Below are positions 1-64,000 of a DNA stretch of 64,000 nucleotides, in pieces. The first letter of the stretch is position 1; every line of letters begins with the position of its first letter. A model generated the notes under the pieces. The model was given only the letters and a program-made list of their open reading frames with translations. It searched no databases and was not told the origin of the DNA. Made by a program: the position numbers and the translations under genes. The stretch is from Polytrichum commune (taxonomy: Eukaryota > Streptophyta > Polytrichopsida > Polytrichales > Polytrichaceae): positions 4,710,001 through 4,774,000 of the forward strand of contig OX485809.1 in NCBI GenBank assembly GCA_950295325.1, given 5' to 3'.

Positions 1-2305
1 CGAATACTCTTATGTGGGAAATATCTGGAGGTCTCCCAGATAGTAACTCTTGTGGGGTTTGAGTATTCAGGAGGGTAGGCCGAAGTCTTAATAAAGACGC
101 TGCATGCAAAACAGCATGGCCCCACAGGTTAGAAGGTAGGTTAGCGTGTAATAATAGGGGCCTGGCAATAAGTTGGATCTTCTTTATGAATGCTTCAGCC
201 AGCCCATTTTGTGAGTGTTCATAGGGTACCGAGTAGGTTAAAGTAATCCCTGTGGCTGTACAATAGTCCTCAAAGTCTTGGGATCTAAATTCTTGGGCAT
301 TATCCATCCGGAGGTATTTAATTGGATTGTCCGGGAAATGGTTTCTGTAGCGTAGGATAATTGCTAATAGCCTTGGGAAAACCATATTTCTGGTTGGGAG
401 GAGTACTACCTCAAAATGACTCCCAGATGCATCCACAAGAACAAAATAATATCTAAATGTTCTTGATGGGGGATTAATGGGGCCACAGATATCCCCATGA
501 AGCCTATACAAAGGTGGGGGTAATTCAGTTGGTAACTTCCATATTGAAGGCTTTTTGATGAATTTCCCTTGGATGCAGGCTACACATTCATTGGTTTTCC
601 CTGCATCTGCTGTTATAAGGTTATGACCTAGCAGCAAAGGAAGCATTCGGCGAAAAACTGTTGTGCCCGGATGTCCTAATCTCTCATGCCATAAATCAGG
701 CTTGGCTTTAGTGTTAATTAACACTCCCTTCGCCAGGTTGCGGCGTTTTGCTTCAGGGTTCTCAGCCCAAGCTGCCATGCACACCTCTTCCTCATCTATT
801 AGTGAGATGGGGCTTGTATTGTCAAGGGAATTTATGACAATCTTATATAGGCCGTCGTCTCCCGCTTTCGCGGTGGCAAGGATCATCAGCCCTTGCCTGA
901 GCTCCAGAACCTCTTCATCATTTTCTACCGCAGTAGAAACGTGGATATTCCTCGCCCTCAGATCCCGATAGCTGATCAGGCTCCTCGGGGCGTCTGGGGC
1001 GTACATTGCTCTTTCGCAATTGAGGGGGAATCCCCCGGGAAAGATCACCGTTGCCCGGCCCTCCCGAAATCTTATATTTCGGCTTCCGGCCATTGTAGTT
1101 ATTGTACAATGTTGCCAGGGTCCCTCATTTCCTCTGAAATGGAAAAATGCTGGGTTTGTGAGGATGGTATGGGTTGATGCACTATCTAGGAGAGCCTCAT
1201 TTGGTTTTGATGAGTGCTGCTCGTAGATAGTCATGTAATTCTCGAGGTTTTCAGTGCAGGGGGAGGGTTCAGGGTTGGGATTTTCAAAGTTGTAATTCTG
1301 CCTGGTTTGGGATCGAAGGTGTTGTAGTTCTTTAAACATGTTGGTGATATAGGCTAGGGCTCTACAATCCTTAGCAAAATGACCCTTACGCCCGCATTTG
1401 TGACAATTACCTTGGAATTGTCTAGGCTGAAAATTTCTAGGTTTGAATTGGTTAGGACGGGGCCTAGGGGGTTCTCTCCTTGTGTTGTCATCCCTCTTAT
1501 GATATCCCTTATGCACATCACTCTTGCCATAGGCTCCCTTCTCTCTTGCCATGTGTGTGGGGTAAGATTTCTGAAAAGAACCTCTTGCTGGTCTTCGTGA
1601 TGCTTCAGCAGCGTATGCCTCGACCCCAGCAGCAGGTACAGCAGCAGTAGTGGTGTGGACTTCTCGTGCAGGCCGGGACTCAGCATTTCGGAGCAACAGC
1701 TGCTGGTGCTTCTCCGCTAACAGCAGGTGCGACATCAGGTTGGCATGCTTCTTAAACTTCATGTTGCGATATTGTTGGGACAGGATCGCCGTGGCTGGTG
1801 GGAATGTGGACAACGTTTTCTCCACCATCTCAGCTTCAGTGACTCGTTGGCCGCACAATCGAAGCTGTGCCACGATGCGATGAAGTTCGGAGTTGAAAGC
1901 CGCAAAATCGGGAAAATCCAGGGCTCGTAAATTCGCCCAGTCCGTACGCGCTTGTGGAAGAAAAATAGTTTGTTGATGATCGAAGCGGGTTTGAAGCATG
2001 TCCCACAGGTCCGCATGATCGTTGATTTGTAAGTACTGCAGTCGTAAGTCCTGATCCATATGGCGTCGTAATAAGGCAAGTGCTTGCCATTTGGAAACAG
2101 CGGGTACCTCAGCAGGAACAGCAGGAATTTCGTCAGCTTCATCAGCAGAGGTGTTAGGTAAAGGAGCTGGTGGAGGGTGGATTAATGTTTTAGCTATGTC
2201 TTCTGCGCATAAGACTGTCCTAGCATCATTTATCCATTCTAAAAAGTTGGAGCCATCAGCATGTAAAGGTGAGAACAGAAGATTTTGTAACCTGGATTCT
2301 ACCAT
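1..2305 (-). CDS. Ty1/copia gag-pol polyprotein, N-terminal 768 codons, open at the window edge
   Basis: Reading the minus strand from the ATG at 2305, I translated every codon to base 1 and found no stop. The protein begins MVESRLQNLL. The first ~270 residues are a copia Gag (UBN2-like), followed by a CCHC zinc knuckle (C301, C304, H309, C314). The aspartic protease motif LLDSAS has its Asp at residue 374. The pre-integrase zinc region has HERLGHPG (H540) and CVAC (C574, C577). The integrase triad is D605 (LHGDIC), D668 (RMDNAQ) and E704 (GLAEAF), with the usual 35-residue spacing between the last Asp and Glu. Reverse transcriptase and RNase H would lie left of the window. An intact frame of this length points to a young, possibly active copy. 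Confidence 0.93.
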   Translation of the reverse strand, partial: MVESRLQNLLFSPLHADGSNFLEWINDARTVLCAEDIAKTLIHPPPAPLPNTSADEADEIPAVPAEVPAVSKWQALALLRRHMDQDLRLQYLQINDHADLWDMLQTRFDHQQTIFLPQARTDWANLRALDFPDFAAFNSELHRIVAQLRLCGQRVTEAEMVEKTLSTFPPATAILSQQYRNMKFKKHANLMSHLLLAEKHQQLLLRNAESRPAREVHTTTAAVPAAGVEAYAAEASRRPARGSFQKSYPTHMAREKGAYGKSDVHKGYHKRDDNTRREPPRPRPNQFKPRNFQPRQFQGNCHKCGRKGHFAKDCRALAYITNMFKELQHLRSQTRQNYNFENPNPEPSPCTENLENYMTIYEQHSSKPNEALLDSASTHTILTNPAFFHFRGNEGPWQHCTITTMAGSRNIRFREGRATVIFPGGFPLNCERAMYAPDAPRSLISYRDLRARNIHVSTAVENDEEVLELRQGLMILATAKAGDDGLYKIVINSLDNTSPISLIDEEEVCMAAWAENPEAKRRNLAKGVLINTKAKPDLWHERLGHPGTTVFRRMLPLLLGHNLITADAGKTNECVACIQGKFIKKPSIWKLPTELPPPLYRLHGDICGPINPPSRTFRYYFVLVDASGSHFEVVLLPTRNMVFPRLLAIILRYRNHFPDNPIKYLRMDNAQEFRSQDFEDYCTATGITLTYSVPYEHSQNGLAEAFIKKIQLIARPLLLHANLPSNLWGHAVLHAASLLRLRPTLLNTQTPQELLSGRPPDISHIRVF

Positions 2306-2785
2306 TGTGTAATTTTATATATTCTGGAAAATGGCATAATTTACTAACAGGGCAGTTGTGTATAAAACAGGGATTATTGAGGCAGGGAGGAGCGGGGGGG
2401 GGGGGGTTTATAAGTGTAATTAGATAGGAATCAGTTAAACAGAGGATGCAGAGTCAAACAGATTAAATATACAAGGATTAAGTGGGTATAAATGGGCGTG
2501 AAAAATGTGATCAAACAAAAGGGTATACTGACAGGCAGGATATAAACAGACAGAAAGTATTCAATTTAAACAGTAGGGGTTTTTATAGATAAAAGGTGTA
2601 TGGACAGAAAGAGAAAGGAAAAAAAAATAATTTGTACAGATTTACAGGAACAGAATGCAAATCATCAGATAAAGGAGGGGTTCAGATAAGTCTTACATAA
2701 TTTTGGCAGCATTTCGGTACTATTTTGAGTACCAGAAACAAGTTAGGGGAAATCAAAACAGGAATATACAAAGTATATGTATATT

Positions 2786-2989
2786 AATATATATATATAT
2801 ATATATAGTATATATAAAATATAAATGTTAGTTCTAAAATAAGTAGAAAATATTTCAGTATGTCAGTTTACAGAAAATATATATGTCACTCGTATATATA
2901 TATATAAGGAAATACACGTAGTGTTAGTTCAGTAGGAGTATATATATATATATAGCAATATATATATGGGTAAGTATTTCTGGAAATGA

Positions 2990-3024
<35 letters not shown>
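2786..3024. repeat. TA microsatellite cluster in the copia leader
   Basis: Several (TA)n tracts occur at about 2786-2810, 2895-2907, 2939-2955 and 2994-3024, in otherwise AT-rich sequence between the putative LTR and gag. No coding capacity is visible. Confidence 0.85.
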
Positions 3025-3027
<3 letters not shown>

Positions 3028-3659
3028 AACAAAGGTTAGTCAGTTTTTTTACACAAAACAGGTTAGGTAGTAATTTATGACAAAAATTCAACAGTAATTC
3101 AGTATATGGTTACTGAATTAGAAATAAGTTAGTAATATGCAAGCAGTCAAAACAAAATAAAATATGTATATATCTGAGGTTCAAAATAACAGAGCAGAAA
3201 GAAAGGTGAGGTAAGATAGAACCGGTTTTGAGAGAAAAAAAATTTTGGCAGCATAACAATCCTAGTGGAGCAGTTTTACTAAAATTTTGACAGCATAACC
3301 TCCCTCCTGGTAGTAGAAATATGAACAAAGGATTGAACGAGTTCTGATATGGATGAAGTATAATATCAGAGTATGAAAAAGATGTTCCGCTAACAGATGT
3401 GTGTGTGCAAAACTAAATGGTAAGTCAGAGTATGTGTAATTCTAAAGCATTCACTCATATGTTCACTCGGGTTCCTCACCGGATAAGGTAGAAGTATGCT
3501 AAACGTATGAACAGAGTAGAGTAGATAGTATGGATGAAAATGTGTAGAAAGTAGGCCAGGAGCAAGTGCTGATAACGTGTTGAAGACTGAAAAGAGATAG
3601 TGTATTTGGACAGTATGTAGGTGCATATCTCAGTCATACCCGTATATGGTATGTGAGGG

Positions 3660-3668
3660 TATTTATAG
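3660..3668 (-). promoter_or_regulatory. TATA box of the copia 5' LTR
   Basis: CTATAAATA on the minus strand is a perfect plant TATA consensus. It is placed as expected for the U3/R boundary of the putative LTR, about 1.35 kb upstream of the gag ATG. Transcription would start near 3630. Confidence 0.45.
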
Positions 3669-3961
3669 AGTATTTCATAATATTTTAATACAGTATAAGC
3701 ACGTGGCACTATCTCATTGCACCGTAGGACTGGCCATACTAACCAGGCTGATAACTTGGTCGATACCCTCGGGATATCCGGGGTGTAAACTCCATACTCT
3801 AGCTTAAGTCTTAGATACCCTCGGGATACCCTGATCAGGTTCCCTTAGTTATAGGCTAATTACTTAGTGTTCTATCTAAGTACCTAATGTATATACCCTT
3901 TACTAATACCCTGGATCCGGGTATTAACCCTAAGCCTCATCTGGCTGCACCCTAAGCCTCA

Positions 3962-5046
3962 TCAGATTGTATTAATTAGTTCTGAAACTAATTCTATAAC
4001 ACAATCCAAGACCAATGATAGTAAACCAACCACGCGGTCTAGTTCACAAACTTCAACCAATTCCTTGCACCCATATATTAAGAGCGATTGTAGGCTGTTG
4101 GGCCCTAATCTCACAATTTCCAACTTGTTCTGCAAAACTTTCTGGAAAGGTCCAATTTTTGCAGAGATGTATAGTTCCTCAAATCCAAGTCTGAAACTGT
4201 GTGCACATCCTGGAGCTTGAGCGATACCAAGTTGGTGCACAGAGCAAGGACGTCCCGCTCAAACACAACAGCAGCATCCACTTTCAGAATTTTGAGTGTT
4301 GTTGGTAGTTGTCCTACATAAGCTCCACAATGGACACGGCCACCAACCGTCTTGAAATAAGTCAAGGATTTCAGCCCTTCCAAGCCTTCAATTGAAAGCT
4401 TGCATGGATTAAACAAATCGCGTAATGCTTGCACAGTTAAGCTTCTCAACCCATGGAGGTCTTTGAAATTCAAAACTCCAGATATTTCGTACTCACAATA
4501 TAGCTTCAAGACCACAAGGTTCGTGCAATATTTCCATTTGATCGTCGTTAGACTCGTAATCCCGGATTTCTTCATATATTCACAAATCCCTGAAATACAA
4601 ACTCGTGTCAAATTCTCCCAACTACTCCTTGGCTCCTCCTCCAGCTCTGTAGGACGTGCATCCTTAGCATACACCCACCTCCGCTCCTTCATGTCCAAGG
4701 CCTTTAATTTTCCTTGCGCTTCCAATCTTGCAAACTCAACATACAAATCATGTATGCTCACTTCCCCAGTCCTCATCTCGGCATGCTCCAATAAGGCACT
4801 ATCCACCAAATGCCGCAACTGCAATTCCATCACAAAACAATCACAATTTAATCCATCGTATATGGCCATGAAATTTCCATGCACTCCCTTCAAATCATTG
4901 AATCCAAAATCTCTAGAAACTTCTTGTTCTCATGCTTGACCATATTCACACTTTCATCATAGTTGAACCTATCTCCCCAACAATTATGGTGTTTTACAAA
5001 CATAAGTTGCATGTTCTCCAAGGATTGCTCGTCAATCTCGAAGGAG
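3962..5046 (-). pseudogene. ARC2/MHD-like and leucine-rich-repeat exon of the TNL gene, two frameshifts
   Basis: The frame runs SFEIDEQSLENMQLMFVKHHN, then shifts near 4902 (the protein-like reading needs one more base after KFLEIL). It then continues through an MHD-like EVSIHDLYVEF and LRR units such as LVVLKLYCEYEISGVLNF, LRSLTVQALRDLF and LVSLKLQDVHTVSDLDL. A second shift near 4150 carries the reading into KVLQNKLEIVRLGPNSLQ and LLIYGCKELVEV. Translation ends at TGA 3964-3962, at the probable copia LTR edge. Confidence 0.72.
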
Positions 5047-5184
5047 CTGCAATCCAAGAAATATTTTGTCAATTAATACCAAACAATTCAAACTTATATT
5101 AAGATCTTAGGATGAATTAAGATTTTATTATATTGATATTCATGTTTGGACTTGAGGCATCAAAGAGGGGGATTGGCTACATAC

Positions 5185-5830
5185 CCAATTTTCAATCACT
5201 TCCTTCTCCTTATTGTGAACAAGACACAACCACTCCATCAAATCCGGCTTGAATTCGTAATCTCTTGATAGGGAAAACACAACTAAATCCATAAACAACT
5301 CTTGCTCCTCTTTACGCAATCGGTCGAAATTCCTTCTAAGAATGTTGAACAAAGGATTTATTGGTTCTTGCAAATAGCTGGACTCTTTGAGTTTCTGTAA
5401 GTCCTTCATCCAAACCGAAGGTTCTTCACCTTCATATTGTAGGAAAACACCCAAGGCTTTCAATGATAATGGATGATAATGCGAACCTCGACCTTTGCCC
5501 TTGCCAAAGTAACAACTTTTGATACACTCCTCAATACCATTCACATCTTCCGTATTTTCAAATTCTTTTCCATTTGCTGCATGGTACAAAAACATATTCC
5601 TTGCATCATCCTTGTCAAGTTCTGGCATCTCAAAACGTGCACCTTCATCCACTTCAAGACTTTTGAGAGTCTTTCTTAAGCGGGATGTTATAATCACCCA
5701 ACTTCCCTCAACAAAAGGTGCTCGAGTAAACAATTTCCCTTGTTGCAATGAATCAGGATCATCCCAAACGTTGTCTATGGTTAGGAAGGATTTTTGCTTC
5801 CAAATCTCGGATTTCGAAAGGACGTCTTCA
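5185..5830 (-). pseudogene. NB-ARC kinase-2 / RNBS-B / ARC exon of the TNL gene
   Basis: The block carries kinase-2 (SFLTIDNVWDD), RNBS-B (SWVIITSRLRK) and a GLPL-like segment (HYHPLSLKALG). It ends KEVIENW before a GTATGT donor at 5184. The left boundary is unresolved: an in-frame TAA lies just upstream of 5868, and no AG acceptor near DVLSKSEIWKQ both looks good and keeps phase 0 with exon 2. Either a weak acceptor (before IWKQ) is used or the gene is broken here. Confidence 0.7.
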
Positions 5831-6094
5831 CAATGCAAATACACCCAAATCATGAGTGGAGCGCACAATTAAAGGCATTGGCACATCTTCTCCAAGAATG
5901 AAAATAGATGTCAATAGAATGCTAAGAACATTAAAGGCACAAACAACATCAAGTCAAACATTGGGAGTTGCATCCTAAGTTGCCTTCATTTGCGTATAAA
6001 CTTGAGGTAAGCAATAGATGTCTTACTAACTCATGAAGCTTGCAAGCTTAACATTGGATTCATGAAAATGTTTATGACTTTAAAGAACAAATAC

Positions 6095-6352
6095 CTTGTC
6101 CTCCCCCACTTCTTGAACAACCTCCGCACTTGTATTTGTCAATGCGGTCAATACCTTCTTTACTAACTCATGTTTACTTTGCTTTCCCAATTCCACGTGG
6201 CACACCTTCCCATCAAATTCTCCATCCATTTCGTTACACATCATCTTGCAAATTTGAGTCTTTCCCAGTCCGCCCACACCATACAAGCCAATCACACGAA
6301 CGCGTGCATTCTTTGTCCAATTTGGAGTGTTTTCAAAATGGTCTCGTATAAC
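6095..6352 (-). CDS. NB-ARC P-loop exon of the TNL gene
   Basis: 86 codons follow the TIR exon in phase 0 (AG at 6354-6353). The exon opens VIRDHFENTPNWTKNARV and then has the Walker A sequence GLYGVGGLGKTQICK, which binds the nucleotide phosphates in STAND ATPases. It ends VQEVGEDK with a good donor, AAG followed by GTATTTG. The frame is clean. Confidence 0.82.
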
Positions 6353-6952
6353 CTATGGAAGTCTCATCATAATTAACGTCCACCATGTTAGTTTGAAGGG
6401 CTTAAACTAGAAGTATTTTAGTGACATTGAGTTGTTGTGCTCAAAACGGAAAGAAACAACAAATGCAATTCATACAAAATTTAGTTAGTGGTTCCAAAAC
6501 TTGGTATTTATCATGTTATATTGAACAAACAAATTCTTGTTGAAGACCAACATCATGATTAAAGATCGTGAACTAGGTTCCAATATTGTTGCAAAGTCAA
6601 GAGTGATTGATCCAAATTGTAGCATTGAGACATCATACATCATCCCCTCATCGGAAGGTCAACTTACAAACTAGAATCTTGGAAATAACATTTTCGAACC
6701 AATCCCCGAAAATAAGTGTTCCAAGTGAAGAAAAAAATTACATGCATGGAATGATTGAGAATTATATGTTTTGTGTTGATAATCGCTTTTATTTCATTCT
6801 ATCCAAGTGAATCAAACTCATTTTGAATTTATAGTCATCGTAGCTTAGATTTGGAACGTACATGTACATTGATGTTGAGGTCTAACTTGCAAATTATGGC
6901 TAACACGGATCCACCAAGAATCAACCTTTGAAAAAATCATCAATAATATTAC

Positions 6953-7573
6953 CTGGCATAATTTTGAACGCCCTTGAACATGTGATTCATCGTATTTAAT
7001 GTCTGCTGGAATTGACTTGCAGATACTTGAAACAACCTCTTTTCGATAAGCAACAACTTCTTTTGAGCCTCGGTGATACTCCGAACCAATGAAACCACCA
7101 AACCACTTGATAGATTCTTTCCATTCAGCCACTTCAATTCGTTTATCGCCTTTGGCCATTGTCTCCCACTTCTTGAACCATTCCTCTTGTCTAACACTAT
7201 CGGAAAATTCTCCCACATTGAGCCCAAAAAATAAAGGAAGAATCTTCAAAGTACGATCTTTCTTAGTTGCTTGCATAAAGCCATTGAGTTCAATCATTGG
7301 CCACTTTGATGTAAAGTACTCCTCAGAAACCACCACCACCATCATTTTGCATTGTGCTACAGCAGCTTTGATAAGGTCTGGATACCTCTCTCCCTTGGGC
7401 AAGCTTGAAGGTCGTTTGTCAAAAAATGGATAGCGATGGCGGCTCTCGAGGTGCTCATACAATTGGTCTACAAATTCTTTTTGCGCTCCACTACGGCTCA
7501 AGAAAATTTGATGATGTGGGAGCAATATTGGGTCCTCGTACTCTATCTTCCTTCTTTTGTCAGATGTAGCCAT
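6953..7573 (-). CDS. TIR-domain exon of the TNL gene
   Basis: 207 codons start MATSDKRRK. The TIR fold is shown by HQIFLSRSGAQKEFV (beta-A), YPFFDKRPSSLPKGE, the VVVVSEEYFTSKWP block, and LKILPLFFGL. The exon ends LCQ with CAG at 6955-6953, followed by GTAATA as donor. The wording (GAQKEFV..YPFFDKR..LPKGE) resembles TIRs of seed-free plants more than angiosperm TNLs; this is from memory, not a search. TIR domains of this kind are NAD-cleaving or scaffold modules in immune signalling. Glu in SEEYF is near the usual catalytic position, but I cannot assign it securely. Confidence 0.85.
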
Positions 7574-9239
7574 CTTGAACTGAATGTTTATTCAAAAAAT
7601 GGTGTAAAAACCTGCAGAACCAACCATGTCAATTGGTAAATGACTAGACTACAATCTCCTACATAGACCAAACAACACAACTCTACAAATGTGCACCATA
7701 AACAAATAAACTTTATTTAAGAGATACATTATCAACAAGTTTCAATCGATCAAGTCACATAGTTTTGCAAGGATCAAAGCTTAACAAGACGGCTTGCACG
7801 GCCATTCAAACATTGCAAACTCTGCCTGCTCTAGTGCATAAAGATTTCACGGTAGGTTGCCCTGAAACCAACCAAGTAGAGACAGTTGGGGTCCCCTCTG
7901 CACCACTACTCTACCCAAGAGTGAATCAAATAAGACCAGACCAATATGTTTCAAAGACAACCGTCCCCTGGGATTAGCCACACTTTGGAACCATGCGGCA
8001 AAATAAAACTGCACACTCACTGTTGACAGCTTCAAGAACATTTCAGATATGGAATCAAACTGCGGGCATACCGAGATACACTCAAAGTAATTCAATGTAA
8101 GCTAATGCAGTTTGGGAATGCCTGGAGCCCCTGAGACAAATTAACACAACATATTCGTGCAGTTTGAGGGGTACCCAGGCTGTCGATTAAGGTTGTTCTA
8201 AGTCTTCATCAAAGGCCTTGAGAGAACTGAGAACAGCCTGCAAAAGCAGAACAAGAAGGACTCCTCTGCTATTGAAATTTGATTTCTCTTTTACTGCGCA
8301 AGAAGGTTGTGACAAAATTTATGATTGGGATGTGCAGCTTCCACACCATAGCCGTGTATGTAAATTCAAACTCAGTACTTGCCCTTTCAAAAGGTACAAC
8401 AAATGAAGTGTTACGCCGATCTCCATAGCCGAAGCCGATGGTAGATATATATTAGTGAAATAGGTTGTAAGGATAGAGTTTCAAACAAACATAACACAAT
8501 ATGTTCCTGTTGGTCGGGGGCCCTAGGTCGATCGAGACTACATCATTAGCACTTGTACCCCTCCAAGGAACACGTATTTGGTTGCGCCTGTCTTCCCATG
8601 TCAAGCTTCTAAGTTGACACTCATGTGCTTAAGCAATGGAAATTGATCGTGCACATAAGAATGATAACCAAGTACTACTCTTGTGGAACATGGAATTTAA
8701 CAGACTAACATTGATTAATATCCCTCGCATACCAACCTCGTAGAACACTATTACTATTAGCCAAGCACAAAAACTAAACTGTCGGTATAAGACTTCGTGC
8801 ACTCACGCTTCCGGTCGGTATTTCTCAGCGCTTACAAATGAGAGCTTGTCACATTTGTGCCAACATGTATACATGACACAACACAGACCAATACTTTCAA
8901 GTCTTCCCTAGTCTCAGTTGCTTGGACAAATCTCTTTTCCAACAATGGCAACTGTAGTCACCCATGACACTTAGATGCTTGAGAAATGAAAGGCGGTTGT
9001 GCATATAAGATCAATAACCGGATACTACTCTTGTGGAACCTAGAATTTAAGAGACTCGCCTTGCTTACAAATCAAATCCGGTGTAGATTTATGAAGGGAG
9101 TCAGAGATCGAAGCCCCTTCCAATATCGATGGCTACAAAAATCACCCAACGCATCCCATCCATTAGCATCCCGCGCATCCCAACCTCGTAATACAATATG
9201 TACACATATCAAGTTAGACCAAGCCGTGGTAGCTTTGAG
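7574..9239. other. Gene-less stretch upstream of the TNL gene
   Basis: No credible coding region is seen. Two loosely related passages (about 8630-8760 and 8975-9200) share TACTACTCTTGTGGAAC and a CCAACCTCGTA phrase, suggesting an old internal duplication. The TNL promoter should lie just right of 7573, but I see no convincing TATA box. Confidence 0.4.
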
Positions 9240-9510
9240 CCTTTAAGATATGAATGACAATGGTGATTTGTACAAGCTTTACATGATTGAACAATTCTAA
9301 GGAATATGTCAACATAAACTATAAATATCACGAGAGTAAGATGACGTCGGCCAAGGGGATGTTGTGAATGAGAGAGAGTTCACTCTAGGCTTAGCTTGTT
9401 TATAAATTGGCTTGTACACTATCATAGAATAATCGGTTGGTGTATTAACGTGTTTGGTGCCAAGTCTAAGAGAATTAGTCCCTATACTCTATTTCTATAC
9501 TCCATATATA
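9240..9510 (+). repeat. Dispersed repeat, copy 1 (second copy at 15330-15605)
   Basis: The two stretches align along about 270 bp in direct orientation, sharing phrases such as TACATGATTGAACAATT (copy 2 ACACATGATTGAACAATT), GAGGAATATGTCAACAT-like text, GTGAATGAGAGAG and CTAGGCTTAGCTTGT. No ends or coding capacity are recognisable, so the class is unknown. Confidence 0.7.
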
Positions 9511-9545
9511 ATCTACATCCCTCGCATCCCAACCTCCTAGTACAC

Positions 9546-10533
9546 TACACCCTAACCTTGATAATGTCACACTTGGTAATAGAACACCTTGATATTGTCA
9601 CCTAAAAGTTTGAAACCGATTTTCATAGTGTAAAACTCCCTCGTTATTATCACTATCACCCTTGATAATGTAACTATTTTTTCCCAAAATTTGGAGTGTA
9701 AATGTGATAATAACAAGGAATATGGATGAAAATGCCGGGTGGACAACAAATTATATGGATGACATCGGCATCTCCACCTACCTTTGGGCAAAACAATGTG
9801 ACTTCTTTGTAGGAGCTTCTTTGTAGAGCCCTACATTGGGTGCCCATACCCATGCCCATGGGTTTTGGGTGGGCATGGGTGCGATATTCTTGTTCATGGG
9901 TGGGCATGGGTGGGCATGGTTCATGGGATGGTTCATGTTAAACATGGAAGGTGAAGATGATTTTGAGGTGGAATATTCTACTGAGGAGCTTGTGCAATTA
10001 GTGCAAGATGGCGAACATGTACTTGATTCCATGGAAGTAGACCCATTGATTGTTGATAGCAGTGATGATGAGTCTAAAGTAGTGAAGCTAAGTGATGCAC
10101 AAAAATATGCTGAAGATGTTTTGAATTTTATAGCTAGCCAAGGTTCTCAGATTTTCAAAACTCTAGAGTTGTTAGGAATGGAAAAATCCCATGACAAACT
10201 CATTAGCATTGGTGTTGCACATTTAACATCAACAAACCAATGTGACATTAGAAGCTTCTTTGTCTCTAGTGAAGGGTCTTTACCTGATCTCAATGACACA
10301 TTATGATGTGCTCTTGTTGTTATTCACAATTTTGAATTAGAGTTTACATTCAAAAACATTGAAGTATCGTATTTTTTCTTTTTTTTACATTATAATTTTA
10401 TTTTGATTTTCTACATATTTTTTGATAATATCACATTATGCACAAAATGTGACATTATCAATTATGTCACACCTTGTTTATATCACACTTTTTGGTGAAA
10501 CGGAGGGTGTGACATTATCAAGGTTAGGGTGTA
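9546..10533 (+). mobile_element. Tigger/pogo-like DNA transposon, internally deleted (988 bp)
   Basis: A perfect 27-bp inverted repeat including the TA target duplication bounds the element: TACACCCTAACCTTGATAAT... at 9546 and its exact complement ending GGTTAGGGTGTA at 10533. TA duplication is typical of Tc1/mariner-pogo elements. Sub-terminal copies of the TGATAATGTCAC-type motif occur at both ends. Only the C-terminal piece of the transposase remains inside, so the copy is non-autonomous. Confidence 0.88.
9944..10306 (+). pseudogene. C-terminal fragment of a Tigger/CENP-B-like transposase
   Basis: The open stretch MEGEDDFEVEYSTEELVQLV... to CDIRSFFVS has the acidic linker, the 'KLSDAQKYAEDVLNFI' helix and the terminal (T/D)IxSFF motif found at the C-terminus of pogo/Tigger transposases. 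The helix-turn-helix and DDE domains are absent. A related fragment occurs at 26465-26825, which supports real homology. Confidence 0.7.
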
Positions 10534-10627
10534 TGTACATTGGACGAGGTACACTAAGGGCATTTCTTAATTGTAGAACCTAGGAGGATTGCATGAGTGA
10601 TACCTAATAAAAGGAGCTTCTATTCAC

Positions 10628-11027
10628 TACACTAAATAATGTATTTACTGTCACCAATTTTCTTTGTCTTGCTCGAGACTCAATGTAAACCCCCCTATAT
10701 TGTTGACCATAACTCGATGTGAACCTAACATTATTTGTCATTCCTTTTAAAAACATTTGGACATGCGAAGTTTACAATGTTTCATTTCTTGTCACTTATT
10801 AAGTGATTTTTCATCCAAATTTCAATCATCCACGACAATATTTCATTACAAAATTGGTAGGATGCATAACATATGCCAAAGTTCATGTTAATAATTGGCA
10901 ACTGGATGAACTTAAAGTAACTTGGGGTGACCATACTTGTAAACTTGTTCATACAAAGTGTCACTAGAAAAATTACCACAACAACATAAAATATCATATT
11001 ATCACACTAATAACAATATTTAGTGTA
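10628..11027 (+). mobile_element. Short TIR element with TACACTAAATA ends, copy A
   Basis: The left end TACACTAAATAATG and right end ATTTAGTGTA are inverted. The interior shares TCACCAATTTT, AACATTATTTGTCATTCC and TTTCAATCATCCA with the other copies (18387-20090, inverted and interrupted; 43791-44178). No coding region is seen and the superfamily is unknown. Confidence 0.7.
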
Positions 11028-12848
11028 ATTGTAATAGTGCATATTGAAGTTAGAGGTCTGGGCATTTCTTGAGCAATTCTATCCTTACTTTCAAGTTTAG
11101 TCACTTCTTAGTACATCCTCTTGTTCAAAGGCCATTTCATTACCCTACATATTTGGGTATCCTTCAATACCCAAGACCATCCCTCAAGGAAAAACTTTCT
11201 TTAACTATCTTCCCAAATTTGGCACTTTCCCATATAGGTTCGCCTCCTACCACTAAAACATTTATAACCTCAATCATCAATCTAGTAAGGTGATATTTAC
11301 CGCTAGTACGTTCCTAACCCTATTTACACTTAGGTAAAATGTTGTGCTAAATAATAAATTTTAACATGTTCAAGCTCAAAAACATGTGCAAGACAAAATC
11401 AACGGAGCTTCAAAAGTCTACCTTATATCCATAGGCGTTGTATTCTTGATTTTCTTGTAGAATACATAAGCAACATACACATAATTTTTTTAAGAAAGAT
11501 GAGATATAAAACTTAAGAGTGCTACCAAATTTGTGAAGGTCTGCCTCACATGTGCCCATGCCACCAACCAAATCCACAAAGAGGGTTAGGAACGTACATG
11601 AGGTAAATATTAGTAGGATCCAATTATTATCTATGTCACACAGTCATGTACAACATAAACATCCATTTTGTATCATTAAGTACACATACTGCCATTAAGT
11701 ATTCTACATGTTTTTTAGCCATTTGAACCACACGAGACTGAGCTTTGTAGCAGGTTACACACTCGTTCCACCTCTACTAGTACTCACTACTTAACCTAGT
11801 AATCTCAAGGGTTACTTAGGGTAAACAATTGTTGTTGCTTAAACTGTGAGAGAAGACTCTCATGGTTTCCCCTAGAACGGGCATCACAAGAATTATAAGA
11901 CTCTTAAAGATTATTACCTCCTCCCAAATGTGAACACCTTGAACATGTTTGGACAAGCCAATGTCATGCATGTGTCTCCCCAAGAGTAAGCCCATGATTC
12001 TCACAAGGTTGGGTTGAAATTATCCAGTTCATTGATACCCTGACTGTGATTATGTGGGTCATATATAGTGGTAGAGTGCCAGGGGTAGTTCACTTAGTGC
12101 ATTTTAAAAATGACGTGTGGCATAATATAGGGAGGATGAAATTCGTTTGGCATAAAAGTTATAATAGAATTCCAAATAATGAAGGGTCCATGAAAAGTAG
12201 ACAATCATATTACAAGTAAGGTAGATAGGCATAAAATGTGGGCCATTTCTTTTTTGTAAAAGTAATATAGGGGTTGAAAATAAGGATCCTAGGATGTATG
12301 TTTAGTAGGATCGATTTTTGTACACATGCCTCACGGGGGATGGATGAGAAATGGCTAATTGTTTGCCCCAAAATGGATGAAATTGTAAGCCTAACCCTAA
12401 CTCTCTTCCCGACTTCTCTCGGTGGCCTCTCATTTCCTGTGGCTTCTCATTTTTCGGCGGCTTCTCTACTCCAACATCGTCATCTCCAACATGTATGTCC
12501 ACTTCCACCACTGCTTCTTTATTGCACCTTCAAAGTTTTGTCGACGTCCATGCACCTTCGCAGTTTTTTATGAGATTAAAGTGTATGTGGACCTTAAGAT
12601 CTAAAACAAGACACAAAGTGGAGTTTTTGATGACAAAAAAACTCGGAAACGCTAAAATGTTTTTGATTTCAATCAAGTTTTAGTGTGATCTCATCACTTT
12701 TTGTTACTTAGCCGGATTGTTATCTGGTTGCAAGGATTCGGACTATTGGATTTAACTTACTCATATGTTTCATGGCTAGTGTTATCATTAATGTGGCATC
12801 CAACTATGCCACCCTGGAGGTAAGGGGATTGGCTTTGAATTGTATAAG
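11028..12848. other. Gene-less AT-rich stretch
   Basis: No coding region, RNA gene or complete mobile element was recognised. Short open frames here have no protein-like composition. Confidence 0.4.
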
Positions 12849-13216
12849 GCACCACGGGCCTTGGCTTGGTGGTTAGGGCTCATGGCCCCCAATGAGGAGG
12901 TTATGGGTTCTATTCCCCATGCCGGCGTGGTGCTCACCACCTTAGTCCACCCAACTATGGTGGGGGGTCCTTGGACCTTGTTATATGGGTACCTCAAAGC
13001 CCTTTGGGGGGATTCCATGTCCGGTATCCTCAAGGCACTAGTGGCTAGCTAGGAACTAGTATAGTGTGTCACTATAGTGCCCACCCCCAGAGGGGTTAGT
13101 AGTCCTGCACCACTGGTATTATGCCCTAATGGTATTATACCAAGGGTGGGTCGAACATGCATTACAATCACGCTGATCACATGGTCAACGTTTCTTCTTC
13201 TTCTTTGTATAGGTAG
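12849..13216 (+). mobile_element. tRNA-derived SINE
   Basis: A tRNA-like head has a box A-like TGGCTTGGTGGTTAGGG at 12862 and a box B-like GGTTCTATTCC at 12906, separated as in a pol III internal promoter. A body without coding capacity follows, ending in a TTCTTCTTCTTCTTT tail near 13193-13216. It cannot be a functional tRNA: the cloverleaf does not close. The ends are approximate. Confidence 0.65.
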
Positions 13217-13689
13217 ATCATTAGAAAAATGAAGAAAAATGACTTTCTCCTCAACTAGCAAAATGTTTGGTGGATTATATATGGACTGAGATTTATTTTC
13301 AAAAATTTGTATGGACTTTAAGGTGAAATTCATTGTAGAAAAAATTGTTGGTGGACTAATTCAAATTGGACTAGAAAAAACAATCAGATAACTTCCATTA
13401 TTGATATGTACCTCTTTACTTTTCAAAGATACTAGAAATATCCTTTAACTCAACATGACTTTGGTCAAGAGTTGGTTGTTTTGCATACAAGCCCTCCCAT
13501 GTTCGGTAAGTTTTCAATGCATGGTTGGAGGTTGTGTGGAAGTTTGAGCAAAGAAACATTCTATATCAGTTCACTAAGGGTCACACATTCTGGCATGCCA
13601 AGAGGTGCTCATATGAGTATGGCCCTCCATGAATCAAATCAGGTTCCTCTTCATTCAAATGCAAGCACTACCTTGAGCACAAACCACAA

Positions 13690-14094
13690 GTGGAAAAGGG
13701 GCGTTCAACGACTGTTGTTAAAACTGGAAATGCTACTAACATACTGAACATAGTAGATGCCGGTCCATGGTGGGTGGGTAGGGTGCAAGCTATGTGGTGG
13801 CGCAATGGGAGACAATTTGGGGTACTAAGGCAGGCGGTTGACCTCTTTGTCCGCACGGAGGTATCATGGAGGAGAAATCCTAACAATCCCCATATCGAAG
13901 TAATGTTGTAATATTATAGAGAACATCGTGGCCATAACAAGTTTAAGTATGATCACACGGATAGCACATGGATTGATGTAGATTGCGTTATATCTACTGT
14001 AACCATGAGCTATAATTATACAAATGAAGTCTACATTCTAGATATGAATGATTCAAAGGAGCTATCCAAGTTTGTGACAAAACGAAGTATATAG
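13690..14094 (+). pseudogene. Transposon-derived ORF remnant (WWVGRVQ...KFKYD...W motifs)
   Basis: One frame reads WWVGRVQAMWWRNGRQFGV, LRQAVDLFVR, then after a single TAA at 13909 continues NKFKYDHTDSTWIDVDCVI, STVTMSYNYTNEVYILDM and ends at TAG 14092. The composition is clearly protein-like and the reading continues across the stop, so this is a broken gene. It recalls the C-terminal region seen beside plant DNA-transposon transposases, but I cannot name the family safely. Confidence 0.55.
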
Positions 14095-15329
14095 GGTTCA
14101 TGACCAAGCCCAACTCATCTTTGAGTGTTTCACACTATGTAAGTATTTTACATTATGTTTTTGGTCTTCACTAGTATGTAACTTGACTGCAAATGAAGGA
14201 CTTTTACGGAGGGGATGTTGTGTTTGTGAACACACGCTCACTTTTGTTGTGTTTCCATCCTAAGCCTTCTTGTTTTATTTCCATCTTAAGTTTTTGCAAT
14301 GGTATGTATTCTTTATACCTTTTTGTTGCCATGCTTTTTCCCACCACTATTGCATTGCACACACTTTTAAATTAATTTTTTAAAAGTTAAAATGAATGTA
14401 GACTACCTAAAAAAATGCAATGACATGGGCATTATAAGTAATGGTAGGGTGTAAAAAAATAGGCCATTTTAGAAAATTAGGTAATTATAAGGAGCTTTTA
14501 GTTCGTGCCTTGGGGATAAATAGCCCCTAAACAAATACCCCTCCTTTGCACGTGGTGCACAAAAATCCTATAGAGTGACCTACCTGTGTAGAATGCATGG
14601 GAAAATCATATGCTAAGGATGTCACTTATTTGTGCAATATTGTGACCTTGGACGATTTGACCTCAAAGTTCTCATGAGCCCTTAAAGGAATCATGGTGTC
14701 AAAATAAAATTCCATGCACAATTTAGAAGAAACTTGCCAAGTGTGTTTACCATATTTTTTTAAATGTATTTGTGGGTTTAAAATCTTCTTTATACTTTGT
14801 CTTATATTAGGTAGAAAACAAAAAAAAGTTCACACTTGACACAATGTATGTATTTGCATCCAAGGGCATAAATTGAACCAATGTTACAAATATGTACAAA
14901 TTGAACTAGTAGTACATATTGATATTGGCGTAAAATAGGACCTAGTATTCTACATATAGGGAGAATCACACATGACCAATTGAGTCACGGTATGCAATCA
15001 CGGGTTAAAGGCCACGAAGTGCATTATGGGCCTCAAAGAAATATAATTAAAAGTGTATAAATTTGAGTCATTTATCAATTGCATTCTTTCAATTGGAGCT
15101 CCAATATATGTATCAGAAGAAAGTCTGAAAATTATTAGGTTCGTATAAACAATCTAGTGCTTATATATAGATAGCTAGATAGAGACCACCATTGACATAG
15201 ATAACCATATTTTCACGTCTTTGAAATCAATTAAGATGAACAATTCCTCGCAACCTTGGAGAGCACGTGAGGAATAGTTTCAAATGTATTTGTTGGGCTT
15301 CTATGGACAATCACTTAGACCGAGCAATG
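14095..15329. other. Gene-less AT-rich stretch
   Basis: Nothing supportable was seen apart from ordinary AT-rich sequence. The next recognisable unit is the dispersed repeat at 15330. Confidence 0.4.
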
Positions 15330-15605
15330 GTAGGTTTGAGCCTTTCAAGAATAAATTATAATCATGGTGATTTGTGCAAACTACACATGATTGAACAATT
15401 ATGAGGAATATGTCAACATTAACCCTAAATATCATGAGAGAAAGATGATGTTGGTTAAGGGGTTGCTGTGAATGAGAGAGGCTTCACCCTAGGCTTAGCT
15501 TGTGTGTACATCGGCTTGTGCACTATCACAGAATAGTCGTTTGGTGTAATGACGTGTTTTGTGCCAAGTCCAAGAGAATGGGTCCCTATACTCTATATCC
15601 AACTC
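15330..15605 (+). repeat. Dispersed repeat, copy 2 (first copy at 9240-9510)
   Basis: This is the diverged direct copy of the 9240-9510 repeat. It has GAGGAATATGTCAACATT, CTAGGCTTAGCTTGTGTG and CCCTATACTCTATATCC in the same order. Confidence 0.7.
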
Positions 15606-16444
15606 CAATTTACATACCGTAGCACCATAGCTGGTTCGTGCACCTCAAAACGAATATTTATTTATTTTTTGAAAAATAAGGTTCATCAACGAAAAATATA
15701 ATTTATGCAATTTCGTCAATCCTATGATTTTAAAAATATTAATTCTTTTTTTCGTTAAGGTCCAGCAATTGTGCAAGTAAGTTGTCGTTTTTTTCATACA
15801 TTCGTGGCGGCTTCTTGGCCTTAGACCTAAGTATCCACCTTAACTTTACTTAGTGCGGCTCTTGTTCGTCTTTGCACATGTCAGGCTCATTAGACAGCCA
15901 ATGCAAGGAATCTGACTAATATGTTCAAACTGCTGAACCTCCTGCATGAGTGTGTGCACTTCAAGAGCTAGATTGATTACAAAGTGACATAGTGAGGTTG
16001 CAAACTAATTGATTACCTCATCACAGAGCTCGCTCACTCAACCCCGTCTTCACTCAGATTTTCCATCAATTGTTGCAAGTCACAAATCCAAACTGCTTCT
16101 ATCATAAATCGAAAAATTGAAGACACTCGCGCAACACTTAAACCCTGGACATATGACACTGCTTTGCACACACAACACAATTGCACAACAAAAGGCTCCT
16201 CCGGAAGGTGGCAATACAGGGAGAGATGCATACTTCGGAGTCCAATGTGATGGTTGGGGCCAGCGATCGGAGCTCCCACTCCTACGACAAGGATTTTGAT
16301 AAACCGAGATTCATGAGAATATTCACAAATAAAATGTGCTTGTCCCTCTGGCCGTGACCCCCGTTCCCCGTTCACCCTAATTCACTTTCACATAACAAAA
16401 GCTTGAATAGATCGAATGTCAATTCTGGAACCGCAGAGCATTCC
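15606..16444. other. Gene-less stretch
   Basis: Short overlapping open frames on both strands show no recognisable domain. No RNA gene or repeat boundary was seen. Confidence 0.35.
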
Positions 16445-16447
16445 TAA

Positions 16448-16962
16448 GGGGCGGTTTACACTATGGACCATGAAGTCGTCCCACGTAAGAGGCCTATTTT
16501 GCGTGGGACGACTTCATGGGACGACTTCCATGGTCCGAGTTACTAAAATATTAGTTTTCATGGTTCATGGGCCCTTCACTAGGTGTAAACCGAATGTGGA
16601 CCAAGAGGAATGACCACACACCAAAAAGTGAAGGTGCTGATTTTTTTAATACATGCCCAAAAAAAATCGGGAAAATAAAATATTAAAAAACAAATTCGGC
16701 CAATGGCTGATTTTCAGCCTTACGGCTCCCTTGATTTCCGTTGAGTCGAGCATTTTGCCTCGCCTCAACGGAAAACCCGTTGGACCATGGCATATTATCC
16801 AAATGGCAGATTTTAGTAGTGTTTGGGGACCTCAAAGTTAGTGGTCATTCTCCTTTTTTCAAGGTAGTGTAAAGCCAAATGGGACCAAGAGCACTTTACT
16901 CTCCAATCACAGATTTTAGAATTTCATGGTCATGGCTCTTGGTCCATAGTGTAAACCGCCCC
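16448..16962. mobile_element. PIF/Harbinger-type MITE with TAA target duplication
   Basis: The 23-bp inverted ends begin GGGGCGGTTTACACTATGG at 16448 and mirror exactly at 16940-16962. TAA flanks both sides (16445-16447 and 16963-16965), the 3-bp duplication expected of PIF/Harbinger. The 515-bp body has no transposase and contains a 15-bp perfect hairpin (16471-16485 pairing with 16502-16516). Related GTTTACACTACGG pieces at about 21967 and 22050 suggest more decayed relatives. Confidence 0.82.
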
Positions 16963-16965
16963 TAA

Positions 16966-18386
16966 GTGTTGTAGTGTGCCTTCACTGAACCCTAGATAAG
17001 CATCTTGGAGAGTATATATACACTCAGTGAGATTCTCATAGGAATTCTTTAAGGTTAAATCTTGCAAGTATCTTGGAGAAGGCTAGGCCGAAGATCGGAA
17101 ACAAGGCCAATGGGAGCTTGCTACTTGAATATTATTGGCATTAATGCATGGAATCAATTGCAAGGACCATCATTCCTGGATTTATTCTTGAAGCTAGAAA
17201 AATCAAAAAGAGAACGTCCTACATAAGTTACGCTGAAGAATGAGATGATGTGTGCGGCGTTTAGGGGTGCCTTAAAAACATGGAAATATGGGATACTTCG
17301 TTATATCAGTCAGTTCATGAATTCATGTGTTTTTCTAAAAGTTAATTTACAGCAACAAGTTAGAATGAGGTGCCAACAACAGTACTACTAGGTTGAAAAA
17401 AGTCTAAGGTCAAAAGCCCATACCGGAAGTGTTGACATGTTGCAAGAATTTAATTAGTTTGAGTTGATGTCACCATACTTAAACGAATTGTTGCGACAAA
17501 TTCCTCTCCCTTCTCCCTCACCACAAAATCCAGATGCCAGAAACAAAATGGAAGTCTCTCCTCCAGTTCCTTCACCTCGCCATCCCACGCTCTCAACACA
17601 AAATCTAGCAATGTGTATCTTTAACCCCTTAACGAATGAGAACAACATGATTTGCAAATATAAAAGCACAAAAACGATGGTTAGGTATAGGTTGGTAAAG
17701 CTGCTCCCCGTGTATAAGCCTTTGGGTCTCCTTGCCCTCATGAGCCCCTCCTCTACACTTACTAAGCAAGACGAAGGCAAGGCATTTTATGGGCATTTTA
17801 TGGGTAGCGTTGGGAAGTGCTCGGCGTTTTTGTCCCGCGACTTGAGCAACCTTGTGAAGCTCGTGAGCAAGACGCCGAGCCATTAACGCGTAATCATGCA
17901 GCCTCTTATAACACATTGACGTGGTTGGAGCTTAGAAGAGTCCAAAATTTCCATTATTCGTTTTTCTTCTAATGTAAATTTTCACTTATTCGTTTGATTG
18001 GACTCATAATTTTTGATTTTTTTCGGTTTTTTATTTGGGAATTATTTTTGCACGAACCAGCTATGGTGCTACGGTATTGCCCCTTCAAACATGACCAAAC
18101 ACCATAAAGAAATACACCATGAGGTGGCAAGTGCCCTCAACACCACCACCACTACCACACCCAAATCTTCAATCACTCGCAATGTTTTCAAGCTTGCACT
18201 TCAAATCATAGGCAAGGTGTGAGGTCAAAGGTCTCAAAATTGCAATCTATAGAGTCCAGGTTGGGTTCCTAGGTTCAAGAGTCGAGGGAGTAAGAATGGT
18301 CTTGGAATGGTCATCGTATTCAAAAGGATAAGAATTGGGAGCCAAACATGGTGCCTAGTATAAAAAGATTTAAAGTAGTTGGGAGG
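16966..18386. other. Gene-less stretch
   Basis: The longest open frame (17464-17886, plus) starts MMSPYLNELLRQIPLPSPSP but has no recognised domain and overlaps open frames on the other strand. I do not call a gene here. Confidence 0.35.
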
Positions 18387-19063
18387 TACACTAAATATGA
18401 TATTTTAGTGTCAAACGGTTCTGAATGTCACTATGGTAAGTTTTTGGATGACCCTTCTTATGAATAAGTGAACAAGTATTGTCATGGATGATGAATGAGT
18501 TCATCTATTGGCTAAACCCTACCTTCTTTTGTCAGCAACTTATGATGAAATGTTGTCATGGATGATTGAAAATTGGATGAAAAATCACTTGTTAACTGAC
18601 AGTATGCGCAACACTGTTAATCTATAACTCCCCAAAATAACTTACAAGGAGTGACAAATAATGTTGGTGACACTCACTACTAGGAAAGGGGTCCTTTCAC
18701 ACACAAAAAAGACACAAAATTTACACTTTTCAAGGGCCATGACACATGTCGTGGTAGTTGCACCCACTGTGGAGAAGGTGTCATCTTGGACCAGTCCTAT
18801 TTTTTAACACATGAGATGTCAGAATCGTGTCGTGGTTTTAATTAGCAATTACAGACTTTCACCTTGATCCGCGGTAATTTTTATTATTATGAGTAATTTA
18901 TATAAATTTTAATTAGTACACATCACATTAGAAATGATTTGTAATTAGGTAGGTGCCTACCACTAGTGAAGCCCTACCGGCCTACCTATAAACCTACCAC
19001 CTACCACCTACCCCTAGTGGGTGACAACCCACTTACAAAACCAAATATAGGGCAAAAGGCAAA

Positions 19064-19125
19064 GGAATTTGAACCGTGCACCTCATGGTTACCACTTGGA
19101 GGCCGTAGCCACCAAGCCATTCAAC
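19064..19125 (-). mobile_element. SINE head fragment, antisense
   Basis: On the minus strand TGGCTTGGTGGCTACGGCC (box A-like) is followed by GGTTCAAATTCC (box B-like) at pol III promoter spacing. The head resembles the 12849 SINE. Confidence 0.5.
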
Positions 19126-19189
19126 TTCTCATGATACATAAGGAATGCTTTAAGGTTTTGTATACGGGGGCCTCTATTCGCTCTCTACT

Positions 19190-19690
19190 TCTACTATATA
19201 CTGTCTACTATTTACTGTCCATTAGTTACTGTCTACTATTTACATTCCATTATTTACTGTCCATTATTTAATGTCTACTATTTATTGTCTTTTATTTATT
19301 GTTTATTGTCTACTATTTACTATTTACTGTCTATATTTATAATTTACTGCCTATGGTTTATTAATTACAGTCTACTATTTATTATTTACTTCATATTATT
19401 TATGGTCTACTATCTTTTTTTTATTTGTTTATAGTGTACTATTTTATTTAAATGTATAATATTATTAAAATTTTATAGTATATTGTCTACTATTTATGGT
19501 CTTTTATTTATTATTTGTTGCTTATATAATATTATTTACTATTTACGGCATGTTAGTATAATTTACTATTTATAGTATTTTATTTTACTATTTATTTTTA
19601 TAATATATTATTAAATATTTATGGTATGTTCTTATTAATTACTGTTTATAGTATATTGGTTACTATTTACTGTGAAATATATGATGTTTA
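19190..19690. repeat. Degenerate AT-rich minisatellite
   Basis: Short units of the form CTACTATTTACTGTC repeat with much drift for about 500 bp inside the CACTA-like element. Unit length varies and no array edge is sharp. Confidence 0.75.
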
Positions 19691-20362
19691 TTATTTACTA
19701 TGTACTATTACAATGCTTTAATGTTGAATGAATGAAAGATACAATTGAATGCGGTAATTGCCTCTCTCCTACCTCAGTAATAAATGAAGAACGTGACTCA
19801 CATCTAGGTCTAGATCTAACTTGAAGATCTATAAAACTAATTAAAAATAAAACATTACTTCACGGGCCTTTCGCATGACAACAAAGTGACATAAGTCTCA
19901 CACATGTAAAAGATATGTCACGGAACTCAAAACTTGAGTGCGGAGCTCAAAACTCCAACACGAAAGTGTTTCGTGTCATGGCCACATGTCAAAGTGACCC
20001 TCCTTCCTTGTAGTGATTGTACCGCGGATTTATAATTAGCATTGAGCAAGACAACTAGAATTAGTGACACTACATATCATATTTAGTGTAGTTCTACAAG
20101 ATGCCATGCATATTCATGAACAATGAGAAAGATATGAAAGAGATGGCATTATGCAAAGAAGGTGCGAAGAATATGAATATATAGGTGTTTCTTTGGAGGT
20201 GGATTTGCGGTGGTGAGGACCATCTTGAGCTTGAAGGAGAGAAAGCCACTTGTCCAATGCCTAGCAATACATTAATATTTTGACATGTCGTGATTGACGT
20301 AATCTGTTATGTCTTTTCCCAAGGCATTGGCCAATTTTTAACATTACTCCCCTTACCTCCCT

Positions 20363-20452
20363 CCTTACTACCTTCATGCCGCCTTTGATTGTGTTTTCCT
20401 TTTCCTTCTCCTACACTCTCACATCTCCCACCCCATTCACGATGTCATCATG
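20363..20452 (+). repeat. Dispersed repeat fragment (other copy 45078-45165)
   Basis: CTTACTACCTTCATG(C/T)CGCC, TTTGATTGTGTTTTCCTTTT and TCTCACATCTCCCACCCC occur in the same order in both places, with over 90% identity by eye across about 85 bp. Confidence 0.75.
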
Positions 20453-23339
20453 TGGGGCCAAGTGGGGTGGTTGGAAGGTTTCATTTGGTTCTATACCCAT
20501 GCAATTTGACTAGTGTTATGATTTTGATACCCATTTTGTTAGCTTATAATACCAACATTGATGTTATTTGTTGATTACTTGCATTCATAAGTATACCAAT
20601 GCGACACTAGTACGAACGCACCATTGATGTGATTGTGTGCCCTTTGTATTGTTCTAAACATAATGTGCACTTTGCATAATTTATTATCGTGCATCAACAT
20701 GTGTTAGGTCTAGGTAAAATGCACCTAATACAATACATATCTTAAATCAAACACTTATGTTTTGAATGATGTGTGGTTAGTTATCAATCTTATAAAACAC
20801 ACCAAAAACACACGCATTCAAAAATGGGATTGGATGCTAAATGTTGATTAACTATCATAAGTTAAATAGGTGGCATAATTAAGGAAAACTAGATGAGCAC
20901 TTAACAAGAAGCAAGTTCTTCACTTTGACTATGAATAAAATATGCATATGACCTCCATTTTCATAAAAAGAAAAACCATATGACTTGATTGTTTTGAGTC
21001 ATCAAGGGCTTATGTGAGAGCATTGAAGGTGTTTAGACTCCAAGAGCATCAAATAGACATTATTGCGGATGCGGTTTGGATTCACTAATCGTCACATAAT
21101 TAACAACCAGTATGAGATGTGGACGAGTCATATAATCATCTCATAGATTGAAAACCTGATAACAAATCCAAATCATCCATAACATTACACAAGGTCCTTT
21201 AGTTGTTCCATGGGCCCAACAAATCGGCATATAAGATTTGGGTACAAGCAACTAGGCTGTTGGAATTTGTAGCCGGCCAAACTAAAGTTGAGTCTCCCTA
21301 GAATACACTACTCGAAAATAGGATAAAGAACATATAGAGGGTTTTGAATAATATTATGACTCCTAGAATTGAACAAGCCGTACACCATAGGCTGATAGCA
21401 TGTTGGGCAAACAATAATTGAAAAAGTCAAGCCCAATGGTTTTTGAAATGAATGAGTCAAATGGCCTAAACGGAAGGAAAATAATCATTAAGAAGGTCAA
21501 AATATTAGTAAATTTCTCAACACTCAATACTTTCTCAATTTCATGAATGGGAGGGAGCATATGATGGATTTATCTATGCCTCTAAGCTAAGTTTGTAAAT
21601 TTCTAAACATGAGCACACAACATTAGAAAACATTGCTCACAACCTTAATTAGCACATTAAGTGAACTTAACCTAAACCCTAAAGGTTAACATCACGTCTT
21701 AACCGCCATGAATGAATGAATGAGTTACAATACATCCTACGGTAGTTTGAGCATGTCGTAGCTTAATTCTCGGAGAAGTGAGCTAATTGGGAAAGGAAGA
21801 GGGGGAGGACAATAATTCAACAATTCAAAATGAAAACCATTTAAGAGCCATTTGTTTTAGCTACCCAATCAACAATAGTTGGTCAAGTTGATGTGAATGT
21901 CACCTCGGCAATATTTTATTCTAGATCACATTTCTCAAGTACCTAGTGTAAGGGCCGCTTTACACTACGGTGGAGAAGTCCTCCGGTCAAGAATTCTAGG
22001 GGAATTTTGAAATTTGATTGGCCGAGAGTGACACTCTTGTCCGGTGGTGGTTTACACTACGGCCAAGAGTCCTTTGGTGGAGAACTTTGTACATGGATGA
22101 AATAATGGCATGGTTGGCAACGTGGCAACACTTTTTCCAAGGGGAGTTCTCCGGAGGTCAAGTTTCTTGGGCAACCTCAAAGGCTCGGACAACAAACTTG
22201 GCCTCCGGAGAACTCCAACTTCAATAAATTATTTCTTTCTTAAAGAAATCTCTCGAGGGGTGCACTCCATTGTCAAGTTGAATATCTATTTTTTACATAC
22301 AACGTCACCAAGATGGGTCAAAATTTTATCAATCGTTTTTCATGAGTAGATATACACGGTATCTATTACATAGTAATAAATAATAACCAAATTTTATGAT
22401 TTTTATAAATAAAAATAAAATATTGACGCAAAATTGACTTGAAAAAATTACTACAAAAATAAAGATGCCTAAATGTCAGCCCTAAACCCCCACCCTTAAG
22501 CGTCCTAGTCCGGGTGAGAGGCTCGGGCTCACATGTGATTGATTACCTCACTTTAGCCCTCGTGATTTGGCTTCCAATGCTTACCAGTGTGAATCATCAA
22601 GACGCCCTTCTTTATTCAAATAGCCCTAGGTGGAAGTATTAAAAAATACTACCCAACCTCATGGTCATTAGCAAACAAAACATCAACTCCAAAACCCTTA
22701 AACCCCATCCTTGACCATGGCTACTCAACTAAATTCCCCTAAAACTCTATTCCTCGACTACAACCACCCTTCGTCCTAATGATGCTTTCCCACCGGCACT
22801 CTAATTTAGTTGTGCCTTAGGAATCCCAACACCCCTCCTTGCTGCCAGCCACTGCTCCCATTTACAGTGCTCCCCCTTCGACACCGAGATTAATATAGCA
22901 GCTCGCCTCGCCCCCTTCTGACCTCCCTGCCTGGTCATCTCGTCCATCACCCCCATTTCGCCAATCGGCCATTCCAGCCTATTTGTCCTCAGTCACCACA
23001 TCAGCCCTTACTCTGCTGTTATCCAACTTCCTCCCCTGTTCACCCAAAGGTTGAGCTTGAAGCCAGGCAATGTTGTATCTGTATTGACCTTGCATCACTG
23101 GCATTGTTTCCGCAGTCAATCTCCTTCATTCACCCTTCCACTGTGGGTTCCCGCTGTCGTAATGTAAATACGTACACTATATAGATGTGTACGTATTTAA
23201 TATTGCATTGTGATTCTTGGCCTTGGAGAAAAATAAAAAAGAATAGAAGTAGATTACCTTTTTATTTACTCATAGTTTATTTTAGTTATCATTACCTAAG
23301 GATAGAAGTGGATAGAAGTTGCTTACATTTTTATTACTC
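20453..23339. other. Gene-less stretch with decayed element pieces
   Basis: No gene was recognised. Two GTTTACACTACGG-type phrases near 21967 and 22050 recall the ends of the 16448 MITE. Short TGGATAGAAGT phrases precede the solo LTR. Confidence 0.4.
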
Positions 23340-23344
23340 ATAGT

Positions 23345-24316
23345 TGTCGCGCACCTCTCCATGAGGAGTGCCCGAAACACCATGGGCACAAGGGGGACCC
23401 CGGAGTGACACCCGGGACTTGTGGCGCCGTTGGTGAGAGGGCCCAAGTGATCCTAGTGTGGGTGAGGGCCCCGGGCGTTGGGAACGCCTCCCACCCACGA
23501 AGACTAGGAGGCACAAGGGTAAAGCCATGAGTTATGCGTAGCTCATGGCGTGGTGATTCTAGAATGCTCAAGAACACCTCAATCCGAGGTGTGAGCTAGG
23601 AGTTATGGCCATTTGAGTGGGGCGCTGTCCCGGGACAGCGCCCTGGTACAGCAGTGCCTGGGAGTGATTCCCGGGACTGCAAAGGTTCAAACAGGCATAA
23701 CTTCCTCAATACTTGCCCGAATGGGGCAAGTGAGGAGTCCATCGGCATCTACGTGAAGCGTAGATGAACATGGAGTGGTTGGTTATTATGATCAGACATC
23801 ACACAAGGAAGTTATGATGGTCTGAAGCTGCTGGGGGGTTCTAGGCCCAGCAGCTAAAGGAAAATGTCCACTTGGCCCCAACTCTTGGTAGAGAGACAAG
23901 AGGTTGGTTGACGGTGGGGTAGGGGCCCCGCGTGAAGTCCTAGAGGCTTATATGGGTGAGGTGGTGTGGCCTCACCCACCCGAGGCCGAACGGCAAGGCC
24001 TCCATGGGCTTTGGCCTATTGTGAGGCCATAGTTGCCTAGTATGGTGCGGGTTGTTGTAGTGTTGCTCCGGCAACGCGATGATCAACATAGGATTGGACT
24101 TCCATGGATGGAAGTCCACATTGGGGAAATGGGTTACCGATTAAGGGGTGAGTCCCGAAAGCAAAGTAGGAGGGTTGGTTCCCTCCTATGAACTATTGGT
24201 CCGGGGTAAGAGGAGCTATCCATTAGCATGGCGGAATGCGAAGGGTTAGCGCTCGTAACCTTTGCTAGAAACGAAAATTGGCAAGATTGTTAAGGGACCT
24301 AGCAAGGGTTGCGACA
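23345..24316. mobile_element. Solo LTR, family 1, copy 1 (972 bp)
   Basis: It starts TGTCGCGCACC and ends GGGTTGCGACA, the TG...CA form with a TGTCGC/GCGACA inverted tip. ATAGT occurs immediately before (23340-23344) and after (24317-24321) as a perfect 5-bp target duplication. No internal retroelement sequence remains, so this is a solo LTR left by recombination. It is nearly identical to 48400-49373. Confidence 0.9.
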
Positions 24317-24321
24317 ATAGT

Positions 24322-26037
24322 TTACTCTTAGTTACCTTTACCAAAGGATAAAAGTGGATAGAAGTGGATAGTTACCTTTATCCTTTTGTTTACTCACAAT
24401 TTATTCTTAGTGTTGCCTTTACTTTATTTTTTTAGTCTTACTTAGTTTATCTTGAGTTACTTTTTGGACCAATGGGTGATTAGAAGCCATGTGATGAGGA
24501 TAAGATTGAACTTTGTCTCTCGCATAGATAGGGAGAGGTGGTGAAGAAAAGATGTTATGTGATTATTGTGGGAGAGAAGTGGTTGAGAGAGAGAAGTGGA
24601 TTCCAAGCTCACGGTGTGAGTTGTTTTGAGAAGAATATGAAATAAAATACGAGGGATTTGTGATTCATGAGTGATCTCACTTGTTGTTTTGGAAGTTAGC
24701 AATCAAGATTTGTGCTTGTTTGAGTGGAGGGAAGTCTGTTGGTTCTTAAAAGAAGAGATGAGACTTCGACCGACCATAGAAGACGGACAGATTGAAGAAT
24801 TGAAGGCTTCAAGACTCGAATGTGTGGTTGCTTGTGGCACGTTGTCTTTTTTTTTTGTATGTGATTCCAAGCCGGTTTTGGAGGTTAGTTGCATTTCATT
24901 TCTGCATCGTAATTTGTTTCATGTGTGACAACGAAGTGGGATTAATGATCCACAAGGTTGTTTGTGACAACGAAGTGGGATTGATCACCCACAAGGTTGT
25001 TTTCTGTCGTTCCCACTGGTGAGGCGCGATTGCTGGTCACCGTGGGTTTGAAAGTTTAGGAGCCAATCTTTCGGACGTCAGCTCGTGTTCTGACGTCCCG
25101 TTTTACCCGTCCGAAGCCCGTGGTTTCTTATCACACTACCCTTACCCTTTACCCATATAGAGCCGCAACAGGATAGGTCGACGGGAAAGAGGTTGAAGAT
25201 TAGAAGAAATTGAAGAAATTGAAGACTAGAAGACCAGAAGATTCGATTGAAGACCAGAAGATTCGACGGGTCCGATAAAATCTAGTTGCAGCCAAAAGCC
25301 CAGTGCTTTCCCAAGGCGGAACCCTCTCTACCCGACACCGCATGCTCCCTCTAAATAGTGCCGCAATTGCAAGAACCCTATAAATTTCAATGCCGAATTC
25401 TTCTGCTCCTGGTCTTCACTTAACCAGCAAGCTCTTTGGCTCAATTTTGACGAGGTTTGTGACAACTTTGTCTTCCTTCGGCCTTGACCCGCACTACCCT
25501 AGCCTGACAGGTGCAATGCGAAGTGGAATCTCCACCCTCAGAGAATCTCAGCTCTCGCGGCCCTTCAGTCTCTCTCTCCCCTGTTCCGACGCATTCCTTC
25601 ATCACATTATCAACCCTTCACTGCCTTGCTAGCTGCGGCACCCATTCAGCTCACGGTAGCGGCTCTCCGAGGGCGATCCAGGGGAGAGACCCAACTAAAA
25701 CTAAGTCCTCTGTCCTTGCCTCTGTTCTGCCCGGTTGCAGGGCTGCTTCCACAAGCTGGCCGCAGCGGCCCCTCGGTTCGGTGCAAGAGAGAGAGAGAGG
25801 AGGTTGGATTCAACCGTCCCATAGTCCCTGGATCCGGAAATTGTTAGGGTACAGTGTACCCCCCCCCAATACGAACACCATCGATACCCCTTCTCAAACA
25901 ATAAAACTCAGCTTCCTAAGCCTCAAGGCCTAAATCCCATTAACCCGACTAACTAATTCATGAAACCCCAACTTCACACTTTAGCACTAAACTACTAACA
26001 ATCTAGCCTACAACTTACTCTAAATTAAATTTCAATG
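24322..26037. other. Gene-less stretch
   Basis: Several overlapping short open frames (for example 25390-25632 and 25511-25933) lie in different frames with no domain. A purine-rich GAAGA-type repeat occurs around 25190-25260. Nothing is called as a gene. Confidence 0.35.
24924..25003 (+). repeat. 40-bp tandem duplication
   Basis: GTGACAACGAAGTGGGATT...CCACAAGGTTGTTT occurs at 24924 and again at 24964 with a few differences in the middle. Confidence 0.85.
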
Positions 26038-27034
26038 TACAATCCTACCTTTTTAATACGAGACTCGATAATACGACAACCTCGATATTATGACACAAAT
26101 TTGGTAAACCAAACTTCCTAGTTCAAATCTACCTCTATACTACGACTATGACAATGTTAATACGACACTCCTAGACCCCCCAAATGTCATATTATAGAGG
26201 TAATAAATGCATTTATATGGTGGGTCCCCCACACTTATATATACATAAATACATAATTTATTTTAAATTCATAAATCTTATACATATGAAGTTTGGATTA
26301 AGGAAGTTTAAATGTAAAATGATGAAATAAACATGAGAACCATGGGAACTAGGTTCTCTTTCTAAAACCCTACTCATGAGGACCAAAGAGAAAAATCGAG
26401 ATTGATCAAGGAGTCCGAAGACCTGGCCTTTCTTATATCAAAACTGCAACTTGGATCAGATGAGATGCCATTTGAAGAGTATGTGGTAATGGAAGGTGAA
26501 GACATCATTGAGGCTGAATATTGCATGTCAGAGCTGGTTGATATGGCCTTTAGGACAGAGAATAGAGCCAGTTAGTTTGGACCTTACTACTGAGACCGTA
26601 AACCCTTTAGATGTTGATGAGAGACCTCCACCTATTGTGAAACTGACGGATGCTCAACAACATTCTCAGCTATTAGCTACATTTTTTATGGACAATTCAT
26701 TAGACTTCACTCCCGCAAATCTGATGAAATTGCACGGCATAATAGAGAAGCTCAATAAGATATATGTTGCTAACTTGAAGTGGCAACATCAGCGGACTAT
26801 TGATTCCTTCTTCAAGTCCACATAGGTTTAGTGAGGAGAATTTGCATATTTGTAATACATTTGAAAGAATACTTATTTTTACATATGGAAAAATATCTCA
26901 AGTGTGTTTTTATGAACTACCTCGTTATTGTGACAACCAGGTCCAATTTGTCATATTATTGAATATGTGACACCTCGATAATACGACCTTTTTCTCGTTT
27001 CCCAAACGTGTCATATTAAAGAGGTAGGACTGTA
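26038..27034 (+). mobile_element. Tigger/pogo-like DNA transposon, internally deleted, second family member (997 bp)
   Basis: The ends TACAATCCTACCTTTTTAAT and the complement of ...GAGGTAGGACTGTA form diverged inverted repeats flanked by TA. Sub-terminal CTCGATAATACGAC-type repeats occur at both sides. It has the same layout and size as the 9546 element: a transposase C-terminus is kept while DNA-binding and catalytic parts are missing. Confidence 0.78.
26465..26825 (+). pseudogene. C-terminal fragment of a Tigger/CENP-B-like transposase, frameshifted
   Basis: The first frame reads MPFEEYVVMEGEDIIEAEYC and SELVDMAF. The second frame, entered near 26550, reads RIEPVSLDLTTETVNPLDV, VKLTDAQQHSQLLATFFM and ends HQRTIDSFFKST. 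The terminal QxTIxSFF motif is typical of Tigger/jerky-type transposases. The order matches the 9944-10306 fragment (MEGED..., KLSDAQ..., IRSFF). Confidence 0.7.
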
Positions 27035-27896
27035 ACACTCTTTTTACGTTTTTAATGTGTAATAAAAAATCCAAGCCACTAGTTTAATAACTTTCAAAGA
27101 TTAAAAGCACATGTGGGCCCGTAATTTGGGCTCACACTAAACATTTCAAAAGAATATACTAAAGATATTAGAAATGGTTATGCATATGTAGAAAATAAAA
27201 TAAAATAATATATGGCATATAATATAGGGTAGTAAACTTTTATCACATGTGGTTATCAAGGTAAGGGGGTGTGATGGCCCGAGAGAAATCTTTGCACTAT
27301 TTTTCTCCCTCTTTAGTATGACATTTTTGGGTAATCCAAAAAAAGTTGTAATATCGAGTTGTCGTCTTCTCATTAATATGGTAAATGACGTAAAGTTGTA
27401 ATATTATTGAGGGAATATGAAAACATAAGTAATATGAGCTTAAAAACATATACAACGAGTTTAAGCAATATAGATGGTATGAAATAATAACTTATAACTC
27501 CAAACAATTACAAATATTCTCAAGAACTCTTAAAATAAGAGTCCAAAAATCTTTGGAGTTGCCTACCCAAGTTAGTAACTGTCATCTTATCTCAATTCCC
27601 ATCTAACTTTTGGAAACTAATAATTTCATTAACACCAAAATATAAAGAGTTCTCTAATAAGAAACTAGACTACAATGATGTATGACGTTTGGCATCAAGA
27701 TACTGGTGATATTATATCACCCGTGTACAAGGCAATATACTAGGCATGAGGCCACTCTCACCCTAACCATGTCCATCCTACACTAGTAACCCTAATTATC
27801 ATTAAGTTCCCAATAATAAGTGAAGTTCCCAAGTGGTTCCCAAGTGAAAATGGATTTATTTTAGATGTACATTGTAGATGAAAGGAATTCTAGCAT

Positions 27897-28050
27897 TAAC
27901 TACCTCTTTAATATGACAAAACATAGATTCTATATGTTGCATCATCGAGTGTTGTCGTCGTATAAAAGAGGGAGTTTTGAACTAAAAAGTTTCATCTCGT
28001 AAAAATGTGTCGCAATATTGAGGGTGTCGTATAAATGAGGTTGGACTATA
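27897..28050. mobile_element. Tigger-related miniature element or end fragment
   Basis: A left-end-like TAACTACCTCTTTAATATGAC and a right end GTCGTATAAATGAGGTTGGA lie about 150 bp apart, resembling the ends of the 26038 element. The short length suggests a MITE derivative. Confidence 0.5.
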
Positions 28051-28195
28051 CCAACATGTAATATCTTTAAAAATCAATAAGAAGATAATGTTACCTACTT
28101 ATTTACCTTAATTTGGATGTATTATAGAGGTGGAACGTTTTCAGATAAATTATTGTCATGAAAGAAGTTCTAAAACACTGCCACCATATGCATGT

Positions 28196-28265
28196 ACAGT
28201 CTAACCTCGTTCATACGACACTCGTTTATACGACACCCTCCATAATACGACACATTTTTATCCAA
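28196..28265 (+). mobile_element. Isolated Tigger-like terminal repeat
   Basis: TACAGTCTAACCTCGTTCAT followed by repeated ATACGACAC phrases is a left-end sequence, nearly complementary to the right end at 28000-28050. No partner end was found to its right. Confidence 0.5.
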
Positions 28266-30245
28266 GATCCAAGATACCCATATAATATTGACCCATATAA
28301 TGACTTGGGTATATAATGATTAGATCTTATCATGTGATACCTACCAAGTGTCACTATTCAATTGGCATTGGAATTTTTCTACCCTTATTGATATCATATA
28401 TTAATGCCATTTATTCATCCTAGTTATGCACCGACTTTCTATAGGATATGAAACATGCAATCAATGCAAGATGATTAGTATTAATTTCTTAGCATAATTA
28501 GCATCCAATTTGAGCCCTTTGTATTACCCCTTATTATTTTTGGAGTTCATCTAGTTTATAGTGAAGCATTGTTTTTAAGAAATAAAAACTTGTCATAGTG
28601 AAGATTTTTGTTGTTATAAGATGGTCATGTAGGACCCCCAATTGCGTCGACTGTTGAGCCTACAATGGTTAACACATTTTGAGCATGTAATCCAATCTTC
28701 TTTTGTACACATGTTATTTTGATGTCCGTTCTTTTGACCTACGCATGATCACACACCACCCAAATACAAGTTTCAAAAATTTGGGGGTGTTAGACTAACA
28801 CCAATTTGCTTCATATAGACAATCATGACCACAGTTACATTTATAAGCACTAGAAGATAACTTGTCCAATATAATCATTTGTTGTGACTTGTTGTCAATT
28901 GGATGGTTTTGGTTGCTAATTGTCCGAAAAGTGCAACAAAAAAACCTCTGTTTGGCAACCAAAAAATGGTTTATTTATGTATTTCCTTGTCATTTTGTTG
29001 CAAGGAACAAGTCACAATGGATGGTTGTAATGGACAAATTTTCTTCTAGTGAAGGCGTGGCCCATCTATATTCAACATGCTGATTTTAAATTTACGAATA
29101 CTTTATCACTTTATGAAACAGAACAATGTCAAGCTTGAATCAAGCAAAATGGATAGATTTCTACAGGATTGGATGAAATGATTCTTAGAATCAATTTAAT
29201 AAGAAATTTTGTTACTATCATCATGTCGTAATTTCCTCCAATATTTTGGTTTTGCTCTGATTGAATGATTAGTAAGACATAGCATAGTAACCGAGGGCAA
29301 ATTGATCGCTCGATTGCTAAGTGAGAAGGAATTTGCATTGGTTATTCATTAATTGAGGATGAGGCCCACCTCAATGATCATCAAATCTAGAGTTGAACCT
29401 ACTCTTAGTTTTCAAAGAACAGTATACCCGTGACCACTACACTTCAAGCACTCTCATTGGTGGGAAAGGCGGAGTATGTGAATGTAAGATGGATGTAAAG
29501 TCTACATGGATTTCTACATGGCATCAAATGGATCATGTTTCATGGTCACTAGGAGTATTTTAAAAAACCACCTCTTGGAGGTAGGCCTAACACAAATCCG
29601 GGAGACCATGCACTCTGAACGGTTACAACCGTTGATTTAATCTATTTTATTATGTGTGAGGACCCAAATGTTTTACAATTAGATTCTCTTTATGGAATTA
29701 TAAGTTGATTGATTTATGGGTTTCTATCGCGTGGAGGAGGAGGTTGAGAAAGAGAAACTAGACAATATTTATTTACAGTCCATGACACTCATGACATGAA
29801 ATTGAATCCCCTGTCTTTAATTACTTGAAGGTATTCGGTCGATGTTAAGAATGCTTTATAAGCAAAGTAAATTTGGATAGAGTTACTTTTGACATAATTG
29901 ATTCCAATGAAAGCGTGTTGTTCAAATACATGTTTTGTGCATGCAAGTGCCTATGTGTGGGCCCTTCGGAGGCTTAGGGGTTAAGCCTAACACAATTGTA
30001 ATCAAAAGTTTCATATTTGTTTCTCATCTATGGAAGAATTCACAAGGGACTTATTTTATTTTATTTTAAATGCAATATTCAATGGAAGTTGGCATAAAGT
30101 AGAGCACTTGTGAAGGTGACTTGTGTATAAGTCTAACATGGGCTACAAATCTAGGTAATGAAAGAACAAGTAAACCAAGGAATTTTTTACAAAGCTTTGT
30201 AATGAGCATCAAAGACCTTGAATTAACACAAGGTGGCTCCTCGAA
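28266..30245. other. Gene-less AT-rich stretch
   Basis: No coding region, RNA gene or repeat boundary was recognised before the LINE target duplication. Confidence 0.4.
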
Positions 30246-30255
30246 CACGGATCAA
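30246..30255 (+). repeat. LINE target-site duplication, left copy
   Basis: CACGGATCAA lies next to the element's 3' pyrimidine tail. The matching copy is at 41534-41543. Confidence 0.75.
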
Positions 30256-30415
30256 GAAAAGAAAAGAAAAAGAAAAAATAACGCTAGTATATGATACCAG
30301 CGTGAATGTGAGCCCGTTCGCCATGCACTGATCACGGTAGTCCGAGATGCAGTGTATGGTTTTATGCCTCCTGTGGGGAGGTGGGCTCTGGGGATTTAAT
30401 ACAAACAAACTATCT

Positions 30416-33400
30416 TTAATTAGGAGGGGGTACGGGTTTTTGTTTATTGTCTAGTTTTCTTTTATTTAGTACTAAGTAGGTAAGGTATTTGATGGCGTTT
30501 TGGTGTATGTCTTTCATCAATTTTTTGATGTTTGATTTTGGGATGTTTATTTTTGTGAGATTTTCAATGGAGTGTTCGTGTATGGCTCCTCTTACTCCTG
30601 CCGTTATGGTTATGAGGGGGTTGGTTTTCCAACCGTTGTTTTGGATGATGTTATTTAGTGGGTCATATTTGGTATGTTTGTGTATGATGGCTTGTTTTGG
30701 GAATCTATCGTGGCAGTATGTGAATTCAATGAATTGGATCTTATGTTCGGGAGAGGGTGATATAGGTGGTTGTATTTGTTTTGGTGCTCCGATTATGCAT
30801 AAGATGTTTGGTCTTAGTTTGGCTAGGCATTGGCATGGGTTTGGGTGGCAAGTGCATTGGAGCAGCCATTCTGGTACTGTTTGTTCTTGTGGTTGGTTAT
30901 TAAAGTGACCTGCGTTTGTTAGTGTAAAGAATCTGGTATTTTTGTTGGCTTGTAATGTTTGGGCGATGAGATGTACTGCTTTGTTGTGTCGTGCAATTCT
31001 AAGACCTTTAAGGAATGGGTGCTCACATGTGGATAGTAGGTGGGGCCATGTGTCACGTTCATTTTTATGGCATAGCGTGCAATTGGGGTTTGGGTGTGTG
31101 ATAGGCCAAAATATGTTTTTCCTGTGGTTACCCATATATTGGGCGTATCTGAATTTGAGTGTTTGGGTGATTTGGGTATCCGGGATTTTCTCGTCTTGCC
31201 AAAAATGGTTGGAGAGTTTTTGGTTTATTTGGGTATTGGATAGCCATTTGTCTACGTATGGGAATTTATGTTTGGCTAGGGCGGCTTCATTTGTTTTGTG
31301 TTCTTTGGTTATGAATGTACGTAGGTTACGGATGGCTCCGTCGTGTGTGGCTGTTGGGCAGCTTGCTAGCCAGTATGGGGTCGAGTGGGCAGTGTGTATA
31401 CGTGGGGTGGTATTCGGTTTTTCTTTGGTAGTTCCTTCGTTTGCTAGTGCATCTGCTATTTCATTTCCGGTGATGCATGTATGAGCCCGTACTTTATGTA
31501 TGTGTATTTTGTGTGGGGTCCAGTATATATGTCGTACGATTGCTGCTATGAGTAGTTTGTCTGGGTGGTGGTGTTGTGATGTTGGGCGGTGGATGTGGTT
31601 GTTAATTAGATATATGCTGTTAAGGCTATCTGTAAATATGTGTGTGTCTATTTTAGCGAGTTGTATATTTTTAACGGCAATAAGAATTGCATTGAGTTCG
31701 GCTCTAAGTATGTTTTGGTAGCCTGGTAATCCTTCTGAGATTTTTGTGTTGTTGTTAGGGCTATATACTCCCGATCCTGCAGTATTTCCTTCTATTTGGC
31801 CTTCGGAGTTTTTGGTCGGGGGGATGAATGATCCATCCGTATATGTGCACTGTTGTGGGTGGAATTTAAGGGGGTATGTGTTTGTAAATGTGCTTGGTAG
31901 GGGTATTATGTGGGTGTTTATGGTTTGGAGGGAGGTGGTTTTAGGGGCATTTTTCCATGCGTTAGAGAATTTAACGTTGTAATGTGTGGGTGTGGGTTTA
32001 ATGGGGTGGATGTCTATGTGTGTATGTGTAGTGTTTTTGAGGATTCTTTGTAATGCGGTTGGTATTTGGGTGTTATTTAGTATGGTTCCTTGGTTGTGTA
32101 CGCATATGATTGATGTAAGGGATGGTTCGGTGTATTGATAGTATTTTGGCCATTCTGGCGTGGGGTTGTATGTTATAGTATGTGGTGGGATTGTGGCTAG
32201 GATGTGTATGTCCGGGTTTGTGAGTGGTATTTGTTGTGGTGTCCAATCCTTGTGGTTTATTATTAGGATAGTGATTGTTTGTGCATCCTCTTTAGCGGCC
32301 ATTCTAGCCCAGTGGAGGGCTTCGAGGGTTGTATTGTGGTCCGTGGGGAACGCTAGTCCATGCCCTGTCCATTTGGCCGAGTTTGCTTTGCCTATTGATC
32401 CAAATAGTATGTCTCGAGTGTGTGGGGAGTTATATTGGGTGAGTTGGGTAGGGCAGGTGAGGGGGGATGAATAGTATGAGTGTGTGATTTGGAAGGATTC
32501 TATGAGTGTTTTGGTGATTTCGGGGGGTAGTGTTTGGTGTAGGTTGTTTGGTTGGATAGTTTTTGGCTTTTTCCTGGGGAGTATAGTTATGTATCTTTGT
32601 AGGAGCCATAGGATTTCTGTTTCAAAATCTTGTGGTGGTGGTTGTAGGAAGTTAGTGAGGTGTTGAAGGGTGTTATGAGAGAATTGGTTCCATAGCCAAT
32701 GTAACCTTTCGAGGGTAAGGGTAGCTATGTAGTTTCCTTTTTGGTCATATACATTTGCTCCTAATGCGTGTGTTGTTATGGACGGTTTGTTGGTTATGAT
32801 ATCTTTGTCGGGGTTACATTCATGGATGTTTAGTGTGAGGTTGGTGATTGTTAGTGGTGGATGTATAAACTTAGTGTCTTTTGTTTGGGTATTGGTAAGG
32901 TAATTGGCATATATGTTAGTGGTGTTTTGTGTTGTGGTTGCGGTGTGGTATTGTGTGATGGTTAATAGGTTATGGTTGAAGAATATGTTGTCCGGGTGGA
33001 GTAATTCTTCTTCTGTGCGCCATTGTTGTGTGGTGTTGTTCGTGGTTTGCCATTGGCATAAGTATGTTGTTTTGATGGCTTGTGCTCCCCATTTGTCCTT
33101 TCTTGTGGTAGTTTTTTCTTTTATGATTTTATGTATGGCGTTCCCAAGTATTGGGTTGGGGTCGGTGGTTTGTGTCGGGTGTTGTGTTGTTTGGGGTGTT
33201 GTTTGGGGTGCGGGTTGTTGTGGTTGAGGGAATAGTATTTGTGCTTGTTGTAGTGCCGCCTTAATGGTTTTGGGTGCGTTTTTGTATGTGATGCGGAATT
33301 CTTCGGGGGTAAGGATGGATGTGTTAGTTTTGTTTAAGATTTGTGATAGAGTGGTTATGCCATATGTATAGAGTTTGTCTAGGTATTTTTGGGATTGTAT

Positions 33401-35464
33401 TTTAGAGTGGTCCGAGAGGGTGTTGTATATGGGGTTGGTTCTCCATGCTGTTTCTAGTGGGGTTTTTTTGACTGGGAAAGTTTTGTTTTTGGTGGTTACA
33501 TGTATTTCATATTCTCTTTTGAGTAGGAATAGTGTCCGTGCTATAGGGGATCTAGAGCACGCTTGTTGTTTTAGTTTGGGTAGGTGTAGGGAGCCTCCGT
33601 ATTTAGCGGATATGTATTTGGTTAGGCCTTGATAGATGGTTCCTAGTTGCCCTGGATCGTTGAGGGCTTGTAGTAGTTGCTGACCTATACAATGAATGTA
33701 GTCTGGGAGTAGTGAGGTCATATTTATGCCGAAGTTTTCATGGGGTAGGTGTGTGAGGATATTGGCTGTACTTTTTGGTATGTTGCAAGTTTCTTTTGTT
33801 ATTTTACTGATTATTTTATCAAGTTTTTTAATGTCGGGTTTTGAAAAGGGGACCGCATAGTATGCGTAGGCAATCCGAGGTTTTATGACGGTATTAAGGA
33901 TTTTGATTTTTTGTTTTAAGCTTGCCGGGGAGGCGGCGAGTAGTTTGCCTTGTTGTTTGGCTTTATTTAAGGTGAGTTCTTTTTGGAGATTCCATTTTAG
34001 GGATGGCACTAGTTGGATGCCTAGGTATGTGTATGGCTCATTTTGTGTAAGGGTTGGGAAGTTTTTGGATTTATACCTAATGTTTTGGGATTGGATGAAC
34101 GCTTTAAAGGTATTAGGTTTGAGTTTGGACTTGTTGGGACATCCGGTGATGGCGCATTTTGATAAGTTGAGATCCATGTGCGCCCATTTGGCGAATTTTT
34201 GGAGCTTAGTTATTTGAGGTTGAATATTTTGAATTTTGTCGGTAATAATGGCTAGGTCGTCGGCATATGCCGAGGTGGTGCATGTGGATGGGGACGTGCT
34301 AAAGTGGTAGCCCATATTGCCCTTCTCTAGCCATCTTAAGAGTGGTTCTAGAAAGATTATGAATAAATATGGGCTAAGGGTATCACCTTGTATGGTACCT
34401 CGGTTAATTTTGATGGGAGGCGTGGTTCCGAATAAATTATCCGTGAAGGCGGTGGTAGAGTGGTTATAGATGTTGCCTACTATTTCGATGGCATCTAGGG
34501 GGTAGTCTAGGTCGGCCATGATAGCTAGGAGTCTTGCGTGGTCTATAGAACCAAAAGCATTTTTAAAGTCTATGTATGTTAGATATATATCTTTATTTGT
34601 GAGTCGTGCATCTTCGAGGGCGGCTATTAGCGTTTGTATTTGCCTTGAGGTATTACGTTGGGGGCGGAAACCTTCTTGACTGAAGTGTAGTATGCGGTTT
34701 CTTTCCCCGTAGTTTGTAAGGAGGGTTGTTAAGGTGCTAGTATATAATTTATATATTGTATTAGCTAACGCTATTGGTTTATAGTTGTTGAGGTGAGTAG
34801 GGTCTTCTTTTTTATGGAGTAAAATAGTTTTACTGTGTTTCCAGGCAGTTGGAATTTCCCGTTGTTTATAGCAATGTAGGAATAATAAGAATATAAGGGT
34901 TTGGCATTGTGGGGGTAATATCTTGATGATGTCGTTGGAAATGTTGTCTGGGCCGGGAATTTTACCTTTGGTTAATTTTTTTACACAATTGTCATATATT
35001 TCTCTAGTGAATTGTAGGCTTATTTGTGGGTTTTGAGGTCCGCGTTTGTCTAGTATGATCCCGTCTTGTGAGTGCCATGGGTATTTTCGTATGGCACACA
35101 TGCATATGTGTGGGTGGTCTATGGTGTCATCGCAAATGGGCGCTTGTCTTTGAAATGATATTTGTTGGGCGCGGTATATTTCATTGGCGATTTCTGTGGG
35201 TTTGGTAAGTATGTTATCATGAGAGTCTTTTATGCAATCCAACGAGCTTTCGGTTGATGGTTGGAAGATCTTTTTATGGATAGTCTTGGGTTTGGTGTTG
35301 AGTAGGGCTCTATATTTCTTGATGGCGAGTTTGCAGTTGATCGAGGTTTGTTTGGCGGTAATTTTGTAGGCGTCTATTTTGGCCGTTTGTCCTATATGGG
35401 CTAGGTTCTCAATCCATTGTTTGTGGGTGGTGGGGTTTGTGGGGAGGGGGGGGGATGTTGACAT
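30416..35464 (-). CDS. LINE ORF2, C-terminal part: reverse transcriptase, RNase H and CCHC finger (1,682 aa)
   Basis: Uninterrupted frame. RT: GKIPGPDNISNDII (about residues 167-180), the first catalytic Asp in TYIDFKNAFGSIDH (D299), RGTIQGDTLSPYLF (355-368) and YADDLAII (400-407). RNase H type I sits near residues 1205-1340 with TYTDGS, RAELNAI, FTDSLNS and AHTCITGNEIADALA, a complete acidic set. A CCHC-type finger CTLCHKNERDTWPHLLSTC follows. About 800 residues between RT and RNase H are long for the class and have no motif I recognise. The protein copies element RNA at a nicked target; RNase H removes the template. The frame joins the endonuclease part through a 9-base homopolymer near 35446-35454, where one base is out of register. 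Confidence 0.93.
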   Translation of the reverse strand: MSTSPPLPTNPTTHKQWIENLAHIGQTAKIDAYKITAKQTSINCKLAIKKYRALLNTKPKTIHKKIFQPSTESSLDCIKDSHDNILTKPTEIANEIYRAQQISFQRQAPICDDTIDHPHICMCAIRKYPWHSQDGIILDKRGPQNPQISLQFTREIYDNCVKKLTKGKIPGPDNISNDIIKILPPQCQTLIFLLFLHCYKQREIPTAWKHSKTILLHKKEDPTHLNNYKPIALANTIYKLYTSTLTTLLTNYGERNRILHFSQEGFRPQRNTSRQIQTLIAALEDARLTNKDIYLTYIDFKNAFGSIDHARLLAIMADLDYPLDAIEIVGNIYNHSTTAFTDNLFGTTPPIKINRGTIQGDTLSPYLFIIFLEPLLRWLEKGNMGYHFSTSPSTCTTSAYADDLAIITDKIQNIQPQITKLQKFAKWAHMDLNLSKCAITGCPNKSKLKPNTFKAFIQSQNIRYKSKNFPTLTQNEPYTYLGIQLVPSLKWNLQKELTLNKAKQQGKLLAASPASLKQKIKILNTVIKPRIAYAYYAVPFSKPDIKKLDKIISKITKETCNIPKSTANILTHLPHENFGINMTSLLPDYIHCIGQQLLQALNDPGQLGTIYQGLTKYISAKYGGSLHLPKLKQQACSRSPIARTLFLLKREYEIHVTTKNKTFPVKKTPLETAWRTNPIYNTLSDHSKIQSQKYLDKLYTYGITTLSQILNKTNTSILTPEEFRITYKNAPKTIKAALQQAQILFPQPQQPAPQTTPQTTQHPTQTTDPNPILGNAIHKIIKEKTTTRKDKWGAQAIKTTYLCQWQTTNNTTQQWRTEEELLHPDNIFFNHNLLTITQYHTATTTQNTTNIYANYLTNTQTKDTKFIHPPLTITNLTLNIHECNPDKDIITNKPSITTHALGANVYDQKGNYIATLTLERLHWLWNQFSHNTLQHLTNFLQPPPQDFETEILWLLQRYITILPRKKPKTIQPNNLHQTLPPEITKTLIESFQITHSYYSSPLTCPTQLTQYNSPHTRDILFGSIGKANSAKWTGHGLAFPTDHNTTLEALHWARMAAKEDAQTITILIINHKDWTPQQIPLTNPDIHILATIPPHTITYNPTPEWPKYYQYTEPSLTSIICVHNQGTILNNTQIPTALQRILKNTTHTHIDIHPIKPTPTHYNVKFSNAWKNAPKTTSLQTINTHIIPLPSTFTNTYPLKFHPQQCTYTDGSFIPPTKNSEGQIEGNTAGSGVYSPNNNTKISEGLPGYQNILRAELNAILIAVKNIQLAKIDTHIFTDSLNSIYLINNHIHRPTSQHHHPDKLLIAAIVRHIYWTPHKIHIHKVRAHTCITGNEIADALANEGTTKEKPNTTPRIHTAHSTPYWLASCPTATHDGAIRNLRTFITKEHKTNEAALAKHKFPYVDKWLSNTQINQKLSNHFWQDEKIPDTQITQTLKFRYAQYMGNHRKNIFWPITHPNPNCTLCHKNERDTWPHLLSTCEHPFLKGLRIARHNKAVHLIAQTLQANKNTRFFTLTNAGHFNNQPQEQTVPEWLLQCTCHPNPCQCLAKLRPNILCIIGAPKQIQPPISPSPEHKIQFIEFTYCHDRFPKQAIIHKHTKYDPLNNIIQNNGWKTNPLITITAGVRGAIHEHSIENLTKINIPKSNIKKLMKDIHQNAIKYLTYLVLNKRKLDNKQKPVPPPN

Positions 35465-36493
35465 TGTGGAGTGAGAGGAGTGTCATTATGTCGGGATGAT
35501 TATGTAATTGTGTGTGGTGGTAGTGGCAGGCTGCATGTATTGCTTTGCGGATGCTATGATATACTTTGAGGTGTGATTTCCAAATTTTTTGTTGCTTTCT
35601 TGGGAGGAATCCGCCTTGGATCTTGGCTCGGTTGGGGAGGAGGGGTGTGGATTGTGTCATGCATGTTTGCTCAACGCAACTGCTGAGAGAGTTTAAGATT
35701 TTTTGGAAGTTAATTTGGGCTTCTTCCCATTGTGGTTGAGTGAGTTGTTCTTGTTGTAATATGTCTATTGGATTTAATATGTCAAGATTTTTTTTATCTA
35801 GGAAGGTTGTTAGGAGGTTTTGGATATTTATAGGGGATATAGGATAGGTGATCCTAGGATTGGTGTTAGGTGTTGTGTTTGGTTTTTATAATTATAGTGT
35901 TTGGGGCTAATTGTAATTGTACCGGGTAATGGTCCGAATTTTGGTTAAGGTTAGTGATTGTGTGGCTTTGTAGGGAGGCGTGGTTTGGGAGGTTAGACTA
36001 AAATCCATCAATGTGGCTGGTCGCGGTGTAATTGTGTTCACCTTGCCTTGTGTATGTTTCGTGGTTATTAATCGTTTTAAGTCCTAGTCTTTGTGTGAAG
36101 TGAGCCCATTCATGGTCATGTAGGTTGGGAGGGGATGTTATTCCGTTTGATGATCGTCCTTTAAGGAGGATGTCTCGGTTGAAGTCACCTCCTAGTATGA
36201 TGTGGTGTGTTGAGTGATTTTGTACTAATGTTTGGATTTGGTTTTGGATTTCTTGTATTAGGTGTAGGTCTTGGGGGTGTGTAGGCATGTACATATTTAT
36301 GAGGAGTATGGGGGTGATTGGTTTATTTTTGATGGTGATGACTTGTAGGTATGGTGAGATTGTGCTCGGTGTGGGCATTTTGGTGATGTTTTCATTTGTG
36401 TGGATGGTTTTAGGTATCATAGTTAGGGTACCCCCTCTAGCCGGGTTGTCCCTAGAATATATGTTTTGGTTTGGTGTTGTGGTATTTGAGTTA
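35465..36493 (-). pseudogene. LINE ORF2, middle part: APE-endonuclease C-terminal half, broken
   Basis: In frame with 36420, the reading gives YSRDNPARGGTLTM, INMYMPTHPQDLHL, HHIILGGDFNRDIL and SHIDGF. A TAG at 36000-35998 follows, and then the same frame continues to QNSDHYPVQLQL, the catalytic His region. These are standard apurinic-endonuclease motifs of LINEs (GDFN; SDH). Frame changes occur near 36490 (in a TA-rich spot) and between about 35870 and 35660, after which PNRAKIQGGFLPRKQQKIW leads to the RT frame. Confidence 0.75.
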
Positions 36494-38470
36494 TTATATA
36501 TAATTTGGGAATTTTTTGTCTATATATGTTGTGGATTTTAGTTTTTGGAGTTTAGTTTCTTGGATGAGTATGATATGTGGGTCTTTATGTATTGTTCGTG
36601 CGAGTTCTTGGATTCCAGGTAAATTTGAACTGATATACCCTGTATTCCAGGTAATTATTTTTAATGTGGAAGTTTGGTGATTGTCCGTGTCTATGTTGGT
36701 GTTCGGGCTAAGGTTGGGGTGTATTATGTCATGTGTGGAGTGGTAACCATGTATGGTTTGTATACATTTGCTTAGCTCTAGTAGTATTTGTGGGGGTATA
36801 TGGGGTATTTCTTTTTGTAGGATAGGCATAGTTATGTTTTCCCCTTTGGCTATTTTTTCATTTATGTGTGTGTATGTTTGTGCTATGGTAGTAGGTGGTG
36901 TGTGGTGGTTGATGGTGTGTAAGTGTTGTGTGTGTAGGGAAGTGTATTCCGGGGATCTTTGTAGTCTTTTGAGTATGGTGAGGCATCGGGGGTCGATGTC
37001 TTCAACCATTTGTTGGTCGTATATTTGTGGTGTAGGTCCATATGTTATTATGAGGGCATAAATTTGGGAGTGTAGTGGGTGTTGTGAGAGTATTGGTTTG
37101 TGACGGTGTATGTTGGTTAGTTCTTGGTTAGGTGAGTCTTGTGTTAGGTGTGTTGAGAATAGGTTTTCTAGGTGGGTGTATGAGGGTTTAAGTGAGGTGG
37201 TATTAGGTATAAAGTAATGTTTTTGTCTTTGTGTATAGTCCCGGGGGAGATCTTTAGTTATATGTACGGGTGGTCCGGGGTTAGGATGTATGTCGCCGCT
37301 AAGGAGTATGAGTACTTGGAGGTCTATAATATATTTGGTTAGTTTGTATAAGGATGGGTGTTTGTTATGGATGTGTTGATGTTGGTGTGAGTTGTTCGTA
37401 TGAGCGGGGTTTATTTGATGGATATCGGTGGTGTATCTTGGTATTATTATTGTAATTATAATACTTAAGGGTATAGTTTTTCTTGTTTGGTGTGGGGGCT
37501 TTGGAGGTTTTTTGTGGTATATTGTATCTTTTTGGGTTGTGTTGTTAGTTTGGTGAGGTGTTTGTTGATAAGTAGTGTGTGTGTGTTGAGGGTGTGTCTA
37601 AGTTTGCCAAATGTTGAGCGTATGCTCTTTATTATAGCAATAATAGAAGAACCAATACATAAAGTTGGGTATGAAGAAAAGTCTTTGTCTTTGTGTGTAC
37701 ACTTGGGGGAGGTTTTTGGTAATGTATGAGATTGGTCCGGGGTTAGGTTGTATATCACCGCTAAGAAGTATTAGTGCGTGTAAGTCTCTAATGTATGTAG
37801 TTAGTTTGTGTATGGTTGGATGTTTGTAGTGTGGGTGTTTGGTTGTGTAAAATGTGATGTGTATGGTGGTATGGTGTATGCCTATATGTTTTGGGTATTG
37901 GAATTGTGGTTGTTGCGGGGGGTGAGGTGGTGTGGGTATTGGGGGGTCTATAGGGGTTGTGGTGATTTTGTGGTGTGGTATTAGGTTCCTTTTGTATGTG
38001 GATGTGACATATTTATTATGTGTGTGGCTAGATGGTTTGAGTGTGTGTGGGGTGTGCTTATAGGGTGTGGGTAGTGTTTGTGGGTTTATTATGGATTTAG
38101 GGTGTGTTTGGTTAGTGATGGGGAGGTGATTTAGCCCTAGTAGGATTATGATGTTGAGTATGAGTCTTTTTCTTGGACTATATTGGGAGTTGAGGTGAGA
38201 GTTCGGTGGTTTATTGTGGGGTGTCTTGTGTGTAGATTTGTGGGGTTTTAAGTGTTGGGGGTTAGTGTGGGTGTGTTTGGAGGGTTTGTAGTGTGGTATT
38301 AGTGTGGTTTTATGTTTTGTGGTATGTGGGTGAGATGAGATAATGTACATAAGACATAGACATCCTTGGGATATGAGCAATATTTTGAACTCTTTATTGT
38401 GGAAAAAGAACAATACATAATAAAGGAAGTGTGGGAGCCATTTATGATATTCTCTATGGGCACTAACCAT
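36494..38470 (-). pseudogene. LINE ORF2, N-terminal part: two 2A-like motifs and start of the endonuclease
   Basis: A single frame of 659 codons carries one internal TAG (37600-37598). The ATG at 38470 overlaps the ORF1 stop (ATGGTTAG). Two modules each carry a hydrophobic stretch (LILNIIILLGL; PLSIIITIIIP) and then LLSGDIQPNPGP (37759-37733 for the GDIQPNPGP part) or LLSGDIHPNPGP (37297-37271). The modules are 462 nt apart, so they are in frame. Downstream comes the endonuclease start LKIITWNTGY and IILIQETKL (the catalytic Glu). 2A-like NPGP sites at the N-terminus of ORF2 are known in other non-LTR elements, where they release the leader co-translationally. Confidence 0.78.
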
Positions 38471-41025
38471 TAAATGTATGGGGTCCTTGGTGGTATATTT
38501 GTGGGTTGTTTTGGAAGCCCGGGGGGGCTTGGAGTGGTAATGGAGCGGTGGCCGTGGGGAGTCCGTGTGGTGTTGGTGGCGGGGCGGTTCTATGCAAAAT
38601 TTCCGGGGCGGCGGTGGAGATACCGTGGATGATACCTTGCATGCGTATGTTGGATTGTTGGAATTCTTGGGCTATCGTCCCTAGGAGCATGTGGAGATTG
38701 GTGGTGTGGTTGGTGATGGTTGTTGTGATTGCCTCGTGTCGTCGGTCCGTATGTTGGTTTATTGTGGTGGTGAGTGAACCAAACTTTTCCTCTAGCTTCT
38801 CCTCAAACTCCTTCATGGTTTTTGTGAGATATTTTTCGGTGATGAGTGGGTTGGGGTTGGTGGCGTTACCCATGGCTTGAATCTTGTCCGCGATGGCTTC
38901 TCGTACGGGAGCTTGGGCGAGGCGGATCGCCGTCTTGTTGGGGTCCGATCCGTCGATGCTTCCGCGGTGCGGGATGAAGTCGATGCGGCGTCCAAGAATG
39001 TAGGTGGACTTGTGGATCCACTCCGTGTAGACGGCGGTGTTGAGACATTGTATATGACACCATCCCGCTTGTTTGGTGGAGTTGCCTTGGGTGGTGTTGC
39101 CAAAGCTAATGCCCACGATGTTGGCTTCTCCAAAAATTTGCTTGATGGCTTTGGTGATGGCGGCTTGAGATTCTCTTTGTGGGAGGTTGTTAGCAACGAG
39201 TGTCGTGCTAATGCGAAGCTCCGAGGGGTTGCCAACATTCCGGTCCCGGGTGATGCTCACTTGTAACTTTTTTGTTGTTGTAGACGAGTCCTTCCTTGAG
39301 TATGGTGTCTCTAGCCTCCTCCGTGGTAAGTGTGAGAAAAGCAAAGTTTTTATCTAGTTCTATCTAGTTCCGGTTTAGTAAGACCCATGAACTCATGTTG
39401 GTGGCCATTGTAGTAGCTTTCTTGGACTAAAGACTCAAAGATTGTGGATGCAAGCTCGTGGCGAAGGGTTTCGCCCTTAAGGTGTAGTCTAAGATTGCGG
39501 GCCTTAGTGACTAGTTCATACATTTTTTCTACTTTTCCTATGGTTTTCACACCGTCTTCCATTTCCAAGACAAATGCTCTATGACCTCTAAGGAGTGCCA
39601 TGCCATCTTGTGTTGGGTTGTGTAAATGTACCTTTATGAAACCCGCCCAATTCTTGGTGACGGCGTTGATCCCGATGTCGATTGGGTTGGAGTAGGTAGT
39701 GCCGAGGGAAATGTTCATTTGGCGGAGTCGTTCAAGGCATGCTCCCCGTACGTCTTGCCTACTCATGCTCTTGAAGCCGGAGTCGAAACGTATGGTGACA
39801 TGGAAACCTTCGGAAAGTCCGGTTGTAGGATCAACCCGCTCTAGTCTTGGGATTTGCGTGAAGTGGAGATGATTACAGGGACCGCATCCGGTCGCTCATT
39901 GGGGTAGCATATTTGTGGTACTCTCGGAAATGCACGTCTAAGGGTCTTGAATTCTATGACTTCCGTTGGGGGAGTCCCCATTGTCACGAATTCTTCATGG
40001 GTGCGGTGTTCATGAATGATTTCCGTACCTTTTTGTATAACGATGGCTTCATGTATTGAGAAGCCTAACCACATTTGCGACACGATGTCGATGCATGGGA
40101 TTGGCTCCTTCCTCCTTGTGTGTTGGGATGCGTGTGAGTCGGGGATGGTCGCTAGGCCTCCCGTTTCACCTCTCCTCCTCTTTGCACTATGGTTGTCGGA
40201 TGTGGTTACGTTCCTTGGGCTCTTGTGGGACGAGGTTGTGGGGGTCCCTTCGGCCAAGTTGATGGTGTCTAGTCGGAGTAGGGCGGCTTGGTTTGGGACG
40301 GCCGTGAAGTCGTCATTTGACATGGAAAGTTGAAGCGAGCTCCCTCCATGCTCGGGGGAGACGTCCACTAATTGCATGTCGATGTCGCTATCATGAAAGG
40401 TGAGGGTCTTCCCCTTCATAGGTGGTGGTTGGCTTACTTGGTGGCTATCTTTTTCCTCATCTTCGTCTTCACTGTAGTCAGTAATGAAGGCTCTCCTTCT
40501 CTCGCCGGTGCTGGTTCTGGTCCCTGGAGTCTTACCTTTACTACCCGTTGCTCTCCCCTCCCCGCCTCTGGTGAGCCTTCTGGTGGCCCCCGCTCCGGTG
40601 CCTACACCTTCTGGGTGGCCGTTTTCTGCCTCCCCGCTTGGCCGTCTGCCGGTCCTTTCGTCGTCGGTGGCTCTGTGTTGGCTCCCATCCCCGATACTTG
40701 TGTCGTTGGCGTTGTTCGGACGGTGCTCTTCCCCGGCTTCTTCTTCGCTCCGTTTGAGGCTGCTCCTGTGCTCGGCCTTGCGGCTGCTCCTGTTTGTTGT
40801 CCCCGAGCTCTTGGTGGTCTTGGTTCGGCTTTTGAGTGCTATCCCGAGGCTAGGGGCGTCTGTTGTGGGAGTCTTGTGAGAAGATAGCATGTTGCTATCT
40901 AGTGTGGGAGCCATATTGGATCTAGTGTGGGTGCTGAGGGATTGGTGAGAGTGTGAGAAGATGAGAGGGTGAGTGGTGATCTGTGGTATTTGAAGGTGTG
41001 AGTGTGGGCTCGGCAGTTCGTGCAT
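38463..41025 (-). pseudogene. LINE ORF1 (RRM-like RNA-binding protein), frameshifted
   Basis: The likely start is the ATG at 40914 (MAPTLDSNMLSSHK); an upstream ATG at 41025 is in frame. The N-terminal half is basic and Ser/Thr/Gly-rich (disordered), followed by MWLGFSIHEAIVIQ and the RRM-like NWAGFIKVHLHNPTQDG and WCHIQCLNTAVYTEWI blocks, then a coiled coil (TKTMKEFEEKLEEKFG). Frame breaks lie at about 39843, at a 10-bp tandem duplication (39351-39370, TATCTAGTTC twice), and at a 6-T run (39268-39273). Undoing the last two gives a continuous reading through FAFLTLTTEEARDTIL. ORF1 proteins bind element RNA. Confidence 0.75.
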
Positions 41026-41533
41026 TTGTGTGTCTGTGAGGTGGGTTTGTTGGTGGGGAGCTGATTTTGGGTGAGACTCTCTGCTGGTTTTGGTGGGTGT
41101 CTTTTTTTGTTTGGGGGAGTGGGTGGGAGTTTGTGTGTGGGGGGGGGGGTGTCTTTGGGGTGTTCAGAACTGTAGATCTTGGCGTTTTTTGTGTGGGGGG
41201 GTAGGTTAGTGGGGGATGAGTGTTTGGGGGGTAGCCAGGATCGGTGCCTTGGCGTTGTGTGTCGCTTTGTTGTTGTGGGTTGTATCTGTTTGTAGCGGGT
41301 GAGGGTGTGCTGGCTCTGGCGGGAGGAGGTGTCAGTGTGAGTGGTTCAGATCTGGTATGTCTTGGCGGGGATTCTCTGTGGGGAGGCGAGGAGCGGCGAT
41401 GCTTCGGTGGCGGAGGTAAGTTTTTAGAAAGTATGGTTTTGATTTTTTGGTGTTGTTTGGTATGAAGGTTGGGTTGATAATGACTGGTGTTTGTGCTAAC
41501 CTCTGTGTGTGTGTGCTTGTGGTGTGTGGGTGG
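40915..41533 (-). promoter_or_regulatory. LINE 5' UTR / internal promoter region
   Basis: About 620 bp lie between the 5' target duplication and the probable ORF1 ATG. The strand is CA-rich. Open frames here (for example 41536-40922) start inside the target duplication and are Pro/His/Thr-rich, so I treat them as non-coding. Confidence 0.45.
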
Positions 41534-41543
41534 CACGGATCAA
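41534..41543 (+). repeat. LINE target-site duplication, right copy
   Basis: CACGGATCAA borders the element's 5' end (minus strand starts CCACCCACACACC). The matching copy is at 30246-30255. Confidence 0.75.
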
Positions 41544-43790
41544 TCATTAACCTTAAGGTTTGTTTTAACTTTAAAGGCTCTTAGTGACATTGTCATTGAT
41601 ATTGATACGTGTAGCAACCATGTTATGTATATGTGGGCCTTGTTTCATTTCGGATTATTGGTTTGGGAAGGCCCATAAACATATAGAAATGAAACATCAA
41701 CAATGAATGAGAACAAAGGCAATGTATGGTCCAATATGACCCTAAACTACCAGATGATAGTTGAAATGTACCCAAGTCGAATGGAGTGTTCGGTGGTTCG
41801 ATGTCCCAACTGTGAAATCGTCTCTCCATTTGACACAAAACTAGCTAGATGGTCAAGCGCCTCTTGTGTTCCAAAGAACAAGAAGGAAAAAAATCAATGC
41901 CATAATCTAGAAGGGAGGGATAAAGCTAGAAGAATGAGGGTGGGGACTTATGAGGTCATGCTCACCTTTTTGAATAATCATGACCAGTGGAATTAGATTG
42001 AAGCATGCAATTGTCAATCCCAACCGTCCATGTAGTATTTCTTGTGCTAACTATCATTAATATCGTTTAACTTCCTTGGTTATTTCATTGATACTTTCAT
42101 GCCTAGGTCTTTAAAGGAAAACGTAGTCATAATTTGAACTCATTAGACACTATTTGAACACAATAAATAAGGGGGCAAGGGAGCAAGAGTATGAGAGGAA
42201 GGAAGAAAGAGGGTAGGATAGGAATGGCTTTCAGAATGAGGGAAGGCGAGACGGAATTAATGGATACGAGGGTATATCTCATTTCATCCAACATAAAAGA
42301 TCCAAAATAATGTGCACCATGATAGTATTTTTGTGAAGTTGATTTGACATCCAAATTAGCTTCATACACCTTGAATTAATCTAGTCAAAGTTATGTGAGA
42401 TGAATTGGCCACAATCTCACATGGGATCAAGTTTTTACATTGGATGCAATAATTCCCTCTCGTTATAAAGAAGAAGAAGAAAAGATATATTGATTTCAGT
42501 TTCAAATTTATGTGGTCATCTTTCCAACGGCATGCTCATGATGTGGCATCTCCTCATTGGTACATGCGATTAAGTTGCCTTCACGAGCACATTGCCCCAT
42601 GCAAATTACCTTAGATCAATACCAAATTATGAAACCCTATAACTTTGTTACTATATCCATATAGCAACCACCGTTTAAGAAATAAGCTACTCCATCTTGT
42701 TACTGTTATAATAATAAAAATTCAAAGTAATGTAAAATATTGACATATAAGTGTATAGAAGTGTCTTTCTTTATGTTTGGGGGTGGAAGGGGGGGGGGGG
42801 GGGTAACTCTTTGCAAGAAAGGGTTAATAATGCGAGGAACAGAAGGTAAATAACATAGTAAAAACGACGTTTGATATATGAGATAAAGTTGGAGTTGGTG
42901 TGGGACTTATGGTTAACACCTACCAAGACTACCAATAATCCTCACAATCAAAGTAACTGAAACTGAAGCAGTTGAGCCATTCATTTTGTTTGAGAGGACA
43001 GTGTTAGTACCTTTGTCCTTCCACCAATGTAATTAAAGGCATAAGTAAAGCACACAGGTGACAGGGTTTCTGAGCGTGGAAATTGTGTAAACGCAATTTA
43101 TTAACAAACTCTGAAAGACAGAAACAAAGAAAAAAGAAGAACGTCGGTGTTCGTGCACCTAAAGTAGAGGGTGCTAAAATCAACAGCCCACCTCGTTCTT
43201 ATGACGTTGAAATTTGATGATGCAATTGTGTTGTATAAGAAAGAGGAAAACAAAAGAAAAACAAAAAGACACGTCTCAGGCATTTAGGCATCAAATAGGT
43301 ACCTCACTTTGGTCTCAAGAGCACACATCGTGTCCGCATTGTAACTTGAGGAATAGGAAAAGGATTGATTGGCATAAAACAGTTAAAGAGGACCATGAAG
43401 CTCCTCTGGTTGCTCATCAAAGCATCTTGAATTCATTCAATGTTCGATGGTGTAATAGAAACTAATTGCTTATAGGAGCAATTTAGTGGTATTTGTTGGA
43501 ATTCTAAAGGGGCCAATTATAAGCACCCGGTTTTGGGCTTGGCCTTCTTGGAGTTGTAGCTTAGATTTGTCCTCTTGCTATTGAACTTATGTCGCTTTTG
43601 CTCCCCAAATACAAAAAACTACTTTGGACATAGCTGAGGTGAAGAACAAATTAAGACTCCTGATGGTGGATCATTTAAGGGCTGAGAATCAATGTCTTTT
43701 CCATGACTGGGTCTTACGTTAGTCTCATCACTCTCATCTACATAGCACATTCTCTCATCATTTAAAACATACATAAAAGATTGCAACAAC
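41544..43790. other. Mostly gene-less stretch
   Basis: Apart from the SINE at about 41745-41870, no supported gene is visible. A 15-base G tract lies at 42789-42803. The plus-strand frame 43214-43465 includes a CPHC but no recognisable domain. Confidence 0.35.
41745..41870 (+). mobile_element. SINE copy, family 2
   Basis: GGTGGTTCGATGTCCCAACT (box B-like) is followed by CTGTGAAATCGTCTCTCC and TTGACACAAAACTAGCTAG. The same order is found on the minus strand at 46976-47165 (GGCGGTTCGAATCCCGGCTG, CTGTGAAATCTCCTCTC). The homology between the two places supports a SINE family; the ends are approximate. Confidence 0.55.
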
Positions 43791-44178
43791 TACACCAAAT
43801 ATGATATTTGGTGTCACCAATTTTGATTGTCTTTCTCAATACTATTTGTAAACCGTGATGTAGTGTAACCAACACTAAATGTTAACCCAACATTATTTGT
43901 CATTCCTTCGTTTTTTTTGGGGGGGGGGGGGAGGGCATTATAGATTCATAGTGTTGCAATTACTGTCACTTATCAAGTGATATTTCATCCAATTTTCAAT
44001 CATCCATGACAATATTTCATCACAAGTTGCTGACAAGAGAAGGTAGGGTTTGGCTCAATGGATGAAGTCATCCATCAACCATGACAGTATTAGTTCACTT
44101 ATTCATAAGAAATGTCATTCCAAAAGTTACCATAGTGACATTAAATACCACATGACACTAAATACCATATTTAGTGTA
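43791..44178 (+). mobile_element. Short TIR element with TACACTAAATA-type ends, copy C
   Basis: The ends TACACCAAATATGATATTTG and CCATATTTAGTGTA are inverted. The interior aligns with copies A and B (TCACCAATTTT, ACATTATTTGTCATTCC, TTTTCAATCATCCATGAC). A 13-base G tract at 43919-43931 interrupts the match. Confidence 0.7.
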
Positions 44179-46975
44179 CTTGCTCACTTCACAAGTAAAG
44201 GAATGGTGGATTCCATGTGGTGTGGAAGACCACTTTTACTCCAAAATGTAAGGTATGTGGGTGTTATTTGGTTCCTTTTCATACTCTCCAACTTTTGCCA
44301 ATTAGATTTATGAAATGAAACATAAGTTGCATTAGCAAATCTACAATGAAGCATAGGTCGTCCCAATTATATTCATTATTGAGTATGGAGTAGTTAATAA
44401 AATTAGAAGACATAATCCAATCCATTTAACCATGCATCATTCTAATGTTTGTTCTTTGATGCTTATTGAATTGCACAATAATCAAATATAGGGGACTGAC
44501 TAAGAAAAGTGGCCAAATAGCACTTGCATCCCTTAGTAGTCATCAACTACAAATTGGGAGGGATTTTAGAAACAGAGTAAGTTGCAAACTTCTTAGGGTA
44601 AAGTTCCTTGGAGCAAACCTCTTCACCAAAATACCTTTTTTGACTTCATGGTCAAAGATGCGATCATTAAGGATTGATGAAGGCTTAAAGCCTAGCCCCC
44701 CCCCCCTTCCACACACAACACACGGATAAATAGTCCAAAATTGCGACATATGTTGATAAGGCCACCGGCGTGGTCAATGTTATCCATGAAATGAAGAGTT
44801 ATGATTGGATGATAGCTTAGATGTTACTTAGAAAAGCAACATACACATTCCCACCATGTCTCATGGAGACACCTTGAGAGCTTATGAGGGCATTGTAGGC
44901 ATACAAACATCCTTGCCACCCCCTTCCATGAAACTTGACCATTATGGTGCGAGGGAGTTCTCGCATACGAGTGTACCTTACACTCATCCAACATAAAAGC
45001 TTGATCCTCTATAGGTGTGTGACAAATTATCTCAAATGATTTGGACTAGACTAATTCGAGGACTTTATAGCGAATCCCTTACTACCTTCATGTCGCCTTT
45101 GATTGTGTTTTCCTTTTCCATCTCCTACATTCTCACATCTCCCACCCCATTGACGATGCTCAAGAATGGAGAAAAGTAATATCATTCCCCAAAATTTCAG
45201 GCCACCCTCTACACAAAGCATTAAACAGAGGAATTAGTCCCTCTGTTTGCATGTCTGCAATTTTCATGTGAACCTTTAAAAACTTGCGATTACTTCAGAG
45301 ACAAAGCTTCAAAGTACCACTGAAGATTAATGACTTCAACTTTCAGGGATTCAAGGCAAGGTTCGGGAGCTTTTTGAGCTCAACCATCTAAAATCCACCC
45401 CTTCACAACTTCTATCGGTTTTTTCAGGATTTGACTGGTTGTAAACTTGTTGCCATTAATTTGGACGGGTAATATTTTGTATTTGTTTTTCAAGTGCCAG
45501 CTCATTTCCTCTTCATTATAATGACAACCGGCCAAAAAGTTGGGCATTGATAAGTAAGTCGGTTTCCAATGTAGCAAAATTATATCTACAAACAATATAC
45601 ACCATTCAACAACAACGTCCAAAGAACCTATCAACATACAACAACTATAGGTAATGATATCAACATCCAACCACAATGATCCACAATTCATCACATAAAA
45701 GAAACAACAACAATGATCAACAATTTATCCATAGCAGGAGTTGGACCTGAAATAACCCCTCAACCGGTTGATGGCCATGGATTTACTCTTCTATCATACC
45801 TAGGTCTTAAAACCTCATATTATATTTGAGGCCACAACATGATAAAAGAATAACCTAACATACCATACTATATACAAAAATGAAATCCATCAACTATTAG
45901 AGTCAAAATCAACAATATTATCTTCACCTTCAAGAGGAAAACTCCCGGAAAGGTATCTCTGTGGATGTGAAAATAACCATCTAAACCTTGTAGAGTTCCT
46001 CCATAAAGCTATGGCTTCCATTAGTACGTTATCAAGATCACCACAAAGATCTTTCATTCCTTCACATTGGTGAAGGATGAACGACCTGTATGTTTGAAAT
46101 GGGGATCCTCTCACTAACCACATTGGAGTTAAAAACACCTGCTAGAACCCTACTTACCTTGATAGAAATTGGGATGCTTCTCTCAAACACCATCTTTACC
46201 TGCATTTCGGCTCGCCCACCAGCCATTCTCTCTGCCTTCAACCCTCGTTCTCCTCATCCAAAAGCATCCGAAACCCGGTTCATAACATTTCTCAAGAATA
46301 AACTCGTAAATTGAGTAGCATTTTGATGGTCGAGCCAGCCAAAGATTCAAAAGGACGAAGACAAACAAGAGTGGGCATAATAGAGGCAAAAGTCCAAGCT
46401 GTACATGTGCGAATGTGTATGACATCCGAAACAGGAGACACTGCACCAACCAACACAAAGCATGACGAATTAATTATTAGAATTAACTCACTAGAATTAA
46501 TTCCAATAATTAATTAATTACAGTAAGTACATTTTATAATCAATTAGGTTTACTTAATTTGGTAAGCATAGTTTCTGATTTATTTGGGATTAATGAATAT
46601 TAATGAAGATTAATTAGACTTAATTATATTTAATCACACTTGATTCATTTGAATGCGTATGAATACTTGTGAAAGTAGACGGCATTACCTAAAATATTAT
46701 AAAATACACATACTAAATCAACACACTAAATTTAAGTGTCATTTTAGAATGACAAAGACAATTTCAAATTGTGAGTCACAAAAATTATAACCTCAGTGCT
46801 AATGAGGGTTTTGTAATATTTCTGACTTCCAAGTTAATTACATGTTTTATTGACGGTTTCACTTTGATAATGAAACCCCAGTCAATTGATTATTTACTCA
46901 ATGGAAGTGAACATATATATTGGATTTTGGCCCTTGAAGGTGAAGTGCACTCAATATGGGATTTTATTTTATTTT
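44179..46975. other. Gene-less stretch
   Basis: It contains the repeat fragment at 45078-45165 and an 11-base C tract (44696-44706). The minus-strand frame 45380-45694 (ends QINGNKFTTSQILKKPIEVV) is the most protein-like piece, but I cannot identify it. Confidence 0.35.
45078..45165 (+). repeat. Dispersed repeat fragment (other copy 20363-20452)
   Basis: Near-identical to the 20363 copy over about 85 bp, in the same orientation. Confidence 0.75.
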
Positions 46976-47165
46976 ATATTTTATTTTGGAGACAGAAGGT
47001 CGACATGCCAGCGCCAAAGCACAAGAGGCAGTTCACCACCTCGCAAGTTTTCCGTCAAGTAGAGAGGAGATTTCACAGCCGGGATTCGAACCGCCAACCT
47101 CTTCCTTGAGATTTGGGTATCCCTCTACCATCACCCGGTAGTTTAAGGTCATCTCGGACCTAATA
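46976..47165 (-). mobile_element. SINE copy, family 2, antisense
   Basis: The minus strand carries GGTTCGAATCC, a perfect pol III box B, inside GGCGGTTCGAATCCCGGCTG. A box A-like GGGTGATGGTAGAGGG lies about 40 bp upstream of it. The body is shared with 41745-41870. Confidence 0.65.
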
Positions 47166-47959
47166 ATATGGGATTTGTGAGTAAGTGGCCTTCAAGAATG
47201 CAAGGGCAATGGTTTTTTTGAAATCGGGCGGGCGGGCAGCAGTTTTCGGTCGGGTCCAAAAAATCCAGATGGTCTGGACGGGCGGCTGCCCCTGCCCGGA
47301 TCTGAGACCCCGAAAAGTTCGTGGGGGGGGTATTTAACGTCCCCCATGACCTATATCAGTACTACACCTAGATCCCAGCTTTAAGGAAATCAGATATATT
47401 AATGCAGACAGGATGTGGCTGCAGGCTCACTCCAGGAGATCCAAAAGCATTTTCAGGCGTTTCACAAAAAAACTGACTCCTTGCCTACGCCCGTATCTCC
47501 TCTGCTCTGAACAAGACTCCTTTGCAAAATTACTTGCTGAAAGAGGTCCTCCTATCACTAAATCTTGTAACAATAACAGGAGAACCGTGCTACTGTTCAG
47601 CAAACTACACTGATGAATTTCTTGTAAGCAGATGTGTACATCAATTCTTGAAGACATAACCAAGAAAGCCACGACTAAACTAAACCCAAAGAGAGAAGTC
47701 ATGAGAGCCCTTACCATCCAAAGATGCCGGCATTTTTGCATTTTTCACCTTGCAAGCAAGGTAAAGATCCTTCGCTCTGAGTCACACAACCGCAGAGCAA
47801 GTTGAATCTCATAGTACTGAAAAATTCCATTGAAAGGAACTCCGTCCTCCTCCATCCACAACGCGAGTTTTTGAAAATCAACAGCCTTTCCTTTCCCCGA
47901 AAGCCATGACATGACTGGCACGAGTATAGAGTGCCAAGGCTCGTGGAATAGGCACATAC

Positions 47960-48072
47960 CAATAAATCCAAGAATAGCACTTGCACTGTTGTGGCTTTTC
48001 AAGGCATCAAACAATCCTGTAACGATGTTGGGACCTCCAAGTGATTGACGTCCACAGAAGGCAACTCCAACC
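47960..48072 (-). pseudogene. Orphan exon of pyrophosphate-fructose-6-phosphate 1-phosphotransferase alpha-like gene
   Basis: Flanked by a good acceptor (TTTACAG ending at 48073) and donor (GTATGT from 47959), the exon reads [19 protein letters not shown] and [19 protein letters not shown]. This matches the plant PFP-alpha phosphate-binding segment (VGVVFCGRQSPGGHN...LLGFLGG) known from the family. PFP interconverts fructose-6-phosphate and fructose-1,6-bisphosphate in the cytosol using pyrophosphate; the alpha subunit is regulatory. A weaker LVIGGPLSASNFA piece at about 47560-47515 might be a further exon. No other exons were found, and the GGHN to GGPN change suggests decay. Confidence 0.55.
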
Positions 48073-48399
48073 CTGTAAACCAAAGAAAAGTCACAAGCTC
48101 AGCAAATACAAGGTAATTCCCTACAACTAATTTTGTCCAAGAACGAAGGAAGGAAGAGGACGAATAAGAGGAAAAGCTGTGGGAGTCCAAATTTGAATGA
48201 AATACGGAAATACGGATCCATTTTCCGTATTTTTGCTTACCTTAGTAAAGACAATAGGGTCTCTTAGGTTAAAATTTAGGGTATTGGGAATTAGGGCGAT
48301 CTAAATCCGTCTTACACGATAAAAAGAAAAAAAAAGGTATGATTACCGGTCCGGTAAATTGGATTAGGAGGACCGTTCAATCATGGTCCGGACCACTGG

Positions 48400-49373
48400 T
48401 GTCGCACACCTCTCCATGAGGAGTGCCCGAAACACCATGGGCACAAGGGGGACCCCGGAGTGACACCCGGGACTTGTGGCGCCGTTGGTGAGAGGGCCCA
48501 AGTGATCCTAGTGTGGGTGAGGGCCCCGGGCGTTGGGAACGCCTCCCACCCACAGAGAGTAGGAGGCACAAGGGTAAGGCCATGAGCTATGCGTAGCTCA
48601 TGGCGTGGTGATTCTAGAATGCTCAACAACACCTCAATCGGAGGTGTGAGCTAGGAGTTATGGCCATTTGAGTGGGGCGCTGTCCCGGGACAGCGCCCTG
48701 GTACAGCAGTGCCTGGGAGTGATTCCCGGGACTGCCAAGGTTCAAACAGCCATAACTTCCTCCAGACTTGCCCGAATAGGGCAAGTGAGGAGTCCATCGG
48801 CATCTACGTGAAGCGTAGATGAGGATGGAGTGGTTGGTTGTTATGATCAGACATCATACAAGGAAGTTATGATGGTCTGAAGCTGCTGGGGGGGTTCAAG
48901 GCCCAGCAGCTAAAGGAGAATGTCCACTTGGCCCCAACTCTTGGTAGAGAGACAAGAGGTTGGTTGACGGTGGGGTAGGGGCCCCGCGTAAAGTCCTAGA
49001 GGCTTATATGGGTGAGGTGGTGTGGCCTCACCCACCCGAGGCCGAACGGCACGGCCTCCATGGGCTTTGGCCCATTGTGAGGCCATAGTTGTCTAGTATG
49101 CTTCGGGTTGTTGTAGTGTTGCTCCGGCAATGCGATGATCAACATAAGATGGGACTTCCACGGATGGAAGTCCACATCTAAGGATTGGTTACCGATTAAG
49201 GGGTGAGTCCCGAAAGCAAAGTAGGAGGGTTGGTTCCCTCCTATGAACTATATGGTCCGGGGTAGGAGGAGCTAACCATTAGCATGGCGGTATGCGAAGG
49301 GTTAGCACTTGTAACCTTTGCTAGGAATGGAAAAATGGCAAGATTGTTAAGGGGGCTAGCACGGGTTGCGACA
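48400..49373. mobile_element. Solo LTR, family 1, copy 2 (974 bp)
   Basis: It starts TGTCGCACACC and ends GGGTTGCGACA, with ACTGG directly before (48395-48399) and after (49374-49378). It is nearly identical to 23345-24316 along its length. It interrupts CCGG-rich sequence continuous with the element region to its right. Confidence 0.9.
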
Positions 49374-49843
49374 ACTGGGCCGGACCAAGTAACGGTTATG
49401 CCACGTTCAACTAACGGCCCGGAAGAGGAGAGACAGTTACAACGGACTTATGATGATAAGGGGGGGGGGGGGGGGAGAACGCCGTTGGTTAAACTGTTAA
49501 TTATGCCGTTGGTAACAACCGCCGGAAAACGGTTGGCAACCGTTTTCCGTTAAACCGAACGGTAACGGGGGAAGGAAGAAGGAGGAAGGATACTTAAGGG
49601 TCCCTTCCTTCTCCTCCCCACTCTTTTTTCTCTCTGATCACAAAAGGCAGGTTGTTGAGAGAACGAGTGGTGAGTTTGCCGTCATTTTGAGCCGCCAGCA
49701 GTTGGATTGCTGGGACTCCGCACTTTCCAGTCACCGGCAGTTGGCTTGCCGGGACTCTGTAGCCATTAGCCGGAACGGAGGGCACCCGGAGGGGAGAGAG
49801 AAAGTTTCCGTAGTCCAGCCGGAAAGTTAGAAGGGAGAGGAAA

Positions 49844-51884
49844 ATGCCGGAAACACGGGAAGAGGAACAGAGGGAACCCGTCCCGATTCCCCTCAAAGCC
49901 CTCATCCCTGCAATCCTGAGGGAGGATAGGGAGTTGCAGGAGCTCGCGGAAGATCTCCGGGTGATGGGCTGCGCAGGATTGCTCTCCAAACCCTGGAACC
50001 TCCGAGCAGAAGATACCCTCCGGGAGTTCAAATTCGAGAGGGGAAATCAGTGGCTAGGAACAAAGAGGAGGGATCCGGAACACTGGACTCCGGACACCTG
50101 GAATAGGGTCTACGGGTTTCCTAGGGGGATTGCAAAGGGGTGGGCCGGCCGCCGCGACGGCCTGTTCGCCGGGAAATTCAGAGGGGACGCGGATCCGAAG
50201 GACCGGCTTCCACCCCGTAAACTGCCGGAACATGAGGGAGCGAAGGGTGTTGGAGTTCCTCCTGCCTATCCTTAACCCGGACAAACCGAAGCGGATTAGC
50301 CTTACCATGGCTAACACCCTGTTCGGTGCTATGTCCGGAGTCCGGCCGGTGAATTGGGGGCTAATTATCCAGGAAATAGTAAGGCGGGCCATCCCCCATA
50401 TTGGCCGGAAACCCTCCTTCCTCTCTCCCTTCATTCTGCACCTCTACCAGCATTTCGACTGCATCTTGGCAGAGGAGGAGGACCTGCTAACGATAGCGGC
50501 GGACGAGGTCGCCTACAAGCTCCTTCCGGAAGCCGGAGACCTCGAGACGGAAACTTCCAGCGACCCAATCATTCCGGAAGCACCTCCCTCCTCACCCGGG
50601 AGCCCGCCGCCCACCATCTCGAGACCACTCTCTCCTCCTCTTCCTCATCATCATCCGGAACCCGGACCCAGCCGGGAGACCACTTGGCGGAATGTGGACC
50701 TCGCCGCTTGGGACTTTCCGGAAAATCCCTTCAAACGGGTCCAGGAGGGGATGGAGGACCTTCAAAACCAGTACTACCGGTTGGAGCACATCGTCTGAGG
50801 AGCAAACCAGGCCCTGGACGACTGCGGACCCGGAAATATTCTCCGGGAGTTGGCCAAGAGAGCGGACCGGAAGGAGCTCGAGCAGGCCAAGACGGAGAAT
50901 GCTCACCTCACCGCGCAGGTGGCAGCCATGACTCAGGAACTGAGTCAGAAGAGCGAGGAGATCCGGAAGTACCACGCGGAGCAGGCAGTGGTCTTCAGTC
51001 GGATCCGGGAGTTGGTGGGGCATCCGGCGGAGATCGTCAATAAAGCGTATCTCTACGACCGGATGATGGAATCCGGAGAACCCGCTTCCGCTAAGCAGAC
51101 CCTCCCCATCCTCGTGAAGTATTCACGGACGATGAAGGATCTCCTGGCAGAAATCCACAAAGTGGTTCCGCCGAGCGGAACGCCCCGGCGGGTACTCTAT
51201 CCGGGTCCGCCTGGGTCACCAACCGGAACCCTCTACGAGGTAGTTGGTGAAGTGGCCCTGGTTCAGAATCCGCCGACGTCTGCAAGACCCAGCCAGCAGG
51301 GAGGCGGCTTTCGGCCTGGTAGTTCCGGAGGAGCTCCGGACAAGGTCCGCCCTCCACAGGTGAGGAGGAAGAGCACCGGGTCCGTCCGATCCGGACGAGG
51401 CCAATCCCCTGTTCCGCGGACCTCGGATTGGTCCCGGACTCCGGATAGGGCTAGGACACCAATTCGGCACCAAACTTCGGATAGGGAGGCAACTCCGAGC
51501 AGGGGGAAGACCCCTATGACTCAAGCCTCACCGTCTTCTCCTCCGGACTGCCAAATGGTTAGTCCATTCCGTCCGCCACCGTCAAGAGCGGCCTCCAACA
51601 GGGATCCGCGGACTGCTTCGATCTCGGGCGGACAGAATCCGGAACAACGTACCGGAAGCAACCCTTCTCCGGTCCGGAGCATTCGGAAGGGGAGTACAGT
51701 TTCCGGAACCCCAGGGACTGAGAGAACCGCGGACTCAGAGGATGAGATTGCCCCTTCTCCGAACATGAGGAGGATGCTCACACGGTTGCAGAAGGCGTCT
51801 CCGGGAGGCGGCTCATCCGCCGTCAGCGGACTAGGGAGCCATTCGAAGGAGGGATCGGCTTCGAAGAAGCCCCGCTCTTCTTAA
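49844..51884 (+). pseudogene. GC-rich retroelement-borne ORF with conserved N-terminal domain, coiled coil and disordered tail
   Basis: The first frame starts MPETREEEQREPVPIPLKAL and contains LQELAEDLRVMGCAGLL and WNRVYGFPRGI. It shifts near 50203 into GFHPVNCRNMRERRVLEFLL, LTMANTLFGAMSGVRPVNWG and HIGRKPSFLSPFILHLYQHF. A TGA at 50796-50798 interrupts, then the same frame continues ILRELAKRADRKELEQAKTE (coiled coil) and a Ser/Pro/Arg-rich disordered tail to 51884. I recall this kind of domain from plant transposon-associated proteins, but cannot name it. There is no RT, protease or integrase. It may be an accessory ORF of a large LTR element. Confidence 0.55.
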
Positions 51885-52163
51885 GCTTAGAATGGAAGAT
51901 TAGTTAGGTAGAATAGAGGTAGGAGGGAAGGACTTAGGGGTTTTTGAAGAGGAGGGATGAAATTCTCCCTTGGGGTTGTCCACGGAAAACCCGGATCTTG
52001 ATATGGGAAATCCGGGAGAACGGATACAATTAGGGTTTTCCTTAGGGGCGGCCGCCTGGGCCGCCACCCTCAGGTTAGGGATTTTAGGGCCTCTACTTAA
52101 GGCTGAATAAGGAGTTGGGAAAGGGTTCCTTCTCCATTGTTGTATTTCGATTGCTCCTACTCT

Positions 52164-52169
52164 AATAAA
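52164..52169 (+). terminator. Polyadenylation signal AATAAA downstream of the GC-rich ORF
   Basis: AATAAA sits about 280 bp past the ORF stop in a stretch (TACTTAAGGCTGAATAAGG, then a T-rich tract) that looks like an LTR R region. It is consistent with transcript 3' end formation for the element. Confidence 0.4.
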
Positions 52170-53161
52170 TGACTTGGTTTCTTACTTCTTGACTTTCCTT
52201 GATTGATGTTTGCATGAATGATCCGGAGATCGTTAGCGGAGGAGAGAGAGTATGAGGAATAGGAGTTCTGGATAGGACATGGGAGAGGAGACCCGGATCT
52301 GATCCGGTTATTGCCTTGTAGATCCTCTCTGCGTATAGTGGGAGGGAAACCTTACTAACCCGGATTGGTTGAGTAACGTCTAGGTGGGATAGCCGCTGGG
52401 AGGATTGGGCGAGATCCGGAAGGGATCCGGACTCATGCCAATCTGATCTTCTGAAGAGGTCCCACCGCCAGGAATGCTACGATGTGAGCGGTGAGTGGTG
52501 AGCAGATCTCGTGAGCAGAAAATCAAAATTTAAAACTCCATTTAACTAAAGTTAGGGCCCCTATGACCGTGGATTTAGGACATATTTGAAGTTTAATTTT
52601 GGAATTATGAGGCCGATATTTATGGAGTGCCTAATTTTTAGGACCAAAAGTTTCTTAAAATTACCAACAAGTCCCTATGGCCGTGGGAAAATTCAGTGTG
52701 GTTGAGAAGATGGTGGACCTATGGGAAGAGGCCTCGGATCCGAGGCCTCTTTCTTGTGGGTAGGATATGCTTGAGAAATCAAAATGTTAGGTGTATTTGG
52801 TTTGGCTACTTGTCTTTAGATTGTCTACTAGTTGACGACCACAAAAGTGTAGTGTTATTTGAGAACAACGACAAGATGCATTCAACAAGACAATTGGAAT
52901 ATTAAAAACCACACCACACTTTATAAATCCAAACACTCAAACATTAACAAGTAACCAAGTGGTGTTAGAAAATATTTTGAACAATATAAAAAAAACGAAG
53001 TCAAAAGTTAACTTAAATATGCAATTTCATATATGCAATCCCAAAAACTCCGAAAGTGATACACATACAATGAATTCCATGCGGAATGAGTGCACAAACT
53101 GAAAAACCAACGGAAGAAAAAACGGTATATTAGATAGTACACAGACATTCACATGAAGCTA
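52170..53161. other. Gene-less stretch between the GC-rich element and the ParB/methyltransferase-like gene
   Basis: The GC-rich element fades near 52500. AT-rich sequence follows and should include the 3' UTR of the minus-strand gene ending at 53162. No coding region was recognised. Confidence 0.4.
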
Positions 53162-53450
53162 TTACATCAGATCCGAATCACTGTGATCACCTGATGATGA
53201 AGACATTCTAGAATCAGTAATATCTGCATCAGAGGAGGCCTGACCATCAGATTCTAAAGCTTCTATATCCAAAAACTCTAAAACTCTTCCCGGACGATAT
53301 TTAGATGTAAAAGTCTGATAAGAACCTCCAGCTAGTTGATTAGCAATATCATTTGCATATGTAGGAAGTTGCCAAGACTTTGGAGGGCTGGGATAGAATT
53401 TAGGGTCACAAAAAAAAGGCCGGTGAATAGGATAGCCCAATTTATCGCAT
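53162..53450 (-). CDS. Terminal exon
   Basis: After acceptor TTTGCAG: CDKLGYPIHRPFFCDPKFYP, SPPKSWQLPTYANDIANQLA, FLDIEALESDGQASSDADIT, ending DHSDSDLM at TAA 53164-53162. Cys/His residues near the start (CDKxGYPIHRPFFC) could bind metal; this is speculative. The tail is acidic and Ser-rich. Confidence 0.68.
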
Positions 53451-56400
53451 CTGCAAATGCCAATGGTACCATGTTCATAACTCAACTTTATAAGAAATGA
53501 CAGCACAAAACATAACACATGTAAGAGAATTTGTGGACCTTACTCACTTAGTAAACCGAGATCTTTTCACAATCCTCTCTACGGGGATATCTTCACCCTC
53601 AGGATCCTCTAAACTGGTGACACGGTCTTCAAGAGTGACTTCAGAGGCTGCTCTAGAGATAATCAATGGAGCAAGTAAGGCCTCAAAAATATCAACATCA
53701 GCCTCTAATGCCACAATGTGACGGTGCAAATTGCGGCATGCATGAATGGAAGATCCTGCAAATAAAGAAGTTGGAAAAAACTTAGTACAAAAATAACTAT
53801 GAATTTTGTAGACCAAAACAATATTAACGATTAACCAACTGAAATGGAAGATTACAAAGACATACCGGTCGCTGCCGTGCAGTCTAGAATAATATCCCAT
53901 GGGGAGCTACATGCTTCAATTAGCATTTGCATTAGAAGCACGGATTTTTCACGAGGCCCTCGCCATGGTGTGGATCCATTAGTTTGCTGGTCCTCACGAG
54001 AGACCAAGTTCTGGAGAATATCATCCCGTGCAACATCCACCCCATAAGGATCCAATGCAGGGACAAGGCGAAATGAAAACTTCGATGCAGGTGACCCCGG
54101 CACGCTCCTGACCGCCAATGAAATACCGAACCTCATGGTCTACAATGTACCAGACATAAAGAACAACATTAGTTTACAAAGTAAACAACACAACTGCATG
54201 AGTATAATACTTAGGTGGGTCTATACTCAGAACTACCTCAAGGATTAAATTGAAACTGAATGCGGTGATCAGCAAGAAGACATAAGGTTTATCTTACAGT
54301 TGATGCTGGATTTAATGGGGATGTGAGACGAAGGCGGTTCATTCCCCACCACTCTTTCCGAATTGCAAAACCATACGATTTGCAATATCCAAGAATATTG
54401 GACTTCGTACTCATGCGAAAAGGGTGAAACAAAATAATTGCCCCGTCGTCGTGCAGATGTTCGTCGGCAAAGTCAAAGAGTGGTTGTAACCACTCTTTCG
54501 ATTCTTGATTCCAAGCGGGAATGGACGACGGTGGGTCTGATATGCCAGGAACAGGAAGACCTTCCGGTATATCTGCAAGAATCAAGTCCAAACAGGGATG
54601 GTCCTCCGGAGAACCCTTGTAGTGCCGGATTTTGTCTTTTGAGTGCTGCACCCAGCTCAACCCCCAGCCACCCTTAGACTCAAATCAAATTCAGTCACAT
54701 ATCAACTCCTAACCCCTAACCAGATTCCCTCAACCCACAGTCAAGCTCAAATTCATATCAAAATCACTAACATATTAGACCCTAAACAGAGTGTGTCGGG
54801 GCCGAGAGACCTCTTACGAGTCCTACATTTCAATTTCAGAGTCTTAGAAAAATCAAAACTTTATACATCTACCCCCTACCAGAATCCCCTCTTCCCTCAT
54901 CCACCCTTAGACTCAAATCATAATCAGTCAAATATCAACTCCTAACCCCCAAACCAGATTCCCTCAACCCACAGTCAAGCTCAAATTCATATCAACACTT
55001 TGAAGCCTCGGCTCTAAGTTCAGATTTCAGTGCTCACTTTATATATGTCTACGTGGCCTCATTTCAGGTCAGAATCTAACAATATGAAGCCTCGGCTCTT
55101 AATTCATATTTGAAGTGCTCACTTTATATATATCTACGTGGCCTCATTTCAGGTTAGAATCTAACAATATGAAGCCTCGGCTCTAAATTCATATTTCAAG
55201 TGCTCACTTTATATATGTCTACATGGCCTCATTTCAGGTTAGAATCTAACAATATGAAGCCTCGACTCTAAATTCATATTTCGGGTGCTCACTTTATGTT
55301 ATTTTAGCTGGCCTCATTTCAGGTTAGAATCTAACTCTTTGAAAGTGGCTTTCGGTTTAGATTTCAAGTTCTCACATTATGTGGTTGTCCAATATATGGG
55401 TTTCGGGACCGAATCCTTCATTTTCAGGTCAAGAGGGTCACACCCTGAAGCCTCGGCTTCAAGGTTCAAATTAAAGGTGCTCACTTTATATATATCTAGT
55501 TGACCTCATTTCAGGTTAGAATCTAACAATTAGAGGCCTCGGCTCTACGTTCAGATTAAAGGTGCTCACTTTATGTTGTTTTAGTTGGCCTCATTTCAGG
55601 TTAGAATCTAAGTCTTTGAAAGTGGCCTATAGGCTTAGATATCAGGTTCTCACTTTATGTGGGTGTCCAATATATGGGTTTCGGGACCGAAACCTTCCTT
55701 TTGAGGTCTAGAGGGTCACACCTTGAAGCCTCGGCTTCAAGGTTCAAATTACAGGTGCTTACTTTATATATATCTAGTTGGCCTCATTTCAAGTTATAAT
55801 CTAAAGCTTTGAAGCCGAGGCTCTAGGTTCAGATTTCAAGTGCTCTCACTTTATGTTGTTCTAGTTGGCCTCATTTCAGGTTAGAATATAACACTTTGAA
55901 GCCTCGGCTCTACTTTGAGATTTTAGGTTCTCGCTTTATACATGTAGAGTTGGCCTCATTTCAGGTTAGAATCTAACAATTAGAGGCCTCGGCTCTAGGT
56001 TCAGATTTAGGGTGCTCACTTTACGTTGTTTTAGTTGGCCTTATTTCAGGTTAGAATCTAGAATTTGAAGGTTGGCTATAGGCTAAGATTTCAGGTTCTC
56101 ACTCTATGTTGTTTTAGTTGGCCTCATTTCAGGTTAGAATCTAAGTCTTTGAAAGTGGCCTATAGGCTTAGATATGAGGTTCTCACATTATGTGGCTGTC
56201 CAATATATGGGTTTCGGGACCGAAACCTTCATTTTGAGGTCAAGAGGGTCACATTTTGAAGCCTCGGCTTCAAGCTTCAAATTACAGAATCTCACTTTAT
56301 ATATATGTAGTTAGCCTCATTTCAGGTTATAATCTAACAATTGGAAGCCTCAGCTCTAAGCTCATATATCGGGTGCTCACTTTATATAAGTCTAGTTGGC

Positions 56401-59400
56401 CACATTTCAGGTCAGAATCAACCAATTTGAAGCCTCGGCTCTAGGTTCAGATTTCAAGTGCTCATTTTATATATGTCTAGTTGGCCACATTTCAGGTTAG
56501 AATCAAACAATTAGAGGCCTCGGCTCTAGGTTCAGATTTAATGTGCTCACTTTATATAAATCTAGTTGGCCACATTTCAGGTCAGAATCAACCAATTTGA
56601 AGCCTCGGCTCTAGGTTCAGATTTCAAGTGCTCATTTTATATATGTCTAGTTGGCCACATTTCAGGTGAGAATCAAACAATTAGAGGCCTCAGCTCTAGG
56701 TTCAGATTTAATGTGCTCACTTTATATAAGTCTAGTTGGCCACATCTCGGGTCAAAATCAACCAATTTGAAGCCTCGGCTCTAGGTTCAGATTTCAAGTG
56801 CTCATTTTATATATGTCTAGTTGGCCACATTTCAGGTTAGAATCTAACAATTAGAGGCCTCGGCTCTAGGTTCAGATTAAAGGTGCTCACTTTATGTTGA
56901 TTTAGTTGGCCTCATTTCAGGTTAGAATCTAAGTCTTTGAAAGTGGCCTATAGGCTTAGATACGAGGTTCTCACATTATGTGGCTGTCCAATATATGGGT
57001 TTCGGGACCGAAACCTTCATTTTGAGGTCAAGAGGGTCACATTTTGAAGCCTCGGCTTCAAGCTTCAAATTACAGGAGCTCACTTTATATATATGTAGTT
57101 GGCCTCATTTCAGGTTATAATCTAACAATTTGAAGCCTCGGTTCTATGTTGAGGTTTCGGGTGCTCACTTTATATAAATCTAGTTGGCCTCATTTCAAGT
57201 TAGAATCTAACACTTTGAAGCCTCGGCTTCAAGGTTCAAATTACAGGTGCTCGCTTTATATATCTAGTTTGCCTCATTTCTGGTTATAATCTAACAATTT
57301 GAAGCCTCTGCTCTAAGTTCATATATCGGGTGCTCACTTTATATAAGTCTAGTCGGCATCATTTCAGGTTAGAATCAAACATTTTGAAGTCTCGGTTCTA
57401 GGTTGAGCAAATACTCAAATTTTCTAACTCTACTGGTCACACCATTGAATTGACAAGATTGAAATGCATAAATTTAAAGGAAGAGCAGTACCTTGAGCAT
57501 GAATGTTTTCAAGTCGTTGTAGGAAGGGGTGAATTCATCCGTGTCACCGCCAAGAACTTCGTCCAATGAGGAGTTGAGAATGAGCTCTTCAATATGGATG
57601 TCGAGCTCCTCCCCAGATGTCATAATAGGTATTTGACTCAACTGCTCGTAGGACGAGTCGCGTTTTGTGCCTCTAGAAAATGTTGGAGCATGAGAACCAT
57701 ATTCATATGTGGGACTTGGAGCAACCGGACTCTTACCTTGTGGCTCCGGAGGGGGGTTCATCTTATTTTTCCCCTTTCTAGTGGACTTATCCAACGAATT
57801 CTGCACCTTCTCCCGCTCTTTTTGGTCAGCTCTCTCCTCAGCTTCCTTGACCCTCAGCGCTTTCTTTTGGTCCTCTTCAATGCGTCGTTTCATTGCCTTT
57901 GTCCTCTCATTTTCATCTTCTATGGCCTGTAAGTCAACCATTTCAATTCCAGACTCACCTACAGCCTCCCTTGATTTCCTGAGCTCAGTCTCAAAAGAAG
58001 GAGTGAAACTTAAAGCGCAATCAAGATACCAGGCACCGCCGGTAAGGTGAGAACTTGTCCACGTGCGTTCTTGAAGAGCCGAGAACATGCACGCTGAGTT
58101 TGATCTATCAAGCCATGTGTTCAAGAATACAGGAAGGTCATCTTTGGAAATAGTTCCTTTCGCCAAAAGCTCGTACTTAAAGTACTTGTGTTACGAAATA
58201 GCACATAACATTAACATCAACAACTTCTGAACTAGCAAAACAAAGAATATGGACTGAACCAATTACTGAAATTAATGAAAAGTCCTTAAAGATTAGAGAC
58301 GCACCGAAAAAGAACTCGGCGGACAACTAGGTCAGCTCCGTTAAATCCAACAAACTCGTCACCTTTTTTGAAGGAATCTTGTCCTCTGAAGTAGGTGCTG
58401 AAGGCATGGTCCCATAACTTCATGCGACAGTCTTCGATATACGCTGGCAATAACATGGGCTCACTGGCAATACTCATGTTGATAGGAACTCGGTCTTGAC
58501 GCATGGTCTCGTCAAAAATGAGACTGGCCTGTTCTGAGATCTGTTAAGCAAGAAAATAAGCATCAGTTGGACCAATTTCTAAATCAAGTCGATGAAATAA
58601 AGAATGATAGTTGTGTAAATTACATGCCAAAGATGAATTCAATGAACTGAAAATTGAATAGAAGCAGTGGACTTACTCCTGCCCAGAAACAAGCCTTTGC
58701 CAAGAAATTTGCCAATTTATCTTCGTTGATAGGCTTGGGAGGTAGCTTTCGGGCCTCACGAGTGGAAGCAGATGAATTAAAGTACTCTAGCCATTTTATT
58801 TTCATTGCCGGAGACGCCCTTGAAGTTGCAATGAGCTGCAACTTCTCTAAGTTGAGGTCCGGGGAAAGTGAGTTTAACGTGTAATGTCGCTCAATCTGAA
58901 AGACAGAGCTCTTGTGAGTTCCTCAGTCAAACGGATAAGCTTAAAAGATTGATATGGACAAAGGATCAGGGTGCGTACCTCACGTAGCCAACCGTCGGTA
59001 AGCTCCGGGTTCGCCACAGCAACCAATTTTCCCATTTTCATGCGAAGTGCCAGAGATCTCTTCTCAACTGCGGCTTTCATCGCAGCCGCCTTGTCAGCAG
59101 GGGAGACTTCTCCTTCTGATTGCTCCACAAGCTGACGTGCACCCTCGTCGGCAGCGAGACCCAGCTCATGCTACACAAAGAGAGAACAAGAACGAGGAAA
59201 CCAAATTTTGAAATGAAAATGAAATGAATAAGTTGGACAAGATGTTTTGGACAAAAGAACTGAACTAGAGCTAGACAAATGAGAGCACCCGAAATCTGAA
59301 CCTAGAGCCGAGGCTTCACATTGTTAGAATCTAACCTGAAATGAGGCCATCAAATCCAAAACATTAAGTGAGACCTGAAATCTGAACCTATATCCAGGGC

Positions 59401-62400
59401 TTCAATGTCTTTGATTTTAACCTGAAATGTGGCCAACTAGACTTATATAAAGTGAGCACCCGAAATCTCAAACTAGAGCCGAGGCTTCAAAGTGTTAGAT
59501 TCTAACCTGAAATGAGGCCAACTACATATATATAAAGTGAGCACCTGTAATTCGAACCTTGAAGCCGAGGCTTCAAAATGTGACCCTCTTGACCTCAAAA
59601 TGAAGGTTTCGGTCCCGAAACCCATATATTGGACAGCCACATAATGTGAGAACCTCATATCTAAGCTTATAGGCCACTTTCAAAGACTTAGATTCTAACC
59701 TGAAATGAAGCTAACTAAACCAACATAAAGTGAGCATGTGAAAAATCAAACTAGAGCCGAGGCTTCAAAGTGTTAGATTCTAACCTGAAATGAGGCCATC
59801 CAAACCAAAATAAAGTGAGCACCCGAATTCTCATACTAGAGCCTAGGCTTCAAAATGTTAGATTCTAACTTGAAATGTGGCAACTAGACTTATATAAAGT
59901 GAGCACCTGAAATCTCAAACTAGAGCGGAGGCTTCAAAGTGTCAGTTTCTAAGTTCAAATGAGGCCACTTAGAGTTAGAGTCTAACCTGAAATGAGGCCA
60001 ACTAAAACAACATAAAGTGTTTACCTTAAATCTGAACCTAGAGCCGAGGCCTCTTATTGTTAGATTCTAACCTGAAATGAGGCCAACTAGATAAATATAA
60101 AGTGAGCACCTGTAATGTGAAACTTGAAGCCGAGGCTTCAAAATGTGACCTTCTAGACCTCCAAAGGAAGGTTTCGGTCCCGAAACCCATATATTGGACA
60201 CCCACATAAAATGAGACCCTGAAATCTAAGCCTATAGGCCACTTTCAAAGATTTACATTCTAACCTGAAATGAAGCTAATTAAACCAACATAAAGTGAGC
60301 ATGTGAAAAATCAAACTAGAGCCGAAGGTTCAAAGTGTTAGATTCTAACCTGAAAAGAGGCCAAACACACATATATAAAGTGAGCACCCGAAATATCAAA
60401 TTAGAGCCGAGGCTTCAAAGTGTTAGATTATAACTTGAAATGAGGCCAACTAGATATATATAAAGTGAGCACCTTTAATTGAACCTTGAAGCCGGGGCTT
60501 CAGGGTGTGACCCTCTAGACCTCAAAAGGAAGGTTTCGGTCTCGAAACCCATATATTGGACAGCCACATAATGTGAGAACCTGATATCTAAGCTTATAGG
60601 CCACTTTCAAAGACTTAGATTCTAACCTGAAATGAGGCCAACTAAAACAACTTAAAGTGAGCACCCGAATTCTCATATTAGAGCCTAGGCTTCAAAGTGT
60701 TAGATTCTAACCTGAAATGAGGCCAAGTAGACTTATATAAAGTGAGCACCTGAAATCTCAAACAAGAGGCGAGGCTTCAAAGTGTTAGATTCTAACCTGA
60801 AATGAGGCCAACTAGACATATATAAAGTGAGCACCCGAAATCTCAATGTAGAGCCGAGGCTTCAAAGTGTTAGATTCTAACTTGAAATGTGGCAACTAGA
60901 CTTACATAAAGTGAGCACCTGAAATCTCAAACTAGAGCGGAGGCTTCAAAGTGCCAGTTTCTAAGTTCAAATGAGGCCACTTAGAGGTAGAGTCTAACCT
61001 GAAATGAGGCCAACTAAAACAACATAAAGTGTTTACCTTAAATCTGAACTTAGAGCCGAGGCCTCTTATTGTTAGATTCTAACCTGAAATGAGGCCAACT
61101 AGATAAATATAAAGTGAGCACCTGTAATGTGAAACTTGAAGCTGAGGCTTCAAAATGTGACCTTCTAGACCTCTAAAGGAAGGTTTCGGTCCCGAAACCC
61201 ATATATTGGACACCCACATAAAATGAGACCCTGAAATCTAAGCCTATAGGCCACTTTCAAAGATTTACATTCTAACCTGAAATGAAGCTAACTAAACCAA
61301 TATAAAGTGAGCATGTGAAAAATCAAACTAGAGCCGAGGCTTCAAAGTGTTAGATTCTAACCTGAAATGAGGCTACTTAGGAACCTTCTAATTGGGGTTC
61401 GATCCCGAACCCCATATATTGGACATCCACAAAATGTGAGAACCTGAAATCTTAACCTATAGCCCACCATCAAAGTTCACATATTTTACAAAATCATTAG
61501 GACTATTTCGTGACGCACCTGAAATATGAAATTTGTAAATACATGTAATGGTAACGAATACCAAGTCTTCTGAGACTTCTTGCCATTTTTGAGGTCGGTT
61601 GGACTCAAAATGTCATTGAATTGTTCAATTGACATAAGACCATACTTCTGAACCTTGAAGAGGGTATGGACAATGTTGGTCTTTACATGAGAGTCCTCTG
61701 TATGTCTAAATACAAAATCCAAATGGAAGATATTAGATTATCGTAGTAAGAAAGAAAGTGAAATCATATTGAATTTTCAATGAAAGATTATATATCAAAA
61801 GAGAATGAATATACTTGTTTATGTTGTGCATGACTTGCATAACAAGTCCATTTTTCCCCTTTATGTCCAGGAGAATTGAATCCACCAAATAATGCCAATC
61901 CTCATCAGTTCGGTGAAGTCTGTCAATGTGATTTAACCAAGTTTGACGCCTATGGTTGCCGTCGCACACAAAAAATATCAAATTTGTGAATGGAGCCAAC
62001 GCTAGATCCGAGAGGAGAAATGAGTTGAAAATGGCGTTTTTGGCGTCCCAAATAGGACCCCAAGAAGCTTTATCAGCTTCCGTCACTTCATGGGTATTTC
62101 CATCTTCATTGGTGATTGTAACATAAAAGACCGAAGCGCCTTCCCTGTATCCGTGCACAAATTCTTGCTCGAGCTTAGCAAGATCGGATGCCAGAGTTGG
62201 CCGTACCATTGGCATTGCCATCAATCTGCACAATGGAATATTAAATCGCGAAGAACTGTTTGGTTGAAATCTCAAGCTTGTAATCGTGGCCACAGAGTTA
62301 ACTTTTTGCCTGGTCCGAATCTCATCCTCACTACCTAGAAAGTGAGCATCATCTCCAAGAGACTCTTCTTCTACCTCATGCTCGTCCTCTAGTATATCCA

Positions 62401-62458
62401 TATCTGGAAGCTTTCCCTCCGATACTTGTGTCAAAGGTGGCGAAGATATAGCATGCAC
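53162..62458 (-). CDS. Multi-exon gene: ParB-like domain plus beta-class DNA amino-methyltransferase-like domain
   Basis: Exons: 62458-61815, 61705-61519, 59170-58979, 58895-58677, 58540-58316 (donor uncertain), 58184-57492, 54645-54298, 54139-53866, 53755-53548, 53450-53162. All other junctions are GT-AG and keep phase, giving about 1,090 residues. Order: acidic leader; ParB-like segment with VCDGNHRRQTW; helical middle; charged coiled coil; methyltransferase-like C-terminus with motif IV position LILADIPEG, then STPWRGPREKS (motif X region) and DCTAATGSSIHACR (motif I). The IV-then-I order is the beta class, as in bacterial N4-cytosine and N6-adenine enzymes. ParB plus methylase in one protein is common in phages and bacteria. 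The first exon(s) lie right of the 62459 acceptor and were not found. Confidence 0.72.
53548..53755 (-). CDS. Methyltransferase-like exon 3 (end of motif I)
   Basis: After acceptor TTTGCAG the split Gly codon is completed and the reading is SSIHACRNLHRHIVALEADV, DIFEALLAPLI, then LEDRVTSLEDPEGEDIPVER. This places SSxxACR after the TG of motif I as in active enzymes. Donor AA/GTGAGT at 53547. Confidence 0.7.
53866..54139 (-). CDS. Methyltransferase-like exon 2 (motif X and start of motif I)
   Basis: After acceptor TTGTAG: TMRFGISLAVRSVPGSPASK, LVPALDPYGVDVARDDILQN, GSTPWRGPREKSVLLMQMLI, SSPWDIILDCTAATG. The pattern RGPREKS followed by an LL..LI helix and DxxAxTG is that of N4/N6 amino-methyltransferases (AdoMet site). 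The exon ends one base into the Gly codon (G/GTATGT). Confidence 0.72.
54298..54645 (-). CDS. Methyltransferase-like exon 1 (degenerate motif IV)
   Basis: 116 codons after acceptor GTGCAG: HSKDKIRHYKGSPEDHP, then CLDLILADIPEGLPVPG, where beta-class enzymes have (D/N/S)PP(Y/F/W), then WLQPLFDFADEHLHDDGAII, LFHPFRMSTKSNILGYCKSY, GFAIRKEWWGMNRLRLTSPL. The strand-helix pattern after motif IV (DDGAIILFHP) fits a Rossmann-type methyltransferase. Donor ACT/GTAAGA. Confidence 0.7.
54667..55000 (+). repeat. Direct repeat of about 95 bp, 234 bp apart
   Basis: CCACCCTTAGACTCAAATCA...AGATTCCCTCAACCCACAG...TCAAATTCATATCAA occurs at 54667 and again at 54901, at the edge of the satellite-filled intron. Confidence 0.85.
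55000..57415 (+). repeat. Satellite array, plus orientation, inside the 57491-54646 intron
   Basis: The basic unit is 85 bp (for example starts at 55086, 55171 and 55256): GAAGCCTCGGCTCTA..., TGCTCACTTTATATATGTCT, GGCCTCATTTCAGGTTAGAA. Longer variants insert a segment with CCAATATATGGGTTTCGGGA and GACCGAAACCTTC near 55390, 55670, 56205 and 56990. No protein-coding role: open frames here are repeat translations. Confidence 0.92.
57492..58184 (-). CDS. Coiled-coil linker exon
   Basis: 231 codons: YFKYELLAKGTISKDDLPVF, HLTGGAWYLDCALSFTPSFE, then a charged coiled coil (ERTKAMKRRIEEDQKKALRV, AEERADQKEREKVQNSLDKS), a Pro-rich segment, and IMTSGEELDIHIEELILN. It ends TFMLK before GTACTG at 57491. 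The next intron (57491-54646) holds the plus-oriented satellite array. Confidence 0.7.
58316..58540 (-). CDS. Exon with EDCRMKLWDHAF block
   Basis: After acceptor TTAACAG: ISEQASLIFDETMRQDRVPI, MLLPAYIEDCRMKLWDHAFS, KKGDEFVGFNGADLVVRR. The strongest-looking donor (CG/GTGCGT at 58304) would break phase with the next exon. GTTCTT after CGA at 58316 keeps it. One of these is used, or there is a small defect here. Confidence 0.55.
58677..58895 (-). CDS. Helical exon
   Basis: 73 codons after acceptor CTTTCAG: IERHYTLNSLSPDLNLEKLQ, LIATSRASPAMKIKWLEYFN, LANFLAKACFWAG, ending at GGA/GTAAGT. Phase 0 on both sides. Confidence 0.68.
58979..59170 (-). CDS. Helical exon between the satellite introns
   Basis: 64 codons after acceptor GTGTAG: HELGLAADEGARQLVEQSEG, then DKAAAMKAAVEKRSLALRMK and NPELTDGWLRE, ending at GAG/GTACGC. 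Predominantly helical; no named domain. Confidence 0.65.
59285..61480 (-). repeat. Satellite array, minus orientation, inside the 61518-59171 intron
   Basis: Same family as 55000-57415, inverted: AGCCGAGGCTTCAAAGTGTT, TTCTAACCTGAAATGAGGCC, TATATAAAGTGAGCACC. Two long internal segments (around 59890-60350 and 60890-61340) are near-identical to each other, a recent higher-order duplication of about 1 kb period. Confidence 0.92.
61519..61705 (-). CDS. Exon after the ParB-like exon
   Basis: 187 nt restore the phase and read HTEDSHVKTNIVHTLFKVQ, KYGLMSIEQFNDILSP, LPLHVFTNFIFQ. The acceptor is TTTAG at 61706 and the donor CAG/GTGCGT at 61518. The following intron (61518-59171) is filled with the satellite family. 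Confidence 0.65.
61815..62458 (-). CDS. ParB-like exon
   Basis: It opens at an AG acceptor (GGTAG just above 62458) with VHAISSPPLTQVSEGKL and an acidic run (DEHEVEEESLGDD). The ParB/sulfiredoxin-like part spans about residues 85-205 of this exon: QEFVHGYREGASVFYV, LAPFTNLIFFVCDGNHRRQT, WHYLVDSILLDIKG. The DGNHRR motif at 166-171 matches the conserved DG(N/H)HR of ParB-like domains. The donor is AA followed by GTATAT at 61814 (phase 2). Confidence 0.7.
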
Positions 62459-62569
62459 CTACCAAAGAGTCAACACATTGTAGATCAAAGTAAGTATCAT
62501 TTGACCCAAATTGATAATGTTGCTTTGTAATTAACCTCTAACCATTAGAGCCATATAATGTGAGAACCT

Positions 62570-64000
62570 GAAATCTTAGCCTATAGCCCATCTTCAAGTA
62601 CTACATTCTAACCTGAAATGAGGCCAACTACACACATATAAAGTGAGCATTTGAAATCTCAAAGTATAGCCGAGGCTTGAAAGTGTTAGTTTCTAGGTTG
62701 AAATGAGCCCACCTAGGGACCTCCCAGGGAAGGTTTCGGTCCCGAACCCCATATATATTGGACAGCCACATAATGTGAGAACTTGAAATCTGAGCCTATA
62801 GCCCTCCTTCAAGGTGTGAGATTCTAACCTGAAATGAGGCCAACTAGACATATATAAAATGAGCACCCGAATTCTCAAAGAAGAGCCGAGGCTTCAAGGT
62901 GTAAGATTCTAACATGAAATGAGGCCATGTAGACTTATATAAAGTAAGCACCCGAAATCTGAACCTAGAACCGAGGCTTCATTCGTTAGCTTCTAACCTG
63001 AAATGAGGCCACTTAGGCACCTCCAAATGAAGGGTTCGGTCCCGAACCCCATATATTGGACAGCCACATAATGTGAGAACTTGAAATCTGAGCCTATAGC
63101 CCTCCTTCAAGATGTGAGATTCTAACTTGAAATGAGGCCAACTAGACATATATAAAATGAGCACCCGAATTCTCAAAGAAGAGCCGAGGCTTCATTCGTT
63201 AGCTTCTAACCTGAAATGAGGCCACTTAGGCACCTCCAAATGAAGGGTTCGGTCCCGAACCCCATATATTGGACAGCCACATAATGTGAGAACCTGAAAT
63301 CTAAGCCTAGAGCCCATCCTCAAATTCTACATTCTAACTTGAAATATGGCCAACTACACACATATAAAGTGAGCACTTGAAATCTCAAAGTAGAGCCGAG
63401 GCTTGAAAGTGTTAGTCTCTAAATTCAAATGAGCCCACCTAGGGACCTCCAAAAGAAGGTTTCGGTCCCGAACCCCATATATTGGACAGCCTAGGGACCG
63501 CCAAAGGAAGGTTTAGGTCCCGAACCCCATATATTGGATAGCCTAGGGACCTCCAAATGAAGGTTTCGGTCCCGAACCCCATATATTGGACAGCCACATA
63601 ATCTGAGAACATGAAATCTAAGCTTAGAGCCCATCCTCAAAGCTTCAAAGCTTAAGACTCTAACCTGAAATGAGGCCAACTAGACTTATATAAAGTGAGT
63701 ACCTGTAATTTGAACCTTGACGCCGAGATCTCAGGGTCTGACCCTCTAGACCTCAAAAGGAAGGTTTCGGTCCCGAAACCCTTATATTGGACATCCACAT
63801 AAAGTGATAACATGAAATCTAAGCCTATAGGCCACTTTCAAAGAGTTAGATTCTAACCAGAAATGAGGCCAACTAAAACAACATAGAGTGAGAACCTGAA
63901 ATCTTAGCCTATAGCCCACCTTCAAATTCAAGATTCTAACCTGAAATGAGGCCAACAAGACATATATAAAGTGAGCACCCGAAATCTCAAAGTAGAGCCG
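62570..64000 (-). repeat. Satellite array, minus orientation, upstream flank or intron
   Basis: Same family and orientation as 59285-61480, continuing out of the window. Here the palindromic segment GGTTTCGGTCCCGAACCCCA recurs densely, including three copies within 63457-63581. Confidence 0.9.

Follow-up and report, generated by a model that had tools for sequence, protein, structure and literature searches.

A plant nuclear gene that resembles a bacterial DNA methyltransferase raises the question of what kind of gene it is in a moss genome, and of what its protein does there. The locus lies in Polytrichum commune (contig OX485809.1), within an analysed stretch of 64,000 nucleotides here termed the window. 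A sequence-only reading had taken it for a ParB-like domain joined to a beta-class methyltransferase-like domain, encoded by a domesticated or horizontally acquired gene and possibly serving as a DNA- or RNA-modifying or modification-sensing factor. The gene at 53162-62401 is, with hardly any room for doubt, one of the three genes of a multi-copy transposon, alongside a third, small gene and a divergent one that encodes a transposase-like protein (Table 1).

The ten exons follow one another in order on the minus strand, from 62401 to 53162, with GT/AG borders and with phases that match at all junctions except one, and together encode a spliced product of approximately 1,077 residues. The earlier exon chain holds in order, borders and phases, but fails in the window copy between exons 5 and 6, where the AG of the conserved exon-6 3' splice site has been lost; copies A and B carry a canonical site at this position. 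The exon-2 donor (61518), previously regarded as doubtful, is kept in two diverged copies (L040 and L041) and was borne out. A fusion of two separate transcripts is unlikely, since diverged copies share the same exon order and both ends of the predicted protein appear to be under constraint, which can be estimated in 7 of the 10 exons. Small open reading frames upstream of the arrays, considered as 5' exons, were rejected because they end in a stop, and are read as a separate small gene.

Table 1. Coordinates of the gene, the transposon and the tandem arrays within the window
Feature	Position	Strand	Remarks
Target site duplication, left copy, 10 bp	52459..52468	.	Same 10 bp flank the window copy on both sides
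Transposon portion within the window	52469..64000	.	Collinear with copy A on contig C5; homology limits at the terminal repeats
Terminal inverted repeat, gene-side end	52469..52500	+	Matches the other end inverted; inner limit approximate
Exon 10	53162..53450	-	Stop codon 53164-53162; near-identical in many copies
Exon 9	53548..53755	-	Completes methyltransferase motif I; carries the motif II acid (ALEAD)
Exon 8	53866..54139	-	C-terminal half of methyltransferase domain; motif I DCTAAT 53884-53867; PF01555 match
Exon 7	54298..54645	-	Motif IV region; DIPEG at 54573-54559 instead of DPPY
Intron-6 array	54994..57407	-	Units of ~85 bp; 23 cores, all on this strand; TRF and motif count; limits approximate
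Exon 6	57492..58184	-	Conserved acceptor AG missing in window copy
Exon 5	58305..58540	-	
Exon 4	58677..58895	-	
Exon 3	58979..59170	-	
Intron-2 array	59263..61482	+	17 cores, inverted relative to intron-6 array; limits approximate
Exon 2	61519..61705	-	Donor conserved in L040 and L041
Exon 1	61815..62401	-	Probable start ATG 62401; VCDGNHRRQTW 61969-61937; 20-member alignment
Upstream array	62553..64000	+	Continues to ~66235 outside the window; 34 cores in all

The element is a DNA transposon of approximately 20,026 bp, located at 52469-72494 in window coordinates and running beyond the window end, with the right copy of its target duplication at 72495-72504, outside the window. It is collinear with copy A over 20 kb, the two differing in length in the arrays. 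Three coding queries returned no fewer than 249, 194 and 87 matches in the genome, all of these counts being lower bounds, and copies are present on all seven large contigs of the 408-Mb genome, the plastid psaB of which is of moss type. Open exons and a bacterial-type domain would suit a lone host gene, domesticated or gained by horizontal transfer, as had been supposed, but the many dispersed near-identical copies, the inverted ends and the target duplications refute that view at this locus, leaving it next to no probability; the gene is instead accessory to a mobile element. Elsewhere in the genome, a domesticated copy may exist.

MULE transposons are characterised by target duplications of 9-11 bp together with inverted ends. 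Here, inverted ends are accompanied by an exact 10-bp duplication at the same offset in six of the seven copies with both ends located. The element's transposase had no Pfam match, to a MULE transposase profile or any other, and the element is therefore called MULE-like rather than MULE, although an E-box-like NLSETVHNKW and a SWIM-like CTCPDF..CKHLYF can be recognised by eye. It is a large, recently active, MULE-like transposon from a moss. Some transposase matches sit within very long frames; the one inspected, at L071, passes through a stretch of N.

Association between the methyltransferase-like gene and the transposase extends across the family. Among the 87 transposase matches listed, 50 are accompanied by a divergent exon, either ParB-like (within 20 kb) or methyltransferase (within 25 kb), comprising 32 of 57 close matches and 18 of 30 matches at 59-62% identity. 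The ParB-like exon alone lies near 24 of the 57 and 18 of the 30, whereas shifted controls average 0.30 and 0.15, with maxima of 2 and 1, respectively. In linked copies the gene is nearly always divergent from the transposase (one case is convergent and a few are same-strand). The small third gene lies in divergent orientation no more than 10 kb from 27 of the 57 close and 14 of the 30 distant matches listed. Against subfamily L041, dN/dS is 0.10 over 973 codons, an approximate value owing to synonymous distances close to saturation, and per-exon values, obtainable for 7 of 10 exons, range from 0.08 to 0.40; the alignments thereby indicate purifying selection on the protein between subfamilies. 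Within the subfamily, dN/dS is 0.70 for copy A and 1.08 for copy B, as would be expected if a passenger gene without a role had been captured by the transposon. Constraint between subfamilies and a linkage that persists for transposases at ~60% identity in the main refute a passenger, which is very improbable.

The same arrangement could reflect a helper of transposition, a protein that assembles on the arrays or ends of the element and works with the transposase, silencing being unaffected. The nearly constant divergent orientation and the conservation of the protein across subfamilies favour such a role, as does the small third gene, which travels with both the methyltransferase-like gene and the transposase. 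On the other hand, the core motif of the arrays (described below) is missing from the element's two terminal parts, and for 37 of the 87 listed transposase matches the lists contain neither a ParB-like nor a methyltransferase exon in divergent orientation nearby, a proportion that is affected by incomplete lists and by degrading copies. A helper function is considered unlikely.

The C-terminal domain is assigned to the beta-class amino-methyltransferases by Pfam and profile comparison, in agreement with the sequence-only reading of a plant nuclear gene with such a domain. The spliced window sequence matched PF01555 with 32.3 bits (E 1.3e-7, cut-off 26.7), two single-exon relatives scored 30.6 and 32.2 bits, and all four family members searched gave a match (limit E 10, best 3.5e-9). 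Comparison by hhalign with the methyltransferase domains of phage-type ParB-methylases gave a probability of 96.3% (E 2e-9), collinear over columns 14-240. Motif IV precedes motif I, as in phage and bacterial ParB-methylases, and the motif I glycines and motif II acid are mostly retained. The canonical motif IV, [DNS]PP[YFW], was found at none of the 28 loci examined (26 distinct copies), and the protein is accordingly classed as methyltransferase-like rather than among the canonical enzymes. Nine variants occupy this position: DIPEG (16 loci), EYPDG (3), QFPDG (2), DIPEN (2) and, once each, DIPYG, DIPDG, DMPEG, DLPEG and DISEN. The fourth residue is aromatic at L035 alone (DIPYG), while the first D has changed to E at 3 loci and to Q at 2.

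These features bear directly on whether the protein could be an active amino-methyltransferase that attaches to the element encoding it and marks it with N6-methyladenine or N4-methylcytosine, as has been proposed for Ectocarpus Sola1-1 (PMC12477816). PF01555 matches above the cut-off in the window sequence and both single-exon relatives, the collinear profile match and the retained motif I and II residues are all consistent with an enzyme. The motif IV alteration at 28 of 28 loci argues against one, as does the bdelloid N4CMT, whose activity is lost when the Ser and Tyr of this motif are substituted (PMC8885841), and methylation by this protein is judged improbable. Of the modifying or sensing factor suggested earlier, the modifying part has lost ground, since with an altered catalytic motif modification is less likely than binding. 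Viral contigs scanned with both domain alignments, and prokaryote genome contigs scanned with the methyltransferase alignment, each starting from short peptide patterns, yielded no confirmed relative. A tblastn search in phages returned 21 records for the methyltransferase domain, the best 12 of 21 all being weak (best E 0.07), and no match for the DGNHR domain.

The N-terminal region is less clearly placed. DGNHR is present in 16 of 20 members and the pattern [DE]G[ND]H[RP] in all 20, a likeness to the G-x-H-R type at the level of the motif. No ParB match was obtained from Pfam in three members or in three further members, from NCBIfam in three members, or from a PDB profile search, and hhalign against phage-type ParB gave 0.3% with 4 members and likewise with 20. 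A genome search with PF02195 (limit E 0.01) matched on contigs C10, C12 and C23 only, and the structure predicted for exon 1 from one sequence, with a pLDDT of 36, gave no information. Membership of the ParB-like domain, which rests on the DGNHR motif, is unproven. The sequence-only reading had been staked on profile support for either domain, and such support was obtained for the methyltransferase part and not for ParB.

The noncoding DNA of the element harbors 74 copies of an 18-bp core motif (≤3 mismatches), organised in tandem arrays. The core was absent from the element's exons, from the 52,467 window bases preceding the element and from six loci of other subfamilies, while genome-wide it had 599 exact matches compared with 0 for a reversed control. 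Of 100 array places listed, 77 adjoin listed coding matches of the element and 23, in two clusters, have no listed coding match. In the same gene, other subfamilies show unlike arrays or lack them. The window subfamily, L040 and L041 each possess family-specific arrays in their own introns and upstream regions, and in the distant families L038 and L039 the protein is present and arrays were not found in the 8.5 kb read. K-mers common to the arrays of three subfamilies did not exceed shuffles, of which 305, 104 and 49 of 400 reached the observed sharing for 6-, 7- and 8-mers, respectively, and a conserved binding site did not emerge. A binding protein is not required for tandem arrays to form.

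These arrays resemble the Arabidopsis VANDAL/VANC system, which makes a sequence-specific anti-silencing role the favoured inference. VANC target repeats lie in the introns of VANC and VANB and upstream of VANA, in one orientation (PMC5735166), and the target motifs vary between related elements (PMC5735166, PMC10398659). VANDAL and the moss element are both plant DNA transposons carrying a transposase and accessory genes, with tandem motifs of uniform orientation, located within introns and in noncoding DNA upstream, that differ between related elements. VANC, however, is not described as methyltransferase-like in the parts of the sources drawn on here (PMC5735166, PMC10398659), and anti-silencing is demonstrated for VANC but is deduced for the moss protein. 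The main reading, to which a probability of roughly 0.4 is given, is that this accessory gene of a MULE-like moss transposon encodes a VANC-like, array-binding anti-silencing factor. The protein would bind DNA sequence-specifically, recognising the tandem arrays that lie within the noncoding DNA of its own element, and would shield the element from host silencing as VANC does for VANDAL. The DGNHR domain may be the DNA-binding or loading part, and the methyltransferase-like domain may act as a module that binds SAM or DNA and has lost the standard methylating activity. It is rather doubtful that, in a land-plant transposon, a prokaryote-type methylase became a non-methylating, sequence-specific anti-silencing protein that recognises arrays in the introns and upstream DNA of its own transposon, with subfamily-specific protein-array pairs and an origin independent of VANC. 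Counted against the anti-silencing reading are the damaged splice site of the window copy, the ParB-like region without profile support, k-mer sharing no greater than in shuffles, the formation of tandem arrays that needs no binding protein, L038 and L039 with no array in the 8.5 kb read, the 23 unaccompanied array places, the near-saturated synonymous distances behind the between-subfamily ratio, the higher ratios within the subfamily, and the transposase with no Pfam match.

ParB-methyltransferase accessory genes have been published in giant DNA transposons of brown, green and red algae, including the 21.5 kb Sola1-1_Ec32 of Ectocarpus, whose accessory protein has 1,104 residues (PMC12477816). 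The moss element is related in kind to these, compared by description: it is of similar size (~20 kb), its gene lies on the strand opposite the transposase and encodes a protein of similar length, and a prokaryote-type methyltransferase domain accompanies a proposed ParB-like domain. It differs in its moss host, 10-bp target duplication, MULE-like transposase, unconfirmed ParB, altered motif IV and documented arrays. Among the titles and abstract openings listed by literature searches, no report of a land-plant transposon with such a gene was found. Phage-type and bacterial ParB-N6/N4 methylases (L043, L045 and L046) share the collinear methyltransferase domain, but their DPPY is intact, the ParB part of L043 is recognised by Pfam unlike that of the moss, and a long region separates the two parts of the moss protein. 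Bdelloid rotifer N4CMT is likewise a bacterial-type beta-class amino-methyltransferase in a eukaryote with a transposon connection; unlike the moss protein, it is described as a captured gene whose product, with a chromodomain and SPPY intact, writes 4mC, and transposons are its targets, the enzyme not being called transposon-encoded in the portion of the source used (PMC8885841). Fungal TET/JBP genes are a further case of a DNA modification-type enzyme gene carried by a DNA transposon, of another enzyme family and in another host kingdom (PMC12730594).

A moss is now shown to possess a kind of gene reported from algal transposons, where its role is given as unknown in the cited part of the source (PMC12477816). 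The numerous recent copies of this family and its several diverged subfamilies make selection, the decay of motifs and the turnover of arrays measurable. Were the enzyme reading true, this moss would carry in its genome a transposon writing a base mark of its own; should the anti-silencing reading hold, two unrelated plant proteins would have reached the same strategy.

The ten-exon gene of the window, coding for a protein with an N-terminal ParB-like part and a C-terminal methyltransferase-like domain, belongs to a transposon; the single domesticated or acquired plant gene proposed by the sequence-only reading gives way to a multi-copy element on the evidence of copy number, inverted ends and 10-bp duplications. 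Protein queries from exons 7–10 and exons 1–2 found at least 249 and at least 194 matches, respectively, in the moss genome (408 Mb, 64 contigs), on all seven large contigs, many of them with 90 to 98% identity and open frames, while further groups at 62–83% and 39–43% identity occur among the matches listed for exons 1–2. The host is most likely a moss: its plastid psaB has its best scores against PDB chains 8htu, 6l35 and 7ksq (1,701–1,705 bits, the next one 1,667), which are Physcomitrium structures. A copy on contig C5 runs collinear with window coordinates 52468–72494, which reach past the window end, except for changes in array length, and inverted repeats are present at both element ends. 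Eight copies were inspected for their ends, both being located in seven and a single one in the C1:65.8 Mb copy. In six of these seven, an exact 10-bp duplication flanks the two ends at one constant offset, with the match extending 2–3 bp more in two of the six; the C1:53.3 Mb copy, with both ends located, is without it. Because of these inverted ends and duplications, the window copy is delimited to 52469–72494 (20,026 bp).

A short repeat, GAGCGGT, occurs inside the terminal repeats at both transposon ends, its copy number differing among copies. Separately, a window sequence of ca. 975 bp (48400–49373) is found twice in copy B (contig C6, from 18780001), at 3796–4767 and 5253–6226 in opposite orientations, flanking a 485-bp transposon piece, and is perhaps a fold-back element. 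Elsewhere in the window, minus-strand frames judged by eye resemble a plant resistance gene in its TIR and NB-ARC portions (4114–7591) and, as long frames, a LINE-type retrotransposon (30419–37597, one frame of 1,688 codons).

All ten previously read exons were located on the minus strand at 62401–53162, totalling ca. 1,077 residues, and the exon-2 donor once considered uncertain is kept in two copies of other subfamilies. One junction of the chain fails in the window copy, at the conserved exon-6 acceptor, where the AG is gone; copies A (on C5) and B, of the same subfamily, have a canonical site.

Coordinates of the exons and of the accompanying genes (window positions unless a locus is named)
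Feature	Position	Strand	Remark
Exon 1	62401-61815	minus	window copy
Exon 2	61705-61519	minus	window copy
Exon 3	59170-58979	minus	window copy
Exon 4	58895-58677	minus	window copy
Exon 5	58540-58305	minus	window copy
Exon 6	58184-57492	minus	window copy
Exon 7	54645-54298	minus	window copy
Exon 8	54139-53866	minus	window copy
Exon 9	53755-53548	minus	window copy
Exon 10	53450-53162	minus	window copy
Transposase-like protein gene	68172-71897		divergent from the ten-exon gene; probably one intron
Third small gene	L025:2319-2965	minus	between transposase and ten-exon gene

The C-terminal domain has the fold class of a beta-class methyltransferase, as had been read, with an altered motif. Against PF01555 (cut-off 26.7) the spliced window sequence reaches 32.3 bits, and a profile of four family members aligns end-to-end with the corresponding domains of three phage-type ParB-methylases (96.3% probability, E 2e-9). 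All four family members compared matched PF01555 (limit E 10, best 3.5e-9) and two PHROGs DNA-methyltransferase families (limit E 1, best 2.4e-8), and the four-member profile found the methyltransferase DpnA in the PDB (3.2e-8). Motif I is mostly retained, as is the acid of motif II. The DPPY position reads [DEQ][ILMYF][PS][EDY][GN] at 28 loci, which represent 26 distinct copies since the window copy and L001 are one, as are L006 and L027; none carries the canonical catalytic motif there, and only L035 retains its aromatic residue. Judging from these residues, catalysis may have been lost.

The ParB identity of the N-terminal part is a lead. Sixteen of 20 members carry DGNHR, and all 20 the wider [DE]G[ND]H[RP], and it is this motif that speaks for the domain: searches of Pfam, NCBIfam and the PDB found no ParB match for the family, and profile comparison of the DGNHR part with phage-type ParB domains gave 0.3%. 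Given these searches and a single-sequence structure model of exon 1 with a pLDDT of 36, ParB is kept as a lead, strengthened by a parallel in another protein, the ParB-like domain reported for a similar algal transposon protein (PMC12477816). ParB matches occur on contigs C10 (47 kb), C12 (61 kb) and C23, probably assembly contaminants; C10 and C12 carry bacterial- or phage-type frames in which ParB and methylase are fused, the C10 frame with an apparent intein-like insert by eye.

The gene is linked with a transposase. This transposase-like protein has no Pfam match and shows, by eye, an NLSETVHNKW box and a SWIM-like CTCPDF..CKHLYF. Its 87 listed genomic matches (57 at ≥90% identity, 30 at 59–62%) were compared with 247 ParB-like and 106 methyltransferase exon places, these being listed matches after merging, with some rows of the four lists left out. 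A divergent ParB-like exon lies within 20 kb in 24/57 and 18/30, against means of 0.30 and 0.15 in shifted controls; adding divergent methyltransferase exons within 25 kb links 32/57 and 18/30. Convergent ParB-like exons number 0 and 1 and same-strand ones 1 and 3, the corresponding methyltransferase counts being 0 and 0, and 2 and 3. For the third small gene, a divergent arrangement within 10 kb of the transposase is seen in 27/57 and 14/30, a count without shifted control. At L042 (C1:9656501-9660000), exons lying upstream of a distant family member and on its strand are protein-kinase-like, with weak Pfam support (E 0.21, one of three frames).

The protein is under constraint. Comparing the window copy with subfamily L041 over 973 codons gives dN 0.188 and dS 1.789, a ratio of 0.10 that is approximate because dS is saturated in exons 2, 4 and 6 and high in others; per-exon ratios are 0.08–0.40 where dS is estimable. 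Within the subfamily, copy A gives a dN/dS of 0.70 and copy B one of 1.08. In our reading, selection maintains the protein between transposition bouts and drift follows insertion. Locus L040 (C1:18374501-18382500) is a chimera, L041-like in exons 1–6 and window-like in exons 7–9.

The noncoding DNA of the element holds tandem arrays with units of ca. 85 bp. Copies of their core CTGAAATGAGGCCAACTA (≤3 mismatches) number 34 upstream of the gene, 17 in intron 2 and, in inverted orientation, 23 in intron 6; the exon blocks, the transposase gene and the first 52,467 window bases have none. Genome-wide there are 599 exact cores versus 0 for the reversed control; among 100 array places listed, 77 adjoin listed coding matches of the element by hand count, and 23, in two clusters, have none nearby. 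Six loci of other subfamilies lack the core. L041 and L040 have arrays with other periods, 37-bp arrays occur in L040 and L012, L038 and L039 have no arrays of period ≥20 bp, and L035 and L051 have short two-copy repeats only. Words common to the arrays of three subfamilies do not exceed shuffles. The intron-6 (54994–57407) and intron-2 (59263–61482) arrays are mutually inverted, therefore long double-stranded RNA could form from one pre-mRNA.

Arabidopsis VANDAL transposons likewise combine a transposase and accessory genes with arrays of motifs in one orientation; these arrays lie in introns and upstream of genes and vary from family to family, and the VANC protein is reported to bind them and remove silencing (PMC5735166, PMC10398659). 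By analogy, the moss protein may bind DNA and recognise the element's arrays, the methyltransferase fold perhaps being reused as a binding module, and once bound would counter silencing of the element. ParB-methyltransferase accessory genes of algal transposons are already described (PMC12477816), and the finding is of that kind; by description, the moss element is set apart in host, transposase type, altered catalytic motif and array architecture. For the moss element, constraint on the protein has been measured.
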